Shown: positions 1 to 48,604 of the stretch, one piece after another | Position numbering within the stretch: the first letter of the stretch is position 1 | How the letters are laid out: the number at the start of each line of letters is the position of its first letter | IMG/VR virus record: IMGVR_UViG_3300050139_000043 | Location: 1 to 48,604 of that record | Source of the DNA: a virus | Length of the DNA: 48,604 nt | Strand: one strand, 5' to 3' | Program-made: the position numbers and the translations under genes | The notes under the pieces: generated by a model | Told to the model about the DNA's origin: nothing | Seen by the model: the letters and a program-made list of their open reading frames with translations, nothing else | Databases searched by the model: none

Positions 1-160
1 GCGGCCCCGGCCGTCTCGGAAACCGCTTCCCCGGCTCCCATGGCGGAATTTGCAAGGATTATGCGGGTCGTGACCGGAAAGCAAGCGGCCGGCACGCTGG
101 CAACCGAAACGGTCGCCGGGATCGCGCAAGCGCTCGGGATTACCGGGGTCAAGGACTTGG
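1..160. repeat. Terminal repeat, left copy
   Basis: Bases 1-160 match bases 48445-48604 with three mismatches (positions 4, 16 and 34). Bases 35-160 are identical. The reading frame of the gene that starts at 47908 runs through the overlap and stops at 207, so the two ends are one locus. Either the molecule is circular or circularly permuted (an assembly overlap), or it carries a short terminal redundancy. The first 19 bases also match 48334-48352 exactly, which hints at local repeat confusion. Confidence 0.9.
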
Positions 161-207
161 CCGCGCGTCCCGACCTGATCCCGGCTTTTGAAGCGCTGTT
201 GCCGTGA
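1..207 (+). CDS. C-terminal part of junction-spanning Pro/Ala-rich protein
   Basis: Frame 1 is open from base 1 and stops at 205-207. It is the end of the gene beginning at 47908. Joined through the terminal overlap the protein is about 247 aa. This part is a compact helical domain (about residues 195-247, containing FARIMRVVTGKQ and IAQALGITGVKDL). I do not recognise its function. The next gene starts at GTG 204 inside the stop codon (GTGA overlap), so the two are probably translationally coupled. Confidence 0.8.
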   Translation, partial: AAPAVSETASPAPMAEFARIMRVVTGKQAAGTLATETVAGIAQALGITGVKDLAARPDLIPAFEALLP

Positions 208-452
208 GCCGGGACGGGTTCATGCCGCCGCCGCCGCCGTCATTGGCGGACTTGCTCGCCGAGCTTGAAGCGCGGGAAGCGACGTTGCGCAGTTGCCAGC
301 AAGCCCGCGCCGAAGCCAGCCGCGCCGAGACGAACGCGGTCAATAGCCTGAACGCTTCGCAACGCGCCGTCGATGCCATGCTTGCCGGTATGCGATCGAA
401 AGCCCCGTCGGGTTCCGACTGGAACAGCCCGCGCGGGGAGCCGTGCGCGTGA
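204..452 (+). CDS. Small helical protein, unknown function
   Basis: An 82-residue protein beginning at GTG 204, which overlaps the upstream stop by 4 bases. After a poly-proline stretch, residues 13-60 are rich in Ala, Glu and Arg and probably form a helix or coiled coil ([20 protein letters not shown]). No family is recognised. Its position directly before the GapR-like gene suggests an early DNA-metabolism operon, but no function can be given. Confidence 0.7.
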
Positions 453-736
453 CGGCACGCATGGCCCGCAACACGCCGCCCCCGCCGGCCGGTCGTAACC
501 AGCCGCGCGGGGACAACGATCAGCTTCGCGGCCTGATCGAACGGGTTGAACGGCTAGAGGAAGAAAAGAAAGGGATCGCGGACGATATCAAGGACGTTTG
601 GGCCGAAGCGAAGGCCATGGGATACGACGCCAAGATCGGCCGCCAGATTGTCCGCCTGCGGAAAATGAAGCCCGACGATCGCCGCGAAATGGAAGCGCTC
701 TTGGAAACCTACAAAGCCGCCTTGGGGATCGAATAA
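443..736 (+). CDS. GapR-like nucleoid protein (DUF2312)
   Basis: A 97-residue protein. From about residue 28 it carries the whole DUF2312/GapR signature: [20 protein letters not shown], then an Ala/Glu helix, [16 protein letters not shown], and a C-terminal [14 protein letters not shown]. In Alphaproteobacteria GapR binds AT-rich, overtwisted DNA ahead of replication and transcription forks and stimulates topoisomerases. A phage copy could remodel viral or host DNA topology; that is inference. GTG 443 is the longest start. GTG 449, which makes a GTGA overlap with the upstream stop, and ATG 461 are alternatives. The stop overlaps the next start (TAATG). Confidence 0.9.
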
Positions 737-1869
737 TGACCGAAGCCGCCCACGCCTTTTTGCCGCCTTCCGGGGCCGACCGTTGGGGGCCGGGCCGTTG
801 CGCCGCGTCCCCGACCATGGAAGCCCACTATCCCGAAGACACGGAAAGCCCCGAAGCGCGCCAAGGCACGGCGGCCCATTTTTATGTTACCGAAGCCCTA
901 TCGGGTCGCACCGTGGGCAACGGGGACGTTGCGCCAAACGGCCATCCCGTCGACGCCGAAATGATCGACTGCGGATTTGACTTTTTGGCCGACGTTCAGG
1001 ACGTCGTCGGGAGCAATCCCGGCGGCGTCCTGAAAATCGAAAGCCGCGTCGTAATGACGACAACGGTTCACGCGCTCAATTGGGGCACGCCGGACGCCTA
1101 TTACTTGCACGCGGACAAGCGGGTTCTTTACCTTTGGGATTACAAATACGGGCACCGCTACGTCGACGCTTTCCGCAATTGGCAATGTATTGACTACGCG
1201 ATCGGCGTATTCGAAACGCACGGCATCCCCCGTGACCAATGGCATTTGTGGCGGATCGTGATCACGGTTGCGCAGCCGAGAAATTACCATCCCGACGGCC
1301 CCATGCGGGAATGGGCCTTGACCGGCGCGCAGCTTGAAGAACACGCGGTCCAGCTTCGCGCCGCCGCCGTGGCCGCGACGACGCCGGGCGCGCCCATGAC
1401 GACGGGCGACCATTGCCGAGACTGCAAGGCCCGGCACGCCTGCCCGGCGCTGCAAAAGGTCGCAATGGGCCTTGTCGACTTGTCGCTTGCGGGCCAGCCG
1501 GTCGACCTTCCCCCGGCCGCGCTCGGGCTGGAATTGCGGATCATTCGAATGGCAATGAAGCGTCTCGGCGCGCGGGCCGAAGGTCTAGAGGAACAAGCGA
1601 AGGCGCTGGCGTCGCGCGGGACTAGCGTTCCGTGGTGGCGTTCCGAATACAGCAACGGCCGGACGCGCTGGAACATGCCCGTCCCCGAAGTTATTGCGCT
1701 CGGGCAGGCATACGATCTTGATTTCGCCAAGCCGACGGCCATTACGCCAATTCAGGCGATCAAGCTCGGCTTTGACCGCGACCTGATCAAGCTGTTCAGC
1801 GAAACGCCAAGGGGTGCAATGGCCCTTGTCCCGTTTGACGAAACCGACATTGCCAAGAGGTTCGGATAA
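736..1869 (+). CDS. DUF2800 PD-(D/E)XK nuclease
   Basis: A 377-residue protein starting at ATG 736 (TAATG overlap). It looks like DUF2800, a RecB/Cas4-like nuclease family of phages. The early helix GTAAHFYVTEAL corresponds to the family's N-terminal region. GTPDAYY followed by YLWDYKYGH gives the catalytic Asp and Asp-x-Lys, and NWQCIDYAIG is the trailing Q-motif helix. A cysteine cluster near residue 230 (HCRDCKARHACPAL) resembles the C-terminal Fe-S or zinc site of Cas4/AddB enzymes. In other phages DUF2800, DUF2815 and a family A polymerase occur together, as here, pointing to replication or recombination. Confidence 0.85.
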   Translation: MTEAAHAFLPPSGADRWGPGRCAASPTMEAHYPEDTESPEARQGTAAHFYVTEALSGRTVGNGDVAPNGHPVDAEMIDCGFDFLADVQDVVGSNPGGVLKIESRVVMTTTVHALNWGTPDAYYLHADKRVLYLWDYKYGHRYVDAFRNWQCIDYAIGVFETHGIPRDQWHLWRIVITVAQPRNYHPDGPMREWALTGAQLEEHAVQLRAAAVAATTPGAPMTTGDHCRDCKARHACPALQKVAMGLVDLSLAGQPVDLPPAALGLELRIIRMAMKRLGARAEGLEEQAKALASRGTSVPWWRSEYSNGRTRWNMPVPEVIALGQAYDLDFAKPTAITPIQAIKLGFDRDLIKLFSETPRGAMALVPFDETDIAKRFG

Positions 1870-2090
1870 TGCCCACGCCCGCCATACGCGCGATCCTGCA
1901 ATGCGCCGCCGATAACCGCGAGCCGACCCCGGCCGAAATGCTGGACGCGCTCGCGGAAGGGGTGACGATCGTTGTCGGGCTCGCCGCCGACTGGACCCGC
2001 GCCGCCGACGCGCTGGAACGGATCGCCGAAGCCGTCCAGACGAACAAATACGGCGACGCCGAATTCCATATTTCACAAGGGAGCATCTAA
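1869..2090 (+). CDS. Small acidic helical protein
   Basis: A 73-residue protein starting at ATG 1869 with a TAATG overlap to the nuclease. It is one base short of touching the ssDNA-binding protein gene. It is rich in Ala, Glu and Asp, with a predicted long helix (WTRAADALERIAEAVQ). No family is recognised. The tight spacing makes it part of the nuclease, SSB and polymerase operon. Confidence 0.75.
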   Translation: MPTPAIRAILQCAADNREPTPAEMLDALAEGVTIVVGLAADWTRAADALERIAEAVQTNKYGDAEFHISQGSI

Positions 2091-3305
2091 ATGTCCAAGA
2101 CACGCGAAGCATTCACGACGCCAATCGGGCGACTTGTTCAAGGGGACGCTTTCGTTCCGCAGACGAAAGATCAGTCCGGCGCGCCGCGCGTCTTCAAGTC
2201 CGGCGAGAAAGTCGGCCAGCCGAACCCGCAATATTTCGTCGCGGTCGCTTTCCCCAAGGTCGACCCGCGCAATCCGGCGGTTGCCAACGCCGAATTTGGC
2301 GCGTTCTATGCGTTGCTTGATCGGGTCGCCCGCGCCGAATGGCCGGCGCTGTTCCCGAATCCGGCCGGGCCGTGCATCAACCCGATCTTTACCATGAAGG
2401 TCAAGGACGGCGATGGCGTCGACCGCAACGGCAAGCCGAACAGCGCGAAGGAAGGCTTCGCCGGCCATTGGATCGTGAGCTTCGCCAGCGCCTACGCGCC
2501 GAAGGTCGTCCGGCCCAAGGTGCTGAACCCGGTCAACCCCGACGATTGGGAAGTTATCCCCGATCAGACGCACCCGCACCCGAAGCGCGGCCACTATGTC
2601 CGCATTGCCGGATCGGCCACGGGCAACGACAGCCCGAACACGCCGGGGATTTACGTCAATCTGGACATGATCGAATGGGCCGGAACCGGCGTCGAAATCG
2701 TGTCCGGTCCCGACGCGGCGAGCGCCTTCGGTGGCGGGACGGCCGCGCTCCCGGCTGGCGCGGGCGCGTTGCCCGTCTATGGCGCGAGCCCGACGCAAGC
2801 GGCCTTCGCCGCTCCCGGTGGCGTCCCGGCGCTTCCCGGTGGCGGCCCGGCGCTTCCGGCCGCCGCCGCTCCCCCGCCGCCGCCGGTCGTCCCGGCTGGC
2901 CCGACCATGACCGCCAAGGCCGGCACGACGACATACGCCGATTTCGTGGCGCAAGGCTGGACCGATGCCTTGTTGATCGAACACGGCTACATGACCCCGG
3001 CGGCCCCTGCGGCTCCCGTGGTCCCGGCTGCGCCCGCGACCCCCGCCGCTCCCTATACCGGCTATATGGGGGTTCCCGGTGCGCAGCCGGGAGCGCCGGC
3101 CGTCCCTTTGGCCGGACCTGCGCCGGTTGCGGGCTCCCCCTCGCTCCCAAGTTTGCCCGGTGTTCCTTCGGCCCCTGTTGCGACGATATCCCCTACTAGC
3201 GGCCCGACCATGACCGCCAAGGCGGGCGGACAGACACGCGAGCAATTCATTGCCGGGGGCTGGACCGACGCGCTGTTGATCAGCGAAGGCTACATGACCG
3301 CTTGA
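2091..3305 (+). CDS. DUF2815 ssDNA-binding protein with duplicated C-terminal motif
   Basis: A 404-residue protein. Residues 1-205 match DUF2815, an OB-fold ssDNA-binding family (conserved NPQYFVAVAFPKVDP, PNTPGIYVNLDMIEW). Residues 206-404 are a long Ala/Pro/Gly-rich tail carrying two copies of a 32-33 residue motif (271-302 and 372-404). Each begins with PTMTAKAG and contains GWTDALLI followed by an aromatic-methionine end (GYMT). Usual family members are roughly half this length. I infer that the tail is a flexible, bivalent interaction arm, by analogy with the acidic tails of SSB and T7 gp2.5; the partner may be the polymerase or the PrimPol-helicase. Confidence 0.85.
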   Translation: MSKTREAFTTPIGRLVQGDAFVPQTKDQSGAPRVFKSGEKVGQPNPQYFVAVAFPKVDPRNPAVANAEFGAFYALLDRVARAEWPALFPNPAGPCINPIFTMKVKDGDGVDRNGKPNSAKEGFAGHWIVSFASAYAPKVVRPKVLNPVNPDDWEVIPDQTHPHPKRGHYVRIAGSATGNDSPNTPGIYVNLDMIEWAGTGVEIVSGPDAASAFGGGTAALPAGAGALPVYGASPTQAAFAAPGGVPALPGGGPALPAAAAPPPPPVVPAGPTMTAKAGTTTYADFVAQGWTDALLIEHGYMTPAAPAAPVVPAAPATPAAPYTGYMGVPGAQPGAPAVPLAGPAPVAGSPSLPSLPGVPSAPVATISPTSGPTMTAKAGGQTREQFIAGGWTDALLISEGYMTA

Positions 3306-3336
3306 CCTGATCACGACTAGGACGCCGGCCGGTAAT

Positions 3337-5694
3337 ATGACGATCCCCCCGCCGCCGGCTGGCGTCCACTTCCCGCACGTAACGGGCGACTTTGAAACGG
3401 CTTCCGAAGCCGGCTATTTTTGGGATGAAGGCAAACAGCGCTGGCATGGGCCGCCGGGGGCCGCGCAGAACAAAAAGGGCCTGAATGTTATCGGGGCCGC
3501 CGCCTACGCCGAGCATCCTACAACCCGCGTTTTGACTTTCTCGTATCAGCTTCCCGGCTGGCCTGCCCCGGTGCGGTGGCGGCCGGGCCAGCCTCTTTCG
3601 CTTGTCCAGCCTCTATTCGACTGGATCGCCGCCGGGGGCCGCTTCGAAGCTCACAACGTCATGTTTGAACGCCTGATATGGTGGCACGTATGCCGCCGTG
3701 ATCACGGCTGGCCCGAGCTTCCGCCCGCGCAGCTTTCTTGCAGCATGGCAACCGCCCGCGTGAACGCGCTCCCCGGTAAGCTCGCCGATCTTGGCGACGT
3801 GCTGAACCTTCACGTCCGCAAGAACAAGGACGGAAAGCGGTTGCTGGACCGCTATAGCGTGCCCCGGAAGCCGACGAAGGCCGATCCCCGGTTCTGGATA
3901 AGCCCCGACGATCCCGGCGAGGAACGGGACGCGGAAGGGCTCTATACCTACTGCGACGAAGACGTGTTGACCGAAATCGCCGCGTCCAGCGCCATGCCGC
4001 CCATGACGGCCGCCGAGCGCGAATTTTGGCTAGAGGATCAAGCGATAAATTGGCGCGGGCTGGCGATCGACCGCCAAGCCGTCCGCGATTGCATCGCCGT
4101 GCTGAACCAATGCCTTGCCCAATACGGCCGCGAAATGCGCGAGCTAACCGGCGGGATCGAAACGACGCAATTGGAACGGCTGAAAGGCTGGCTTGCTGCG
4201 CAGCACGTCTATTTGAACAGCCTTGACGCCGAGCATGTCGAAGACGCCTTGAAGCGGATCGTTCCGCACCCGCCCGGCGGGATCAACCCGGCGCGGCGGG
4301 TTCTAGAGCTTCGCGCGCTCACGGGCTCGGCGACGGTCAAGAAAGTGTTCGCCATGGAAAACATGGCGAGCGCCGACGATCGGCTTCGGAACCTGATCGT
4401 CCACCACGGGGCGCGCACGGGCCGCCCGACGGGCGAAGGGGCGCAACCCCTGAACATGGCGCGCAGCGGCCCCAAGCTGGCGACGTGCAAGCCGTGCGGC
4501 AAGCCCTACCGCCATGGGCATACCGCGTGCCCGTGGTGCGGCTCCCCGGCCGATCCCAAGGCGCATAAGACGTGGAAGCCGTCTATGGTCGACCATGTTC
4601 TAGAGATCATGGCGTTCCAGTCTCTAGAGCTTGTGGAATGGTATTTCGGCGACGCGCTCTTGTGCATCGCCGGTTGCTCGCGCGGGCTGTTCGTGGCCGG
4701 CGAAGACGCGGACCTGATCGCGAGCGACTATAGCGCGATCGAAGCCGTCGTGACCGCCGAGCTTGCCGGCGAGCAATGGCGGCGCGACACGTTCCACGCC
4801 AAGAAAGACATTTATCTTTCGTCGGCGTCCAAGATCACGGGAACGACGGTTGAAGAATATTTGGCCTACCTCGCCGCGCACGACGACAATCACCCCGACC
4901 GCCAAAAGATCGGCAAGGTTGCCGAGCTTGCGCTAGGCTTCGGCGGCTGGATTACGGCGTGGCGTCAATTCGACGATACGGACACGTTCAGCGACGCCGA
5001 AGTGAAAGAGCTTATCAAGGCTTGGCGGGCCGCGTCCCCGGCGATCGTCGAACTATGGGGCGGCCAATGGCGCGGGCCGCCGTGGAACGGCTACGCCGAG
5101 CGCTACGGGTTCGAAGGCGCGGCGATTGATGCCGTCCAGAACCCCGATCAGGATTTCCGCCCCATGTTGCGCGATTGGTCCGCCGGTTATGCCGGCGACT
5201 GGCGCAACGACACGCCCGACATTACGTTCCGGTTCGATAGCCGGCGCGATTGCCTCTTGATCACGCTGCCGAGCGGTCGCAAGCTCACGTATTGGGAGCC
5301 GCGCCTAGAGGCGTCGACCCGTGACTATGCGTCGCCGGGGGAGCTTTCGCTTTCCTATATGACGTGGAACAGCAACCCGAAATATGGCTATCTCGGTTGG
5401 GTTCGCATGTCGACCTATGGCGGCCGGCTCACGGAAAACATCGTTCAGGCAACCGCGCATTGCCTCTTGCGCTTCGCGATCCTTGGGCTTCGCGAAGCCG
5501 GGTTCCCGACCGTCTTGCACGTCTATGACGAAATCGTCGTTGAAGTGAAGCGGCGCGTCCCGTGTCCGCCCGGCGTGCGGGACGTCACGATCGCGCTTGT
5601 CGAAGCGATCATGTCCCGCGTCCCGGCATGGGCGAAGGGTTGGCCCGTCCGCGCCAGCGGGGGCTGGAGAGGAAAAAGGTATCGCAAGGGGTGA
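3337..5694 (+). CDS. Family A DNA polymerase with 3'-5' exonuclease
   Basis: A 785-residue replicative polymerase. The exonuclease part has Exo I (GDFETAS, residues 17-23), Exo II (EAHNVMFE, about 104-111, with Glu in place of the usual Asp) and Exo III (YCDED, about 206-210). Polymerase motifs are TGRPTGEGAQPLN (about 361), motif A DYSAIEAVV (about 463), motif B KIGKVAELALGFGG (about 524) and motif C LHVYDEIVVE (about 728, with Tyr where most family members have His). A four-cysteine zinc ribbon (CKPC and CPWC, about 384-401) interrupts the thumb/palm junction. It ends the rightward replication operon; a 50-bp palindrome begins at its last base. Confidence 0.93.
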   Translation: MTIPPPPAGVHFPHVTGDFETASEAGYFWDEGKQRWHGPPGAAQNKKGLNVIGAAAYAEHPTTRVLTFSYQLPGWPAPVRWRPGQPLSLVQPLFDWIAAGGRFEAHNVMFERLIWWHVCRRDHGWPELPPAQLSCSMATARVNALPGKLADLGDVLNLHVRKNKDGKRLLDRYSVPRKPTKADPRFWISPDDPGEERDAEGLYTYCDEDVLTEIAASSAMPPMTAAEREFWLEDQAINWRGLAIDRQAVRDCIAVLNQCLAQYGREMRELTGGIETTQLERLKGWLAAQHVYLNSLDAEHVEDALKRIVPHPPGGINPARRVLELRALTGSATVKKVFAMENMASADDRLRNLIVHHGARTGRPTGEGAQPLNMARSGPKLATCKPCGKPYRHGHTACPWCGSPADPKAHKTWKPSMVDHVLEIMAFQSLELVEWYFGDALLCIAGCSRGLFVAGEDADLIASDYSAIEAVVTAELAGEQWRRDTFHAKKDIYLSSASKITGTTVEEYLAYLAAHDDNHPDRQKIGKVAELALGFGGWITAWRQFDDTDTFSDAEVKELIKAWRAASPAIVELWGGQWRGPPWNGYAERYGFEGAAIDAVQNPDQDFRPMLRDWSAGYAGDWRNDTPDITFRFDSRRDCLLITLPSGRKLTYWEPRLEASTRDYASPGELSLSYMTWNSNPKYGYLGWVRMSTYGGRLTENIVQATAHCLLRFAILGLREAGFPTVLHVYDEIVVEVKRRVPCPPGVRDVTIALVEAIMSRVPAWAKGWPVRASGGWRGKRYRKG

Positions 5695-5743
5695 CATGCG
5701 CAAATAATGCTTGACCGCGCGGTCAAGCATTATTTGCGCATGT
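5694..5743. promoter_or_regulatory. 50-bp perfect palindrome containing the TTGAC-N6-GTCAA operator
   Basis: Left arm 5694-5718 and right arm 5719-5743 are exact reverse complements with no loop. The centre (5711-5726) is TTGACCGCGCGGTCAA, the most symmetric of six related sites in the genome. It starts at the last base of the polymerase stop codon. There is no good -10 hexamer at 17 bp on either strand and no T-tract, so neither a promoter nor a classical terminator is clear. It may act as operator, transcript-end hairpin or cruciform. Confidence 0.85.
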
Positions 5744-5749
5744 AACATG
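5739..5749. repeat. CATGTWACATG palindromic word, copy 1
   Basis: CATGTAACATG overlaps the right end of the 50-bp palindrome. The same 11-base near-palindrome occurs at 42476-42486 (over the PrimPol start codon) and at 35922-35932. No function is known. Confidence 0.6.
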
Positions 5750-5769
5750 CTTCCCCTAGGAGATACGCC

Positions 5770-6072
5770 ATGGCCTGCCAAAACTGCGGAGCGGATATAG
5801 TCGGGAAGAAAGCCTTTTGCGCTGCGGCGTGCCGTGAGGCGTTCCACAACCGCATGTCCAAGCGCGGCCGGGTCGCCATGCCGCTTGCGCTGGCATGGCG
5901 GGCGAAGCGCGGGAGCGGCCCGGTAGCTAAGGCGGCGTTCCAAGAGCTTTGCGCCTATCTGGACCATTGCAACGCCGAAGACAGGAAGGCCGGTCGCCCC
6001 GCCATGGTCGATCACGTCGAACATCGCGGCGACTGGAATGGCGGCGTCGGCTGGCGCGAGCGGGCCGCCTAG
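5770..6072 (+). CDS. Small zinc-ribbon protein
   Basis: A 100-residue protein with a Cys4 cluster at the N terminus (CQNCG, then FCAAAC, residues 3-20). This is a probable zinc ribbon, followed by a basic Arg/Lys helix and a His/Asp-rich segment (MVDHVEHRGDW). A ribosome site (AGGAGA) precedes ATG 5770. It may bind nucleic acid. The gene converges on the leftward late operon, and its TAG shares the four bases CTAG (6069-6072) with the opposing stop codon. Confidence 0.75.
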   Translation: MACQNCGADIVGKKAFCAAACREAFHNRMSKRGRVAMPLALAWRAKRGSGPVAKAAFQELCAYLDHCNAEDRKAGRPAMVDHVEHRGDWNGGVGWRERAA

Positions 6073-6257
6073 GCGATCATCGGGCCGCAGCGCCGCCGGA
6101 CGGCCCCCGGCAACAGCAACGCCACAAAGCCAGCCTGCGCGCTCACAATGTCGCCGGGCTGGCGCATGGCGACGAACCCGGCTTGGGCCGTGACGACTTC
6201 GCCCGATTCCGTGAGCGGGACGAACCCGGCGGTATCGGAAACGTCTAGCTCGGCCAT
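6069..6257 (-). CDS. Small tandem-repeat protein at the end of the late operon
   Basis: A 62-residue protein. Residues 8-55 are three tandem 16-residue repeats sharing AGFV followed by a PG or SGE turn and a hydrophobic pair (for example AQAGFVAMRQPGDIVS). It is the last gene of the leftward module, 3 bases after the presumed surface protein gene at 6261-7295, and probably an accessory virion or fibre-associated protein. No family is recognised. Confidence 0.65.
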   Translation of the reverse strand: MAELDVSDTAGFVPLTESGEVVTAQAGFVAMRQPGDIVSAQAGFVALLLPGAVRRRCGPMIA

Positions 6258-6260
6258 GGG

Positions 6261-7295
6261 CTAGGTCGCGCTCGCGAAGCCGAGTTGCCCCGCGTTGACG
6301 TCGCTTTGCGTCCACGCGGCCGACGTGTCGGGGTTCTGCGGATACTGCGCGCCGTTGCTGGCAAAGGTCACGGCTACCGCGCCAAGATCGGCCGAAACGT
6401 GATCGGTCGACGCCGGCCGGCAAATGCTCTGGATATTCTCGGGCGCGGTCCCGTCGTTCTTGCAGCGCAGCCAATTCCACCAGCCGGCGATAAGGTAGCC
6501 GTCGGGGACGGTAATGTCCGTCTGCGGATAGGTTTGGTTCAGGCCCGCCGTGAACGCTTGATTGACCGTCGTGTCGTTCGTCACTTGTTCGTTGACGTCC
6601 GTGTAAACCCCGGTCCAGCCGGTATCGCTCCCCGCGCCCGTCGGCCGGGTCGTGGCGACGTGCGCGCCGACGGTCGACCAGTCTTCGGTCATAAGCAATT
6701 CGGACCAGCAAATCGGCGCGGAATAAATGTTGCTGTTGAAGAACTGGACGCCGGCCGCGTTTGTGAGCCCGGCGGCCGTGAAGCCGATCGGCCCAATGTT
6801 CGCCACGTTGTTGAGCGCGAACAGGACGGTATGATTACCGCCCGCGTCGATATCCAGCTTGATATCCATCGCCGCGTAACCGGACCCGTAGCCGGGGAAC
6901 GGGACCGATACGCCGAGTTGCGTCCATGCCGGCGAGCCGCCCGAGCCCGAGTTATACCAAAGGGCGACCAAGGTGTTCGAACCGGGATCGGTGCCGACTT
7001 TCAGCCACGGGTGGCCGGCGGCGTCGACGACGTAAAGAAAATCGTTGTTTCCCCGCATTCCGTCCGAATAGCTGAACGTGCCGTGGAAATAGAACGAATG
7101 CCCGGCCGGGACTTCATAGGCCACAAGCAAGGGCGCGCTCGCCGGGTCGTAACAGTCGATCGCGGTGACGCCGTTCATAGCAAGCGCAACGTCCGCGTAA
7201 GCGTGGTTCCACCACGAATACGTGACTTCGTTCGCGCCCGGCGTGATTACGCGGACGCTGCAAAGCCGCCCGCCCGTGTATAGAACCTTCGCCAT
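6261..7295 (-). CDS. Putative virion surface or receptor-binding protein
   Basis: A 344-residue protein rich in Gly, Asn, Thr and aromatic residues with little charge, the composition of beta-rich phage appendage proteins. No Pfam-like motif is recognised. ATG 7295 is preceded by AGGGGGC. It lies downstream of the lysis genes at the end of the late operon, next to a small repeat protein, where phages often keep host-range genes. Assignment as a virion appendage is inference. Confidence 0.6.
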   Translation of the reverse strand: MAKVLYTGGRLCSVRVITPGANEVTYSWWNHAYADVALAMNGVTAIDCYDPASAPLLVAYEVPAGHSFYFHGTFSYSDGMRGNNDFLYVVDAAGHPWLKVGTDPGSNTLVALWYNSGSGGSPAWTQLGVSVPFPGYGSGYAAMDIKLDIDAGGNHTVLFALNNVANIGPIGFTAAGLTNAAGVQFFNSNIYSAPICWSELLMTEDWSTVGAHVATTRPTGAGSDTGWTGVYTDVNEQVTNDTTVNQAFTAGLNQTYPQTDITVPDGYLIAGWWNWLRCKNDGTAPENIQSICRPASTDHVSADLGAVAVTFASNGAQYPQNPDTSAAWTQSDVNAGQLGFASAT

Positions 7296-7304
7296 GTCTG
7301 CCCC

Positions 7305-7574
7305 CTATGGAATGGAAAGGTGATAGTCTTTCGCGTAGGCATTTACCAGCGTGCAACCCGCCGGCAATTTATGCCGCAGCGTGGATAGCTGCGCGCGAAG
7401 GCTGTTCGGCGTCTTGACGCCCACGGCCATAAGCTCGGCGACCGTCACAAATTCCGCCGATACCAGCCGCGCCAAGAGCTTCGCTTGCAGCTTCGCGAGC
7501 GGAAGCGTCCGCCCCGCGTGATAGACCGTCGGCGGCGTTTCGATATAAGCGAAGCGACCCCGAGCCGCGATCAT
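7305..7574 (-). CDS. Winged-helix DNA-binding domain protein
   Basis: An 89-residue protein starting at ATG 7574, inside the o-spanin stop (ATGA overlap). The layout resembles the OmpR-type Trans_reg_C winged helix: a short beta segment, LPLAKLQAKLLARLVSAEFV, a recognition-helix region PNSLRAQLSTLRHKLPAG, and a C-terminal hairpin ending in YHLSIP. There is no receiver domain. It is expressed with the lysis genes and could be a late regulator. The function is inferred from the fold only. Confidence 0.65.
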   Translation of the reverse strand: MIAARGRFAYIETPPTVYHAGRTLPLAKLQAKLLARLVSAEFVTVAELMAVGVKTPNSLRAQLSTLRHKLPAGCTLVNAYAKDYHLSIP

Positions 7575-7846
7575 TTCTTGGCCTTGGCGCGGTCCAGCGC
7601 GTGCGCGCGCCATGCGGCCACGCCGTCCATGCGATCCGCGCAGTCGTCGCGCTGGCGTCGGTTGTGCGCGGCTTCCGTGGCAAGCTGTTCGTTGGTCGCC
7701 GGGTCCGCGTTGGCGCGGTCGCACGGCTGGACAAGCGCCGCGTCGGGGACGTCGGCCGGGGCCGCGTCAAGGCTTGGCGTTGCGTAGTGCCCCGCGCACG
7801 CCGTTAGACTTGACGCCAGAACCAAGAGCGTGCAAATCCTACGCAT
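7571..7846 (-). CDS. Outer-membrane spanin subunit (Rz1-like lipoprotein)
   Basis: A 91-residue protein with a lipoprotein signal peptide: MRR, a hydrophobic core, then the lipobox LTAC (Cys17). A short soluble part rich in Ala, Asp and Pro follows. This is the o-spanin pattern: the lipoprotein pairs with the i-spanin to fuse inner and outer membranes at lysis. Its partner at 8312-8689 is normally adjacent or overlapping. Here an HNH gene on the other strand lies between them. The start codon CAT/ATG at 7844-7846 overlaps the HNH start at 7845. Confidence 0.75.
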   Translation of the reverse strand: MRRICTLLVLASSLTACAGHYATPSLDAAPADVPDAALVQPCDRANADPATNEQLATEAAHNRRQRDDCADRMDGVAAWRAHALDRAKAKK

Positions 7847-8360
7847 GGCGAGTATCCCTAAAATTGGCGAACGGTTCGGCCGTCTTGTCGTTACCGAAGA
7901 AATCGAGCGAAAGCGACGGGGCGGGAAGAATTTTCGTCAATGGCGTTGCCGGTGCGACTGCGGCGCGCTTGGGGCCTACGAAGGATACGTGATCGTTCAT
8001 CGCCGCCGGTCGTGCGGTTGTTTGAAAAGTGACGTAACCGCCGCGCGCAGCACGACGCACGGAATGTCTAAGACGCCCGAATATCGTATATGGGCCGGAA
8101 TGCGGCGGCGTTGCGATCACGACGTCCCGAACTACGGCGCGCGGGGCATTCGATACGCCGAACGATGGCTGGATTTCGCGAACTTTTACGCTGATATGGG
8201 GCCGCGCCCGTCGCCCGCGCATAGTATCGACCGCGAGGACGTCAACGGCCACTATACGCCGGCAAATTGCCGCTGGGCGACGCCAACGGAACAGGCGGCT
8301 AACCGGCGGCCTCACGGCGCGCGAAGGGCCGCACGAACCGTCCCCGGCACGGGCTCTTGA
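7845..8360 (+). CDS. HNH homing endonuclease inserted between the spanin genes
   Basis: A 171-residue protein. The N-terminal half has a Cys cluster (CRCDCG and later SCGC), probably zinc-binding. The C-terminal half carries a phage HNH/AP2-associated signature: HSIDREDVNGHYTPANCRW followed by TPTEQAANRR. It lies on the strand opposite to all surrounding lysis genes. It shares its start with the o-spanin start and overlaps the last 49 bases of the i-spanin gene. Free-standing endonucleases of this type spread between phages by cutting uninvaded alleles. Confidence 0.85.
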   Translation: MASIPKIGERFGRLVVTEEIERKRRGGKNFRQWRCRCDCGALGAYEGYVIVHRRRSCGCLKSDVTAARSTTHGMSKTPEYRIWAGMRRRCDHDVPNYGARGIRYAERWLDFANFYADMGPRPSPAHSIDREDVNGHYTPANCRWATPTEQAANRRPHGARRAARTVPGTGS

Positions 8361-8689
8361 GCCCAAGCACGAACTTGCGGATCACTGGCAACGGCCCTTT
8401 CAATAATCGTGCGCGTGTTCGTCTCGCGCGTGACGTTGCCGGCGAGTTTCCCCGCGACGGCGGTTGCGATTGCGTCATTGTCGACGCGCTGGACCTTCAC
8501 GTCGTCGATCGCTTTGGCAAGCCCGGCGTTCGCGGCGGTGACGGTGGCGACGTGTTCGTTCGCGGTTTTCAAGTCCGCGTGCGTCGCTTTATTGTCCATG
8601 TAAAGGAAGCCGATCGCGGCGAGCGCGAGCCCCCCGAGAACGAAGGGCCAAATCCGTTTCAGGATCGCGAGCGCGGCGGTTGCTTCCAT
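8312..8689 (-). CDS. Inner-membrane spanin subunit (Rz-like)
   Basis: A 125-residue protein from ATG 8689. Residues 8-30 form a membrane anchor (IWPFVLGGLALAAIGFLYM), followed by a periplasmic helical domain with LKTANEHVATVTAANAGLAK. The C terminus (VRAWAQEPVPGTVRAAL) resembles many Rz proteins. It follows the holin gene by 10 bases. Its usual partner, the o-spanin, is 465 bases further on because of the HNH insertion. Confidence 0.75.
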   Translation of the reverse strand: MEATAALAILKRIWPFVLGGLALAAIGFLYMDNKATHADLKTANEHVATVTAANAGLAKAIDDVKVQRVDNDAIATAVAGKLAGNVTRETNTRTIIERAVASDPQVRAWAQEPVPGTVRAALRAP

Positions 8690-8699
8690 TCGCGAAGTA

Positions 8700-9086
8700 T
8701 TAACTATTCGGGGGCACGCCGTCAACCGGGGGCAGCACGGGGGCGGCTGGCGTGGTCACGGTGACGCTCGCCGTTGCCGTCGTCGTCGACGGGGGGTCGT
8801 TCCCGTTGTCGTTGCTTTCGGCTTCGATCCCGTCCTTGCCGATCTTGACGGCGCGGATCGACACGAAACACGCGAGCGCGATCACGATAATCAAGAGCGA
8901 TACGGCGACGTAGTTGGTCAAGCTGGCGAAGCGCGCGAGCTTGACGGCCGGGTCGACCTTGGCCCAATCGCGGATCGCCACAAGCGACCAAATGACAATG
9001 CCGGTTAGGACCGGGCCGGAACCGGCAAGGCATAGGTAAACCAGCGTTTGCCGCCCGGCGCGAGACAGGGGAGCCGGGCGGATCAC
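8700..9086 (-). CDS. Putative holin (two membrane segments)
   Basis: A 128-residue protein from GTG 9086 in a GTGA overlap with the endolysin stop. Two hydrophobic segments (about residues 16-36 and 56-78) are separated by a charged loop (RDWAKVDPAVK). A Thr/Pro/Ala-rich hydrophilic C-terminal tail follows. Its position between endolysin and i-spanin and its two-helix topology fit a class II holin, which permeabilises the inner membrane to release the endolysin. Confidence 0.65.
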   Translation of the reverse strand: MIRPAPLSRAGRQTLVYLCLAGSGPVLTGIVIWSLVAIRDWAKVDPAVKLARFASLTNYVAVSLLIIVIALACFVSIRAVKIGKDGIEAESNDNGNDPPSTTTATASVTVTTPAAPVLPPVDGVPPNS

Positions 9087-9679
9087 GACAAGGCGTCCTG
9101 AAAGGTCATGGCGTAGCCGGCTATTTCGGCCGCACAATCCTGCCCGTTGATGATATGGCGCGCGGCCGTGAACGCCGGCAATTCGGCGCGGCCCGCGCTC
9201 GGCAAATAGCTGGCGAAGCTGCGGCCCGTGAACCATCCGCTATCCATGCCGCGCCGCATGACACTGGCCGCCACGTCCGGCCGCTTGGCAAGCTCGGGGT
9301 TCCCGACAAGATCGACGTCCAGCTTCGCCCCCGCGCGCGCATAGAGCGCCCGGCCGGTAAGCTGGACGTAGCCGCGCCCGTGGAACCGCGCGCCGTCGCC
9401 GGGTTGCGCGTTGCCTAGCTGCGCGGCGACGCCGGGGCGGTTGCCGTGCGGGTCATACATGCGGAAGAAATAGCCGTCGCCGCCCATTTCGTCGATCGGC
9501 TGCATTGAATGCGCCGTTTCCTTGTATGCGGTCGCGAAGGCATACGCGGTGAATGCGACCGGCTCGCCGTCCATGGCGTCAAGGATCGCGTTGCAGCCGT
9601 CGACTTCGCTTTGCGTGAGCGTCGGCCCCAAGAGCTTCCCGGCGCGGATCGCGGCGAAGAACTTCGATCGGTCAATCAT
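9083..9679 (-). CDS. Endolysin, glycoside hydrolase family 19 type
   Basis: A 198-residue muralytic enzyme from ATG 9679 (ATGA overlap). It shows the GH19 chitinase/lysozyme pattern: the catalytic segment TAYKETAHSMQPIDEMG with two Glu residues, the substrate-cleft LGNAQPGDGARFHGRGYVQL, then TGRALYAR. No signal peptide is visible, so it should depend on the holin. It lies in a classical late lysis cassette. Confidence 0.9.
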   Translation of the reverse strand: MIDRSKFFAAIRAGKLLGPTLTQSEVDGCNAILDAMDGEPVAFTAYAFATAYKETAHSMQPIDEMGGDGYFFRMYDPHGNRPGVAAQLGNAQPGDGARFHGRGYVQLTGRALYARAGAKLDVDLVGNPELAKRPDVAASVMRRGMDSGWFTGRSFASYLPSAGRAELPAFTAARHIINGQDCAAEIAGYAMTFQDALS

Positions 9680-10062
9680 TGGAAACTCCCGTGATATTCC
9701 CCGGCCCGCCCCATGCGGACAAGAAAGGCCCGAGCGTGCCGCTCGGCAAGCTCCCGCGCCATGTCGTCGCCGGTCGACCGCAAGAGCGCGTCGATACGGT
9801 CTAGCGCTTCGTCGTAATGCGACAGGCGGCCTTGCAGTTGGCGCATTTCGCCAGCTTCCGCCCGAGCCGCCGCGACTTCCTCGCGAGCCGCTTGCAGCAA
9901 GTCGAACGTGAGCCGGTCGCGGTGCTGATCGACGTTGGCGGCCGTGGTCACGGCAACAGCGGACGCGCCGGCCCGCGCCTTGAAAAAGGCGACAACCGAC
10001 TGCCCGAACCACGTTACCGCCCCGCCGGCCCCGGCCGTTACAAGCGTTCCGAAATCAATCAC
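9676..10062 (-). CDS. Membrane-anchored coiled-coil protein, possible second holin or antiholin
   Basis: A 128-residue protein. A short N-terminal hydrophobic stretch (about residues 5-28, containing GAGGAVTWFGQSVVAFF) is followed by a long Ala/Glu/Arg-rich helix (residues 45-110). It sits directly upstream of the endolysin with a 4-base overlap, where holins or antiholins are often found. The single weak membrane segment leaves the role uncertain. Confidence 0.55.
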   Translation of the reverse strand: MIDFGTLVTAGAGGAVTWFGQSVVAFFKARAGASAVAVTTAANVDQHRDRLTFDLLQAAREEVAAARAEAGEMRQLQGRLSHYDEALDRIDALLRSTGDDMARELAERHARAFLVRMGRAGEYHGSFQ

Positions 10063-10077
10063 GCCCCCGCGTTTCCC

Positions 10078-11007
10078 TCAATTGCCGATCGCAAACCAAT
10101 CGAAGCCATATCCGTTGTTACCGCCGGACGCGGCCCCGTAGTTAAACCAAAAATAGTCCTTTGTCCGTAGCGAAACGTGCGCCCACATATCGCTATCCAC
10201 GTCGCCGGGGGTCGGAAGGAAATTCGTCGAAATGACGGCAAGCGTTTGCGTCGGGAAGGGGACGGGATAATAGACTTGCACGCCGCCTTCGCCGGGGTGG
10301 AAATTGCGATCGGTCCCCCATTTGAACGTGTAGGGGCCAATCGTAATGCTGTTGCCGCCGCCGCCGAGCGCTTGCGCAAAGGCGTAGGGGGTCAAATACT
10401 TGTGATCGTCCGTCCCGGCGAGAACGTCCGCAGCAAGCGCGCGAGCCCCATAGAATGCGGCTGGCGTAAGGTAGCGGGCCACGTCGACCCCGGCGAGGAT
10501 TTGCGCCGTGGAAGCGCGCAGCCCGGCTAGAGCGGCCGGGGTCGCATACTTGACGGTATCGGTCCCCGTGATCAGGTCGGAAAGGGTCGCCGGCACGGGC
10601 AAGAGCGGCGTCCAGCCGGCCCCGGCCGCGTCGGGGTTCGTGACGTTGTTTTCCGCCGTCGACAGCCACATAAGCCCGAGCGTGACGCCGGACTGAACGC
10701 ACGCGCCCTTGGGATAGCCGCCGATCGCCGCTTGGAAAGCGCCGTCATAGAACACGGGGCCGCCGGCCGAATACCAGCGATCCCAAGACGACATTTCGTA
10801 AAGGATGCCGTTCATGTCCTTGATATCCGGGGGCACGCCGCCGGACGCGATCGGCGTCGCGTTCAGGGGAACGAAGCCGTCGTGCAAGCTCGCCGCGCCG
10901 TCCGTGATCCCGATTTGCGAATTGACCGGGATCGCACGAATGAAGCCGCCGCCCGCGCTGGACCCCCAAGCGATCGGGAGCTTAAGAGGAATATCGGTGC
11001 TTTGCAT
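10078..11007 (-). CDS. Tail fibre protein with gp53-like C terminus
   Basis: A 309-residue protein. The N terminus (IPLKLPIAWGSSAGGGFIRA) resembles baseplate-attachment ends of myovirus fibres. Residues 140-215 hold three repeats of about 24 residues sharing LAGTD, K or R, Y-x-TP and AL, as in phage tail-collar repeats. The C terminus, rich in Gly and aromatic residues and ending FDWFAIGN, fits the gp53-like C-terminal receptor-tip domain. It follows the DUF2612 baseplate gene, the normal place for a fibre. Confidence 0.8.
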   Translation of the reverse strand: MQSTDIPLKLPIAWGSSAGGGFIRAIPVNSQIGITDGAASLHDGFVPLNATPIASGGVPPDIKDMNGILYEMSSWDRWYSAGGPVFYDGAFQAAIGGYPKGACVQSGVTLGLMWLSTAENNVTNPDAAGAGWTPLLPVPATLSDLITGTDTVKYATPAALAGLRASTAQILAGVDVARYLTPAAFYGARALAADVLAGTDDHKYLTPYAFAQALGGGGNSITIGPYTFKWGTDRNFHPGEGGVQVYYPVPFPTQTLAVISTNFLPTPGDVDSDMWAHVSLRTKDYFWFNYGAASGGNNGYGFDWFAIGN

Positions 11008-11020
11008 TGGTCACGGCCCC

Positions 11021-11662
11021 CTAGAGTTGAACGATCGTCGCCGAGACGCCCACGGGGCGCGGCAATACGCCCGACTGCGCGACGATAGCATAATCCACGG
11101 GCGAAAGCGTCGCCCCGAAAGTGTAAGTCATGGTCATATCTTGGCCGTCCGTGACGTAGCAATTCCCGTAGGGCTCGGCGAAAAGATTGATTAGAATTTG
11201 ATTGATCGCGGGGATTGAACCGTCGCTGATATTCGCCAGCGCCTTCGCCAAGATCAGCCGGCGATATGCCGTGTCGGACAGCGCGAAATTGTTCGTCAAG
11301 CTCCCGCCGCCGTAGAAAATCCCCTGCCCGAAGCCGCGCCCGTCGACGCTTTCGCTGAACCCGAAATAGTCCCCCGGCGCGGGGAGCCGCAGCACGCGCG
11401 AGACGCCGACGATCCGGCCCCAAACGTCCAGCCCGTAGCCTTCGGCCGTGTCGACGTTGAAAACCAAGTCATAGAAGGCGTCGAAGTTGGCCGACGGGTC
11501 GACGTAATCCGCAAAGTTGCTGATCAGCGTCAAAAGGATCGGGCTGTTCGCGTATTGCGAAAGGACGGTGGCAAACCAGTCGAACCGCGCGCTAGGGACG
11601 GTCCCCGCGCTGTCAACCGCTTCGGCTAGGGCAAGCTGGCCTAGGCTTTCCTCGCCGATCAT
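11021..11662 (-). CDS. DUF2612 baseplate protein
   Basis: A 213-residue protein resembling DUF2612, found next to gpJ-like baseplate genes in Bcep781-type myoviruses. Recognisable stretches are LLTLISNFADYVDP, FYDLVFNVDTAEGYGLDVWG and IVGVSRVLRLP. ATG 11662 overlaps the gpJ-like stop by 4 bases. It probably connects the baseplate wedge to the tail fibre, like P2 gpI. Confidence 0.8.
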   Translation of the reverse strand: MIGEESLGQLALAEAVDSAGTVPSARFDWFATVLSQYANSPILLTLISNFADYVDPSANFDAFYDLVFNVDTAEGYGLDVWGRIVGVSRVLRLPAPGDYFGFSESVDGRGFGQGIFYGGGSLTNNFALSDTAYRRLILAKALANISDGSIPAINQILINLFAEPYGNCYVTDGQDMTMTYTFGATLSPVDYAIVAQSGVLPRPVGVSATIVQL

Positions 11663-12867
11663 ACCAGCGTGACCGCAATGTCCGCCGCGTCGATCGTCGG
11701 AACCTGATCAATGTTGACCGTCAAATCGTCGCTTGCCGGGCTGGACGTGAGCCCGATCTTGATCGACACGATTTGCGCCCACGCGCCGAGCAAGGCGACG
11801 GGGGCATAGTAGCGGCTCGCGAAAATGGTTCCGCCGATCCGCGCGCGGGGGCCGCCGTCGTTCCCGGCAAACGCGGCGATGATCGCGGCCTTGATTTGCT
11901 CGGCGGCGTCGGCTGGCACGGCCGCGCTATCCGCGATCGACACGGCGAAGAAAATCGGCAAGCCGGTCGGGATCGTGAACTTGACGGAATAGGTCGGATA
12001 CGGGATCGCATAGCCGGAATTGTCGTCGGTTACGACAACGGTTGTCGTCCCGACGTAACCGCAGCCGGGGGCTTTCTTGCGCCAGATTGCCTTGGCAATG
12101 TCGGCTTGCGCGCCGCCGACGACGGACACGAACAGCGACCGCGCCGCGATAGCGACGCCCCCAATGGTCACGCTTCCGGCCGTCGGGTTTTCGGTGACAT
12201 AGGCGTCCAGCACGCCCGGCACGTCAAGAACGGTCGCGCGGATCGCGGGAAGGACGCCGATCGCGTTCAGCGCCACGCTGGCTTCCCGGCGCTGTTCGAA
12301 GGCGTCGCGGCTTTCGACCAGCCGGCCCAAGACGCCTTCGCTCGCGTTCGTAATGCTATCCCAACCGGGGATCGCCCGATAGATCACGTTCAGCGCGCCC
12401 GGCGGGCACGGGATCGGCCCGGTTGCGATGCACGCGAACGGAATGTCGACCGTGCCGCCCGAACCGATCACGCCGGCCGCCGTGCTGGCGAAAGTGTCGC
12501 CGTCGGCGCTACGCGCGAGCGACCCGACGGGGATCGGCGTCAACGGCAAGCCCGAGCATGTCGCCTGAACGACGGTCGGTTCCGCCGGGTCGCGCTCTAG
12601 GAAGTAAATGCGCCCGAGCGCGTCTTGCATTCGGCCTTCGGCGTATGCCGGGTCGAATTGCGTCGTGATCTTGCAGAACAGCCCATAGCAGAACCCGACG
12701 ATCGCGGACCCGCTCACGGCAATCTGGCCTTGCGGGGTCGTCGGGTCGGGGTTCAGGTTGCCCCCGAACGCCGCTTGAAGGTCGGCCATGTAGCCGGCGA
12801 AGATCGCGCTTTCAGCCGGGGCGACGAAGCCGTTCGGGCCGAAAGTCGGTTGTGGAACATTCGTCAA
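11659..12867 (-). CDS. Baseplate J-like wedge protein
   Basis: A 402-residue protein related to Mu gp47/P2 gpJ. After about 100 residues of N-terminal wedge domain (FAGYMADLQAAFGGNLNPDP, GQIAVSGSAIVGFCYGLF) come the conserved transition YFLERDPAEPTVVQATCSG and the ring domain containing RREASVALNAIGVLPAIRAT. The chosen start is TTG 12867, preceded by AGGGGGG; no in-frame ATG or GTG is closer to the family's start. It forms the inner baseplate with the upstream gene. Confidence 0.85.
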   Translation of the reverse strand: MTNVPQPTFGPNGFVAPAESAIFAGYMADLQAAFGGNLNPDPTTPQGQIAVSGSAIVGFCYGLFCKITTQFDPAYAEGRMQDALGRIYFLERDPAEPTVVQATCSGLPLTPIPVGSLARSADGDTFASTAAGVIGSGGTVDIPFACIATGPIPCPPGALNVIYRAIPGWDSITNASEGVLGRLVESRDAFEQRREASVALNAIGVLPAIRATVLDVPGVLDAYVTENPTAGSVTIGGVAIAARSLFVSVVGGAQADIAKAIWRKKAPGCGYVGTTTVVVTDDNSGYAIPYPTYSVKFTIPTGLPIFFAVSIADSAAVPADAAEQIKAAIIAAFAGNDGGPRARIGGTIFASRYYAPVALLGAWAQIVSIKIGLTSSPASDDLTVNIDQVPTIDAADIAVTLV

Positions 12868-12878
12868 TTTCGGCCCCC

Positions 12879-13229
12879 CTAGAGCGTAACGATAAGCGGC
12901 CCCGCCGTCGTCTGAACCTGAATTTGCCCGGTTACGCTGCGGTCGGCAACGCTTGTCAGGAAGCATTGCGCGGATATCACGCCCGGCACGGCTAGAGCCG
13001 CTTGAATGATCCGCGCTTTCAGCAATTGCGTCGGGAACGGCTCGCCGAGCCCTTCCGTGAAATACGGCACGCCACGGCTCGGCGGCCCATACCAAAGCTC
13101 GCCGAGAAAGAGCCGCGCCCCGCTCGCGACGTCTTGAAGCATGGAATACGTGTCGGACGCCATGGCAATGTTCGCCGTCGCGTCAATGCACAAATCCCAA
13201 GCGTCCCGGTCTAGCAACAGCGTGTCCAT
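12879..13229 (-). CDS. Putative gp25/gpW-like baseplate protein
   Basis: A 116-residue protein just upstream of the gpJ-like gene, the syntenic place of the gp25/lysozyme-like wedge protein of contractile tails. The segment FPTQLLKARIIQAALAVPGV followed by a beta-rich end fits loosely. The assignment rests mainly on position. Its leader contains a 9-bp stem hairpin, and a rightward mini-operon begins on the other strand 206 bases upstream. Confidence 0.6.
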   Translation of the reverse strand: MDTLLLDRDAWDLCIDATANIAMASDTYSMLQDVASGARLFLGELWYGPPSRGVPYFTEGLGEPFPTQLLKARIIQAALAVPGVISAQCFLTSVADRSVTGQIQVQTTAGPLIVTL

Positions 13230-13252
13230 ACCGCAGCTTAACGGGAAAGGGT

Positions 13253-13276
13253 GGCCCGCGCAATGACGCGCGGGCC
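13253..13276. other. Hairpin in the intergenic region before the gp25-like gene
   Basis: GGCCCGCGC and GCGCGGGCC form a perfect 9-bp stem with the loop AATGAC. It lies between the leftward gp25-like gene (start 13229) and the rightward promoter at 13355. There is no T-tract, so it may be a transcript-end stem for antisense readthrough or a leader structure. Confidence 0.5.
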
Positions 13277-13354
13277 GCAAGTTTGGGAGAGGATGCCCCG
13301 AAAGGCCCGGCCGGCATGGCGCGAAAATAATTTGGCGTCAACGTGATTAAATGC

Positions 13355-13383
13355 TTGACCGCGCCGCCAATCCTTCGTATCAG
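13355..13383 (+). promoter_or_regulatory. Promoter with overlapping operator, rightward island 1
   Basis: TTGACC (13355-13360), a 17-base spacer, then TATCAG (13378-13383). The 16 bases from the -35 box are TTGACCGCGCCGCCAA, one of the six related operator words. Downstream comes GATATCC followed by AAAGGA, which also follow other promoters of this phage. It should drive 13435-15019. Confidence 0.75.
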
Positions 13384-13434
13384 ATATCCGAAAGGAACGG
13401 CCGTCCCCTCTTGCTCTTGAAAGGAGCCCGCGTC

Positions 13435-13698
13435 ATGCACGTTCTTCCCCCTCTTGGTCACGCGGCCCGCGAGCTTTTCGCCGTGGCTGATTTGGCCGCC
13501 TACGGGCTTGGCGCGGTGCCGCCCATGGTGATCGAAGCTCGCGCAGCCGCGCGGAACCTGTTCGCCGGGGAGCCGGCTATCCGGCGGGTGGCCTATATCG
13601 TCTTGCTCGCCGACGATCGGCTTGCGCTGATCAGCTTCGGCCGTCGGCTGGCGATGAAGCGCCATTGGATTTTTGGGCCGTGGAAGGCGGCCCGTTAA
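13435..13698 (+). CDS. Small protein, first gene of rightward island 1
   Basis: An 87-residue protein. ATG 13435 follows AAAGGAG by the usual distance; an in-frame ATG at 13351 lies inside the promoter and is unlikely. The sequence has a helical Ala-rich middle and a beta-rich end (VAYIVLLADDRLALISFG) with a basic C terminus. No family is recognised. It heads seven closely packed rightward genes inserted among leftward baseplate genes. Confidence 0.7.
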   Translation: MHVLPPLGHAARELFAVADLAAYGLGAVPPMVIEARAAARNLFAGEPAIRRVAYIVLLADDRLALISFGRRLAMKRHWIFGPWKAAR

Positions 13699-13701
13699 CC
13701 G

Positions 13702-13729
13702 GATCGCAAGGTTTCAATCGTATATCTAA
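13702..13729 (+). promoter_or_regulatory. Putative regulatory box upstream of 13747, twin of 36921-36948
   Basis: GATCGC, four variable bases, TTTCAATCG, N, ATATC, N, AA. The same 28-base arrangement occurs at 36921-36948 with 23 identities. Here it is followed by AAATCGAAAGGA, the ribosome site of gene 13747. It may be a second promoter class or a protein-binding site. Confidence 0.5.
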
Positions 13730-13746
13730 ATCGAAAGGAACGGACA

Positions 13747-13974
13747 ATGAAGTTACTCCCCCTCGCCGTCGTCATGGAAAAGGCCCTTGCAGCGGGGGCG
13801 GACCCCGCCGCGATCGAAGCGGACGCGGTTCGCTACGCCCGCAACGTCAAGGCGGTTCCCTTCAAGAACATGATCGTCGCGCTGAACCTTTGCCCATGGC
13901 ACAACGGCCGGGAAGAATGGGCACGGCTCGCCGCCGCGCTGCGCGCCAAGCAAATCGCAAGGAAGGCGGCGTGA
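13747..13974 (+). CDS. Small helical protein of island 1
   Basis: A 75-residue protein with ribosome site AAAGGA before ATG 13747. It is Ala-rich and basic at the C terminus, with a central conserved-looking FKNMIVALNLCPWHNGREEW. No family is recognised. The next gene starts with GTG inside its stop codon. Confidence 0.7.
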   Translation: MKLLPLAVVMEKALAAGADPAAIEADAVRYARNVKAVPFKNMIVALNLCPWHNGREEWARLAAALRAKQIARKAA

Positions 13975-14243
13975 AGCCCGCCGGGGCCTTGGGGGTCGAC
14001 GCGCAACGCGGCGTCGGCATCGTAACCCCTGCTAAGCCCAACCGGGTCGACGCCGCCTATATCGACGGCATTCGCGAAGGGCGCGCCATGCTGCGGAAGT
14101 ATGGGCCGGAAATCGCCGCCGAAGAAATCGACAACCTGAACCGGACGATCAAGGGCTTTTCCGCCACAAGCGCCGTCGGGCAAATGCTGCGCGGCGAGCG
14201 TGATTTTTGGAAAAACCAAATCAAGAAAGGGAAACAGCCATGA
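13971..14243 (+). CDS. Small helical protein of island 1
   Basis: A 90-residue protein from GTG 13971 (GTGA overlap; AAGGA about 10 bases upstream). Residues 25-80 are helical and charged (YIDGIREGRAMLRKYG, IDNLNRTIKGFS). The C terminus is Lys-rich. Function unknown. Confidence 0.7.
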   Translation: MKPAGALGVDAQRGVGIVTPAKPNRVDAAYIDGIREGRAMLRKYGPEIAAEEIDNLNRTIKGFSATSAVGQMLRGERDFWKNQIKKGKQP

Positions 14244-14377
14244 ACTACGCGGAAGCCGCCTACTTCGACGACGTGCCGTGCCAGCACGTCGCGGACTGGC
14301 TGGAAAACCAGCGCTTGCGCCGCCGGCTGGAACTTTGCCAGCGCGTCAATCGCGAGCGCCGGGGGCGCGGCCGGTGA
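14240..14377 (+). CDS. Very small Arg-rich protein of island 1
   Basis: A 45-residue protein from ATG 14240 (ATGA overlap), with GAAAGGGAAA as ribosome site. It is acidic and aromatic at the N terminus, and Arg-rich after residue 25 (QRLRRRLELCQRVNRERR). It bridges exactly between its neighbours with overlaps at both ends, which supports that it is real. Function unknown. Confidence 0.65.
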   Translation: MNYAEAAYFDDVPCQHVADWLENQRLRRRLELCQRVNRERRGRGR

Positions 14378-14568
14378 CGGTCGACGATATCCGCCGGGAT
14401 CGCGAGCGCCGGGAAGCCGCCGCGCAAGCCATCGCCGACACGCTCCCGCCGGGAGCCTATCACGCTTCGGGAACCGCCGTCGTCAATTCGGGCACGCGCG
14501 AAGCCGTCGCCGAATGCGCAACCCATTGGGATGCGTGTCTGATCATGCTGCGGACAAGGAAGCCATGA
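14374..14568 (+). CDS. Small protein of island 1
   Basis: A 64-residue protein from GTG 14374 (GTGA overlap). It starts with a charged helix (VDDIRRDRERREAAAQAIAD) and has two Cys residues near the C terminus. ATGA overlap with the next gene. Function unknown. Confidence 0.65.
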   Translation: MTVDDIRRDRERREAAAQAIADTLPPGAYHASGTAVVNSGTREAVAECATHWDACLIMLRTRKP

Positions 14569-14822
14569 ACAAGGAAATCGGATTTCTTCGCTACTGGCGC
14601 GCGCTCGCCGCGCACGAAACCAGCTTCGGCGACCCGGCCCCGACATGCGGGGAAGCGTGGCGGTCGTGGCACGCCGTCGGCGCGATGGAGCGGCGCAACG
14701 CGGCGAACGATTTGTTGATCGCGGATTGGCGCGCCGAAAACCCCGCGATCGTCAAGGTATGGAACGAACATAACCCCGGCCCCGAAAACTCTTGGGTTGC
14801 CAATCGCTACCGGAAGGATTGA
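14565..14822 (+). CDS. Small aromatic protein of island 1
   Basis: An 85-residue protein from ATG 14565 (ATGA overlap), with AAGGAAG just upstream. It is rich in Trp and Ala (CGEAWRSWHAVGAMERRNAA) and ends basic. Function unknown. Confidence 0.65.
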   Translation: MNKEIGFLRYWRALAAHETSFGDPAPTCGEAWRSWHAVGAMERRNAANDLLIADWRAENPAIVKVWNEHNPGPENSWVANRYRKD

Positions 14823-14824
14823 CC

Positions 14825-15019
14825 ATGTATTTCGTCGCATTCTTGCTTTCGATCCCCGGCCAGCCGGTGACGCATTACGACTTGCCCAACGCGCATTTCC
14901 GGTCGGTTGCCGCGTGCGCGGCGTTCGTCCAGCGTGTCGCCCGACTACGGCCCGACGCGCACGGCTCGGGGACGTGCAGCAACGGCAACCCCTACGACGC
15001 CTTTACGGTGCGGTTCTAA
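14825..15019 (+). CDS. Last small protein of island 1
   Basis: A 64-residue protein from ATG 14825, two bases after the previous stop, with GAAGGA upstream. Two Cys residues and a beta-rich start (YFVAFLLSIPGQPVTHYDL) are visible. Its TAA shares bases 15016-15019 with the stop codon of the opposing baseplate gene, leaving no room for a terminator. Confidence 0.65.
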   Translation: MYFVAFLLSIPGQPVTHYDLPNAHFRSVAACAAFVQRVARLRPDAHGSGTCSNGNPYDAFTVRF

Positions 15020-15630
15020 GCCGGCGGCCCCGTGTCGCCGCCGCCCGTCGTGACGCCGGAATGAACATGCGTCTTCAAGCTCACGCCGTCGGCCGTGACG
15101 TCGCCCCCGGTGACGACAAGATCGCCTAGGATCGTGACCATGGCCGCCGGCTTGATCGTGACATTTCCGTCGGCGTCGAACTGGATATACCGGGTCGGGG
15201 TGGCGTTCAGGACGCCGCCGATATAGAGCGCGTCGGCCATGTCGAACCGGCGGCGCGATCCGGGGTTGCTCGGGGCCTTGTTCGCCTTGACGCTGGAAAG
15301 GTCATGGGAGCCGAAGACGGCGATCCCGATATCCCCGACAACCGGGTCAATGATAACCGCGTTCAGGCCCCCTTGAATCCGCAAATAGGGGACGTTGTGA
15401 ATGATCCCGTGCGGCGTCGGCTGGCCCTTGCCGTCAAGCTGCGCGACCATGGGTTGCACGTCGATCAAACCAACGGGAGCGACCGCGCCGGTATTTGTCA
15501 CGGCTTTAACCTGAACAAGCGTCGCCGTGGCGTTGCGGCCCAAGATCGAACGCACGATAAAGGCAATTTGCCCGTATTCGCTCGCGCCGTCGGCGAACGC
15601 CTGAATACCGGCGTAACTTTCGTCTGCCAC
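15016..15630 (-). CDS. Baseplate spike protein (gp138/gpV-like)
   Basis: A 204-residue protein from GTG 15630, whose base overlaps the upstream TAG; AAGGG precedes it. An N-terminal OB-like region (VAPVGLIDVQPMVAQLDGKG, VGDIGIAVFGSHD) is followed by a Thr/Val/Gly beta-helix tail with KTHVHSGVTTGGGDT. The tail's HVHSG motif is typical of metal-binding membrane-puncturing spikes. It acts at the tip of the contractile tail. Confidence 0.85.
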   Translation of the reverse strand: MADESYAGIQAFADGASEYGQIAFIVRSILGRNATATLVQVKAVTNTGAVAPVGLIDVQPMVAQLDGKGQPTPHGIIHNVPYLRIQGGLNAVIIDPVVGDIGIAVFGSHDLSSVKANKAPSNPGSRRRFDMADALYIGGVLNATPTRYIQFDADGNVTIKPAAMVTILGDLVVTGGDVTADGVSLKTHVHSGVTTGGGDTGPPA

Positions 15631-16490
15631 TAGCCGCCCTTCCCGAACAGATTGCAGTCGATCAGCGTAAACCATTTGCCGCCCGGCGTCTCGGCTTCAA
15701 GATCGTGCGTCAACGAATAGACCGCCCATGCGCCGTTCGCTTGCGTAATGTCGCTTTCGACTTGGATCGCCCCGCCGAAATTGATCGACGGATTGAACAG
15801 CGATTGCACGCTGAACCCGGTTTGCGTCCGCAGCGGATAGCCCACCATGCCCGTGTCGGGCGATATGACCGGGATCGCCCCCTTGCGCACGCCGTCCAGC
15901 GGCCAAATCGCAAGAACGTCGTGGTCGATCACGAAATTGCAATGCGCCGCTTGCGCTAGGTCGCGAGCCTGATCGGCAAGGCAACCGTGCAAATACGGAT
16001 CGGCGATCACGCCCGCGACGCCGCCGTTTTCGAACTGCAACCCAAGTTGCCCGGCGATGCCCGACATAGCCAGCGCGATTTCGATCGACCCCTTGTAGGA
16101 CGTCGGCGGGACCGGCTTAAGCGCCGCGATCAGGCCCGTTCGCGCCATGACAATGAACCCGACTTGCGGCATGTTTCGCGCGTCAATCCACGCCTCTTGA
16201 ATGATCCCCTGAAAGACGACGGCGAGCCCCGTCGTGCTAGTCCCGGCTTCGACCGTGATCGTGTTGTTTCGGCCGTCGATCAGGGGCGAACCTAGGATCG
16301 TGAGCTTGTTCATTATGTCCAGCGGCATTCCCATGATCCGCAGGTTACATTCGGCCATGATCGCCCCGGCGCGCACGATCGTTGCCGACGTCCGCAGCCC
16401 TTCAACCGTGAACGTGTCGCCCTTGCCGTCGCCGAACGATCCCGCGCCGAGCGTGAAGGAAACCCGGATATGCCGCTTTACCAGCGCCAC
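15630..16490 (-). CDS. Baseplate hub protein (gpD/gp27-like)
   Basis: A 286-residue protein directly upstream of the spike. It is beta-rich (FTVEGLRTSATIVRAG, TVEAGTSTTGLAVVFQGIIQ), with the middle segment VIDHDVLAIWPLDGVRKGAI seen in hub proteins of Mu/Bcep-type phages. The hub connects tail tube and spike. Assignment comes from composition, size and synteny. Confidence 0.75.
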   Translation of the reverse strand: MALVKRHIRVSFTLGAGSFGDGKGDTFTVEGLRTSATIVRAGAIMAECNLRIMGMPLDIMNKLTILGSPLIDGRNNTITVEAGTSTTGLAVVFQGIIQEAWIDARNMPQVGFIVMARTGLIAALKPVPPTSYKGSIEIALAMSGIAGQLGLQFENGGVAGVIADPYLHGCLADQARDLAQAAHCNFVIDHDVLAIWPLDGVRKGAIPVISPDTGMVGYPLRTQTGFSVQSLFNPSINFGGAIQVESDITQANGAWAVYSLTHDLEAETPGGKWFTLIDCNLFGKGG

Positions 16491-16492
16491 GA

Positions 16493-17566
16493 TCAGGCCC
16501 CCGCGAACAAGAGCGCGACCCGGCCCCCAAGGTCCGCATAGCTCACATTCCCGAGCCCGCCTTGCGTGTCGTGAAAGATCAGGTCGCCAAGGAAGCCGAG
16601 ATATGGGGAACGAATGATCGGATTGTCGTTCTGGACAAGGACGCCGCCGATCGTGAGCGCGTCGTTCTGATAGACGTCGGCGAACAGCCCGTCGGCCGTC
16701 TGCGCAAGGTCCAGCCGCACGGACTGCCCGACAAGCTGAACCGTGAGCGATTGCGCGGCCGTGGCGAGAACGGGGATATTCAACAGCCCGGCCCCCTTGG
16801 CGACGATATCGCCGATCGTCGCGCCGACGCCGATCATTTGCGAGACTTGCGCCGCGCGCTGGATCGCCGGCATGGCGGCCGTGATTTGGGGGAAGGCGGC
16901 CACGGCCGGCGGAATGGCCGCCGTAGGCGTCGGGGGCGGCGTTTGCTGCGCGGTAGCGGGTTGCGCCTGCACTGGCCCCCCTTGGACCGCCGCCGAGCCC
17001 GCAGGGGCCTTGCTATCGGTAAAAGCGGACGTCGCCGTTTGCCGGACTTCGGTAAAGGAGATTTCAACCGTGATCAGGGTTGCCCCGCGCTCTTGGCTGC
17101 GCACGTAATCGTATCGGACAAGGCTGCTATCGGGAAAGACATTATCCGGCATGACGACGCTAAACAGGTCAAGGCTGGCGGTCATGTCGTCCAGCGTGTC
17201 AAGGAAGGCTTGCCGATCGGCGTCGCTCCCGCCCTTGGTCACGCTTACGCGGGTTTCGCGCGGCGTGGCGACTTTGTTGAACGTCTGGAACCCGCCCTTT
17301 TCGGTCGGATAGTCGGACAGGCGAAATTCCCGGTGCGGTTCCACGGACACGACGCTATCGACGGCGAGCGCCAGCGCGCCCCCAAGCGTGTAAATCCCCC
17401 AAACGGCGCGCGAGCCCGCCGCCACGCCCGGCGCGTCGTGCGTGAGCTTGGGCCGAACAAGGTTCGCGATATCGTTCGCGATCCCGATTACTTCGTTCGC
17501 CCGATCGCGAAAGACAGGCGGGACGCCGGGAAGTTGCGGGACGTTCGGAAAGAGCGGGTTCGCCAT
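16493..17566 (-). CDS. Tail/baseplate protein, possibly Dit-like
   Basis: A 357-residue protein between tape measure and hub. The segment RLSDYPTEKGGFQTFNKV and the following beta-strand region (residues 80-165) resemble Dit-like or gpP-like adaptor domains. The second half is Pro/Ala/Gln-rich before a hydrophobic C-terminal domain. ATG 17566 is chosen. TTG 17572, in a TTGA overlap with the tape measure stop and with GGGGG at good distance, is an equal alternative. Confidence 0.65.
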   Translation of the reverse strand: MANPLFPNVPQLPGVPPVFRDRANEVIGIANDIANLVRPKLTHDAPGVAAGSRAVWGIYTLGGALALAVDSVVSVEPHREFRLSDYPTEKGGFQTFNKVATPRETRVSVTKGGSDADRQAFLDTLDDMTASLDLFSVVMPDNVFPDSSLVRYDYVRSQERGATLITVEISFTEVRQTATSAFTDSKAPAGSAAVQGGPVQAQPATAQQTPPPTPTAAIPPAVAAFPQITAAMPAIQRAAQVSQMIGVGATIGDIVAKGAGLLNIPVLATAAQSLTVQLVGQSVRLDLAQTADGLFADVYQNDALTIGGVLVQNDNPIIRSPYLGFLGDLIFHDTQGGLGNVSYADLGGRVALLFAGA

Positions 17567-17568
17567 GG

Positions 17569-19248
17569 TCAATCAAGCCCCCGGTTCGCTTGCGTCGTCA
17601 AGCCCCGACGTCGGATCGCGCCGGGAAGCTGCGCGGCGAACTGATCGGCGTTCTGGACGCCCGGCAAGCTGATAGACCCGATCGTCACGTTCGCCGGCTG
17701 GCGCGAGCCGCCCCGGCCGCCGCCGCTTTCGCTGCGCGCGATCAGGCCACGGACTTGCGCCCACGACCGGCCCGCGTAGGCCCCGCGCCGAGCGTCGGGA
17801 AGCGAAGCCCAAACCGATTTCAGGTTGCCGCCCTTGCTATCGTTGAAAATGGCTTCGGCGAGCTTTTCTTGCGCCGCCGCGTCGAACGTCATGTTCCGCC
17901 AATTGGACCCGAACAGCCGGGGCGCATACTTGGACAGCGTTTCGCCGGTAATCTGATATTTGCCGGCCGCGCTGGACCCGACGACGCCCCGGCTATCGCG
18001 CCCGATCCCGGCCGCTTTCGTGCGCGGGATAAGGACGTTCCGGCCGAACTGATAGACGTCGCCCATGGACATGCTGGACACGCGGGCGGACCCGAATCGG
18101 CCGTTCCCGATCACGGCGTCATAGTTGCCCCTGACGTCGCCACTGGACGCCCCGCCGGCCGCCGCAGCCGGGCCGCCGGCCGCCGCTTCCCGAGCCCGGC
18201 GCGCGTCAATGGCGCGGTCGATATCGTCGGTATTCTTGACCCCCGCGCCGATCATCGCCGCGTAAACGTCGCGAGCGCCGAAAATGCCGTGCGTCGCGAA
18301 GACGAAGTGCGCGTAAGTCTTTTCGAACTGCGCAAGCTGATCGCCCACGAAATTCATTACCGTCATAACTTCCGCGCCGAGAAATTTGAACGTATCGCCC
18401 ACGGCCGACGCGACGCCGCCGATCATAGACAGCGCGACTTGGACGCCGGGGGAAACCTTGATTACGTGCGTGAACGTGTCGATCACTTTCAGCGCGCCGT
18501 CGACGATATCGTAAACCGCCGGGCGCAAATAGCCGGTAATGATCGCGGCAAGGTTTGCCCACTTGGCTTCTAGGGCTTCGGCTTGCCGGCCTTGGTCTTC
18601 GCTCGCCGCCGCGTCCGCTTCCCGAGCCTTCACAAGCTCGCGCATTTTGACCGGCCCAAGCGTGAGCAAATTGATCACGCCATCCGTGAGCCCCATTTGA
18701 TGCGCGAGATTGTAGAATTGCGTGCGCGGCATTTTCTGCGCGGCTTCGGCGAGCCGTTGCATGGCGTTCGCCGGGTCGTCCAGATCGCCTTTCTTGAAGC
18801 CCAAAAGCATGAACTCGCGATCGTGCCCGGTCGACCCCGTGAGCTTCAATTGCTCCCGAGCTTGCGCGAGTAGCGAAAAGGCCCCCTTGGCTTCGTCGAC
18901 GTCCCCGCCGACGTTCTTGATCGCCAGCCCATAGGCGGACAGCGCGATCGTCGACATGCCGAGATTGCGGGCCAGCCGCGACGTCGCCGCGTCCCCCGTG
19001 ACCATGTTGCCGATAAAGGACTGGATCGACGACGCGCCTTGAAACGCGAGGAACAAGCCGATCGCTTCGTTCCGCAGCTTGCCGATCGCGTTGCCGGCCG
19101 TCTTGCCAAATTCGTCGAACGTCTTCCCGGTTTTCTCGGCGTCGTCGCGCGTATGCTTTTGGCCTTCGGACAGCCGCTTGCGCCCGGCGTCGAAGCCGCG
19201 CGCGTCCAGCCCGAGAACGACTAGAAGGCTGTCAATTATCGTCGCCAT
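17569..19248 (-). CDS. Tail tape measure protein with lysozyme-like domain
   Basis: A 559-residue protein. Helical, Ala/Lys-rich residues 1-330 include TMP-like MATIIDSLLVVLGLDARGFD and a hydrophobic segment around 225-300. A Gly/Ala linker follows, then residues 380-500 with FGRNVLIPRTKAAG, SSAAGKYQITGETL and RRGAYAGRSWAQVRGL. The GKYQI signature is typical of transglycosylase/lysozyme domains that open peptidoglycan during ejection. The protein also sets tail length; at 559 residues the tail should be short to medium. Confidence 0.85.
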   Translation of the reverse strand: MATIIDSLLVVLGLDARGFDAGRKRLSEGQKHTRDDAEKTGKTFDEFGKTAGNAIGKLRNEAIGLFLAFQGASSIQSFIGNMVTGDAATSRLARNLGMSTIALSAYGLAIKNVGGDVDEAKGAFSLLAQAREQLKLTGSTGHDREFMLLGFKKGDLDDPANAMQRLAEAAQKMPRTQFYNLAHQMGLTDGVINLLTLGPVKMRELVKAREADAAASEDQGRQAEALEAKWANLAAIITGYLRPAVYDIVDGALKVIDTFTHVIKVSPGVQVALSMIGGVASAVGDTFKFLGAEVMTVMNFVGDQLAQFEKTYAHFVFATHGIFGARDVYAAMIGAGVKNTDDIDRAIDARRAREAAAGGPAAAAGGASSGDVRGNYDAVIGNGRFGSARVSSMSMGDVYQFGRNVLIPRTKAAGIGRDSRGVVGSSAAGKYQITGETLSKYAPRLFGSNWRNMTFDAAAQEKLAEAIFNDSKGGNLKSVWASLPDARRGAYAGRSWAQVRGLIARSESGGGRGGSRQPANVTIGSISLPGVQNADQFAAQLPGAIRRRGLTTQANRGLD

Positions 19249-19390
19249 GATCGCGCGCCCGCCTCTTGTTTTCGCCGTCGACCATAAGGATTTCTAGAAG
19301 GTCGTAAACGTCTTCTAGCCCTAGGGTCGTGTCGATTTCAGTTAGCGTCGCGAGCCCGGCCCCGACGATTATTCCGACGGCTTGGGGGAC
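19232..19390 (-). CDS. Frameshift extension of the tail chaperone (GT-like)
   Basis: In the -1 frame relative to gene 19369-19872, an open stretch of about 50 codons runs from the C5 run near 19384-19388 to TGA 19232. It encodes AVGIIVGAGLATLTEID and then LGLEDVYDLLEILMVDGENK, the typical second half of tail assembly chaperones. It has no start codon of its own, and it ends 17 bases inside the tape measure gene, as lambda gpGT does. The slippery candidate is TCCCCCAAG at 19381-19389 (minus strand). Confidence 0.7.
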   Translation of the reverse strand, partial: VPQAVGIIVGAGLATLTEIDTTLGLEDVYDLLEILMVDGENKRRARDHGDDN

Positions 19391-19872
19391 GTTCCGATAA
19401 CTGCACCATTCAATTTCGCTTTCGCCGCCGCTCCCAAGGTCGACAGGACGGCGGCGGGCGAAAAACCCGTATGGACTTCGACAACCTCGCTTCGCAGGAA
19501 TAGCAGCGTCGCGACGTCTTCGATATCATTATCCCAATCGACGGGCCGCACGAACGGCGCGCCGGTTTCCTGAACGATCTTGCTCGGGTCGGGGACCAAG
19601 ACAATGCAGGACAGCATTTCGTCAAGCAACGGCTCGGCGTCGTCGAAGTCCATGCGCGTGAGCGACCGAAGGCCGACGGTCGCGAGCCCGGCCATACCAG
19701 CCGACGCGATTTCTTCGGCGTCCCGTTCGTCCGCGCCGCCGTTCTTGGCGATGGCGAACAGCGCGCGGGTCGCCCATTTCTCGGCTTGGCGCGGGGGCAT
19801 TTCCGTAATCCGAAAATGCTTCCCCGCGTCGCGGCCGGTCGTGATCGTGACGACTTTGGAAGTCCGCGCCAT
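19369..19872 (-). CDS. Tail assembly chaperone (gpG-like)
   Basis: A 167-residue cytoplasmic protein between the tail tube and tape measure genes. It contains FRITEMPPRQAEKWATRALFA and FLRSEVVEVHTGFSPAAVLS, features shared with tail assembly chaperones of DUF3383-type myoviruses. It should bind the tape measure before tube polymerisation. A C-terminally extended form is likely by -1 frameshifting (see 19232-19390). Confidence 0.8.
   Translation of the reverse strand: MARTSKVVTITTGRDAGKHFRITEMPPRQAEKWATRALFAIAKNGGADERDAEEIASAGMAGLATVGLRSLTRMDFDDAEPLLDEMLSCIVLVPDPSKIVQETGAPFVRPVDWDNDIEDVATLLFLRSEVVEVHTGFSPAAVLSTLGAAAKAKLNGAVIGTSPKPSE
19381..19390 (-). other. Candidate -1 frameshift site in the tail chaperone
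   Basis: On the minus strand GTCCCCCAAG. In the zero frame the codons are TCC CCC AAG; slipping back one base on the C5 run gives CCC CAA and enters the open frame of the extension (19232-19390). A run of five C under tRNA-Pro is a plausible slippery element. Confidence 0.6.
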
Positions 19873-19875
19873 GGC

Positions 19876-20313
19876 CTAAACCGGGCTCGGCGTAACCGAC
19901 TGCCAAGTCAGCGTGAACTTGCGCGGCTGCAAGATTTTCTTGCCGTCGGGCAGGGGCTTGTAATTTTTCAGGCCCCCGCGCGTGAGCGTAAATTTCTTGC
20001 CGACGGCACGCAAATAGATCGACCCGGTTGCCCAATAAAGCTCACGGACGGACTGTTGCGCCGAATACCAGCGTTCGAAGAAATCGACGCTATCGCTATC
20101 GGCCTGAACCGTGATCCCGAGATTGACGGGGTTCGGTATCCAGCCGCCGGACAGCTTGCCGTCGACGCCCATTTGAAATTCGGCCGCGTCGATAGCGTCC
20201 GCGTCGAAAATGTCTTCCGCCGCGAACCCCTGAATTTGAACCGGGGTGTCGAAAAGTCCGACGACGCCAAGCATAAGAATGCTGTTCGCGGACGTGAGCG
20301 ATTTTTCCGCCAT
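19876..20313 (-). CDS. Tail tube protein (DUF3277-like)
   Basis: A 145-residue protein immediately downstream of the sheath gene. It contains IQGFAAEDIFDADAIDAAEF, a GKLSGGWIPNPVNLGIT strand region and a basic C terminus. It matches the small tube/virion proteins that follow DUF3383 sheaths in Bcep781- and KPP10-like phages. It forms the inner tail tube. Confidence 0.8.
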   Translation of the reverse strand: MAEKSLTSANSILMLGVVGLFDTPVQIQGFAAEDIFDADAIDAAEFQMGVDGKLSGGWIPNPVNLGITVQADSDSVDFFERWYSAQQSVRELYWATGSIYLRAVGKKFTLTRGGLKNYKPLPDGKKILQPRKFTLTWQSVTPSPV

Positions 20314-20316
20314 GAC

Positions 20317-22035
20317 TTACTGGACCTCCGCAGAATTGAGCGCGATGCGCTGGACGGACCCCCCGTCCGCATACCAAAAATTGATCGGCGGCGATCCGCG
20401 CGCGGCGCGAACCTGCGGCGTGGCCTGCCCGACTTGCAGATACCAGCCACGAAATTCGATCGTGCCGGCGACGTCGGCCCCGGCGGCGGTGTTCACTTCG
20501 GCCACTTGCAGCGGCGACAGGTTCACGCCCGGCTGGATCGCGCCGAACGAAACCGCGTCGTCGATTGGCCCCTGCAAAGCCTGTTCGATCAGCGCCGAAC
20601 CCGCGTCATTGTAGGGGATCGACGTCACGTTCGTAAGCAATTCCATAAGCGTAAGCTGGAATGCGTTGGTCATCCAAATTTGATTGACCAGCGTGTCCGC
20701 CCACTTGAACGGCCCCGAGACAGCGCCGTCATAGAAGAACACAAAGCCTTGCGCGGCGGTCGCATATGCGCCGTAATAGTTGACGCCGTTGGCAAGTAGC
20801 TGATCGGAAATCAGCGCATTGGTCACGCCTGCGGACAGGCCCGCTTGCGAGCGCAGCGCCAGATTGACCCGGCCTTTCGCGCGCGTGAAGTCGATCGACG
20901 CAAAAATGCCCATGATCGCCGCCGCCTTGTTCGCGCCGTCGATCGGGTCATAGAACGGGAGCGTCGCGGCGTAGGCGGCGGCGACGATCCGGCCCCATGC
21001 GGTCGCGCTGAAATCGGTCGTCGTCAACGCCGCGTCGCTATCCCACTGGACATAGGTGTAGCGATTGGCTTCGGCGTTGTTCCACGCGGCGAACGCGACC
21101 ATATCGTCCGCCGACGGAAGGAACGCGGTCATAAAGCTGGCGAAGTCTTGCGTCTGCGCGATCACGTTCGCCATGGCGGCGGCTGGCGTGGCAATGTCCG
21201 CGCCCGGCGAGACGACGGCCCCGGCGGCGGCCGTGAGCTTCACGGCGGTTGCAAAGGCGTCGACGGTGGCGACGGTGATCGACGACGCGGCCCCGGAAAG
21301 GCCCGACGTGACGACGAACGCCTTCCAAGTGCTGTCATAGGCCACGACGACGCCGCCCACGTTCACGGACACGCCGGACGCCGTGGCGGTGGCATTGTTC
21401 GACATGGTGTAGGTTCCGACGCCCCCGGTCCCGGTCCCTTCGGCGATGATCTTGGTTCCGGCGGGAATGCCGGCCCCGGCGACGGTATCGCCCACGGCGA
21501 CCGCGCCCGAGACAACGGCCGTCACGTCCAGCGACGGCGAACCCGAAGTCGTCGACGCGGTGACATGGCCGTCGGACGCGGCGAGCGCAGTCGTGATCAG
21601 CGCAGCCGCAGCCGAGAACGAAACGGCGGTGGAAAGGTCGATCGCGCCGGACGTGACCGCGTTGCCGTCAATCGTGAGCGTGAGCGTGCCCGGCGCGATG
21701 GCTTGAAGCTGCGCGAGCGTCATGGCGGCGAGCGACCCGCCGCGCAGATACGCCGGGACGGCCGCGACGTTGTATTGCGCGAACAGCATGGCGGCCGGCT
21801 TGATCGGGGAATTGTCGTAACCAGCGAAATAGCGCAGCGCCAATTGGTATTCGGGCGACCCGAGCCCGAAGAACGCGCCGACGCTATCCGCGCCGCCGAA
21901 GGATTGGACGACGCCCACGGGAACGCGGGTCGACGAAGACAGAACAAGCCCCGAAAGGTCCAGCCCCGTGCCGCCCGCCGAGACGACGGAAGGCGTGACA
22001 GAAACGATCCGCGACGCGGGAATGCTGGCTACCAT
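20317..22035 (-). CDS. Tail sheath-like protein (DUF3383)
   Basis: A 572-residue protein resembling DUF3383. Recognisable parts are IPASRIVSVTPSVVSAGGTG at the N terminus, GVVQSFGGADSVGAFFG, YFAGYDNSPIKPAAMLFAQY, and a C-terminal domain with PLQVAEVNTAAGADV. Members form contractile sheaths. Residues 170-240 are an inserted Ser/Thr/Gly domain ([40 protein letters not shown]) that also occurs in the cement protein at 26018-26740. Confidence 0.87.
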   Translation of the reverse strand: MVASIPASRIVSVTPSVVSAGGTGLDLSGLVLSSSTRVPVGVVQSFGGADSVGAFFGLGSPEYQLALRYFAGYDNSPIKPAAMLFAQYNVAAVPAYLRGGSLAAMTLAQLQAIAPGTLTLTIDGNAVTSGAIDLSTAVSFSAAAALITTALAASDGHVTASTTSGSPSLDVTAVVSGAVAVGDTVAGAGIPAGTKIIAEGTGTGGVGTYTMSNNATATASGVSVNVGGVVVAYDSTWKAFVVTSGLSGAASSITVATVDAFATAVKLTAAAGAVVSPGADIATPAAAMANVIAQTQDFASFMTAFLPSADDMVAFAAWNNAEANRYTYVQWDSDAALTTTDFSATAWGRIVAAAYAATLPFYDPIDGANKAAAIMGIFASIDFTRAKGRVNLALRSQAGLSAGVTNALISDQLLANGVNYYGAYATAAQGFVFFYDGAVSGPFKWADTLVNQIWMTNAFQLTLMELLTNVTSIPYNDAGSALIEQALQGPIDDAVSFGAIQPGVNLSPLQVAEVNTAAGADVAGTIEFRGWYLQVGQATPQVRAARGSPPINFWYADGGSVQRIALNSAEVQ

Positions 22036-22040
22036 GGATT

Positions 22041-22583
22041 TTACCCCCCAAGGGCCGGATTAATGACCGGCGTAAGTGTATCGGCGAATTGCATCGGTGT
22101 CGATACCGTCGGCTTGATTTGTGCCGACAAGGTGACAACCCAACGGTTTTCATATTGCTGTTCGCCGTTGATGAAAGGCATTTGATGCCCGTCGCCGGCG
22201 TATAGCGGCGAAACTGGCGTGCCGTCGAACAGGCTGCGGCCGTAGTCGTCGACGAAGGTTGCGGCGATCACGGACGCCAAATCGGACCCGGCTGGCCCGT
22301 GGATATCAAGTTGCAAATCGAACCGGGCCGAATGCTCGATTTCCTTGGTCGCCGGGCTCGGGGCGACGCGATCCCAAGTGTCCGTGTTCGTCGCCAGCCG
22401 CACGCGGTCGCGCGGCGTCATTACGATAAAGTTTTCGCTTGTCGGCTCGGGGACGCGATTGTTTTGCGTCTGGACGACTTCGAAGCCGGCCGGCGCGACG
22501 GCGAGCAAATAGACGCGGATCGCGGCAAGCACGTCGTCTTCGGTAACGGTCGGGGCCGGGCCGCTCACGGCAAATGAGCCCAT
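22041..22583 (-). CDS. Neck/tail terminator protein (LIC_12616-like)
   Basis: A 180-residue protein from ATG 22583. It contains VTEDDVLAAIRVYLLAVAP, QTQNNRVPEP and FIVMTPRDRVRLATNTDTW, a pattern of tail terminator/neck proteins located just upstream of DUF3383 sheaths. Its first 19 bases overlap the HNH gene upstream, so the HNH was inserted at the very start of this gene. Confidence 0.75.
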   Translation of the reverse strand: MGSFAVSGPAPTVTEDDVLAAIRVYLLAVAPAGFEVVQTQNNRVPEPTSENFIVMTPRDRVRLATNTDTWDRVAPSPATKEIEHSARFDLQLDIHGPAGSDLASVIAATFVDDYGRSLFDGTPVSPLYAGDGHQMPFINGEQQYENRWVVTLSAQIKPTVSTPMQFADTLTPVINPALGG

Positions 22584-23029
22584 TTTTTGCGGTTTTCCAT
22601 GGCGGGAATAACGCGCAAATTCGCTTCGCAATGCAAGCCCGAAATCGTTTTCCCCCGCAAGGGATAGAAATGGTCGACTTCATGGGGGACGCCGGTTTCG
22701 ATCGTGAGCCGGCGAGCTTCCGCGTATATTGCGGCGATTGCGGTCGGGTCCGCCCATGGCGGCGTTCGTTGCATTTGCGCCGCCCGCCGCTTGGCGACGG
22801 CCGCGCACGCCCGGTCGGGATGGCGTTTTTTGTAGTGGCGCGACCGTTCCGCGCTCTCAATTCGCGGCGTCAAAAAGCGGACGGGGGCGGGACGAACGCG
22901 CAAATAATACTCGGCGTGGTCACGCTTCTGGCACGCGCGGCATTTTGAATGCCGGCCGAACTTGCCGAGCCGGTTGACGCAAAATGCGCCTAGGGGCTTT
23001 TCGTCCCCGCAAGAGCCGCACGCCTTCAT
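22565..23029 (-). CDS. HNH endonuclease in the neck module
   Basis: A 154-residue protein from ATG 23029 (ATGA overlap with 23026-23427). N-terminal zinc cysteines (CGSCGDEK, KCRACQKR) and the HNH core HEVDHFYPLRG, followed by SGLHCEANLRVI and ENRKKW. It is oriented with the late genes. Probably a mobile homing-type nuclease, less likely a packaging-linked HNH, because it is far from the terminase. Confidence 0.85.
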   Translation of the reverse strand: MKACGSCGDEKPLGAFCVNRLGKFGRHSKCRACQKRDHAEYYLRVRPAPVRFLTPRIESAERSRHYKKRHPDRACAAVAKRRAAQMQRTPPWADPTAIAAIYAEARRLTIETGVPHEVDHFYPLRGKTISGLHCEANLRVIPAMENRKKWAHLP

Positions 23030-23427
23030 GCCGTCGCGTCTATTTGTTTCACGCAAGCTACTTTGCACCAGCCGGATTGATCCCAATCCTCTAGGACCGT
23101 CACGACAAGCCACGTCGTCGGCTTGTCGTGATAGTCGAACTTCAACAGGTCGCCGCCCTTGCCGTCCTTGCGATCGTCGCCTTGAACATGCGCCGAGACA
23201 TAGACCGCGCGCTTGATCCCCTGAATGTTCATGCCGTCCAGCAAGGCAAGCTCGGGGGTCGATAGCGACTGGACCCGCACGTCAACCGGGGCGGCGGTGT
23301 CGTAAACCGGGGTGCGCTTACCATTCGCGGCCGTCGTGTAGCCGGTCGACGCCAGCCATTGCGCGACAACCGATCCGGTGACGACGGCCGCGAACGGCGC
23401 GGCGATTGCGTGAAGGTTCCATGCCAT
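23026..23427 (-). CDS. Head-tail connector/neck protein
   Basis: A 133-residue protein with the beta-rich core VYVSAHVQGDDRKDGKGGDL and a C-terminal VTVLEDWDQSGWCKVACVK. It lies between the gp10-like and terminator genes, where neck completion proteins are encoded. No domain name is certain. Confidence 0.65.
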   Translation of the reverse strand: MAWNLHAIAAPFAAVVTGSVVAQWLASTGYTTAANGKRTPVYDTAAPVDVRVQSLSTPELALLDGMNIQGIKRAVYVSAHVQGDDRKDGKGGDLLKFDYHDKPTTWLVVTVLEDWDQSGWCKVACVKQIDATA

Positions 23428-23951
23428 TATTCGCCCCCTTCCGCCCCGATAGTTTCCACCTTGCCTTCGACGTATGCGCCCGAACCCGCCGCGTCAATGA
23501 ATGTCGCGTCGCCGACTTCATAGGCGACGCTGTTCCACATATGGCCCGTGTCGATTAGCGGCTTCGCGAAGCCCTTGCGCGCAACCGTGATCGGGGACAG
23601 CGCCGGTTCGTTCGTGTCCTTTATCGACTGGCGAAGCTGGCCCGCGATCCGTTCGCCCATGCGCCCGAGCGCAAGCCGGCTATCGTAATTCGCGGAGCGC
23701 AGAACCTTGCCCAATTCGTCGCCCCATGCCGGCGAACAATTTGTGATCATGTTCGAAAAGAACGGGCGCGGGGGAATGTTACGCGCGGGAGCCCCGAAAT
23801 TCTGGATCGCCGCGACCATGGCGGTAGGCGTCCCGTCGGGATAGGTCGAACCTTCAAGGAACCCGACGGAAACGACTTCGCCTTGCCCGAGCTTGCGCGC
23901 GAGCCCCGCTAGGAAGCCTTCGATCTTGCCGCCGCCATTTAATACGGCCAT
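23427..23951 (-). CDS. Tail completion protein, HK97 gp10-like
   Basis: A 174-residue protein from ATG 23951. Typical elements are VSVGFLEGSTYPDGTPTAMV, the NFGAPARNIPPRPFF motif and TGHMWNSVAYEV. These are characteristic of gp10/gpS-like neck proteins that join head and tail. Confidence 0.8.
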   Translation of the reverse strand: MAVLNGGGKIEGFLAGLARKLGQGEVVSVGFLEGSTYPDGTPTAMVAAIQNFGAPARNIPPRPFFSNMITNCSPAWGDELGKVLRSANYDSRLALGRMGERIAGQLRQSIKDTNEPALSPITVARKGFAKPLIDTGHMWNSVAYEVGDATFIDAAGSGAYVEGKVETIGAEGGE

Positions 23952-24382
23952 CGCAAGCCGCCGCCGCCGAGCGGGACGCCAAGGAAGGGCTGCGCGCCGG
24001 GAACATAGCGCATAGTGCGGAACCCGGCGGTCATGGCCCAATACTGCAAGCCGAATGACGTCTGCGAAAAATACGCCGCGTAATCCCCGTCGAAGCCCTT
24101 AAGCTCGCTGGCAATGGTCACGCTTCCTTCGGTGACGGACGACACGCGGCCGACGACTACGGCCCCCTGCGGCGTCGCGCCGTTGACGCAAGCGATATGG
24201 GCCGTGATCAGGTTCAGGAAGCGCAAGCGCTGCGCGACGTCTTCGACGATCGAACAATCCGTGTTGTCCAGAAAGTCCGTCGCTTCGGCGAAATACATAT
24301 CGGCGAGCGGTTCAGCGACGACGGCCGCCACGGTCGGAAACCGGGCGGCCCATGCGTCATAGTTGAAGACAGCGACGCCCAC
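23939..24382 (-). CDS. DUF4054 head-tail adaptor
   Basis: A 147-residue protein from GTG 24382. DUF4054 features are visible: FNYDAWAARFPTVAAVVAEP, LNLITAHIACVNG, and GRVSSVTEGSVTIASE followed by YFSQTSFGLQYWAMTAGFRT. It follows the capsid genes and probably forms the adaptor ring under the portal. Confidence 0.85.
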   Translation of the reverse strand: MGVAVFNYDAWAARFPTVAAVVAEPLADMYFAEATDFLDNTDCSIVEDVAQRLRFLNLITAHIACVNGATPQGAVVVGRVSSVTEGSVTIASELKGFDGDYAAYFSQTSFGLQYWAMTAGFRTMRYVPGAQPFLGVPLGGGGLRWPY

Positions 24383-24391
24383 GGCGAGCGC

Positions 24392-24781
24392 TTACTTGAC
24401 GTCTTTTTCGGGCTGTTCCGAAAGCGTCTTTTGCGTGTCTTCGGTCGGCACGATATCCTTGCCGGGCTTGTTCGGGTCGATCGGTTCCAAGCCCGTCTGG
24501 ACTTCGGCGTCGGCGCGGCGTTCGGTCGCGGCGTCCTTGGCCTTTTCCACGTTGTCGCCGTCCATGGCGAAGATCGAACCGTTCTTGACGGCCGGGAAGT
24601 CCTTGCCGTCCGTCTTCGTCCAGTCGTTGAACCATTCGGCGTCAACGCCCTTGGTCATGCCGAAGCCGAAGCGGTTGCCGGAAGCGTTCGCGCCGTTCAG
24701 CGTGAGCGTCTTGCCCTTGTGCGCGATCGTGAGCCCCTGCGGGAGCTTGCAAGCGACGGTGCAGACGGAAGCGGTAGCCAT
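24392..24781 (-). CDS. Capsid-adjacent structural protein
   Basis: A 129-residue protein. ATG 24781 follows AGAGGAA and is preferred over an upstream ATG at 24898 that would add a low-complexity extension. The N-terminal half is beta-rich with TIAHKGKTLTLNGANASG, and the C-terminal tail is Asp/Glu/Lys-rich. It is probably a virion or head completion protein. Family not recognised. Confidence 0.65.
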   Translation of the reverse strand: MATASVCTVACKLPQGLTIAHKGKTLTLNGANASGNRFGFGMTKGVDAEWFNDWTKTDGKDFPAVKNGSIFAMDGDNVEKAKDAATERRADAEVQTGLEPIDPNKPGKDIVPTEDTQKTLSEQPEKDVK

Positions 24782-24866
24782 TGGGGGTTCCTCTTGTATG
24801 GCGGGCGGGGGAGCCGCAGGAAGGCGTTCAGGGATCGAAGCGGGGGCAGGGGCCGAACGTGTCCGG

Positions 24867-24889
24867 CCCGCCCCCCGGAAGGGGGCGGG
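24867..24889 (-). terminator. Stem-loop downstream of the capsid gene
   Basis: CCCGCCCCC and GGGGGCGGG form a perfect 9-bp GC stem with a 5-base loop, 19 bases after the capsid stop on the leftward strand. There is no T-run. It could partly terminate transcription or protect the capsid mRNA 3' end. Confidence 0.45.
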
Positions 24890-24907
24890 ACGAGCCATGT
24901 TACAAGC

Positions 24908-25975
24908 CTAGTATCCCTGCCCTTGCGCGATACAGATCGGGCGGCGAGCGATGCCGCCCCAAGTGCCGGCCGACTTCTTTTGCTTCCACGCGGACAGGTC
25001 GGGAATGACCGGGTGCGCGCGCAGCTTCTCGGTGAAGGCAACGTAGGTCGACTTGATGCCGTCCACGTTCTCCAAGATCAACTGTATAAGCTGGCCCGCC
25101 TGCAAGGCGAACTCGGGAGCCGTCTTGATCGTCAGGTTCGGGAAGTTTTCCTTGATCGTCTGTTCGGCGGTGACGTTGTAGATCGAAACCTTCTTGAGCG
25201 ACACGGCCAGAACCGGCGACAGCGCAAGCGTCATTTTGGCGTCCATGTCGGGGACAAGGCCCGCCATTTGCGTCTGCAACTGCGCGAACAGCGCAAGGAC
25301 GTCGTTGTAGATTTCCTGCGCGGTCGCGACGGCCCAAGTATAGCCGCCCGCGACCTTGACGGTCGGAAGGATCGGCGCGATCAGGCCGGGGTCATTCAAC
25401 ATGCCGTAAAGCTGCAAGTTGGCGACGCCGAAGAAATTCGAACGGTTCAGGAACTTGTTCAGGACAAGAACCGAAGCCGTGTTCATTTCCGACGCATAGC
25501 TGATCTTGGCGAGCCCATACATTTCAAGCTCGCGCTCGCCCCATTGGGTGATCGTCTGGAAATGATAGGACTGGCGCGGAACCCAATTGACGTTCGCGCC
25601 CGACGATCCGTTGTTCGAATAGTCGCCGTAGCTGGACGTCTCGCCGGTCGCTTCGACGACGGGGAATTGCGTCGAAAGCGTGGTCCAGTCGCCCTTTTTC
25701 GTCTCGCCGTAAATCTCGGCGGACTTCATGGGGGCGACAAGGATACGGACGATTTCCGGGTCAAGGAAGTTGGTAAGGAACCCCGGAACGCCGTTGTTGG
25801 CAACCGTGACCAAGGACGGCTGCGCGTCCATGGCAAGCTGGATATCCTCACGCCACGGCGCGGCGTCTTCCACCTTGCCGGTGCTGCCCACGTATTCCAT
25901 GCGCAGCATGGCGTCCATTGCCATTGCCGGGTGAATGCCGTGCTTGGCAAGAATGTCGATTTCTTCGCGACGCAT
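24908..25975 (-). CDS. Major capsid protein (DUF2184)
   Basis: A 355-residue protein resembling DUF2184, the HK97-fold major capsid family of Bcep781-like myoviruses. Recognisable are DAQPSLVTVANNGVPGFLT, VEATGETSSYGDYSNNG, QSYHFQTITQWGERELEMYG and the C-terminal APEFALQAGQLIQLI. ATG 25975 lies downstream of the cement gene. A stem-loop follows the stop. Confidence 0.87.
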   Translation of the reverse strand: MRREEIDILAKHGIHPAMAMDAMLRMEYVGSTGKVEDAAPWREDIQLAMDAQPSLVTVANNGVPGFLTNFLDPEIVRILVAPMKSAEIYGETKKGDWTTLSTQFPVVEATGETSSYGDYSNNGSSGANVNWVPRQSYHFQTITQWGERELEMYGLAKISYASEMNTASVLVLNKFLNRSNFFGVANLQLYGMLNDPGLIAPILPTVKVAGGYTWAVATAQEIYNDVLALFAQLQTQMAGLVPDMDAKMTLALSPVLAVSLKKVSIYNVTAEQTIKENFPNLTIKTAPEFALQAGQLIQLILENVDGIKSTYVAFTEKLRAHPVIPDLSAWKQKKSAGTWGGIARRPICIAQGQGY

Positions 25976-26017
25976 GTTGGAACCCCTTCGCCCCCGTGGA
26001 TAGTGCTTCGGCCGCCC

Positions 26018-26740
26018 TTAGACGACGGGCCGGGTGGAAATCATGGCAAGCTCGCCGGCCGCAGCCGCCGAATGGACATACCAAGGCGTTTCCTTGGCCC
26101 CTGCGGCGGTAACGTCGGTCCCTGCGGCCGTGCCGGTCGCATTGGCCGACATGGTGTAGGTTCCGGCACCCCCCGTCCCGGTGCCGAGCGCCTGAATATA
26201 GGTGCCGGCCGGAATGTTCGTCCCGGTGATCGGATCGCCGACGGCGAGCGCGCCCGAGACAACGGCGGTGACGGTAAGCGTCGGCGAACCGTTGGTCGTC
26301 GACGCGGTAACGTCGGCCCCCTGCGGCGGCGCGCCGGCCGCGCCCGCGTATGCCGTGCCGTTCGAATAGTAGGCATAGACCTTCTGCCCGATCACGGCCC
26401 CGGCGGCGAACCTGCACCAGAAATCGCCCGCGTCGAACAGCGTGACCGGCTGGCTCGCCGGGACAAGCAAGGTCGCGCCGCCGAGAAAGTCGGTAATGAT
26501 TGCCGGCTGATCGCGATGCACGAACCCAAGCCGCGACGGAACGCCGGGGTCGCCGTTGGTCACGGTTCCGTCGCTGTTCTTGGCGCGGGCGAAGCGGCCG
26601 ACGGTGACGCCGATCAGCGCCGACGTGAGCGCGCCGATACCGGCGAGCAACGAAGCGCGCGGGTTGGCGGAAGCGAAGTCGCCTTCGATCGCGTAAGCCG
26701 GATCGGTGTTCACGACAGTCTGGAAACCCGGTGCAGTCAT
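26018..26740 (-). CDS. Capsid cement protein (Gp24-like)
   Basis: A 240-residue protein. The N-terminal half matches structural cement proteins of the Gp24 type ([47 protein letters not shown]). Residues 150-220 are the same Ser/Thr/Gly-rich module found inserted in the DUF3383 sheath ([38 protein letters not shown]). It probably decorates the capsid surface. Confidence 0.8.
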
Positions 26741-26782
26741 TTTCTAGCCCCTTGCCCGAAATGGATATGCGGCGCGCTCGCC

Positions 26783-28207
26783 TTAGAGCGCGACCAGCTT
26801 GGTCGCGTTGGGAAAACGCGAATTGAAGTCGTCCTGAACCGTGCGACGGTCCAGCGCGATAGCCGGGGCGGGAGCCGCGCTCGCGTTCTTGGCGAGCATG
26901 GCGACCATGGACCGGAAGGCCGACGGGTGAACGCCGGTCGTGTCGACCTTGGCGTGATCCAGCGCGAGCTTGTAAACAGCCGCCGCGCTATCGCACGCGA
27001 TCTTGATTTCGCCGATGATCGGCGCGACTTCGCGTTCCGCCGTGCGAAGCTCGGCAACGGTCATGGCGACCAGCTTGGCGGTCGTGGCGCGGTCCATGGC
27101 GGGCTTTTCCTTGTCCTTGTCCTTGTCCTTCCCGTCGTCGTCGTCGGGAAATTCGTCGGTTGCGCCCGGCGTGGCGAGCGCGCCGACGGCGGCCATGTCT
27201 TCGTCGGACAGCTTGCCGGCGAGGAAGGCCATGATCTTGGAAACGATATCGCCGTCCGCGTCGGCGGTCATGGGCGCGTCGTCGGGAATGTCGTCTTCGG
27301 CGGCCGGCATTTCGGCGACCGAACCATTGATCGCGGCAATGACCTTGCAAACGTCGTCGGCGTCAAGCTCGGCGTCCTGCGCGAGCTTGGGGGCGGCGAG
27401 CTTGACGATCTTGTCGGCGAGCTTGGCGGGGCTCTTGCCCATGTTCTTCGCGTTGACGCCGGACAGCACGCCCGACAGGTCAAGCCGCTTGTCCTGCGCG
27501 AGCATGGGGCCGATTGCAGCGGCAAGCGCGCCGTTCAGCATGAGCGCAGCCCGCGACGTAATTTTGACCATTTGAAGCCCCCTTGGCATTTGATCCCCGA
27601 CAACGACGTCCGGTCCAGCCCGTCCCGCGTCGACTAGCGCAACATGATTGCCGTGGATATTGCGCATAACCCCGTCGTAACGCAAGCCCTTGTAAACGCC
27701 CGGCGTCATGTCGGCGGTGTAAAAATATCCGCAGGACCATTCTTTCTTAATTTTGTCTTCGATATCGTCGATCGCGTCTTGGTCCGTGATCACGGCACTA
27801 TTCTGCAAATACGGATCGGCGAAAACCGCGTCGGTTCCGGTGCTTCCGACAGTCGCGTCCTTTTGGGGCGCGGCGGCCGTGACGGGGATATGTTCGGACA
27901 GAACCGGGAGATTGTTAAAAGTCTGCGCGGCCGTTTCAAGCTCGCCGGGATCGCGCAAAAGCTGATAAATCTTTTTCGGGTCCAGCCCGAGCTTTTCCCA
28001 ATTCGGAATTTCCTCGCCGTAATAGGGGTCGACGCCCGCCTTCGAAATATTCGAAACGGCGATATGCAGGAAGCCGTTGCGATCCTTGGTCCGCACGGAC
28101 GCGCTCGCGCGGTCCAGCGCAAGCGCCATGAACGCCATTCCGTCGACGACGGGACGGCTGGCACGATCCAGCGCCATGACGGGGCGGGGAAGGGGCCGGA
28201 TGATCAT
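26783..28207 (-). CDS. DUF2213 prohead protease fused to scaffold
   Basis: A 474-residue protein from ATG 28207 (ATGA overlap). Residues 1-210 are a DUF2213 protease domain (FLHIAVSNISKAGVDPYYG, NLPVLSEHIPV, IKKEWSCGYFYTADM, HVALVDAGRAG). The rest is a long helical, Ala/Asp/Lys-rich scaffold with an acidic stretch (DEFPDDDDGKDKDKDKEK) and a C-terminal RTVQDDFNSRFPNATKLVAL. Such fusions cleave and release the scaffold during capsid maturation. Confidence 0.85.
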   Translation of the reverse strand: MIIRPLPRPVMALDRASRPVVDGMAFMALALDRASASVRTKDRNGFLHIAVSNISKAGVDPYYGEEIPNWEKLGLDPKKIYQLLRDPGELETAAQTFNNLPVLSEHIPVTAAAPQKDATVGSTGTDAVFADPYLQNSAVITDQDAIDDIEDKIKKEWSCGYFYTADMTPGVYKGLRYDGVMRNIHGNHVALVDAGRAGPDVVVGDQMPRGLQMVKITSRAALMLNGALAAAIGPMLAQDKRLDLSGVLSGVNAKNMGKSPAKLADKIVKLAAPKLAQDAELDADDVCKVIAAINGSVAEMPAAEDDIPDDAPMTADADGDIVSKIMAFLAGKLSDEDMAAVGALATPGATDEFPDDDDGKDKDKDKEKPAMDRATTAKLVAMTVAELRTAEREVAPIIGEIKIACDSAAAVYKLALDHAKVDTTGVHPSAFRSMVAMLAKNASAAPAPAIALDRRTVQDDFNSRFPNATKLVAL

Positions 28208-28890
28208 GCGCCGACGTCCCCCATAAGAACCCATTCGTCCGTCGCGATTTTCTTCGCTTGGATCACGGCATATTGCCCGGCGGTGCTGAACAGCCCGCCC
28301 CGGCAATTGAGCGTGACGCCCCCGGCTGCGGCGACCGTGACCTTGCCCGTCGAATGCGCTTCGATCGCGATCACGGTTGCAATGGCGATCGGGATCGTCG
28401 CGTTCAGGGGGAGCGTAAGCGTGCAATCGGCCGCGTTCGTGAATTGCTGATAGGTGTTCGCGTCGGCCGTCTGCGCGGTATGGTCGCCCGTGCGGACGAT
28501 CACGGGCATATTGATCCCCGCGCCAGCCGGGCCGGGGTCGCCTTGGCCGCCGGGTTCGCCGGGGGTGCCGGGCGATCCGGGGGGACCGGGGACTTGCAAG
28601 TCTTCGGCGAGCGCCGGGAACACGACGATCGCGTTCGGCGTCAAGAGGATCGGCGCGCCGCCGTAGCTGGACCCGATCACGCCGCGCGTGAGCGTCCCCC
28701 CACTCGCGCCGTAAAGGCCCCGGCCATATTCGAAATTCGCGCCTTGCTGGATCGAATACGAATAGACATTGCCGTCGACAAGCGCGTCCATGCCCCGGAA
28801 CGCGGGGACGGCTGGCCCGAGCGCGAGCGTGCCCGAGCCGGTCGACAGGACCGTCATTCGGACAAGGTTTACCGGAACGGCTTCGGTCAC
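28204..28890 (-). CDS. Collagen-like virion protein
   Basis: A 228-residue protein from GTG 28890, preceded by GAGGGGGC (an ATG at 28947 lies before the terminator-free leader and is less likely). The centre holds eight consecutive G-X-Y triplets (GPPGSPGTPGEPGGQGDPGP and on), which form a collagen-like trimer stalk. It is flanked by beta-rich domains; the C-terminal one resembles small trimeric head domains. Likely a head fibre, given its place among capsid genes. Confidence 0.75.
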   Translation of the reverse strand: MTEAVPVNLVRMTVLSTGSGTLALGPAVPAFRGMDALVDGNVYSYSIQQGANFEYGRGLYGASGGTLTRGVIGSSYGGAPILLTPNAIVVFPALAEDLQVPGPPGSPGTPGEPGGQGDPGPAGAGINMPVIVRTGDHTAQTADANTYQQFTNAADCTLTLPLNATIPIAIATVIAIEAHSTGKVTVAAAGGVTLNCRGGLFSTAGQYAVIQAKKIATDEWVLMGDVGA

Positions 28891-28925
28891 TATCTGCCCC
28901 CTCGCATTAACCAAGCCACGGATAG

Positions 28926-28963
28926 CAAGAAAAAGGCCGCCGAGCAAACGCCCGACGGCCTTT
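28926..28963 (-). terminator. Rho-independent terminator
   Basis: On the leftward strand AAAGGCCG (28963-28956) pairs with CGGCCTTT (28939-28932), with further pairing inside, and is followed by TTTTTC. It lies 24 bases after the stop of 28987-29436 and before the collagen-like gene. It should separate the packaging/portal transcript from the capsid transcript, or attenuate it. Confidence 0.75.
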
Positions 28964-28986
28964 CCGGCGTCCCCCTAGCCGGGAGC

Positions 28987-29436
28987 TTATGCGGACGGGT
29001 CGTCCGGCCCCGTGGCGTCGCCGCTCGGGCTCACGCTGGCGATAGGCTGCGCGCCGTTCGGATCGGTCGGGGCGAAGCCGGGGACGTCGCCCGGCTGGCC
29101 TTGGCCCGTGGTCACGTTGCCGGCCTGATCGGTCGCGGGGGTTCCGCCGGGGACGTCGGCGGCCGGGTCGCTCGCCGGGGTGTTCGCGGTCACGGCTGCG
29201 GCAAGCTCGCCGTTCTCGGCGTCCAGCTTGTCGGCGAGCGCGTTCAGCGCGTCGTCGTCGCCGATCGCGTTGCGGATTTCCCCGGCAAGGGTGCTGATCA
29301 GCGCGATTGCGGACGCGGTAGCGCTGGCGTTGGCGGCCATGCTGGCTTTCAGGCGGTCAAGGGCTGCGGACATGAAAAAACCTTTCAGGGTTAGGGCGGA
29401 CAGCCACGCGAATGCGATGGCGGCGGCGAGGATCAT
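28987..29436 (-). CDS. Ala-rich small protein with two possible starts
   Basis: 149 residues if started at ATG 29436 (AAAGGACGCC upstream), or 128 residues from the internal ATG 29373 (AAAGG upstream). The longer form begins with a hydrophobic segment (MILAAAIAFAWLSALTLKGF). The common part is helical (LDRLKASMAANASATASAIA) and then a Pro/Gly/Asp-rich tail. Related small proteins in other phages start at the MSAALDRL position. Function unknown. Confidence 0.65.
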   Translation of the reverse strand: MILAAAIAFAWLSALTLKGFFMSAALDRLKASMAANASATASAIALISTLAGEIRNAIGDDDALNALADKLDAENGELAAAVTANTPASDPAADVPGGTPATDQAGNVTTGQGQPGDVPGFAPTDPNGAQPIASVSPSGDATGPDDPSA

Positions 29437-29448
29437 AGCGGCGTCCTT

Positions 29449-30249
29449 TCAGTCTTCAAGCCCCGGAATTATGGGGATCGACACGCAACGGCAATTGATT
29501 TCGCGCCCCGGCCACGTCCACTTGCCTTCAAGGAACGCGCCTTTCGCGACGTCGTAAGTCTTGCCCGAAAAGGCGACATGCTCGGGCCGGGGCACGCGCC
29601 CGCCGGCCGAATGCAGCCATTTCGCTTTCGTGATCCCGAGCGACGTTTGGCGAACGCGCGTCAAGGTGGCGGTCGCCATATTGTTCTGACTTCGCGCGAT
29701 CGTCTCGGCGCGCCGCCGGGCGACGCCGTATTGATCCGTGAGCGCTTTCGTGAGCGTGCCAAGATCGCGGCCCGACTGGACGGATCGCATGACGATCCCC
29801 TGAACTTGCGTCAAATGCTGGCTGGCAATGCTCTTGATCAGGTCGACATTCTCGCCGATCGTCGCTTGCAGGACGTCGTTTTGCGCGCGGGTCATTTGCA
29901 TTTTGACCGTGAACCCATGGGCGCGCAGCATTCGCATAAGCTCCCCGTCGACCCGATCGTTCACGGCTTGCGCGAAATAGTCGGCGAGCTTCGGCGCAAG
30001 CGCGTCGAAACGGGCCTGCCAACGTCGGGCGAATTTCCGCATGAAAGCGCGAAGCTCGCGCGCCGGGCTCGCGTCCATTGCCATGATTTCCGGCGTGTTC
30101 TCGCGATAGGCGGCGACAAGATAACGGTTCAGGCTCTTTTCCATGGCCTGCAATTCCGCGTCCATTCGGTTGCGATACGCGGCGGTGATCGCGGCCGACG
30201 GCCGGACGGCTGCAAGCGGCGTGGCCTTGGGGAGAATTATTTTTGCCAC
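29449..30249 (-). CDS. MuF-like minor head protein
   Basis: A 266-residue protein from GTG 30249. It has a helical portal-binding region (residues 20-150), QYGVARRRAETIARSQNNM, KAKWLHSAGG followed by HVAFSG, and the C-terminal signature GREINCRCVSIPI of the phage Mu gpF head morphogenesis family. It is usually present in few copies inside the head and ejected with DNA. The portal lies upstream, separated by the rightward island 2. Confidence 0.88.
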   Translation of the reverse strand: MAKIILPKATPLAAVRPSAAITAAYRNRMDAELQAMEKSLNRYLVAAYRENTPEIMAMDASPARELRAFMRKFARRWQARFDALAPKLADYFAQAVNDRVDGELMRMLRAHGFTVKMQMTRAQNDVLQATIGENVDLIKSIASQHLTQVQGIVMRSVQSGRDLGTLTKALTDQYGVARRRAETIARSQNNMATATLTRVRQTSLGITKAKWLHSAGGRVPRPEHVAFSGKTYDVAKGAFLEGKWTWPGREINCRCVSIPIIPGLED

Positions 30250-30273
30250 AGGTGCATTTTTCCCTTGTATTAG
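30243..30273 (+). promoter_or_regulatory. Possible promoter for rightward island 2
   Basis: TTGCCA (30243-30248), a 19-base spacer, then TATTAG (30268-30273), which is followed by ATATCCG and AAAGGA before ATG 30308. The downstream part matches the other phage promoters (TAT-N-AGATATCCG); the -35 box is weak and overlaps the start of the opposing gene. Confidence 0.4.
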
Positions 30274-30307
30274 ATATCCGTTTGTAGCCAGTCGAAAGGA
30301 TCATGCC

Positions 30308-30478
30308 ATGGCCCACATTGCCGAGCAAGCCGCCGCCTTCCTTCTCGGGGACGGCTGGAAATATCAGCCATGCGGCGACCAATACGAAAAGGTGATCGTC
30401 GGTTGGGCTCCCGCCGGGCCTGATCACGGTTACCGGGGGCGATCCGCTCCCGGCCTTGCAAGAGGGATCAAGAAATGA
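30308..30478 (+). CDS. Small protein, island 2
   Basis: A 56-residue protein from ATG 30308 with AAAGGA upstream. It starts MAHIAEQAAAFLLGDGWKY and ends basic. ATGA overlap with the following gene. Function unknown; co-transcribed with three further small genes against the direction of the late operon. Confidence 0.65.
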   Translation: MAHIAEQAAAFLLGDGWKYQPCGDQYEKVIVGWAPAGPDHGYRGRSAPGLARGIKK

Positions 30479-30984
30479 CCGCACGATATTTTGTCCGCGA
30501 CGAAGCCAGCCTTGGCTATGTCGACGACGCGCAGCCCGACGCCTTTTGCCCGCTCGCGAGCAAGCCGGACGGCCCGTTCTGGATCGACGGCGCGGTCGCT
30601 TGCCGGGGCTCGGTGTTGCGGCCCGCGACGTTCGCCGACTTCGACGCCTACCGGGTCGAAGCAACCGGGCTTCGCTTGCAGGCAAAGGCCGACGGCCGGA
30701 CGATCATCGCCCACGGCGGGTTCAATTCGGGCCGTCTCTATACCGCCGAAGGCCAGCGGATTTATTGGACGCTGGACGCCGACGGCTGGCTTTTCTTCAA
30801 CGATCGGGATCGCATGATTTGGGGCTGGATCGACAGCGACTTTGACGCCGACGTTCTCCCGAACGCGCCCGCGATCATGGACGCATACGATCGCAACGCT
30901 TACGCTTTCATCCGGCCAAACCAGCAAGAGCGCAACCCGAGCCCGCCGGCCGACTTCGATTACGGGATCAAGCGGCGCTTGTAA
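30475..30984 (+). CDS. Unknown protein of island 2
   Basis: A 169-residue protein from ATG 30475 (ATGA overlap). It is rich in Asp and aromatic residues, with a beta-rich look (YWTLDADGWLFFNDRDRMIW) and an acidic middle (DSDFDADVLPN). No family is recognised. The TAA overlaps a promoter-like TTGTAA for the next gene. Confidence 0.7.
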   Translation: MTARYFVRDEASLGYVDDAQPDAFCPLASKPDGPFWIDGAVACRGSVLRPATFADFDAYRVEATGLRLQAKADGRTIIAHGGFNSGRLYTAEGQRIYWTLDADGWLFFNDRDRMIWGWIDSDFDADVLPNAPAIMDAYDRNAYAFIRPNQQERNPSPPADFDYGIKRRL

Positions 30985-31007
30985 TTTCCGCCGCTAACTG
31001 CTATCTG
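30979..31007 (+). promoter_or_regulatory. Internal promoter of island 2
   Basis: TTGTAA (30979-30984), 17 bases, TATCTG (31002-31007), followed by ATAGCTGAAAGGA and ATG 31030. It resembles the other phage promoters downstream of -10 (TATC-N-GATA then AAAGGA) but lacks the TTGAC-N6-GTCAA operator. Confidence 0.5.
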
Positions 31008-31029
31008 ATAGCTGAAAGGAACCGAACCC

Positions 31030-31185
31030 ATGGCCCGCCCGCATAAAGGCGACCGCGTGCCGGTGCTTGTGCGGCTTCCGCGCACTATCGCCGACGCCGT
31101 GTCTCGCCTAGACCTGATCGACCGCAACGCATGGATTGTTGCGGCCGTAACCGACAAGCTGCAAAAGGACGCAAATCATGCCTGA
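31030..31185 (+). CDS. Small ribbon-helix-helix-like protein
   Basis: A 51-residue protein. VPVLVRLPRTIADAVSRLD followed by a helix with NAWIVAAVTDKL fits the ribbon-helix-helix pattern of Arc/CopG-type DNA-binding proteins: a short strand, then two helices. It may regulate island 2 or the neighbouring late genes. Overlaps the next gene by 8 bases. Confidence 0.6.
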   Translation: MARPHKGDRVPVLVRLPRTIADAVSRLDLIDRNAWIVAAVTDKLQKDANHA

Positions 31186-31336
31186 ACGCCCGAAGCTCCC
31201 CGCCGACGATCCAATGAGCGAAGCCGCCGAAGAAAAGCGGACCAAGCGTTACCTTGACGAAGCGAAGGCCGGCAAGCCGAGCGCGATCGAACAGGCTATC
31301 GCTCACGTTGCCGGGGCGAAGCCGCCCGTCGACTAG
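31178..31336 (+). CDS. Small charged protein, end of island 2
   Basis: A 52-residue protein from ATG 31178, with AAAGGAC 10 bases upstream. It is highly charged and helical (DPMSEAAEEKRTKRYLDEAK). Its TAG shares CTAG (31333-31336) with the stop codon of the opposing zeta-type gene. Function unknown. Its place beside a zeta-like kinase is suggestive of an antitoxin but there is no sequence support. Confidence 0.6.
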   Translation: MPERPKLPADDPMSEAAEEKRTKRYLDEAKAGKPSAIEQAIAHVAGAKPPVD

Positions 31337-32205
31337 CCGAACAGCTTGTGGCCGTTCTTGGCTACCGGATGGTTTTGCGTGTCGATATAAGTCTCTTGCT
31401 TGGCGGCCCCATTGCCGTCGATCCGGCCGAACCCAAGGTCGGGATATTCGGACTTCAACGTCTCGTAAGTGTTCAACGGCCCGTCGCCGATCGACATGAA
31501 ATACGAAGACGAAATATGTCGTCCCGACGATAGCGCGCGCCCGGCCATGCGCCGGGCCGCTTCGTCTTCCTTCACGTCCACAAGGTCGACCGTGACCGAA
31601 TAGCCCGCCGCTTGCAGCATCTTGATCCGGTTGCGGATCGACCCCGGCGAGCCCCCGACAAGGGGCAGGATCACGTTGTCGCCGCGCTTAAGCATCTGTT
31701 GCAGGACTTCGTTCGCCATGTCCGAACTCTCGCTATGAACCGCGCTCGCGCCCACGCCGCCCGCAAACTCGGGAATGACTTTCTTGGCGTCGTCGCCGTC
31801 GACGATCGCGTAACCTTCCGTCTCGGCGATCCGTTCGGCCGACGTCGACTTGCCGGCGGCCGGCGGCCCGAGCAAGAACCGAGCTTGCTTGTTCTGCTTC
31901 ACGCCGCCCGGCCCCGCGTAGCTTTCCGCCTTGGCGATCAGGTTGGCTTGGGCTTGTCGAATATCCATCGGCGCGCCCGTGTTCGGGTCGTGATATGTGC
32001 GGCCCGCGTAAAATTCCGGGGTCGGGGTGACGTCGTGCGGGATCGTCGGCGTCGTCGCTTGGCTGGCGGCGTCCAGCGGCGACAGCAAGTCCAGAATGTC
32101 GCGCGCCTTGCTGTTCTTGTCGGCGATCAGCGCTTTCAGCTTTTCGACGCCTTCACGGCCGACGTGTTCGACGACGTGCGACGGGATCGGCTTGCCGCCC
32201 CCCGC
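31333..32205 (-). CDS. Zeta-toxin-like kinase domain, out-of-frame extension of the portal
   Basis: A 290-codon open stretch without a suitable start codon, beginning in the +1 frame at the portal's C-terminal linker. It encodes a helical segment (HVGREGVEKLKALIADKNSK) and then a zeta-type P-loop kinase: Walker A FLLGPPAAGKSTSAERIAE, YAIVDGDDAKKVIPEF, HSESSDMANEVL, and an Arg-rich lid MAGRALSSGRHIS. Zeta toxins phosphorylate UDP-N-acetylglucosamine. Removing one base from the run of six G (32198-32203) would fuse it to the portal as a protein of about 830 aa. It may be a real +1 frameshift, a recent mutation or an assembly error. Confidence 0.75.
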   Translation of the reverse strand, partial: AGGGKPIPSHVVEHVGREGVEKLKALIADKNSKARDILDLLSPLDAASQATTPTIPHDVTPTPEFYAGRTYHDPNTGAPMDIRQAQANLIAKAESYAGPGGVKQNKQARFLLGPPAAGKSTSAERIAETEGYAIVDGDDAKKVIPEFAGGVGASAVHSESSDMANEVLQQMLKRGDNVILPLVGGSPGSIRNRIKMLQAAGYSVTVDLVDVKEDEAARRMAGRALSSGRHISSSYFMSIGDGPLNTYETLKSEYPDLGFGRIDGNGAAKQETYIDTQNHPVAKNGHKLFG

Positions 32206-33829
32206 CCGAGCCGAATTGACCGTTCGCGGCGCGCGGGTGCTTGCCTTCCTCAAATTTCGGCGCGGCGTCCTTGCCGGCTGGCGTGTCGGGCTTGGGCTTC
32301 GGCTCGCCGCTCCCGTTCGGGTTGTCGTCGTCGCCGCCTTCCCCGTCTTCAAGCCCCGGCTCGGGCTCGGGTTCCGGGGCGGGGGCGGAAAGGTCGACGC
32401 CGAAATATGGGCTGTCTTCGTCCTGAACGACACGATCGCGGACTTCCTCGTTCGACACGATCCCCGCGCCGACGTAGGCGACGTCCATGTCCGCGTCGCT
32501 CTTGCGGATAAGCGCCTTGTCCTTTTCGTCCATTTCCCAAAGGTCGATAAATTCGAATTGAAGGTCGGGGTCGATCTTTCCGTCAAGGTCAAGCTGGATA
32601 TAGTCGATCATCGCTTGAAGCGGCTCGCGAAGGTGCGCTTCCTGATAAGCCTTGATCGTCGTATAGAACGTCCGGTTTTCCCCGTCGGTCGAAGCGTTCA
32701 GCCCGGCCGGGGTCGACCCGCAGTATTCAGCAATGGGAATGCCGCTCGCGCTGCAAATCTGCTCTTGGCTTTGGGCCAAGAGCTTATCCAGCGTGCCGAG
32801 CGGCGTCGACACGTTCGTCAATTCTTCCTGTTCTTTGTCGATCGCCATTACGCCGCGATTGTCTCGCGAGCGGTTGAACACGTCCAGCCGGCTAAACAGG
32901 TTCGTCCCTTTGCCCCCGGAAAGAACCGCGCCCATGTTCGTTGCAAGAACCATGGTGCTGAACGAATGCAGCAAGTCGCTAACCGACTGGCGCGTCCGAA
33001 GCCAATTGTCGACGTAGGGCTTGATCATTTGCGACAAGGACAGCCCGCCGAACGAATAGGCGGGTTTCAGCATGTCGGGCATTTCGCGGCCAACGATCGT
33101 CATAAGCCGGCTGGCGTCGACTATGTTCGACATGACATACCAAGTCTTCGGCTTGTAAAAGTCGGGGTGCAGCGGCGAGACGCTTTCATATGGCCCCGGA
33201 TAGGACCAAAAGGGTTCGATCGTGCGGAAGCCGACAAGCCCGTCCGGCTTGATCTTGGCGTCCGGCACGAACGGCTTTTGAAGCTCGCGCGCCCCGGCGG
33301 CGGTCGACCCGTCGTCGCCGACGTCGATAAAGATTTGGCCCCGGCCGAAAAAGCCGTCCAATTCCACGACGCGCCGCAGGACCGGCCAAACCTTGAACCG
33401 GCCCATTGCGGTTTCGATCGCCTTCACGCGGTCGTCGTCGCTGTTGAACTTGATCCCCTTGCGGGTCGCGTGGCGCGCGTAAATTTCGGACGATCGGCGA
33501 TACTCGGGCCGTTGCGTAAGCTCGGCAAGATAGGTGTAACCGAGAAAGCCGATCCCTTCGCTGAACATGCCGGCCCCGGCGTATTGATAGAGCGACGCCA
33601 GCCCCATGCCGTCGCCGGACGCGCGGTCCAGCGCCATTGCCATGTCTTCGGCCTTGGGAGCCCACGCGGGAACGGTTGGCACCTTCCACGGCGAGACGGC
33701 TTCACGGCCCCCGTAGCCGGCTTCGGCGACCGTGAGCGGATTGATTTTCATTTCCGCCCGCTCGGCTGGTGCGACGGGGTTTTCGCCCACGCCAAGCCAA
33801 TACCTGATCTTGTCGCGAAATTTCCCCAT
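32153..33829 (-). CDS. Portal protein (DUF1073)
   Basis: 558 residues from ATG 33829. DUF1073 portal features include MFSEGIGFLGYTYLAELTQR, YRRSSEIYARHATRKGIKF, AIDKEQEELTNVSTPLGTLD, and SASGIPIAEYCGSTPAGLNA with the membrane-distal helix that follows. After an acidic Pro/Glu linker comes KHPRAANGQFGSGGG, a linker motif often found before variable C-terminal effector domains of phage head proteins. The frame then ends in an Arg-rich stretch that looks like out-of-frame sequence; the adjacent frame continues into the zeta-type kinase. Confidence 0.87.
   Translation of the reverse strand: MGKFRDKIRYWLGVGENPVAPAERAEMKINPLTVAEAGYGGREAVSPWKVPTVPAWAPKAEDMAMALDRASGDGMGLASLYQYAGAGMFSEGIGFLGYTYLAELTQRPEYRRSSEIYARHATRKGIKFNSDDDRVKAIETAMGRFKVWPVLRRVVELDGFFGRGQIFIDVGDDGSTAAGARELQKPFVPDAKIKPDGLVGFRTIEPFWSYPGPYESVSPLHPDFYKPKTWYVMSNIVDASRLMTIVGREMPDMLKPAYSFGGLSLSQMIKPYVDNWLRTRQSVSDLLHSFSTMVLATNMGAVLSGGKGTNLFSRLDVFNRSRDNRGVMAIDKEQEELTNVSTPLGTLDKLLAQSQEQICSASGIPIAEYCGSTPAGLNASTDGENRTFYTTIKAYQEAHLREPLQAMIDYIQLDLDGKIDPDLQFEFIDLWEMDEKDKALIRKSDADMDVAYVGAGIVSNEEVRDRVVQDEDSPYFGVDLSAPAPEPEPEPGLEDGEGGDDDNPNGSGEPKPKPDTPAGKDAAPKFEEGKHPRAANGQFGSGGGRQADPVARRRTRRP
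32198..32203 (-). other. G6 homopolymer at the portal/zeta frame junction
   Basis: Six G on the minus strand at the point where the portal linker changes frame into the zeta-type kinase. Five G (or four plus a codon) would give one continuous protein. Confidence 0.8.
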
Positions 33830-33838
33830 ATTCAGCCC

Positions 33839-35494
33839 CTACATTTCCGCAAGCAATTCGGCGTCGATTACCATAGCCGCCCGGTGCGCGCGACCAAACA
33901 AAATCATAATGACGTCGGCAAGGTTCGGGGACTTGACGGCTTGCTGCGCTTGCGCTTGTCCCGGCGGGGCCTTGTCGACGACGATATGCCCGGTCGTCGC
34001 CTTAACATAGGTCGGCTGCGAAAGCTCCATTATGACCTTGCCGAGCAAGCCGAACGGCGCGCCTTCGTTGGGGATATTCAGCGCTTCGCTGTCCAGCGAT
34101 ATCAATTCGCTCGGGTCGAACTTGTCGCCAAATTCCACGGCGCGGAATGTCTTGTAGAACCGGCGGCGCAACGCCCACCATTCTTGCGCCTTGCGGTTGC
34201 GGAAAAAGTCTTCGTTCTTCCGCCCGGCGACGTCTTCGGCGAGCGGCGCGAGAACGCCAGCCGAGCCCCGGAACGCTTGAACGTCCAGTTGCTTTTGATG
34301 CTTTTCGTTGCGGCGATCATTGATCACGCGGCTATTGCCCCGCACGTCCGCCCCGAGCCCGTCCGCGTCGTAAAGGAAGGCGTCGATATCCCATTCGTCG
34401 GCGAGGTCGAACGCCTTTTCCGTGCTGGCGAAAATGTCTGACCCCTTGCCGGACCATTCGGCGATCCGGTCGACGACGACGCCATGGGCGCGGCCGAAAG
34501 CGTTCTTGTCCCGGCCTTCGTCCGCCACGTCCATTGCGCCACGGGGGCGGCCCGTCGCCTTGAAGCCGAGCCGCTTATGCGCGTCGACGGCCGCCTGAAC
34601 CCAATTGCTCGGGATCAAGACGCCCGTGGTCGACGCCGCGTAATTTATGTCGATTTCCTGCGCGACCGTTACCGGGTCCAATTCCTCGCATTGCTTCCGA
34701 TACCAAGCGTCGTCCTTGCGGGGATCGTCGCGCCAATGGCACGTAAAGACGCTGATCTTTCCCCCGTGGCGTTTCTCGGCGAAGGGGTTGTTCAAGCCGT
34801 TGGCGCTGGAAATATCAATTCGGCAATTGGTCGTCGCCGACAAGCTGGCTTCGATCAGTTGCGGCCGTTCAACGTAGGCGGCTTCGTCGACGAAATAGAT
34901 CGCTTGCCGATCGCCGCGCCCGATATTGTCGCCGGCTTCGCCCGTGATCGTCGACCCGGTTTGCGGGAACGACAAGCGAAGGTGCGCGCTGCAAGTGCGC
35001 GGGTTCCAGCCACCCGTGAAGTCGGGGGGCAGGTTCAGGACGAATTGCCGGGCTTTCCAGAACAGCGATTTCGGGTGGCCGATCTTGTCGACGTATTCTT
35101 CCTTGCGGCTCCCGAAGCCGATCGAAATATCATCGCGGAAAAGGCACAACGTCGACGCCAGCGACACGGCAAGCCACGACAGGCCGAAGTCGCGACTTTT
35201 CTCGGCGAGCCCCGGCTTGCGCTCGCGCCACTGGCCCATGACCCATTGGCACCATTCGCGTTGCTTGGGGAAAAGGATGAATGGAATTTTGACGGGAAGG
35301 TCAAGCTCGGCGTTGCGCGGGTCGACCGTGACGCCCCAATCGTTGATAAAATCCCAAGGCGCGTCCCGGTAATGCAGGAACAGCCGATCGCGCAAATCGA
35401 CGTCTTGCCTGATCAGGCGAAGCCGGGCCGATCGGGCTTGAATGATCGGGCCATAGTCGGGCTTGCGGAAATCGAACGGAACCCCCGTCGCCAT
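33839..35494 (-). CDS. terL: Terminase large subunit
   Basis: A 551-residue packaging motor. The ATPase part has a T4-like adenine region (PKQREWCQWVM), Walker A as EKSRDFGLSW, and Walker B AIYFVDEAAYV. The nuclease part includes RPRGAMDVADEGRDKNAFG and FLYDADGLGADVRGNSRV with the metal-binding Asp residues. Together with the small subunit at 36122-36877 it cuts and translocates DNA through the portal encoded next. Confidence 0.92.
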   Translation of the reverse strand: MATGVPFDFRKPDYGPIIQARSARLRLIRQDVDLRDRLFLHYRDAPWDFINDWGVTVDPRNAELDLPVKIPFILFPKQREWCQWVMGQWRERKPGLAEKSRDFGLSWLAVSLASTLCLFRDDISIGFGSRKEEYVDKIGHPKSLFWKARQFVLNLPPDFTGGWNPRTCSAHLRLSFPQTGSTITGEAGDNIGRGDRQAIYFVDEAAYVERPQLIEASLSATTNCRIDISSANGLNNPFAEKRHGGKISVFTCHWRDDPRKDDAWYRKQCEELDPVTVAQEIDINYAASTTGVLIPSNWVQAAVDAHKRLGFKATGRPRGAMDVADEGRDKNAFGRAHGVVVDRIAEWSGKGSDIFASTEKAFDLADEWDIDAFLYDADGLGADVRGNSRVINDRRNEKHQKQLDVQAFRGSAGVLAPLAEDVAGRKNEDFFRNRKAQEWWALRRRFYKTFRAVEFGDKFDPSELISLDSEALNIPNEGAPFGLLGKVIMELSQPTYVKATTGHIVVDKAPPGQAQAQQAVKSPNLADVIMILFGRAHRAAMVIDAELLAEM

Positions 35495-35497
35495 GAT

Positions 35498-35650
35498 CTA
35501 GTGCGGCCGGATCGGCGCAAGCAAGGCGTCCTTGGCGCGATACCAAGCCGCCGAGCGCTCGGCGCGGCGAGCGGCTTCGTCCAGTTGGTCGGCGGCGCGA
35601 AAGAGCCGGGCGATCGTCGCCGGGAGCTTGTCGGGGGTTGCGGTGTTCAT
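35498..35650 (-). CDS. Small helical protein upstream of terL
   Basis: A 50-residue protein from ATG 35650 (ATGA overlap with the upstream gene) ending at TAG 35498, three bases before terL. It is Ala/Arg-rich and helical (IARLFRAADQLDEAARRAER). The exact overlaps support translation. Function unknown. Confidence 0.6.
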   Translation of the reverse strand: MNTATPDKLPATIARLFRAADQLDEAARRAERSAAWYRAKDALLAPIRPH

Positions 35651-35913
35651 GTTGCGGGCCTTGGGGGCAAGAGCGCGGCGATCAATTCGGCCACGTCCGT
35701 TACGCGGTCGTTCTTGTTCAACGCCCCAAAGGCGACAAGGGTTTCGCGGATCGCTTCGACCGTCTCGATTGCGCCACGGCCCGCCCCTAGCTCTAGGTCA
35801 AGCTCCCCGGCGAGACGCCGGCATTTGTCCGCGCCGTTGGGGACATGGCAAAGGGGGGCGGGAACCCGGCCGTCGCGCAAGGCGGCGCGTAGCGCGGGAA
35901 GGTCCGTGATCAT
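35647..35913 (-). CDS. Small protein between terminase genes
   Basis: An 88-residue protein from ATG 35913 (ATGA overlap). It begins with a helix (TDLPALRAALRDGRVP) and includes CHVPNGADKCRRL and a C-terminal DRVTDVAELIAALLPP. No family is recognised. The packaging-operon location suggests a terminase accessory role, which is only positional. Confidence 0.6.
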   Translation of the reverse strand: MITDLPALRAALRDGRVPAPLCHVPNGADKCRRLAGELDLELGAGRGAIETVEAIRETLVAFGALNKNDRVTDVAELIAALLPPRPAT

Positions 35914-36068
35914 GCGGCGGCCATGTTACATGCCGGGGCAGGAAGCCCGTAGGACGCGCCGGGAGCCGGGGCGGGGGATTGGTCCCCCCGAGCGGCGTCT
36001 TGCGCCCCCGCGCCCCGCCGGGCGAGAATACGGGCATATTCGGGGATCACGTCGCGCTTCGGTTTCAC
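35910..36068 (-). CDS. Small basic protein between terminase genes
   Basis: A 52-residue protein from GTG 36068 (GAGG upstream) to TGA overlapping the next ATG. It starts KPKRDVIPEYARILARRG, basic, and continues as a Pro/Ala-rich tail. Coding is supported by spacing and overlap only. The near-palindrome CATGTTACATG lies in its 3' end. Confidence 0.5.
   Translation of the reverse strand: MKPKRDVIPEYARILARRGAGAQDAARGDQSPAPAPGASYGLPAPACNMAAA
35922..35932. repeat. CATGTWACATG palindromic word, copy 2
   Basis: CATGTTACATG within the end of gene 35910-36068. It is one of three copies of this 11-base near-palindrome (others at 5739-5749 and 42476-42486). A related site with one mismatch lies at 24896-24906. 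Confidence 0.55.
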
Positions 36069-36121
36069 GGGGGAGCCTCACTTGCGGGAAGCCCCCGGTT
36101 AATACTTTGCGACGGGTCGTG

Positions 36122-36877
36122 TCAATGCGTCGTGCCAAGGAACCGTTCGTAAGCCGCGCTGATCGCGGCCGGGTCTTTCGCAAGCTCGGCAAGACGCTCG
36201 GCGTCGGGAATGTCGTCGGCCAAGAGCTTGACCTGAACGACGTCGAAGCCGGACAGCTTGGCAAATTCCTTCGCCGCCGCGCCCCGGTCGGCCATGATAA
36301 TTTCGATCCCGTCCTTCGTTTGCTTGATCCCGTCGAAGGCGGCGCGGGCCTTGACGCTCAATTCCGAAGTGTCCGTGAAATTGGTTCGCCCGATCCCCTT
36401 GCCGTGACATTCGGGGCAGTCGTCGCGGGGGCCGGCGCGACTGTTGAAATCCAAGCCGCCGCCGATATCGGGCAGGGGTGCGTTCGTTGCTTCCGCCGCC
36501 GTGCAAGCTGCGAAAAATTCGGCCGGCGTCCACTGGTAGCCGAAGCCTTCGCCGTGGCAATGACGGCACGCCCCGACAACCCAAGCGGAAATTTCGGCCG
36601 GGTCGTAAGTCATGCGCGCCAGCCACCAGCGCAACAGCCAATCGCGATCGACGGCGAGCGGCTTCAAGGCTTCGGCCTGAATTTCGGCAATCCGTTGGGC
36701 AATCCTGGGGTCCGCGCGCAGCCGGCCAACGTCCGAACTGATCACGGCTCCCGGCGCGCAGTCATACGCCCCGCGATAAGCGTTCGCGAAGGAACCATTC
36801 GCGGCAAGCTGGCAAAAATGCTCTTGCTTCGGCGTGAGCGGGATCGTGGTTCGATCGTCTGGAATTTTTCGGCTCAT
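36122..36877 (-). CDS. terS: Terminase small subunit with zinc-knuckle insertion
   Basis: A 251-residue DNA-recognition subunit. The N-terminal DNA-binding domain (LTPKQEHFCQLAANGSFANA, AYRGAY, RLRADPRIAQRIAE) is of the Terminase_2/XtmA type. The middle contains two CxxCxGxG knuckles (CRHCHGEG and CPECHGKG), a DnaJ-like zinc insertion seen in some phage small terminases. The C terminus is acidic and helical. It lies directly beside a repeat-rich non-coding region that is a candidate packaging or replication site. Confidence 0.85.
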   Translation of the reverse strand: MSRKIPDDRTTIPLTPKQEHFCQLAANGSFANAYRGAYDCAPGAVISSDVGRLRADPRIAQRIAEIQAEALKPLAVDRDWLLRWWLARMTYDPAEISAWVVGACRHCHGEGFGYQWTPAEFFAACTAAEATNAPLPDIGGGLDFNSRAGPRDDCPECHGKGIGRTNFTDTSELSVKARAAFDGIKQTKDGIEIIMADRGAAAKEFAKLSGFDVVQVKLLADDIPDAERLAELAKDPAAISAAYERFLGTTH

Positions 36878-36920
36878 AATTTTCCCCGTATCGTTAAATT
36901 TTGGTCACGCTGCAAGCCCC

Positions 36921-36948
36921 GATCGCTAAATTTCAATCGGATATCCAA
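36921..36948 (+). promoter_or_regulatory. Twin of the regulatory box at 13702-13729
   Basis: GATCGC-N4-TTTCAATCG-N-ATATC-N-AA, 23 of 28 bases identical to the box upstream of gene 13747. Here no rightward gene follows. It may be a protein-binding site or the start of a non-coding transcript across the repeat region. Confidence 0.5.
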
Positions 36949-36993
36949 CGGGGAGCCTACGGGCCGGTTTTAGATATCCAACGGGGAACCTAT
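36940..36993 (+). repeat. Direct repeat pair, 21 bases
   Basis: GATATCCAACGGGGAGCCTAC (36940-36960) and the same word with two changes at 36973-36993, 33 bases apart. The first copy is preceded by the 28-base box shared with 13702-13729. GATATCC also follows several promoters of this phage. Confidence 0.8.
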
Positions 36994-37039
36994 ACGGGGA
37001 AGAACTAAGCTACTGAAACAAAGGTATATAACCCATATA

Positions 37040-37148
37040 CTTCCCCGCTTCCCCGTTAATTCCGCAATTCGCTACGTATGCGCGCGCTCACGCACGCTCA
37101 CGCTACGCGCGCTCACGCAACCCGGCTTTTAACGGGGAAGCGGGGAAG
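37040..37148. repeat. 20-bp perfect inverted repeat
   Basis: CTTCCCCGCTTCCCCGTTAA (37040-37059) and its exact reverse complement (37129-37148), separated by 69 bases that contain the CGCTCACGC direct repeats. Confidence 0.85.
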
Positions 37149-37182
37149 CTGGACCGCAACGATTTGATTTGAAAGGGAAAAA

Positions 37183-37229
37183 CGCTTCCCCGTTAAACGG
37201 GCCTATACGGGGAATTTAACGGGGAAGCG
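37183..37229. repeat. 15-bp perfect hairpin
   Basis: CGCTTCCCCGTTAAA (37183-37197) pairs with its reverse complement (37215-37229) across a 17-base loop that contains CCTATACGGGGAA, itself repeated at 36989-37001. It lies just after the stop of the leftward gene 37239-37403 and could also end the early transcript. Confidence 0.8.
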
Positions 37230-37238
37230 GGCCAAATT

Positions 37239-37403
37239 TCAGCGCCGGAAAATTACCGCGCCCGAAATTACCGAAATTACGGTCAAGGCGGCGAAAACAT
37301 CCGGCGGCCAGCCGAGCGCGATCGAAATTATCGGCCACGCAAAAACGGCCGCCACAAGGGCGACCGTGAAAATTCCGACGACAAATCTGTCTAGGCTGGA
37401 CAT
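37239..37403 (-). CDS. Small two-helix membrane protein
   Basis: A 54-residue protein from ATG 37403 (AGGAAA upstream). Two hydrophobic segments (residues 7-27 and 33-52) are separated by a short GWPP turn. It is the last early leftward gene before the repeat region. It could modify the host membrane or exclude other phages; function unknown. Confidence 0.65.
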   Translation of the reverse strand: MSSLDRFVVGIFTVALVAAVFAWPIISIALGWPPDVFAALTVISVISGAVIFRR

Positions 37404-37549
37404 GGCGGTTTTTCCTCCCTGTGATCCCAACGCCGAAAACAGCGTCGGCAAACCAATTCGTCCCCTTCCCTTACCGGGGTCGGGCAGACGACGCCGGGAC
37501 CATAGAACCCCTTTCGCGGCGGGGCAACATATCGGCTTCGGCGGGTCAT
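37391..37549 (-). CDS. Small Cys-containing protein
   Basis: A 52-residue protein from ATG 37549 (GGGGGATACC upstream). Cys residues at positions 22, 34, 37 and 50 (VVCPTP, CRRC, PPCP) suggest a small zinc site. The C-terminal part is basic and aromatic (RRCFRRWDHREEK). It overlaps the next gene by 13 bases. Function unknown. Confidence 0.6.
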   Translation of the reverse strand: MTRRSRYVAPPRKGFYGPGVVCPTPVREGDELVCRRCFRRWDHREEKPPCPA

Positions 37550-37758
37550 GGTATCCCCCTTATCCAGTCCTGAACGGCGCGAGCGGCGTCAAGATACTCG
37601 GGCGACGGTCGCTTGTCGACTTCCTGCCCCGGCCGGTAGGTTGCCCAAATTCGGTCCCTAAGCCCCTTGGGGAGCCTTCGCCAATGGGGCAGGCAACCCC
37701 ATAGCTTCGGGGGCACGTCGCGCTGACAACCCGGCCAATGGCAAGTGTGGCCGCTCAT
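37546..37758 (-). CDS. Conserved small phage protein with CHWPGC motif
   Basis: A 70-residue protein from ATG 37758. HTCHWPGCQRDVPPKLWGC then HW looks like a small zinc-binding unit, followed by a conserved LRDRIWATYRPGQE. Similar short proteins are common in phages and prophages of Proteobacteria, without known function. Confidence 0.75.
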   Translation of the reverse strand: MSGHTCHWPGCQRDVPPKLWGCLPHWRRLPKGLRDRIWATYRPGQEVDKRPSPEYLDAARAVQDWIRGIP

Positions 37759-38030
37759 AGCGGGGGCCTTGCGACACGGACGGACGACGGCCACCTTGCC
37801 GGCAAACCACGAACGACGATCCGTTGCCATACGATCGGGACTTGACCATGGTATTCGTGCCCCGGCGGATAGGGGCGGCCATACATGCCGCGCCACCATT
37901 CGCCCCCGCGCCGGCGACGCCACGCCTTGCCGGGGACAACGCCCGTCGGCAAGGAATGGTCATAGCGCAACAGCCCGAGCAAGTCGGCTTCGTCCATGGC
38001 GACCGCGCCGTTCTCTAGCAAGAGTTTCAC
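37755..38030 (-). CDS. Small basic protein
   Basis: A 91-residue protein from GTG 38030 (GTGA overlap). The N terminus is acidic/hydrophobic (MDEADLLGLLRYDHSLPTG) and the middle is basic and aromatic (AWRRRRGGEWWRGMYGRPYP). Function unknown. Confidence 0.65.
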   Translation of the reverse strand: MKLLLENGAVAMDEADLLGLLRYDHSLPTGVVPGKAWRRRRGGEWWRGMYGRPYPPGHEYHGQVPIVWQRIVVRGLPARWPSSVRVARPPL

Positions 38031-38284
38031 GCCGGCCCCGCGTCGCAATTCGGGCATTTCCCTACCGTGCGACCCGCAAGGCAGTCGGGGCACGCGGGAA
38101 CGCCAAACACGGTAAGCCCGGAAGGCGGGGCCGGGTGAAGGGGTTCGACCGTCCACGGGATCACGGGCCAATAGAGCTTCAACGTCTTCCCGGTTTTCTC
38201 GGCGGCGATCGTGGCGAAATAATCGGGGGTGAAGCTGGCGATTTCGTCTGGATATTCGGCGGTAACGATCAGGGTCAATTTCAT
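38027..38284 (-). CDS. Small protein with C-terminal zinc motif
   Basis: An 85-residue protein from ATG 38284. The beta-rich N terminus (KLTLIVTAEYPDEIASF) is followed by a C-terminal CPDC and CPNC pair, a probable zinc ribbon. Function unknown. Confidence 0.65.
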   Translation of the reverse strand: MKLTLIVTAEYPDEIASFTPDYFATIAAEKTGKTLKLYWPVIPWTVEPLHPAPPSGLTVFGVPACPDCLAGRTVGKCPNCDAGPA

Positions 38285-38288
38285 TGGT

Positions 38289-38453
38289 CTAGCTCCATTC
38301 TTCGGGGCGCAATTCCCATATTTCGCCGTCCGGCGCGCGAACGGTTGCAATCTTGTCGCGCCACGAAAGCACAACGCACGGCTGGCGTTCCTCGCGCAGC
38401 AAAAGGCCGTCCATTCGAAGGACTTTACGAAATACCATTTTAGGCCGGTCCAT
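38289..38453 (-). CDS. Small beta-rich protein
   Basis: A 54-residue protein from ATG 38453. The sequence (VVLSWRDKIATVRAPDGEIW) suggests a small barrel-like fold. It lies two bases after the preceding gene. Function unknown. Confidence 0.6.
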   Translation of the reverse strand: MDRPKMVFRKVLRMDGLLLREERQPCVVLSWRDKIATVRAPDGEIWELRPEEWS

Positions 38454-38455
38454 GG

Positions 38456-39046
38456 CTATAAGGGCTCCAAGTCTAGAGAAATCACGCCGCCATGCTCGCG
38501 CACGACAACCCGGTAGCGCCGAGCGCGTCGCCGGGCCGTGATCACGCTTCCGCCGGCCCGGCCCCAATCGTCTTCGTCGCCCATGGCGGCGGCGTCGCGC
38601 AGCCATTGGAAAAGCTGGATCGCGCCGGCTGGCACGTCCTGCCCCGTGTAGTCGCGCAGACATGCCTTGCCGACGATCTTGAAGCCCCCGGCCGCCATGT
38701 CTTCGACGACGTAGCCGAGCTTGCGAGCGCGGGGCTTGCCGCAATGCTGGCATTCGCCGTGCCAGTCGCGCGCGAAGCCGTCTAGATCGACGTCCCGGCG
38801 GCCCGTGACCATGACCCCGCCGTCCAGCCGTTCAAGCTCGGCGACGAAACGAAAATCGCCGGCGCGGGGGGCTTCCCCGTCGACGGCGTAGCGCACCATG
38901 GGCACGCGGACTTCATAGGCTTTCTTGCCGAAGGGTTCCTTCGTCCAGACGATCGCCTGCCCATACTTGGCGGCGCGCTTCGCGAGCTTCGCTAACTTGA
39001 CGTCCGCAGCGCCTTCGAACTCGGCGTGGATTTCGACGATTTCCAT
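38456..39046 (-). CDS. Conserved phage protein with zinc site
   Basis: A 196-residue protein from ATG 39046 with AAAGGAG upstream. The central segment CQHCGKPRARKLGYVVED and then FKIVGKACLRDYTGQD is conserved in many phages and probably binds zinc. The C terminus is basic (TARRRARRYRVVV). It is the first gene behind the promoter at 39069-39098. Function unknown. Confidence 0.75.
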   Translation of the reverse strand: MEIVEIHAEFEGAADVKLAKLAKRAAKYGQAIVWTKEPFGKKAYEVRVPMVRYAVDGEAPRAGDFRFVAELERLDGGVMVTGRRDVDLDGFARDWHGECQHCGKPRARKLGYVVEDMAAGGFKIVGKACLRDYTGQDVPAGAIQLFQWLRDAAAMGDEDDWGRAGGSVITARRRARRYRVVVREHGGVISLDLEPL

Positions 39047-39068
39047 GATACCGGCTCCTTTCGGATAT

Positions 39069-39098
39069 CCGATATCATACGGTTGGCAGCGCGGTCAA
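39069..39098 (-). promoter_or_regulatory. Leftward promoter with operator
   Basis: On the minus strand TTGACC (39098-39093), then TATCGG (39074-39069) at 18 bp, or ATATCG at 17 bp. The 16-base operator word TTGACCGCGCTGCCAA spans 39098-39083. GGATATCCGAAAGGAG follows and leads into ATG 39046. Confidence 0.7.
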
Positions 39099-39108
39099 GC
39101 CTTTATTT

Positions 39109-39723
39109 TCATCCCGTCGGATAAATCGCGATCGTGCCGAAATAGACCGTTGCGTCAACCGACGTGAAAGTCAGGTCATGGACAAGGCCGTCGGTCGTAT
39201 GCCCCCAAAGCGCCTTGTGATTTCCGCCGCCCGAGCCGTTGCCGTCCAGAACTTCGCCCGCGCCCGGCACGAACGTAATGTCGTTGCCGCTATCGTTGTG
39301 GATCGCGAAAAGGCAAACGCTCCCGCCGGGGCCAGCCGGGCAAATGGCGCGCGCGCCGACGCCGCCGGCAATCCCGACGTTGAACGGGATCGCGCCGCCA
39401 TAGTTGGCGATTTCATACATGGCCCATTGGCCGTTGTCGCCGGACGCGCAGACGGTCGCCATGGTCGTCCCGTCGGCTGGCTTGATAAACGCGCCCATGA
39501 TTTCGCCGCCGACGCTCACGTAATTGAACAAAGCATTCGTGCCCGCCGGCGCGGCCGTCGGCCCATTGCCCCCGGTCCAGACGACAAGGATCATGTTGCC
39601 GATCGTCGTCGCCGCGTCGAACGTCATGGTCCCGGCCGTGCGAAGCGATTTGGCCTGAACGACGGTTGCGATCTTGCCGGCCGCCCCGCCGCCGCCCGGT
39701 GCGGTAAGGTCTAGAACCTTCAC
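39109..39723 (-). CDS. Probable virion-type beta-rich protein in the early region
   Basis: A 204-residue protein from GTG 39723 (GTGA overlap). It is rich in Gly, Ala, Thr and Val with few charges (TAPGGGGAAGKIATVVQAKS, PAGTNALFNYVSVGG), like phage fibre or decoration proteins. No family is recognised. It is unusual among early genes, between PrimPol and small zinc proteins. Confidence 0.6.
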   Translation of the reverse strand: MKVLDLTAPGGGGAAGKIATVVQAKSLRTAGTMTFDAATTIGNMILVVWTGGNGPTAAPAGTNALFNYVSVGGEIMGAFIKPADGTTMATVCASGDNGQWAMYEIANYGGAIPFNVGIAGGVGARAICPAGPGGSVCLFAIHNDSGNDITFVPGAGEVLDGNGSGGGNHKALWGHTTDGLVHDLTFTSVDATVYFGTIAIYPTG

Positions 39724-39992
39724 GACGCCAGCGTCCCGCAAGCGACGTTGCACGCGCCCCCGGTCGACATGATCCAGATATGCGCGGCGGTCCCCTTCAC
39801 GGCGTCGCCGGGGGATAGCACGTTGCCTTCGCCCGCCGTGACGGGCTCGGCGTCGGCATAGACGACGAAAATGGAACCCGGCCCCTTGTTCTGAACGAAG
39901 CTCGGGACGCCGCCCATGGGCGCGCGGTCGACGACGATATCATGCCACGCGCTAGAAGCGGGCCAGTCTGCGAGCGTGATCGTATCGGCCAT
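39720..39992 (-). CDS. Small virion-type protein next to PrimPol
   Basis: A 90-residue protein from ATG 39992 (TAATG overlap with PrimPol). It is beta-rich and contains PSFVQNKGPGSIFVVYADAE, similar in style to small head or tail decoration proteins. It is probably expressed with 39109-39723. Function unknown. Confidence 0.6.
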   Translation of the reverse strand: MADTITLADWPASSAWHDIVVDRAPMGGVPSFVQNKGPGSIFVVYADAEPVTAGEGNVLSPGDAVKGTAAHIWIMSTGGACNVACGTLAS

Positions 39993-42478
39993 TATTGCCC
40001 CCCGAAACGCGAAGCTGCCTGATCGTTCGTAACGACGTGCTGCGCGGAAGTGTAGGCTTTACCAATCGCGCCGGGGTTGGTCAATTGCAGCGACAAATGA
40101 CCGTCCTTGACGAACAGTCGCGGCTTGCCGCCGTCGGGGGTCACGGTGCCGGCCGTGCGACCGTCGGACAAGCCGGGGTGCAAGCGATAGCCGAGCGCTT
40201 CGACCAAGGCCCGCCGCTTGATCCGGGGAACCGGGGCCTTGATCCGATCCAAGAGCCGATCCAGCATGATCGACGAAAGCCAGCCGCCCGCGAAGCCGGG
40301 TTCGCCCGCTTCGATCGCTTCCATTATCTCTTGTTCTGCGCGGCCAAGCGACAGGCTGCGCGCCGTGGCGCTGGACGACGTTTCGGGAGCGCGGACGCAC
40401 TGTTGCGCCGGGTCAAGCTCGGCGGTCAAGGCGTAAGCGTGAAGCCATTCGTTGACGATTGACGCGCCATACCAAAGCCCGAGCCCTTCATACGCCCCGC
40501 GCCCGTAAAACCAGTCGTAAAGATCGGGGAAATAGTTGCCGGTCATGCCGTCGCGCATAAGGTCCAAGATCGACTGTTGCGCGGTGTAGAGAATGCAATA
40601 ACGCCGGCTGTCAATGGTCACGGGGATAGCGTCGGCGTGGTTCGTGAACATGATAATATTTAGGCGGTTGTCGCCGGTTTCTTGGTTCAGGCCCTTGCCT
40701 TCAAGGGGAATGCGGTCGTCGGTAACGGTCGTCTTGAACGTCTCTAGAAAGTCGCGCCGATTGTTGACGTAAATTTCTTCGATCCCCAAGAATAGCTTGC
40801 CTTCAACCCATGCGTTGAATTGGTTTCCCGTCTTCGCCATGGCGTCGGGGTTGACAAGGTGCGAGTAGCGTTGCCCGATGCAGAATTGCATTAGGCGGTT
40901 GATCAGGCTCTTGCCGTTGCCTTCCATGCCTTGAATGACCGGGCACCATTGGAATTTGCGCCCCGGATTGCGAACCATGCTGGCGAGGTAGTGATAGAGG
41001 ATTTCCCGATCGCGCGCGAGCGGCAACAGCTTTTCCATATGCCGCAGCCATGGGCCGGCGTCGCCCGCGCGGCGAAGCGTCTGGATCGGGAGATAGGTAT
41101 TCAACAGCGCGAGCCCTTCCTCTAGGACGATCGCGCCCGACGGATATTCGGGCCGGAAGCATGGCTTATGCGCGCGGGGAGCTTCAAGCACGCGGGAGCG
41201 CGTGAAGGCGTCGAACGGGCTGTCTGTTACCTTGTCGTTCTGCGCGTCCAGCGGGAAAAGGTGGCCGCCGTAAACGACGTCCATTCGCGCCTTGTCCAGC
41301 ATAACCCCGGTGGCCGGAACCCAAACCTTGTTATCCCGCACGACATAGACGCAACCGGCGAAATAGCTGGCCTGCCCGTCGGCTGGAATGAAGTCGCGCC
41401 CGGCGGCCCGCATCACCATGCTGTTCGAAGCCGTGACCAAGCCGCCAACGATCGCCGCGCCGTCCGGCGTCGGGTGTGCGATAACCGTCGTCACGGGCTG
41501 GACCGTCGCCGGCTGGCCCGCAAGAGCGCCGGGGGCGGGCACGGGATCGCGTTTCTTGCAAATGTTCGTCACGACGGACGCGGCGCGCATGATCGTGGTT
41601 TCCAGCCAATCGGGCCGGTCTTCCCATTTCTGGCGAGCAAGCCCCGACTGGAACATAAGGTCGCGGGTGCGTTCGTGGTTCTTGCCGGTCCAGTAGGCGA
41701 GGTGCGATGCGAGCGCGCCGTCGGCTTGGCTGGCGTCATAGCCGCCTTTGTCGCTAGGCCACTTGCGCGCGAGCTTGTCGGGGTTGGCGTCCCAAAGGTC
41801 CGCAAAGGTCACGTTGCCTTCGCCGAACACGTTGGCGGCGTTCTTTTGACCGGACGCCAGCGCGGCGCGCAGCAAGTCGGCGTCGTCTTCGGGGCCGCCG
41901 TAGCCTTCGCACGGCTCGGCGGACCAGCCGGCAATTTCGCCGTGCGGATTGGGCGGAAAGTAGCGTTCGGCGAACGCGGTCAAGGCGGCCGTATGGTCAA
42001 GGCTGGCGTCGCCTTGCAGCGCCGTCCCCGTGAGCGCGACAAAGCGTTCGTGCGTGTAAAGCTCAATATGCAGGCCGATATTCTTGCAGCTATGCGGCGG
42101 CGCTTTGCCCCGGCCGATAACATGCAAGCCGGTCATGGACTGGCTGACTTCCACGGCCGCGCCGGGGAACATCGCAAGGATTTCGTGCGCGAGCGGCGAC
42201 CATGCCTTGCCGGCTGGCGTGTCGATCAGCGCGCCGTCGACGTCGACGAAGAAATAGCCGTCCGCTTCGTTGAACACGAACCCGACGGCGCGACCGGTGG
42301 CGACCGCTTCGGCGAACGAATATTGATGCTCGGGAAGGTTGCTATTACACCATAGCCCCGTGCGGACGTCCACGGGCCGCTTGATCGTCTTGCCGGGGCG
42401 ATCGGGATCGGGATACGTCTCATAATTTACGAACCGCTTAAGCGCGGCAAGGGGTGCAAGTGCCGTCCCCAAATCCAT
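39992..42478 (-). CDS. PrimPol-SF3 helicase (DUF5906/NrS-1-like)
   Basis: An 828-residue replication protein. Residues 1-200 look like a primase-polymerase domain: YFFVDVDGALIDTPAGKAW with catalytic Asp residues, EVSQSMTGLHVIGRG, then HIELYTHERFVALTG. Residues 480-640 form an SF3-type helicase: Walker A IQGMEGNGKSLINRL, Walker B GKLFLGIEEI, and sensor NIIMFTNHADAIPV. The C terminus resembles a winged helix (AEQEIMEAIEAGE region). It probably primes and unwinds for the family A polymerase. Confidence 0.87.
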   Translation of the reverse strand: MDLGTALAPLAALKRFVNYETYPDPDRPGKTIKRPVDVRTGLWCNSNLPEHQYSFAEAVATGRAVGFVFNEADGYFFVDVDGALIDTPAGKAWSPLAHEILAMFPGAAVEVSQSMTGLHVIGRGKAPPHSCKNIGLHIELYTHERFVALTGTALQGDASLDHTAALTAFAERYFPPNPHGEIAGWSAEPCEGYGGPEDDADLLRAALASGQKNAANVFGEGNVTFADLWDANPDKLARKWPSDKGGYDASQADGALASHLAYWTGKNHERTRDLMFQSGLARQKWEDRPDWLETTIMRAASVVTNICKKRDPVPAPGALAGQPATVQPVTTVIAHPTPDGAAIVGGLVTASNSMVMRAAGRDFIPADGQASYFAGCVYVVRDNKVWVPATGVMLDKARMDVVYGGHLFPLDAQNDKVTDSPFDAFTRSRVLEAPRAHKPCFRPEYPSGAIVLEEGLALLNTYLPIQTLRRAGDAGPWLRHMEKLLPLARDREILYHYLASMVRNPGRKFQWCPVIQGMEGNGKSLINRLMQFCIGQRYSHLVNPDAMAKTGNQFNAWVEGKLFLGIEEIYVNNRRDFLETFKTTVTDDRIPLEGKGLNQETGDNRLNIIMFTNHADAIPVTIDSRRYCILYTAQQSILDLMRDGMTGNYFPDLYDWFYGRGAYEGLGLWYGASIVNEWLHAYALTAELDPAQQCVRAPETSSSATARSLSLGRAEQEIMEAIEAGEPGFAGGWLSSIMLDRLLDRIKAPVPRIKRRALVEALGYRLHPGLSDGRTAGTVTPDGGKPRLFVKDGHLSLQLTNPGAIGKAYTSAQHVVTNDQAASRFGGQ

Positions 42479-42486
42479 GTAACATG
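42476..42486. repeat. CATGTWACATG palindromic word, copy 3
   Basis: CATGTAACATG includes the ATG start codon of the PrimPol gene (ATG reads leftward from 42478). A protein binding here would sit on the start region of the largest early gene. Confidence 0.6.
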
Positions 42487-42503
42487 CCCCCGCCCATTAG
42501 CGT

Positions 42504-42833
42504 TTAGATAAGCTCGCGAGCGGCTTCCATACGAAGGTGTTCCGGGGCTTCCTTGGCCCTAGGATGGCCGCACGCGAGCCCTTGCGCAAGGACAGGCAAA
42601 TTCCGGTTTTCGATCGCGTCCATGATCAGCGCGTCGCGCAGCCCGGCCATGGTTCCAAATTCGTGATTGATCGTGCCGTTTGCCACGCCCGCACGCTTCG
42701 CAATAGCGCGCCGCAGCATCGCATGGAAGCCGGTTTCGACGGCTTCCTGCGCGGCGGCGAGCAACAGACGACGGCGACGTTCGCGACGCTGGAACGCGGT
42801 TCGTTCCTCTTGGGTCATGCGGTTAGGTGGCAT
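42504..42833 (-). CDS. TetR-like helix-turn-helix regulator
   Basis: A 109-residue protein from ATG 42833 (GGGAG upstream). Residues 17-70 fit a TetR N-terminal DNA-binding domain: RRRLLLAAAQEAVETGFHAM, then the helix-turn-helix AIAKRAGVANGTINHEFGT, then LRDALI. Normal TetR proteins are near 200 aa; the ligand/dimer domain here is reduced to about 40 residues. One copy of the 16-bp operator word lies 40-55 bases upstream, so it may repress itself and the other operator sites. Confidence 0.7.
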   Translation of the reverse strand: MPPNRMTQEERTAFQRRERRRRLLLAAAQEAVETGFHAMLRRAIAKRAGVANGTINHEFGTMAGLRDALIMDAIENRNLPVLAQGLACGHPRAKEAPEHLRMEAARELI

Positions 42834-42859
42834 TCGAAGGGCTCCCGGTTGGACCGTGA

Positions 42860-42888
42860 CGACTACGCGGGCTTGACCGCGCCGTCAA
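42860..42888 (-). promoter_or_regulatory. Possible promoter/operator of the TetR-like gene
   Basis: On the minus strand TTGACG (42888-42883), 17 bases, TAGTCG (42865-42860). The operator TTGAC-N6-GTCAA (42873-42888) is perfectly symmetric, flanked by GC on both sides. It overlaps the end of the upstream gene. The -10 box is weak. Confidence 0.55.
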
Positions 42889-43222
42889 GCGTCCAGCCTT
42901 CCGGCGTCGGGGGAGAAAGCGGCAATTCGGGGTCGGGTTCGGTGACGTCATAGAGCGCCAGAACGCGGTTGCCGACAACGGCGTCCAGCCCCCCGCGCGC
43001 CTCAATTGCCGAGTATTGCGGGCCGGTCTGCGCGCTTCGAACGTCGGACATGGCGCGCGCCACGATCGCCGAGACGTCGAAGCCGAGCGATACCAGCCGG
43101 AACACGGTGTCGGCTTCGTCGACCGTGGCGAACACGACAAGGGGGACGGGATCGGACGCCGAGAAAATGGCGGTCCCGTGAAGCTGCAAGGGGAAATCCC
43201 CTTCGATCAGGCCCCGGCGCAT
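42863..43222 (-). CDS. Unknown early protein
   Basis: A 119-residue protein from ATG 43222 (TAATG overlap). It has a mixed alpha/beta look: TAIFSASDPVPLVVFATVDE, LVSLGFDVSAIVARAMSDV, and a Pro-rich end. No family is recognised. The last codons contain the operator of the regulator gene. Confidence 0.65.
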   Translation of the reverse strand: MRRGLIEGDFPLQLHGTAIFSASDPVPLVVFATVDEADTVFRLVSLGFDVSAIVARAMSDVRSAQTGPQYSAIEARGGLDAVVGNRVLALYDVTEPDPELPLSPPTPEGWTLDGAVKPA

Positions 43223-43317
43223 TAGCGGCGACCCCCGGCGAGCTTGCCGAGCGCGAAGCCCGCAACCCCGGTCACGGCTACGCCGTAACAGACGAGAATT
43301 TCGACAATCTGTTGCAT
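43222..43317 (-). CDS. 31-residue membrane peptide
   Basis: A 31-residue protein from ATG 43317 to TAA 43222, with TAATG overlaps to both neighbours. Residues 5-25 are hydrophobic (VEILVCYGVAVTGVAGFALG) and the end is basic, so it is a probable single-pass membrane peptide. Its reality rests on the paired overlaps. Confidence 0.55.
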   Translation of the reverse strand: MQQIVEILVCYGVAVTGVAGFALGKLAGGRR

Positions 43318-43544
43318 TATTCCATTCCTTTCAAAAATTTGCGGCCGGCGTCCGTCAAGCGAACGCAAACCCCGGTGATCCTCGCGAAGCTGCGGCGCTG
43401 CGCGTGGACGGTGAGCCCCCGGCGGATAAGCGCGGCCCCGGTCGACATGGGTTCGACAATCACGCCGTATTCTGGCGTTTCGTGATCGCGGACCCGGAAA
43501 AGCGCCGAGCGCTGGCGCATGGGGACAGACTTACCGGACGGCAT
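43317..43544 (-). CDS. Small basic protein
   Basis: A 75-residue protein from ATG 43544, overlapping the upstream gene by 14 bases. It is basic, ending LTDAGRKFLKGME, which resembles the end of winged-helix domains, but the fold is not certain. Function unknown. Confidence 0.6.
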   Translation of the reverse strand: MPSGKSVPMRQRSALFRVRDHETPEYGVIVEPMSTGAALIRRGLTVHAQRRSFARITGVCVRLTDAGRKFLKGME

Positions 43545-43824
43545 GTTCTTCCCAAGCCAAAGCCACTTGCTGCGGCGTGAGCCCGGCAAGCGTAAGAGGC
43601 GACACGGCAACGGACAGGACGACAACGCCGCGCTGTTCGCCGAACTTGAAGCGCTGCGCGATCACGGCCCGGCGGCCGGTGACGACAACGGCGGCCAAGG
43701 TGTTCCCCTTGGGCCAAACGAGAAAGAGCGCGCGGGGCGGCCGGGCTCGGCGTAGCGCGCCGAACAGATACCAAAGCCCGATCGGTGTTCCGATCAGCGC
43801 GCCAGCTTCAACGACGTAATTCAT
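43531..43824 (-). CDS. Small membrane-associated protein
   Basis: A 97-residue protein from ATG 43824 (ATGA overlap with the nuclease). A hydrophobic N-terminal stretch (NYVVEAGALIGTPIGLWYLF) may be a membrane segment. The rest is beta-rich (LAAVVVTGRRAVIA). Function unknown. Confidence 0.6.
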   Translation of the reverse strand: MNYVVEAGALIGTPIGLWYLFGALRRARPPRALFLVWPKGNTLAAVVVTGRRAVIAQRFKFGEQRGVVVLSVAVSPLTLAGLTPQQVALAWEEHAVR

Positions 43825-44213
43825 AGCGTTCCGGCCCCCGTGGCAAACCGGGCATCGCCCCCGGCAGCGTTGACAAGATCGGCCCATTTGCGTTGCGCTT
43901 TTTCATGCGCGAACTTGGCCCGGTTGGTCGGCGGCGCTGGCGTCCAGCCTTCCGGCTTGCATTCCCGGCTTACGAACTGCGCGATCGTGCGGCCCACCAT
44001 TTCAGGCGTGATCAGGACGGCGCGCCAGCCGATCAGGTCGCCCGATTTGATCACGCGATTAAGCTCGGCGGTGTCGTTCGCCAGCCCGTATCGCACGGGG
44101 CGGCCGGTCAAGTCGCGCAGCACGCCGACGTTGTTTCGCCATAGGCGCAAGCCGGGCTCGCGCCCCGCCTCTAGCCGGATCACGGATTGCACAAAGGCTT
44201 CGCTCGCGCTCAC
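43821..44213 (-). CDS. VRR-NUC domain nuclease
   Basis: A 130-residue protein from GTG 44213 (GTGA overlap). The single-domain VRR-NUC layout is clear: LRLWRNNVGVLRD, KSGDLIGWRAVLITPEMVG, the ECKPEGW segment, and QRKWADLVNAAGGDARFATG. Catalytic candidates are Asp of SGDLIG and Glu-x-Lys of ECK. VRR-NUC enzymes cleave branched DNA (FAN1, phage resolvase-like nucleases). It may resolve replication or recombination intermediates before packaging. Confidence 0.87.
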   Translation of the reverse strand: MSASEAFVQSVIRLEAGREPGLRLWRNNVGVLRDLTGRPVRYGLANDTAELNRVIKSGDLIGWRAVLITPEMVGRTIAQFVSRECKPEGWTPAPPTNRAKFAHEKAQRKWADLVNAAGGDARFATGAGTL

Positions 44214-44407
44214 GGCCGCGCCTTCCCGGCGGCGACTTGTGCGCGGCGCTGCGCGCGGTTGCCGGTGGCCTTGGGAAGCTCGGCGTCCGTCCGTTGCTTG
44301 TAAAGCGTCGTTCCGTCGCCGACGCGATCGGCGAGCGCGCCGGACGGCCACGACGCGCCGAGCCGCATTCCCTTGCGCATAAGGTCCATTTTATCCCGCA
44401 AATCCAT
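44210..44407 (-). CDS. Small basic protein
   Basis: A 65-residue protein from ATG 44407 (TAATG overlap). N-terminal charged helix (DLRDKMDLMRKGMRLG) and a basic C terminus (GNRAQRRAQVAAGKARP). Function unknown. Confidence 0.65.
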   Translation of the reverse strand: MDLRDKMDLMRKGMRLGASWPSGALADRVGDGTTLYKQRTDAELPKATGNRAQRRAQVAAGKARP

Positions 44408-44634
44408 TATTCTTTCCCTTCCCACCAGCACGCCGCGCACGTCCGAAAACGCGGGTGCGGGACCATAGGCTTCGCGCATTCTGGACACGACACGACGGCC
44501 GGCGCAACCGTCACGAACTTGAAGGCGGCCACGAACATGCGCCCGAAGTCGCGCAGCGCTTGCCGGATCGGCCCCGGCCGTTTGACCCGCTCGCCGCTTC
44601 CCGGCGGCCAATCAAGCGTGCCGTCGGCGATCAA
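44407..44634 (-). CDS. Small zinc-ribbon protein starting with TTG
   Basis: A 75-residue protein. The only fitting start is TTG 44634, which makes a TTGA overlap with the upstream stop, the same coupling as the ATGA and GTGA overlaps elsewhere. A hydrophobic segment (MFVAAFKFVTVAPAVV) precedes a CPEC and CAAC pair, a probable zinc ribbon. Function unknown. Confidence 0.6.
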   Translation of the reverse strand: MIADGTLDWPPGSGERVKRPGPIRQALRDFGRMFVAAFKFVTVAPAVVSCPECAKPMVPHPRFRTCAACWWEGKE

Positions 44635-44984
44635 TCCGGGGATCGTCGGGCCGTGCCGATCGTCCAGCGACCAATCGCGAACAACGGCGGGACCGGGCGC
44701 AAGGCGCGGCCGAATTGCTGGACGTAAAGGCCGGGGCTTTTCGCGACAAGCTCGGCGATTTCGTCGTCGGTCAATAGCGGCAATTCCACGGTAATCCGGG
44801 GAGACATGCGAACCGCCCGTTCTTCCGGGGTTGCCGGGGTGACGGTAATTCGGATCGGCTCGGGGTAAATCGAAACGTCGACGTAATGCGGCGAGCCCGG
44901 CATGGGGCAAACGCCCCCGCATTGCGTCCAGTCGTCGCCCGAGAACGCCCCGCATTTCGGGCATTGGGTTGCGGGTTCAGTCAT
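44631..44984 (-). CDS. Small zinc-binding protein
   Basis: A 117-residue protein from ATG 44984. N-terminal CPKC, then CGGVC, forms a probable zinc site. A beta-rich middle (IRITVTPATPEERAVRMSP) and a helix (LLTDDEIAELVAKSPGLYVQ) follow. Function unknown. Confidence 0.65.
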   Translation of the reverse strand: MTEPATQCPKCGAFSGDDWTQCGGVCPMPGSPHYVDVSIYPEPIRITVTPATPEERAVRMSPRITVELPLLTDDEIAELVAKSPGLYVQQFGRALRPVPPLFAIGRWTIGTARRSPD

Positions 44985-45459
44985 TGGGGAACCATCCTTT
45001 CACTTCGGCGATAGCTTCGTCCAGCACCGGGAATTTATCGAAGTCGCCGCCCACTTCAACCGCGCGCAGGACGGCGTATTCGCGGGGTTCCCCGCGTAGC
45101 GCCGGGCGCTCATCGGCGACGAACGACACGGCGAGCCGCAGGGGGCGGCCGGCGAACAGCAATTCGGGCGACACGCGCCATTGACGGGCACGCTCGCGCG
45201 CGGCTTCCCAACGCGCCGCCCCGTCCAGCGGATAGCCGTTCGGCGAGCATAGCACGGGCGGCTTAAGCGTGGTCGCGGTGCGCCAGCCGACGGCTTGCGA
45301 CGGGTCGGGATACGCGGCGAAAAACCGATCGCGCCCCGGCTGCGCGCCTCCGATCGACGGCATGGGATTGATAAGCGCTGTCAAGGTCCGAACCGGACCG
45401 CCGTGGCGGCTGATCGGGGCGAAGTCGGCGGGGCGGTCGTAAAGGATCGGCGCGTCCAT
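44977..45459 (-). CDS. Unknown early protein
   Basis: A 160-residue protein from ATG 45459 (AGGGAG upstream). It has a Pro/Gly-rich N-terminal half (ALINPMPSIGGAQPGRDRFF), then a beta strand region (RPLRLAVSFVADERPALRG) and an acidic helical end. No family is recognised. Confidence 0.65.
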   Translation of the reverse strand: MDAPILYDRPADFAPISRHGGPVRTLTALINPMPSIGGAQPGRDRFFAAYPDPSQAVGWRTATTLKPPVLCSPNGYPLDGAARWEAARERARQWRVSPELLFAGRPLRLAVSFVADERPALRGEPREYAVLRAVEVGGDFDKFPVLDEAIAEVKGWFPND

Positions 45460-45472
45460 GTCACAAGCTCCC

Positions 45473-45793
45473 TTAGCGAAGGTATGCGGGGCCATAGACC
45501 CCCAAGTCGGCGGCCCCATTGGCGATATTGCCGCGCGCGTGCTTGGCGGGGGCTTTCCAGCCCGCGCATTTCAGGATCGCGCCGTCGTCCAGCCGGACGA
45601 AGCAATAGGCGCTGGCCTACCCGGCGGTTTCGACGATCACGCGGGCGAACTTCACGCCGCGTTCAAAGCGGGTCGCGGTGCAGTAGGGGCCGTGGCCGTG
45701 GGCGGCCCACTTGGCTTCAAGCTCGGCGAAGTGCGGCGCGCGCATGGCGTCGATATCCGCGCAGAACTTGGTAAGGGCGGCGTCTTCGATCAT
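45473..45793 (-). pseudogene. Conserved small phage protein interrupted by an in-frame TAG
   Basis: From ATG 45793 (AAAGGAAAGGA upstream) a 58-residue protein ends at TAG 45617-45619. The same frame continues for 47 codons to TAA 45473 with ASAYCFVRLDDGAILKCAGW and then KAPAKHARGNI. That continuation is the typical C-terminal half of a common phage protein whose N half resembles the part before the stop (RFERGVKFARVIVETAG). The continuation has no start codon. Either a nonsense mutation truncates the protein, or TAG is read through. TAG ends many other genes here, so it is not generally recoded. Confidence 0.7.
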
Positions 45794-45825
45794 GGGGGCG
45801 GTCCTTTCCTTTGCGTTACGGATAT

Positions 45826-45854
45826 CCATTACGGACGGTTGGCCGCGCGGTCAA
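45826..45854 (-). promoter_or_regulatory. Leftward promoter with operator
   Basis: On the minus strand TTGACC (45854-45849), 17 bases, TAATGG (45831-45826), then ATATCCG and AAAGGAAAGGA before ATG 45793. The operator word TTGACCGCGCGGCCAA spans 45854-45839. The -35 box begins four bases after the helicase stop codon, so it re-initiates transcription behind the helicase gene. Confidence 0.75.
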
Positions 45855-45857
45855 GCA

Positions 45858-47498
45858 TTAATTTGGCCCCCGCGCGATTATTTTTTCGGCGAGCGCTCGC
45901 GCGTCCCGCGTCCCGAGCCCTTGGGCCGTGATCACGTCCACGCCGAACACAAGGAAGAACTTGCGTTGCATGGCGCTATCGTTCAGCCCGGCGGCGAGAC
46001 AATGGCCGCCAAACTGGCCCATGGCCGCGCGAAGCTCGGCGATAGCGTCTTGGTTCTCCCGGCGGCGGTTGACGTTGCCGGCGACGGCGACATGCGGGAG
46101 CCCCGTCTTGATAAGCTCTTGCCGATAGAAGTCTTCGTGCCGGTCGACGTTATCCATGGGCTCGCGCAGCCGGGCCAGCGTCTCGGCGTCAAGCTCGGAA
46201 ACGTCGCCGTCGACCGCCTTCGGGGACGATCGGGTCGCCGGCTCGGGATAGTGGCCGCAGTAGGGGCATTCCTTGTAAAACCGTTCGTATGGTTCGAAGC
46301 ACGCCACGCAAACCCGGTAAGGGATCGCGTCGCCAGCCGCAGACTTTGCGTTCGCCGCCCGGTCCAGCGTCCAAAGGCGCGGCTTGTCCGGCGGCCCTTG
46401 ATGCCGCAGCACGTTCGCAACGTGGTCGATTATGATCGCCTTGCCCTTGCCCGGCATGGTCCGCAGCGTCCGCCCGAATTGCTGCATATAGAGCGCGAGC
46501 GATTGCGTCGGCCGGGCCATGCTGGCGCATTCGATCGCCGGCAAGTCGAAGCCTTCGGAAATGATATCGACCGCGACGATTTGCAGAATTTCGCGCCGTT
46601 CGAAGCGCTTCAAGATCGACCGCCGCAGATAGTCGTCTGTCTTGCCCGTGAGCGTCTCGGCGGGAATGCCGGCCGCCCGGTAAGCCATGGTCATTTGGCC
46701 GGCGGTTTCAACGTCTGTGCTGAACGTGATCCCGAGCTTGCCGAGCGCATAAGTCTGATAGCCGCGCACAACGTCGCCGATGATATGCGAGCGCTTCGCC
46801 GCTTCCCGTAGCGCCTTGGTCGACCAATCCCCCGACGCGGCGACGTCTTCCAGCATCTCCAAATCGCACGGGGGACAGAAAATCCGATAGTCGGACAGAT
46901 AGCCTTGGTCGATAAGCCAACGCATAGGCGGCCCCTGAACCATGACGTCCGCCACGCCGTTTGCGTGACGCCCGAGCCCCTTGCCGTCGGCCCGCTTTGG
47001 CGTGGCCGTCGGGAGCAAGCCCCGGCATAGCGCGTGCGTGAACCGGGAAATCGCCGTATGCCATTTGTTGTCGACGACAAGGTGATGCCCTTCGTCGACA
47101 ACCCAAAGCGTGACTTGTTCGGCGAGCCCGGCGGGAAGCTCGGCTTTGACAAGCGTGTCCACGGACGCCACGAAACAACGCGCGCCGGGGTCGTAATAGC
47201 TGCGGCCCAATTCTTCGATATGGGCGCGGACGATCGCGCGCCGGGTGCTTTCGGCCGCAATGATATTGTGCCGGACGCCATACTTCGCCAGCGTCAAGGA
47301 CAGTTGCCCGACAAGCTCTTGCCGGTGCGCGATGATCGCCGACGCGCCCCCGTGGTTCCGAATGATATCGGACAGCGTGACCGTCTTGCCGCCGCCCGTG
47401 TCCAGCCGCATAAGGACGTTTCGCGCGCCTTGGTTCCATGACTGATAAACTTCGTCGCGCAGCGTGGCTTGGAACGGTCGCAGAATAGGAGTGGTCAC
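45858..47498 (-). CDS. SF2 DEAD/DEAH-type helicase
   Basis: A 546-residue protein from GTG 47498 (GTGA overlap). Motifs: RPFQATLRDEVYQSW (Q-like), I LDTGGGKTV, Ia IIAHRQELVGQ, II VVDEGHH, III LLPTATPKRADG, IV/V region IISEGFDLPAI, VI YMQQFGRTLR. A zinc ribbon (CVACF and CPYCGHY) follows the helicase core, as in related phage helicases. It is the first large leftward early gene and probably acts in replication initiation or recombination. Confidence 0.92.
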   Translation of the reverse strand: MTTPILRPFQATLRDEVYQSWNQGARNVLMRLDTGGGKTVTLSDIIRNHGGASAIIAHRQELVGQLSLTLAKYGVRHNIIAAESTRRAIVRAHIEELGRSYYDPGARCFVASVDTLVKAELPAGLAEQVTLWVVDEGHHLVVDNKWHTAISRFTHALCRGLLPTATPKRADGKGLGRHANGVADVMVQGPPMRWLIDQGYLSDYRIFCPPCDLEMLEDVAASGDWSTKALREAAKRSHIIGDVVRGYQTYALGKLGITFSTDVETAGQMTMAYRAAGIPAETLTGKTDDYLRRSILKRFERREILQIVAVDIISEGFDLPAIECASMARPTQSLALYMQQFGRTLRTMPGKGKAIIIDHVANVLRHQGPPDKPRLWTLDRAANAKSAAGDAIPYRVCVACFEPYERFYKECPYCGHYPEPATRSSPKAVDGDVSELDAETLARLREPMDNVDRHEDFYRQELIKTGLPHVAVAGNVNRRRENQDAIAELRAAMGQFGGHCLAAGLNDSAMQRKFFLVFGVDVITAQGLGTRDARALAEKIIARGPN

Positions 47499-47818
47499 GC
47501 TTGCGCCGCCTCTTTCAGCATGGCCGAAACTTCGGCGTATTCGGGCGGAAGGCTTCGACAGCCCCAAGGCAAGTCCAGCAACGCGCAAAACTGGATCGCG
47601 TATTTCAATTCGAACAGCATGATCCGCGCGCAAAGGACGGCCGGGTCGTGCCGGTATTTTTCGAACAGACTTGTAACCTTGGTCCCGGTTTTTATGAACG
47701 TCACGTCGAAGCCTAGGTGCGTGTCGTGGATCGCCATAAGGCTATCCGCCGTCGGCTTGAAGCCGTCGACTTCGATCGCCCCGGCTTCCGTGGCGATCCA
47801 GAATTTTGCCTTTTGCAT
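47495..47818 (-). CDS. Unknown protein, first leftward early gene
   Basis: A 107-residue protein from ATG 47818. It has a mixed alpha/beta fold with AIHDTHLGFDVTFIKTGTKV and a C-terminal helical part with Cys residues (LLDLPWGCRSLPPEYAEVS). No family is recognised. It shares the intergenic control region with the divergent rightward operon. Confidence 0.65.
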   Translation of the reverse strand: MQKAKFWIATEAGAIEVDGFKPTADSLMAIHDTHLGFDVTFIKTGTKVTSLFEKYRHDPAVLCARIMLFELKYAIQFCALLDLPWGCRSLPPEYAEVSAMLKEAAQA

Positions 47819-47846
47819 AGTGTCCCGCGCCGCCCAAATTTAAGGA

Positions 47847-47875
47847 TTGACCGCGCCGTCAATCCAGCATAATCC
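47847..47875 (+). promoter_or_regulatory. Main rightward promoter with operator in the divergent control region
   Basis: TTGACC (47847-47852), 17 bases, TAATCC (47870-47875). The operator ATTGAC-N6-GTCAAT (47846-47863) is a perfect inverted repeat in its arms. It lies between leftward gene 47495-47818 and rightward gene 47908. A leftward start could use the mirror TTGACG box, but its -10 (ATTTGG at 17 bp) is poor. Confidence 0.7.
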
Positions 47876-47907
47876 GCCGACAGTCAACCCAACGGGAGCC
47901 CCGAAAA

Positions 47908-48604
47908 ATGTTGCATATCGAAATTTCTGGCGACACGTCGCCGCGCGAATTGAAGGCCGTCAAGGCGCTGATCGCGTGCTTGCTCGGCGAGACGTCGACC
48001 GCCGCCGTGGCCGCTTCCGCCCCGGCCCCCGCGACGATCCCCGAGACGCCGGCCGCGCCCGAGACGCCGGCCGTTCCCGAAGTGTCGACCATTCCCGCCC
48101 CGCCCCTTTCCGCCGTTCCGCCGCCCCCGGTGGCCGGAACCGACGCCGTGCCGGGGGAAGTCCCCCCGCCGCCCCCGGCCGGCGTCGACGTCGACAAGGA
48201 CGGGTTGCCTTGGGATGGCCGCATTCACGCTTCGACCAAGACGAAGACGAAGGGCGACCAATGGACGAAAAAGCGGCAAGTCGACCCGGCTCTTGTGGCG
48301 CAAGTCGAAGCCGAGCTTCGCGCGGTCATGGCGGCCCCGGCCGTCTCGGCGGGGTCCGTCCCGCCGCCGCCGACTGGCGAGCCCGGCCCGGTTCAGACGG
48401 ACCCCGCCGCCGCGTTTGGGGGCGCGCCGTCAACCCCCGCCGACGCGCCCCCGGCCGTCACGGAAACCGCTTCCCCGACTCCCATGGCGGAATTTGCAAG
48501 GATTATGCGGGTCGTGACCGGAAAGCAAGCGGCCGGCACGCTGGCAACCGAAACGGTCGCCGGGATCGCGCAAGCGCTCGGGATTACCGGGGTCAAGGAC
48601 TTGG
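47908..48604 (+). CDS. N-terminal part of junction-spanning Pro/Ala-rich protein
   Basis: Starts at ATG 47908 with GGGAGCC upstream and runs off the window end; it continues through the terminal overlap to the stop at 207 (about 247 aa). N-terminal domain (MLHIEISGDTSPRELKAVKA, residues 1-30), a long Pro/Ala linker, then DGLPWDGRIHASTKTKTKGD and KKRQVDPALVAQVEAELR, a motif met in many phage early proteins. A second Pro-rich linker leads to the helical C-terminal domain. Function unknown; it heads the replication operon. Confidence 0.75.
   Translation, partial: MLHIEISGDTSPRELKAVKALIACLLGETSTAAVAASAPAPATIPETPAAPETPAVPEVSTIPAPPLSAVPPPPVAGTDAVPGEVPPPPPAGVDVDKDGLPWDGRIHASTKTKTKGDQWTKKRQVDPALVAQVEAELRAVMAAPAVSAGSVPPPPTGEPGPVQTDPAAAFGGAPSTPADAPPAVTETASPTPMAEFARIMRVVTGKQAAGTLATETVAGIAQALGITGVKDL
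48445..48604. repeat. Terminal repeat, right copy
   Basis: Right copy of the 160-base end overlap described at 1-160. All three mismatches change the encoded residue (Ala/Pro, Ser/Thr, Ala/Thr). This is compatible with population variation or a chimeric contig end in a proline-rich repetitive stretch. Confidence 0.9.

Follow-up and report, generated by a model that had tools for sequence, protein, structure and literature searches.

We found that a virus record of 48604 bases, the whole stretch of DNA analysed here (the window), carries a gene for a portal of the PF06381 family that continues, across a single-base break of frame, into a predicted zeta-fold kinase, and that related portals carry the same type of kinase in one open frame. 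Taken as a whole, the gene is probably that of a portal with a kinase as cargo that is delivered with the DNA, the frame of the window copy being broken by a one-base difference. The portal is the ring protein through which DNA passes into and out of the phage head. The features concerned are as follows:

33829..32153, minus strand: portal ORF of 558 aa (PF06381, E 2.3e-75; phrog_146 portal protein, E 1.8e-102)
32483..33532, minus strand: portal domain PF06381, residues 100-449 (Pfam)
32213..32239, minus strand: junction motif HPRAANGQF, followed by GSGGG (six-frame pattern scan)
32198..32203, minus strand: six-G run at which the portal and kinase frames part
32153..32197, minus strand: out-of-frame tail of the portal ORF, 14 residues and a stop
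31333..32202, minus strand: predicted zeta-fold kinase frame, 289 codons and a stop, with no start codon that has a clear Shine-Dalgarno
31444..31893, minus strand: Zeta_toxin domain PF06414, kinase-frame residues 104-253 (Pfam)
31846..31869, minus strand: Walker A motif GPPAAGKS, residues 112-119
31792..31794, minus strand: Asp137, aligned to the catalytic Asp67 of zeta and invariant in 14/14 kinases aligned
31657..31659, minus strand: Val182, at the place of zeta Thr118 (a UNAG contact); Val in 9/9 window-type kinases aligned
33839..35494, minus strand: large terminase, the gene before the portal (Terminase_3C below its cut-off; assigned by position and collinearity with relatives)
29449..30249, minus strand: separate MuF/SPP1 gp7-like head protein
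26783..28426, minus strand: head maturation protease (DUF2213; phrog_2229, E 5.8e-125)

The portal ORF matches Phage_portal_3 (PF06381) at 254 bits against a curated cut-off of 33.8; no NCBIfam model reaches its cut-off on the portal, with TIGR01555 scoring 82.3 bits against 196.25. Its gene neighbourhood is a myovirus-like late region, comprising large and small terminases, the MuF protein (266 aa, with no second Pfam domain), the head maturation protease, a cement protein, the major capsid protein and the tail sheath; there are no repeats of note within either end of the window and no tRNA in it. As the initial annotation described, the portal frame stops soon after a linker, the ORF ending in KHPRAANGQFGSGGG and 14 more residues just past the Gly-rich stretch, and a single base in the six-G run is what separates it from the kinase frame. 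The linker between portal and kinase is acidic and Gly-rich and displays the motif HPR..NGQFGSGGG, of which HPRAANGQF is the sole match to the strict HPR pattern in the six frames of the window and also precedes cargo in many related portals.

The second frame had been read as a P-loop kinase from its Walker A motif and lid arginines; both are present, and the 289 codons, which are free of stops, additionally match Zeta_toxin (PF06414) at 63.4 bits against a cut-off of 22.3 (E 2.6e-17), far beyond chance. A structural model (pLDDT 93.9, pTM 0.90) predicts a zeta fold for this kinase: its closest solved structure is zeta 1gvn (Z 16.2, rmsd 3.0 over 199 residues), followed by zeta 3q8x (Z 16.0), PezT (15.1), AvrRxo1 (14.7) and polynucleotide kinase (14.0), and Foldseek likewise ranks zeta first, with TM-scores of about 0.55. 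The counterparts of zeta Lys46 and Asp67, namely Lys118 and Asp137, are kept in all 14 kinases aligned, as are the three lid arginines. Other searches of the kinase gave little: a profile of 4 rows retrieved just three weak adenylate kinases from PDB sequences, PADLOC has no family for it or for one of the fusions (L006), no NCBIfam model reaches its cut-off (adenylate and UMP-CMP kinases and one oxidoreductase model fall far below theirs), and the phages collection yielded 13 distant records, every one of them under 60% identity.

The fusion of portal and kinase is real as a gene architecture. All eight distinct PF06381 relatives found with this kinase type encode portal and kinase in a single open frame of 848-993 codons (L002, 912 aa; L006, 852; L007, 857, counted as one relative with L008 and L009; L010, 848; L011, 993; L012, 956; L029, open frame of 874; L106, open frame of 852), and the window holds the sole broken frame among such portals. 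A lack of related fused portals had been named among the conditions that together would leave an untranslated relic; such fused portals exist. The kinase of L002 (contig 3300015202_000023) is 73% identical to that of the window, and across the 78 kinase loci read, taken from the best 80 of 140, no PF06381 portal occupies a separate ORF on the strand of the kinase. In the quick portal tree described below, the window and six fused relatives form a clade of seven with an SH-aLRT of 93, under the 95 mark, and L029 and L012 fall outside it. Polyvalent proteins combine domains of different activity in one polypeptide encoded with virion genes, which is what the relatives display and what the window displays only across its frame break. 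Two scans of genome_contigs returned 346 and 115 stretches that fitted a pattern, with no relative among them, and the exact junction DNA has 0 matches in viral_contigs, a search outside which records very near the window possibly lie.

These relatives bear on whether the kinase could be a separate gene with its own start, to which we give almost no credence. The statement that the kinase frame has no start codon does not hold, since TTG 39, ATG 79, GTG 101 and TTG 110 all occur before residue 141; ATG 79 and GTG 101 precede the Walker A motif, and a weak G-rich stretch lies before the GTG. None of the four, however, has a clear Shine-Dalgarno by eye, for which reason the separate gene was rejected; further, L007 has no Met at the place of the ATG, and the kinase domain sits inside the portal ORF in 8/8 relatives.

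The kinase frame shows none of the marks of a relic. The window's end branch is 0.207 long in the kinase, as compared with 0.367 (portal) and 0.138 (terminase); at otherwise invariant columns the window kinase has one unique residue and six other rows have 2-15; and the differences between the window and L002 kinases are distributed over the codon positions as 62/49/154. This rate test rules out a relic, and the kinase is under purifying selection with no decay, which implies that the virus itself has an open frame or lost it only a very short time ago. As judged from these sequences, the break most likely arose as a mistake in sequencing or assembly or else through a very recent mutation. Somewhat better than even, in our estimate, is an error in the G run, the virus itself having a single open fusion gene: 8/8 relatives are in frame, selection on the kinase is undiminished, and in L006, where the frame stays open, a shorter G run is flanked by identical bases. 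Against it stands the otherwise clean record, in which only 1/43 genes matched from the relative G001 and 1/38 from the relative G003 are split over frames, both being the portal-kinase gene (ORFs of at least 80 codons, matches at E 1e-6; the best piece covers at least 80% in 34 and 28 genes, respectively). These counts rule out an error-laden record; six consecutive G or C occur at 19 places in the window, yet every other gene compared is unbroken, so such a run does not in general provoke errors. That a cargo portal lately became a bare one through a genuine mutation is quite possible, though we lean against it: bare portals are common, tails of 100 residues or fewer being found in 52/80 surveyed portals (the best 80 of at least 315), and the truncated ORF retains the entire portal domain, but the kinase frame shows no trace of decay across its 289 codons.

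The initial annotation had also raised a programmed shift, with which only a fraction of portals would carry the kinase. We consider such a ribosomal shift, which would take place at GGGGGGC and resemble the -2 shifting of phage Mu, very unlikely. A slip inside the G run would indeed land in the kinase frame, and the phage Mu shift site is a G run of like kind. Such -2 shifting has been reported for a phage Mu gene (PMC5009743). Yet none of the eight relatives needs a shift, GGGGGGC is missing at the junction in the seven relatives compared (L029 not among them), and programmed shifts are expected at conserved sites of at least 7 bases (PMC3711429), which this heptamer at the junction is not. 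Moreover, RNA from around the site and downstream of it is predicted to fold no more stably than shuffled sequences (z 0.01), and the window contains GGGGGGC 10 times, where 18.2 would be expected. We rejected programmed shifting on these grounds of conservation, RNA folding and motif count, which leaves an error or a recent mutation in the G run as the favoured explanations.

Beyond this kinase, the C-terminus of PF06381 portals is a swappable cargo slot that receives zeta kinases, ADP-ribosyltransferases, a nuclease, a pyrophosphatase, NUDIX domains and acetyltransferases. Among the best 80 of at least 315 related portals, 28 have C-terminal tails of more than 100 residues; of the 52 with shorter ones, 3 are cut off by the contig end and 3 are interrupted by a stop within the matched region, leaving 46. 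Pfam was run on 23 distinct tails of the 28 long ones (L021 equals L006 and L022 equals L007) and identified Zeta_toxin (L029, L036, L042, L047, L053 and L062), ADP-ribosyltransferase (L043, L050, L063, L075 and L080), PBECR3 (L025), InPase (L054), histidine phosphatase (L082), LPD3 (L094), NUDIX (L089 and L098) and GNAT (L047, L069 and L089) domains, along with a topoisomerase IB beside the zeta domain in L062; five of the 23 have no Pfam family (L027, L048, L052, L056 and L086). A loose HPR...G.F motif is present in 22/28 long tails (18/28 for the strict form) and 0/52 short ones, a count that is descriptive because the pattern was written after the tails were seen. On a quick tree of 76 portals, no fewer than 23 changes are required to account for the 13 cargo states, compared with a least possible 12 and a mean of 31.0 for shuffled labels, and the cargo is therefore inherited yet often exchanged or lost. 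This tree leaves out portals with a stop in the matched stretch (L072, L076 and L090), those whose contig ends soon past the portal (L023, L071 and L092) and near copies (L026, L041, L046, L049 and L081). As many surveyed portals have no cargo, it is dispensable for the portal's own work.

The kinase type is likewise spread over several carriers. The 78 kinase ORFs, drawn from the best 80 of 140 loci (L004 and L010 lie outside the 78), comprise 8 on PF06381 portals (6 if L103-L105 are one), 55 in a second lineage, 2 on MuF proteins (L123 and L124), 3 with an N-terminal part in common with L130, and 10 unsorted. Four of five representatives of the second lineage match the portal protein phrog_21 in PHROGs, on which its assignment as portal-like rests, and Pfam detects no portal family in the five. 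In L013 the kinase belongs to a 2787-residue polyvalent-type protein with a ddrB-ParB domain. A fold match of 1134 residues in BFVD is named 'Anti-CBASS protein Acb1', a name that is presumably given to PF06381 proteins, and may be a portal-zeta protein.

The suggestion that the kinase acts on a UDP-sugar fares poorly. When aligned by sequence to zeta, with the contact list of PMC3062530 (section 9), the UNAG-contacting Thr118, Arg120, Glu100 and Thr128 correspond to Val182, Gly184, Asn164 and Arg192 of the window kinase, and in nine window-type kinases the zeta residue is kept in 0/9, 0/9, 2/9 and 0/9, respectively. Because most UNAG-contact residues are replaced, UDP-GlcNAc or another UDP-sugar is an unlikely substrate as far as this alignment predicts. 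A PezT with the same Thr to Val change is described as a nontoxic variant (PMC3062530), and AvrRxo1, which differs at most UNAG-contact residues, phosphorylates NAD (PMC5491322). The other zeta types on portals (L036, L042, L047, L053 and L062) retain Thr at the Thr118 place, and their substrates may therefore differ from that of the window-type kinase.

Fusions of effectors to portals and of zeta to MuF are already published: PBECR, 2H and InPase domains on portals and zeta-like kinases in conjugative elements and MuF fusions (Iyer et al. 2017, PMC5512222), and ART, 2H and NUDIX domains on portals, for which packaging and injection were proposed (PMC9503650). For a portal-zeta fusion we found no report among open-licence PubMed Central papers. 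The polyvalent and portal-effector systems share with the present one an effector on the portal that is thought to be packaged and injected, but where these papers (PMC5512222, PMC9503650) place zeta-like kinases, it is with conjugative elements and MuF, versus the portal here. With the zeta toxins (1gvn, 3q8x and PezT 2p5t; PMC3062530), the window kinase shares the predicted fold, the Walker A lysine, the catalytic aspartate and the lid arginines; unlike them, it has most UNAG contacts replaced and lies within a portal gene. To none of the three adjacent plus-strand ORFs does Pfam assign a family, antitoxin-like or other, although a diverged antitoxin could escape Pfam. Portal gp19 of phage E217 (PMC10329688) belongs to the same portal family and, at 765 aa, has an enzyme-like domain past its built part, but this cargo is an InPase and not a kinase, and the HPR motif is absent in its last 273 residues. 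MuF polymorphic toxins (PMC5576092) are similarly head proteins with swappable C-terminal enzymes; they are marked by an N-terminal MuF domain, whereas the N-terminal part here is PF06381 and the window's MuF is a separate gene. AvrRxo1 (PMC5491322) has a zeta fold with replaced UNAG contacts and matches the window kinase model at Z 14.7, but is a type III effector that phosphorylates NAD.

How such a cargo might work is suggested by solved relatives. The E217 portal was built for residues 97-528 of 765, and its helical barrel projects into the head (PMC10329688); in the Pa193 homologue density is absent for residues 529-765 (PMC11042391). In E217, Pfam places the InPase domain at 635-753. Given a barrel that projects into the head, cargo at the portal C-terminus would lie inside the capsid. 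The earlier view that portal and kinase belong together is thus borne out by the in-frame relatives and by the orientation of this solved homologue. We propose that the gene encodes a portal with a C-terminal cargo enzyme, made up of a PF06381 portal, a linker and a predicted zeta-fold kinase. Twelve portal subunits would keep the kinase in the filled capsid beyond the helical barrel, at the place expected for the C-terminus that is unresolved in the E217 portal. As portal subunits stay in the virion, delivery requires a cut, and release is the weakest step of the account: the kinase would be freed perhaps by the head maturation protease, which is encoded close to the portal and whose cutting here is a guess, or by another cut in the linker. 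The freed kinase probably enters the host together with the phage DNA, and early in infection it would phosphorylate a small molecule, which is probably not UDP-GlcNAc. The broken frame, if real, would leave a working portal without cargo, the natural state of many related portals. We also offer, as a speculation that we think rather unlikely, that the inner end of the portal is a general swappable dock, often marked by HPR...G(K/Q)F-Gly, whose enzymes are set free in head maturation and reach the host along with the DNA, and that the window type is a widespread new small-molecule kinase on PF06381 portals and the second portal-like lineage, one whose substrate is not UDP-GlcNAc but may be NAD or a nucleotide signal in host defence.

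Taken by itself, the broken frame is ordinary and of little interest. If the cargo is delivered, however, each virion would bring up to twelve enzymes, a number that follows from portal symmetry, and a host-directed kinase would be at work in the first minutes of infection. As the E217 portal has a C-terminus of similar kind that is unbuilt in the cryo-EM model, the packaging and fate of such cargo are testable in that phage.

Among the 78 kinase ORFs read from the best 80 of 140 kinase loci, 55 (L109-L176) belong to a second lineage that carries the zeta-fold P-loop kinase of the window's type, with the kinase near the end of ORFs that are mostly 1000-1250 residues long. These second-lineage kinase ORFs form 34 clusters at 95% identity, and the lineage is portal-like by PHROGs (phrog_21, phrog_10691); no portal family was found by Pfam in any of the 5 representatives analysed. 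Separately, in the portal tail at another related locus (L062:1806-5534) a zeta domain shares the polypeptide with a topoisomerase IB core, and a polyvalent-type protein of 2787 residues (L013:933-9296) combines ddrB-ParB with the window-type kinase.

The window portal differs from its relatives in a clustered patch at about 32675-32740, where the window reads IPIAEYCGSTPAGLNASTDGEN and the relatives IPLVILLGVTPSGLNASSDGEI or close to it. For the portal of phage E217, gp19 (L101:9124-11421), the cryo-EM model described in PMC10329688 is built no further than residue 528; the InPase domain detected by Pfam at residues 635-753 lies in the unbuilt part beyond it.

Two further genes of the window are:

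45858-47633, minus strand: helicase with likeness to RadD, below the cut-off of the RadD model
39992-42478, minus strand: DUF5906-containing protein that also carries a domain resembling NrS-1 polymerase

The helicase also resembles the PbeA and type IV restriction models, and the DUF5906 protein probably functions in replication. Since a single gene of a relative (L018:1286-2044, 253 aa) matches both window ends (48187-48603 and 49-204), the contig seems, from these alignments, to end inside one gene, as would be expected of a permuted or circular genome.

Follow-up and report, generated by a model that had tools for sequence, protein, structure and literature searches.

A 109-aa TetR-type protein (mini-TetR) encoded by the phage genome described here is probably a ligand-independent autorepressor that would shut early promoters by covering the −35 element and the spacer; we infer its binding, its repressive action and its timing from the arrangement of genes, sites and promoters. 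The predicted operator is the word TTGRC-N6-GYCAA. Seven exact matches were detected in the window (the whole 48,604-base stretch of DNA that was analyzed) compared to 0.17 expected from dinucleotide shuffles (maximum of 2 in 100 shuffles), while the pattern read backwards had no matches in the window.

Predicted operator sites and the mini-TetR gene

The window is a virus record with a GC content of 64% and, on the basis of gene calls and family searches, the layout of a dwarf myovirus. Positions 1 to 157 and 48448 to 48604 are nearly repeated (∼157 bp with few mismatches), and the window is probably complete and circularly closed, the repeat being variable. The first gene of the rightward early operon extends past the contig end, and the operon resumes at the contig start with genes for a nuclease, an ssDNA-binding protein and a DNA polymerase (PHROG matches at 817-1869, 2091-3305 and 3337-5694). 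The leftward early operon contains a helicase gene, small genes, tetR and the gene for an NrS-1-like primase. Two short rightward islands interrupt a long block of leftward structural genes. The relevant features are as follows.

5711-5726, no strand assigned: predicted operator flanked by the DNA polymerase gene and a small zinc-ribbon gene; no −10
13355-13370, plus strand: predicted operator/promoter of the rightward small-gene island; TTGACC, 17 bp, TATCAG
13435-15019, plus strand: small-gene island predicted to be driven from 13355; first gene phrog_15793, others without family matches
35289-35304, no strand assigned: seventh match to the word; spacer GGGAAG; inside the gene at 33839-35494
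39083-39098, minus strand: predicted operator/promoter for the gene at 39046-38456 (phrog_2319 match, 5.3e-23); TTGACC, 18 bp, TATCGG
39992-42478, minus strand: NrS-1-like DUF5906 primase, directly downstream of tetR; PF19263 (1.2e-16), PF22763 (6.5e-14), phrog_1829 (1.6e-105)
42504-42833, minus strand: mini-TetR regulator gene, 109 aa; Pfam TetR_N, phrog_8723, AlphaFold2 model
42873-42888, minus strand: predicted operator/promoter for tetR, exact site TTGACGGCGCGGTCAA; weak −10 TAGTCG at 42865-42860
45839-45854, minus strand: predicted operator/promoter for a 58-aa gene at 45793-45617; TTGACC, 17 bp, TAATGG
45858-47633, minus strand: DNA helicase of the leftward early operon; phrog_16 (2.3e-81), PF00271
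47847-47862, no strand assigned: predicted operator at the divergent early junction; rightward −35 TTGACC with −10 TAATCC at 47870-47875, leftward −35 TTGACG
47908-48604, plus strand: first gene of the rightward early operon (gene call), running off the contig end

The sites thus lie at the divergent early junction (47847), after the helicase gene (45839), before tetR (42873), after the primase gene (39083), before the first island (13355) and after the polymerase gene (5711). All six had been listed in a first-pass annotation of this DNA and all were recovered, but a count of exactly six did not stand, as a seventh match was present at 35289. This copy, located in a gene and having an unrelated spacer, is probably a chance match. 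Positioning between genes or at gene ends, as had been claimed, was observed for the six listed sites: five were intergenic, and the site at 42873 extends into the final ∼16 bp of the upstream gene and sits directly upstream of tetR, 48 bp before the 109-aa start; the seventh match departs from it. Read in one orientation, the six listed sites have a longer core in common, TTGACCGCGCnGYCAA. The −10-like hexamers read by eye in the window at 17 to 18 bp (TATCAG, TATCGG, TAATGG, TAGTCG and TAATCC) were all weak, and the earlier assignment of a −35 box with a −10-like hexamer to five of the six sites holds only when these weak elements are counted, the site at 5711 having none. A reading of the sites as terminators was rejected, with a T-run being absent and the sites being located at −35.

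The site at 5711 is the center of a 50-bp perfect palindrome (window 5694-5743; ACATGCGCAAATAATGCTTGACCGC and its reverse complement). Its counterpart is at 38287 in G001, the nearest relative, which had ten matches to the word and composite promoters with the anatomy of those in the window. By comparison with G001, the downstream promoter half at 5711 looks to have been replaced by the inverted upstream half, as in a template switch.

Mini-TetR matched Pfam TetR_N (PF00440) over residues 23 to 69 (E value of 1.3e-9; 38.1 bits versus a cut-off of 24) and phrog_8723 over residues 6 to 108 (1.9e-25). The AlphaFold2 model consisted of seven helices (mean pLDDT of 96, pTM of 0.85), with a recognition helix at approximately residues 52 to 59 (NGTINHEF). 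Alignment to solved TetR proteins in the PDB was restricted to the helix-turn-helix (HTH) part, with EilR, FasR and AmvR as the best folds, and full-length fold matches were to other small viral proteins only. As modelled, the chain is a DNA-binding head with a short helical tail and has no room for a C-terminal ligand-binding/dimerization domain. Because this domain is absent, the protein was filed as a TetR-type DNA-binding domain and not as a full family member, and the initial description of a TetR-like protein is retained in this narrower sense. A 16-bp two-fold symmetric site with an 11-bp half-site spacing would be consistent with a homodimer on DNA.

Conservation of the palindrome and promoter anatomy

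A search for close relatives in IMG/VR with the 109-aa protein yielded no match, while the primase query detected 32 IMG/VR contigs. When GenBank was searched by tblastn with the 109-aa protein, matches were obtained in 97 phages, spanning Jedunavirus, Vibrio phages CP-T1 and 138, Edwardsiella, Acinetobacter and Shewanella phages, and others. A tetR-type gene was present in over a hundred sampled relatives and adjoins the primase gene across dwarf myoviruses. Comparisons were performed on 36 whole genomes or contigs, including the window, 33 of which had a tetR-like gene; as these genomes are related, the P values given below overstate independence.

In an inverted-repeat census run blind to the motif, TGAC-N6-GTCA ranked first or close to first among the palindromes of most Jedunaviruses and of CP-T1, PEi21, G001, G053, G056, G058, G066, G074 and others, with 8 to 19 copies versus 0.4 to 0.7 expected. 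There were 14 copies in JD001, 14 in KsaM-C1, 13 in PEi21, 16 in G058 and 19 in G063, compared to ∼0.7 expected. Further named records had 13, 15 and 17 copies (Jedunavirus), 8 (Vibrio phage 138), 1 (phiPLPE), 1 (Stenotrophomonas phage B2) and 0 (Milano), and six primase-bearing phages without mini-TetR had 0 to 2. Enrichment was a feature of most tetR-bearing kin. Copy number per genome is what counts in these comparisons, as pattern scans across the collection give mostly single chance copies; a census allowing one mismatch was discarded, having been swamped by codon periodicity. The strict word was absent from approximately one-third of TetR-bearing kin, some of which had degenerate forms, such as TTGACG-N4-CGGCA or TTGACG-N4-GGGCAA, while in others none were found. 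PD0307, AeroV_348, R9Y3, G054, G067, G068 and Milano have a TetR-like protein and were without the word, indicating either that specificity has changed or that the protein does something else.

In five annotated relatives and the window, a location between genes or shortly before a start was much commoner among the sites than expected by chance. For JD001, 10 of 14 sites were intergenic (P = 7e-8) and 11 of 14 were within a zone of 15 to 110 bp (P = 4e-8), while site placement in PEi21 had a P value of 5e-8. The distance from the site center to the annotated start was mostly 43 to 60 bp, as required for a −35 element. Of the 36 genomes, 24 had an operator-like word where tetR starts, versus 4.0 expected, and the divergent helicase/nuclease junction had a site in all six of the phages compared (the window, JD001, KsaM-C1, CP-T1, PEi21 and Scuro). 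Conserved Jedunavirus operators with a different phasing were also observed near the terminase small subunit and baseplate spike genes (JD001 [L160], positions 22967 and 91); for sites near structural genes, some late control is possible.

Of the 433 site-strands from the window and 18 kin, 85 had a TAnnnT-type −10 at a distance of exactly 17 bp from the first hexamer, versus a background of 0.7%. A lesser rise was observed at 18 bp (25 site-strands) and no comparable peak at other spacings. In a reverse test, promoters were chosen only by TTGAC, a spacing of 17 to 18 bp and TAnnnT, and the mirrored half was scored as present when at least three of the four bases of GTCA occurred at the mirrored offset. 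This half was present in 160 of 250 promoters from TetR-bearing kin (64%), with other offsets giving 0 to 11%, and in 1 of 31 promoters from kin without TetR. In a second set of loci, which did not overlap the first, the corresponding counts were 101 of 184 for loci with tetR and 3 of 17 where tetR was not detected, several of the latter being partial contigs. The mirrored half therefore tracks the presence of tetR, indicating that the second half-site is not a promoter element. The presence of operators in kin, on −35/−10 promoters and at tetR itself supports the original proposal of a self-regulated regulator of the leftward, rightward and island early operons.

The −10 elements of the window and G001 were weaker than those of other kin and had the form TATYnG-ATATC. 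This sequence is conserved and nearly palindromic (window 13378-13390, 39062-39074 and 45819-45831; G001 2999, 3486, 13185, 13840 and 30025), and GATAT-N3-ATATC was the second palindrome of G001. It may represent either a host-specific −10 or the site of a second regulator. An A/T-rich stretch upstream of the −35 was noted, by eye only, in both genomes.

Two copies of the TetR-type HTH per chain were observed in ∼30 of 106 relatives (e.g., L163 38065-38565 and L162 21424-21924). T-bearing operator sites accounted for 49 of 75 sites with tandem-HTH proteins versus 153 of 176 otherwise (Fisher test, 2e-4, on related sequences), which is suggestive only of less symmetric operators for the tandem proteins. 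Position 53, in the recognition helix, was a glycine in 2 of 11 kin lacking the strict palindrome and in 15 of 17 kin that had it. A coupling between recognition residues and the distal half-site was nevertheless rejected, as mutual information on a larger set was unconvincing and several rows were the first HTH of tandem proteins.

Other palindromes were detected in similar promoters. In Agrobacterium phage Milano (MK637516; L255, record 42964-54429), the promoter spacer is occupied by another palindrome, TTGACnnnTACAAATnATTTGTATA, present in seven exact copies and three near copies, for which Milano_047 and Milano_085 are candidate regulators; a pairing of the Milano palindrome ACAAATnATTTGT with the TetR-like protein of this phage was attempted and not achieved. 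G052 (L171) had five copies of TATACC-N8-GGTATA in the spacers of TTGAC promoters within 2.5 kb (16446-18907), distinct from the TTGACG-N4-GGGCAA set of the same genome.

Alternative explanations

A host sigma factor alone had been put forward at the outset as a possible explanation of the TTGAC part. On this view, the sites would be simply strong sigma-70 promoters and the palindrome a by-product to which no phage regulator is bound. TTGAC is indeed the −35 consensus, and a −10 is present 17 bp downstream in kin, but GTCAA corresponds to no sigma element and this mirrored half is conserved across distant hosts. As the GTCAA half was enriched only at the mirrored offset and in protein-bearing phages, this explanation is largely refuted and we regard it as highly improbable. 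Another explanation is that the true ligand is a transcription factor of the host, or a different DNA-binding protein of the phage, with tetR being a passenger in the same operons. The connection between mini-TetR and the palindrome is one of association, which is compatible with such a ligand. However, the hosts span Klebsiella, Vibrio, Acinetobacter and Edwardsiella, the FNR/FixK boxes have an N4 spacer as opposed to the N6 spacer observed here, and the site recurs at tetR itself, so a passenger role for tetR appears quite improbable.

Some TetR-family proteins are activators. LuxR of Vibrio harveyi is reported to both activate and repress (PMC2628434). With this precedent and the weak −10s of the window, mini-TetR could bind the palindrome as an activator of early or middle promoters, but the sites, near −28, overlap the −35 and spacer at the normal 17-bp spacing, where activators other than the MerR type are not known to bind, and the promoters of most kin look complete unaided; activation is, therefore, very unlikely. 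CP-T1, which was reported to be temperate without lysogeny genes (PMC3391216), suggests that mini-TetR could act in lysogeny or immunity, as the repressor of a temperate phage with a maintenance mode of another kind. CP-T1 has the same operator layout and its record contains the phrase 'induced lysogen', and repression of every early operon would be expected from an immunity repressor. Against this role, neither a PF00589 integrase nor an HTH_3 (PF01381) repressor was found in the window, in agreement with the first-pass annotation; tetR is inside an early operon and is itself an early gene; and no close kin were detected among one genome each of 84,980 species. Kin found with wider profiles on long genome contigs, including Vibrio hannami, were without tetR, while phage-sized contigs had it. 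A lysogeny repressor is thus unlikely, and less likely than an early autorepressor.

A putative early-gene switch and its relation to known regulators

For the early autorepressor, we envisage that host polymerase would fire the early promoters right after entry. The left half of the operator would double as the −35 hexamer of a sigma-70-type promoter, with a −10 at 17 to 18 bp, and two mini-TetR heads would bind one 16-bp two-fold symmetric TTGAC-N6-GTCAA site. Bound mini-TetR would cover the −35 and spacer and would therefore exclude RNA polymerase. The palindrome is centered near −28, inside a core promoter with normal spacing, and hence in the position of a repressor. Mini-TetR, a product of the replication operon expressed under its own operator, would build up and turn down not only its own gene but also the early operons and the small-gene islands. 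Given this placement of tetR in an early operon with its own operator, an early burst and then shut-off would be the simplest course. We infer both repression, as opposed to activation, and the absence of an inducer.

TetR/AcrR repressors such as TetR, QacR and EilR resemble mini-TetR in having an HTH head and a palindromic operator over their own promoter, but are ∼190 to 200 aa in length with a C-terminal ligand-binding domain that is missing from the 109-aa protein. Mini-TetR would also differ from them in serving, as a single regulator, six promoters spread over a phage genome. Lambda Cro and CI are phage autorepressors with several operators overlapping early promoters; their fold is unrelated to that of mini-TetR, the window has no lysogeny cassette and the mini-TetR sites are, unlike those of lambda, genome-wide, including one at a small-gene island in the structural block. 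By analogy, the closest mechanism would be that of the anti-CRISPR-associated (Aca) autorepressors, small phage HTH proteins whose binding to inverted repeats within the core promoter shuts down the operon encoding them (PMC9410906, in which TetR is not mentioned). An inverted repeat, here a predicted operator, is present at the predicted promoter of mini-TetR. Aca proteins control one acr-aca operon while mini-TetR would probably control the whole early program. Homologues of mini-TetR are annotated as 'TetR family transcriptional regulator' in Jedunavirus, CP-T1, 138 and phiPLPE, usually near the primase gene. One report names the TetR gene and suggests co-option, with promoters, palindromes and operators not being mentioned (PMC3391216). 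The gene was, therefore, annotated previously, while the operator network is apparently undescribed, as we found no description in a search of mainly open-access journal papers.

Much more tentatively, a ligand-free TetR head might act as the master switch for early genes throughout the dwarf-myovirus group, with the −35 half being fixed by sigma-70 while the other half drifts with the repressor, and with two-head fusions having less symmetric operators; in CP-T1, this switch may underlie lysogeny without a known lysogeny gene. An early autorepressor would assign a function and mapped targets to a gene whose annotation recurs in many Klebsiella phages of the therapeutic type and in related dwarf myoviruses. 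The network predicts the early promoters, and the small-gene islands they drive, as parts of a simple temporal switch. A repressor half-site doubling as a −35 box would be a compact regulatory part, and the old puzzle of the temperance of CP-T1 becomes directly testable.
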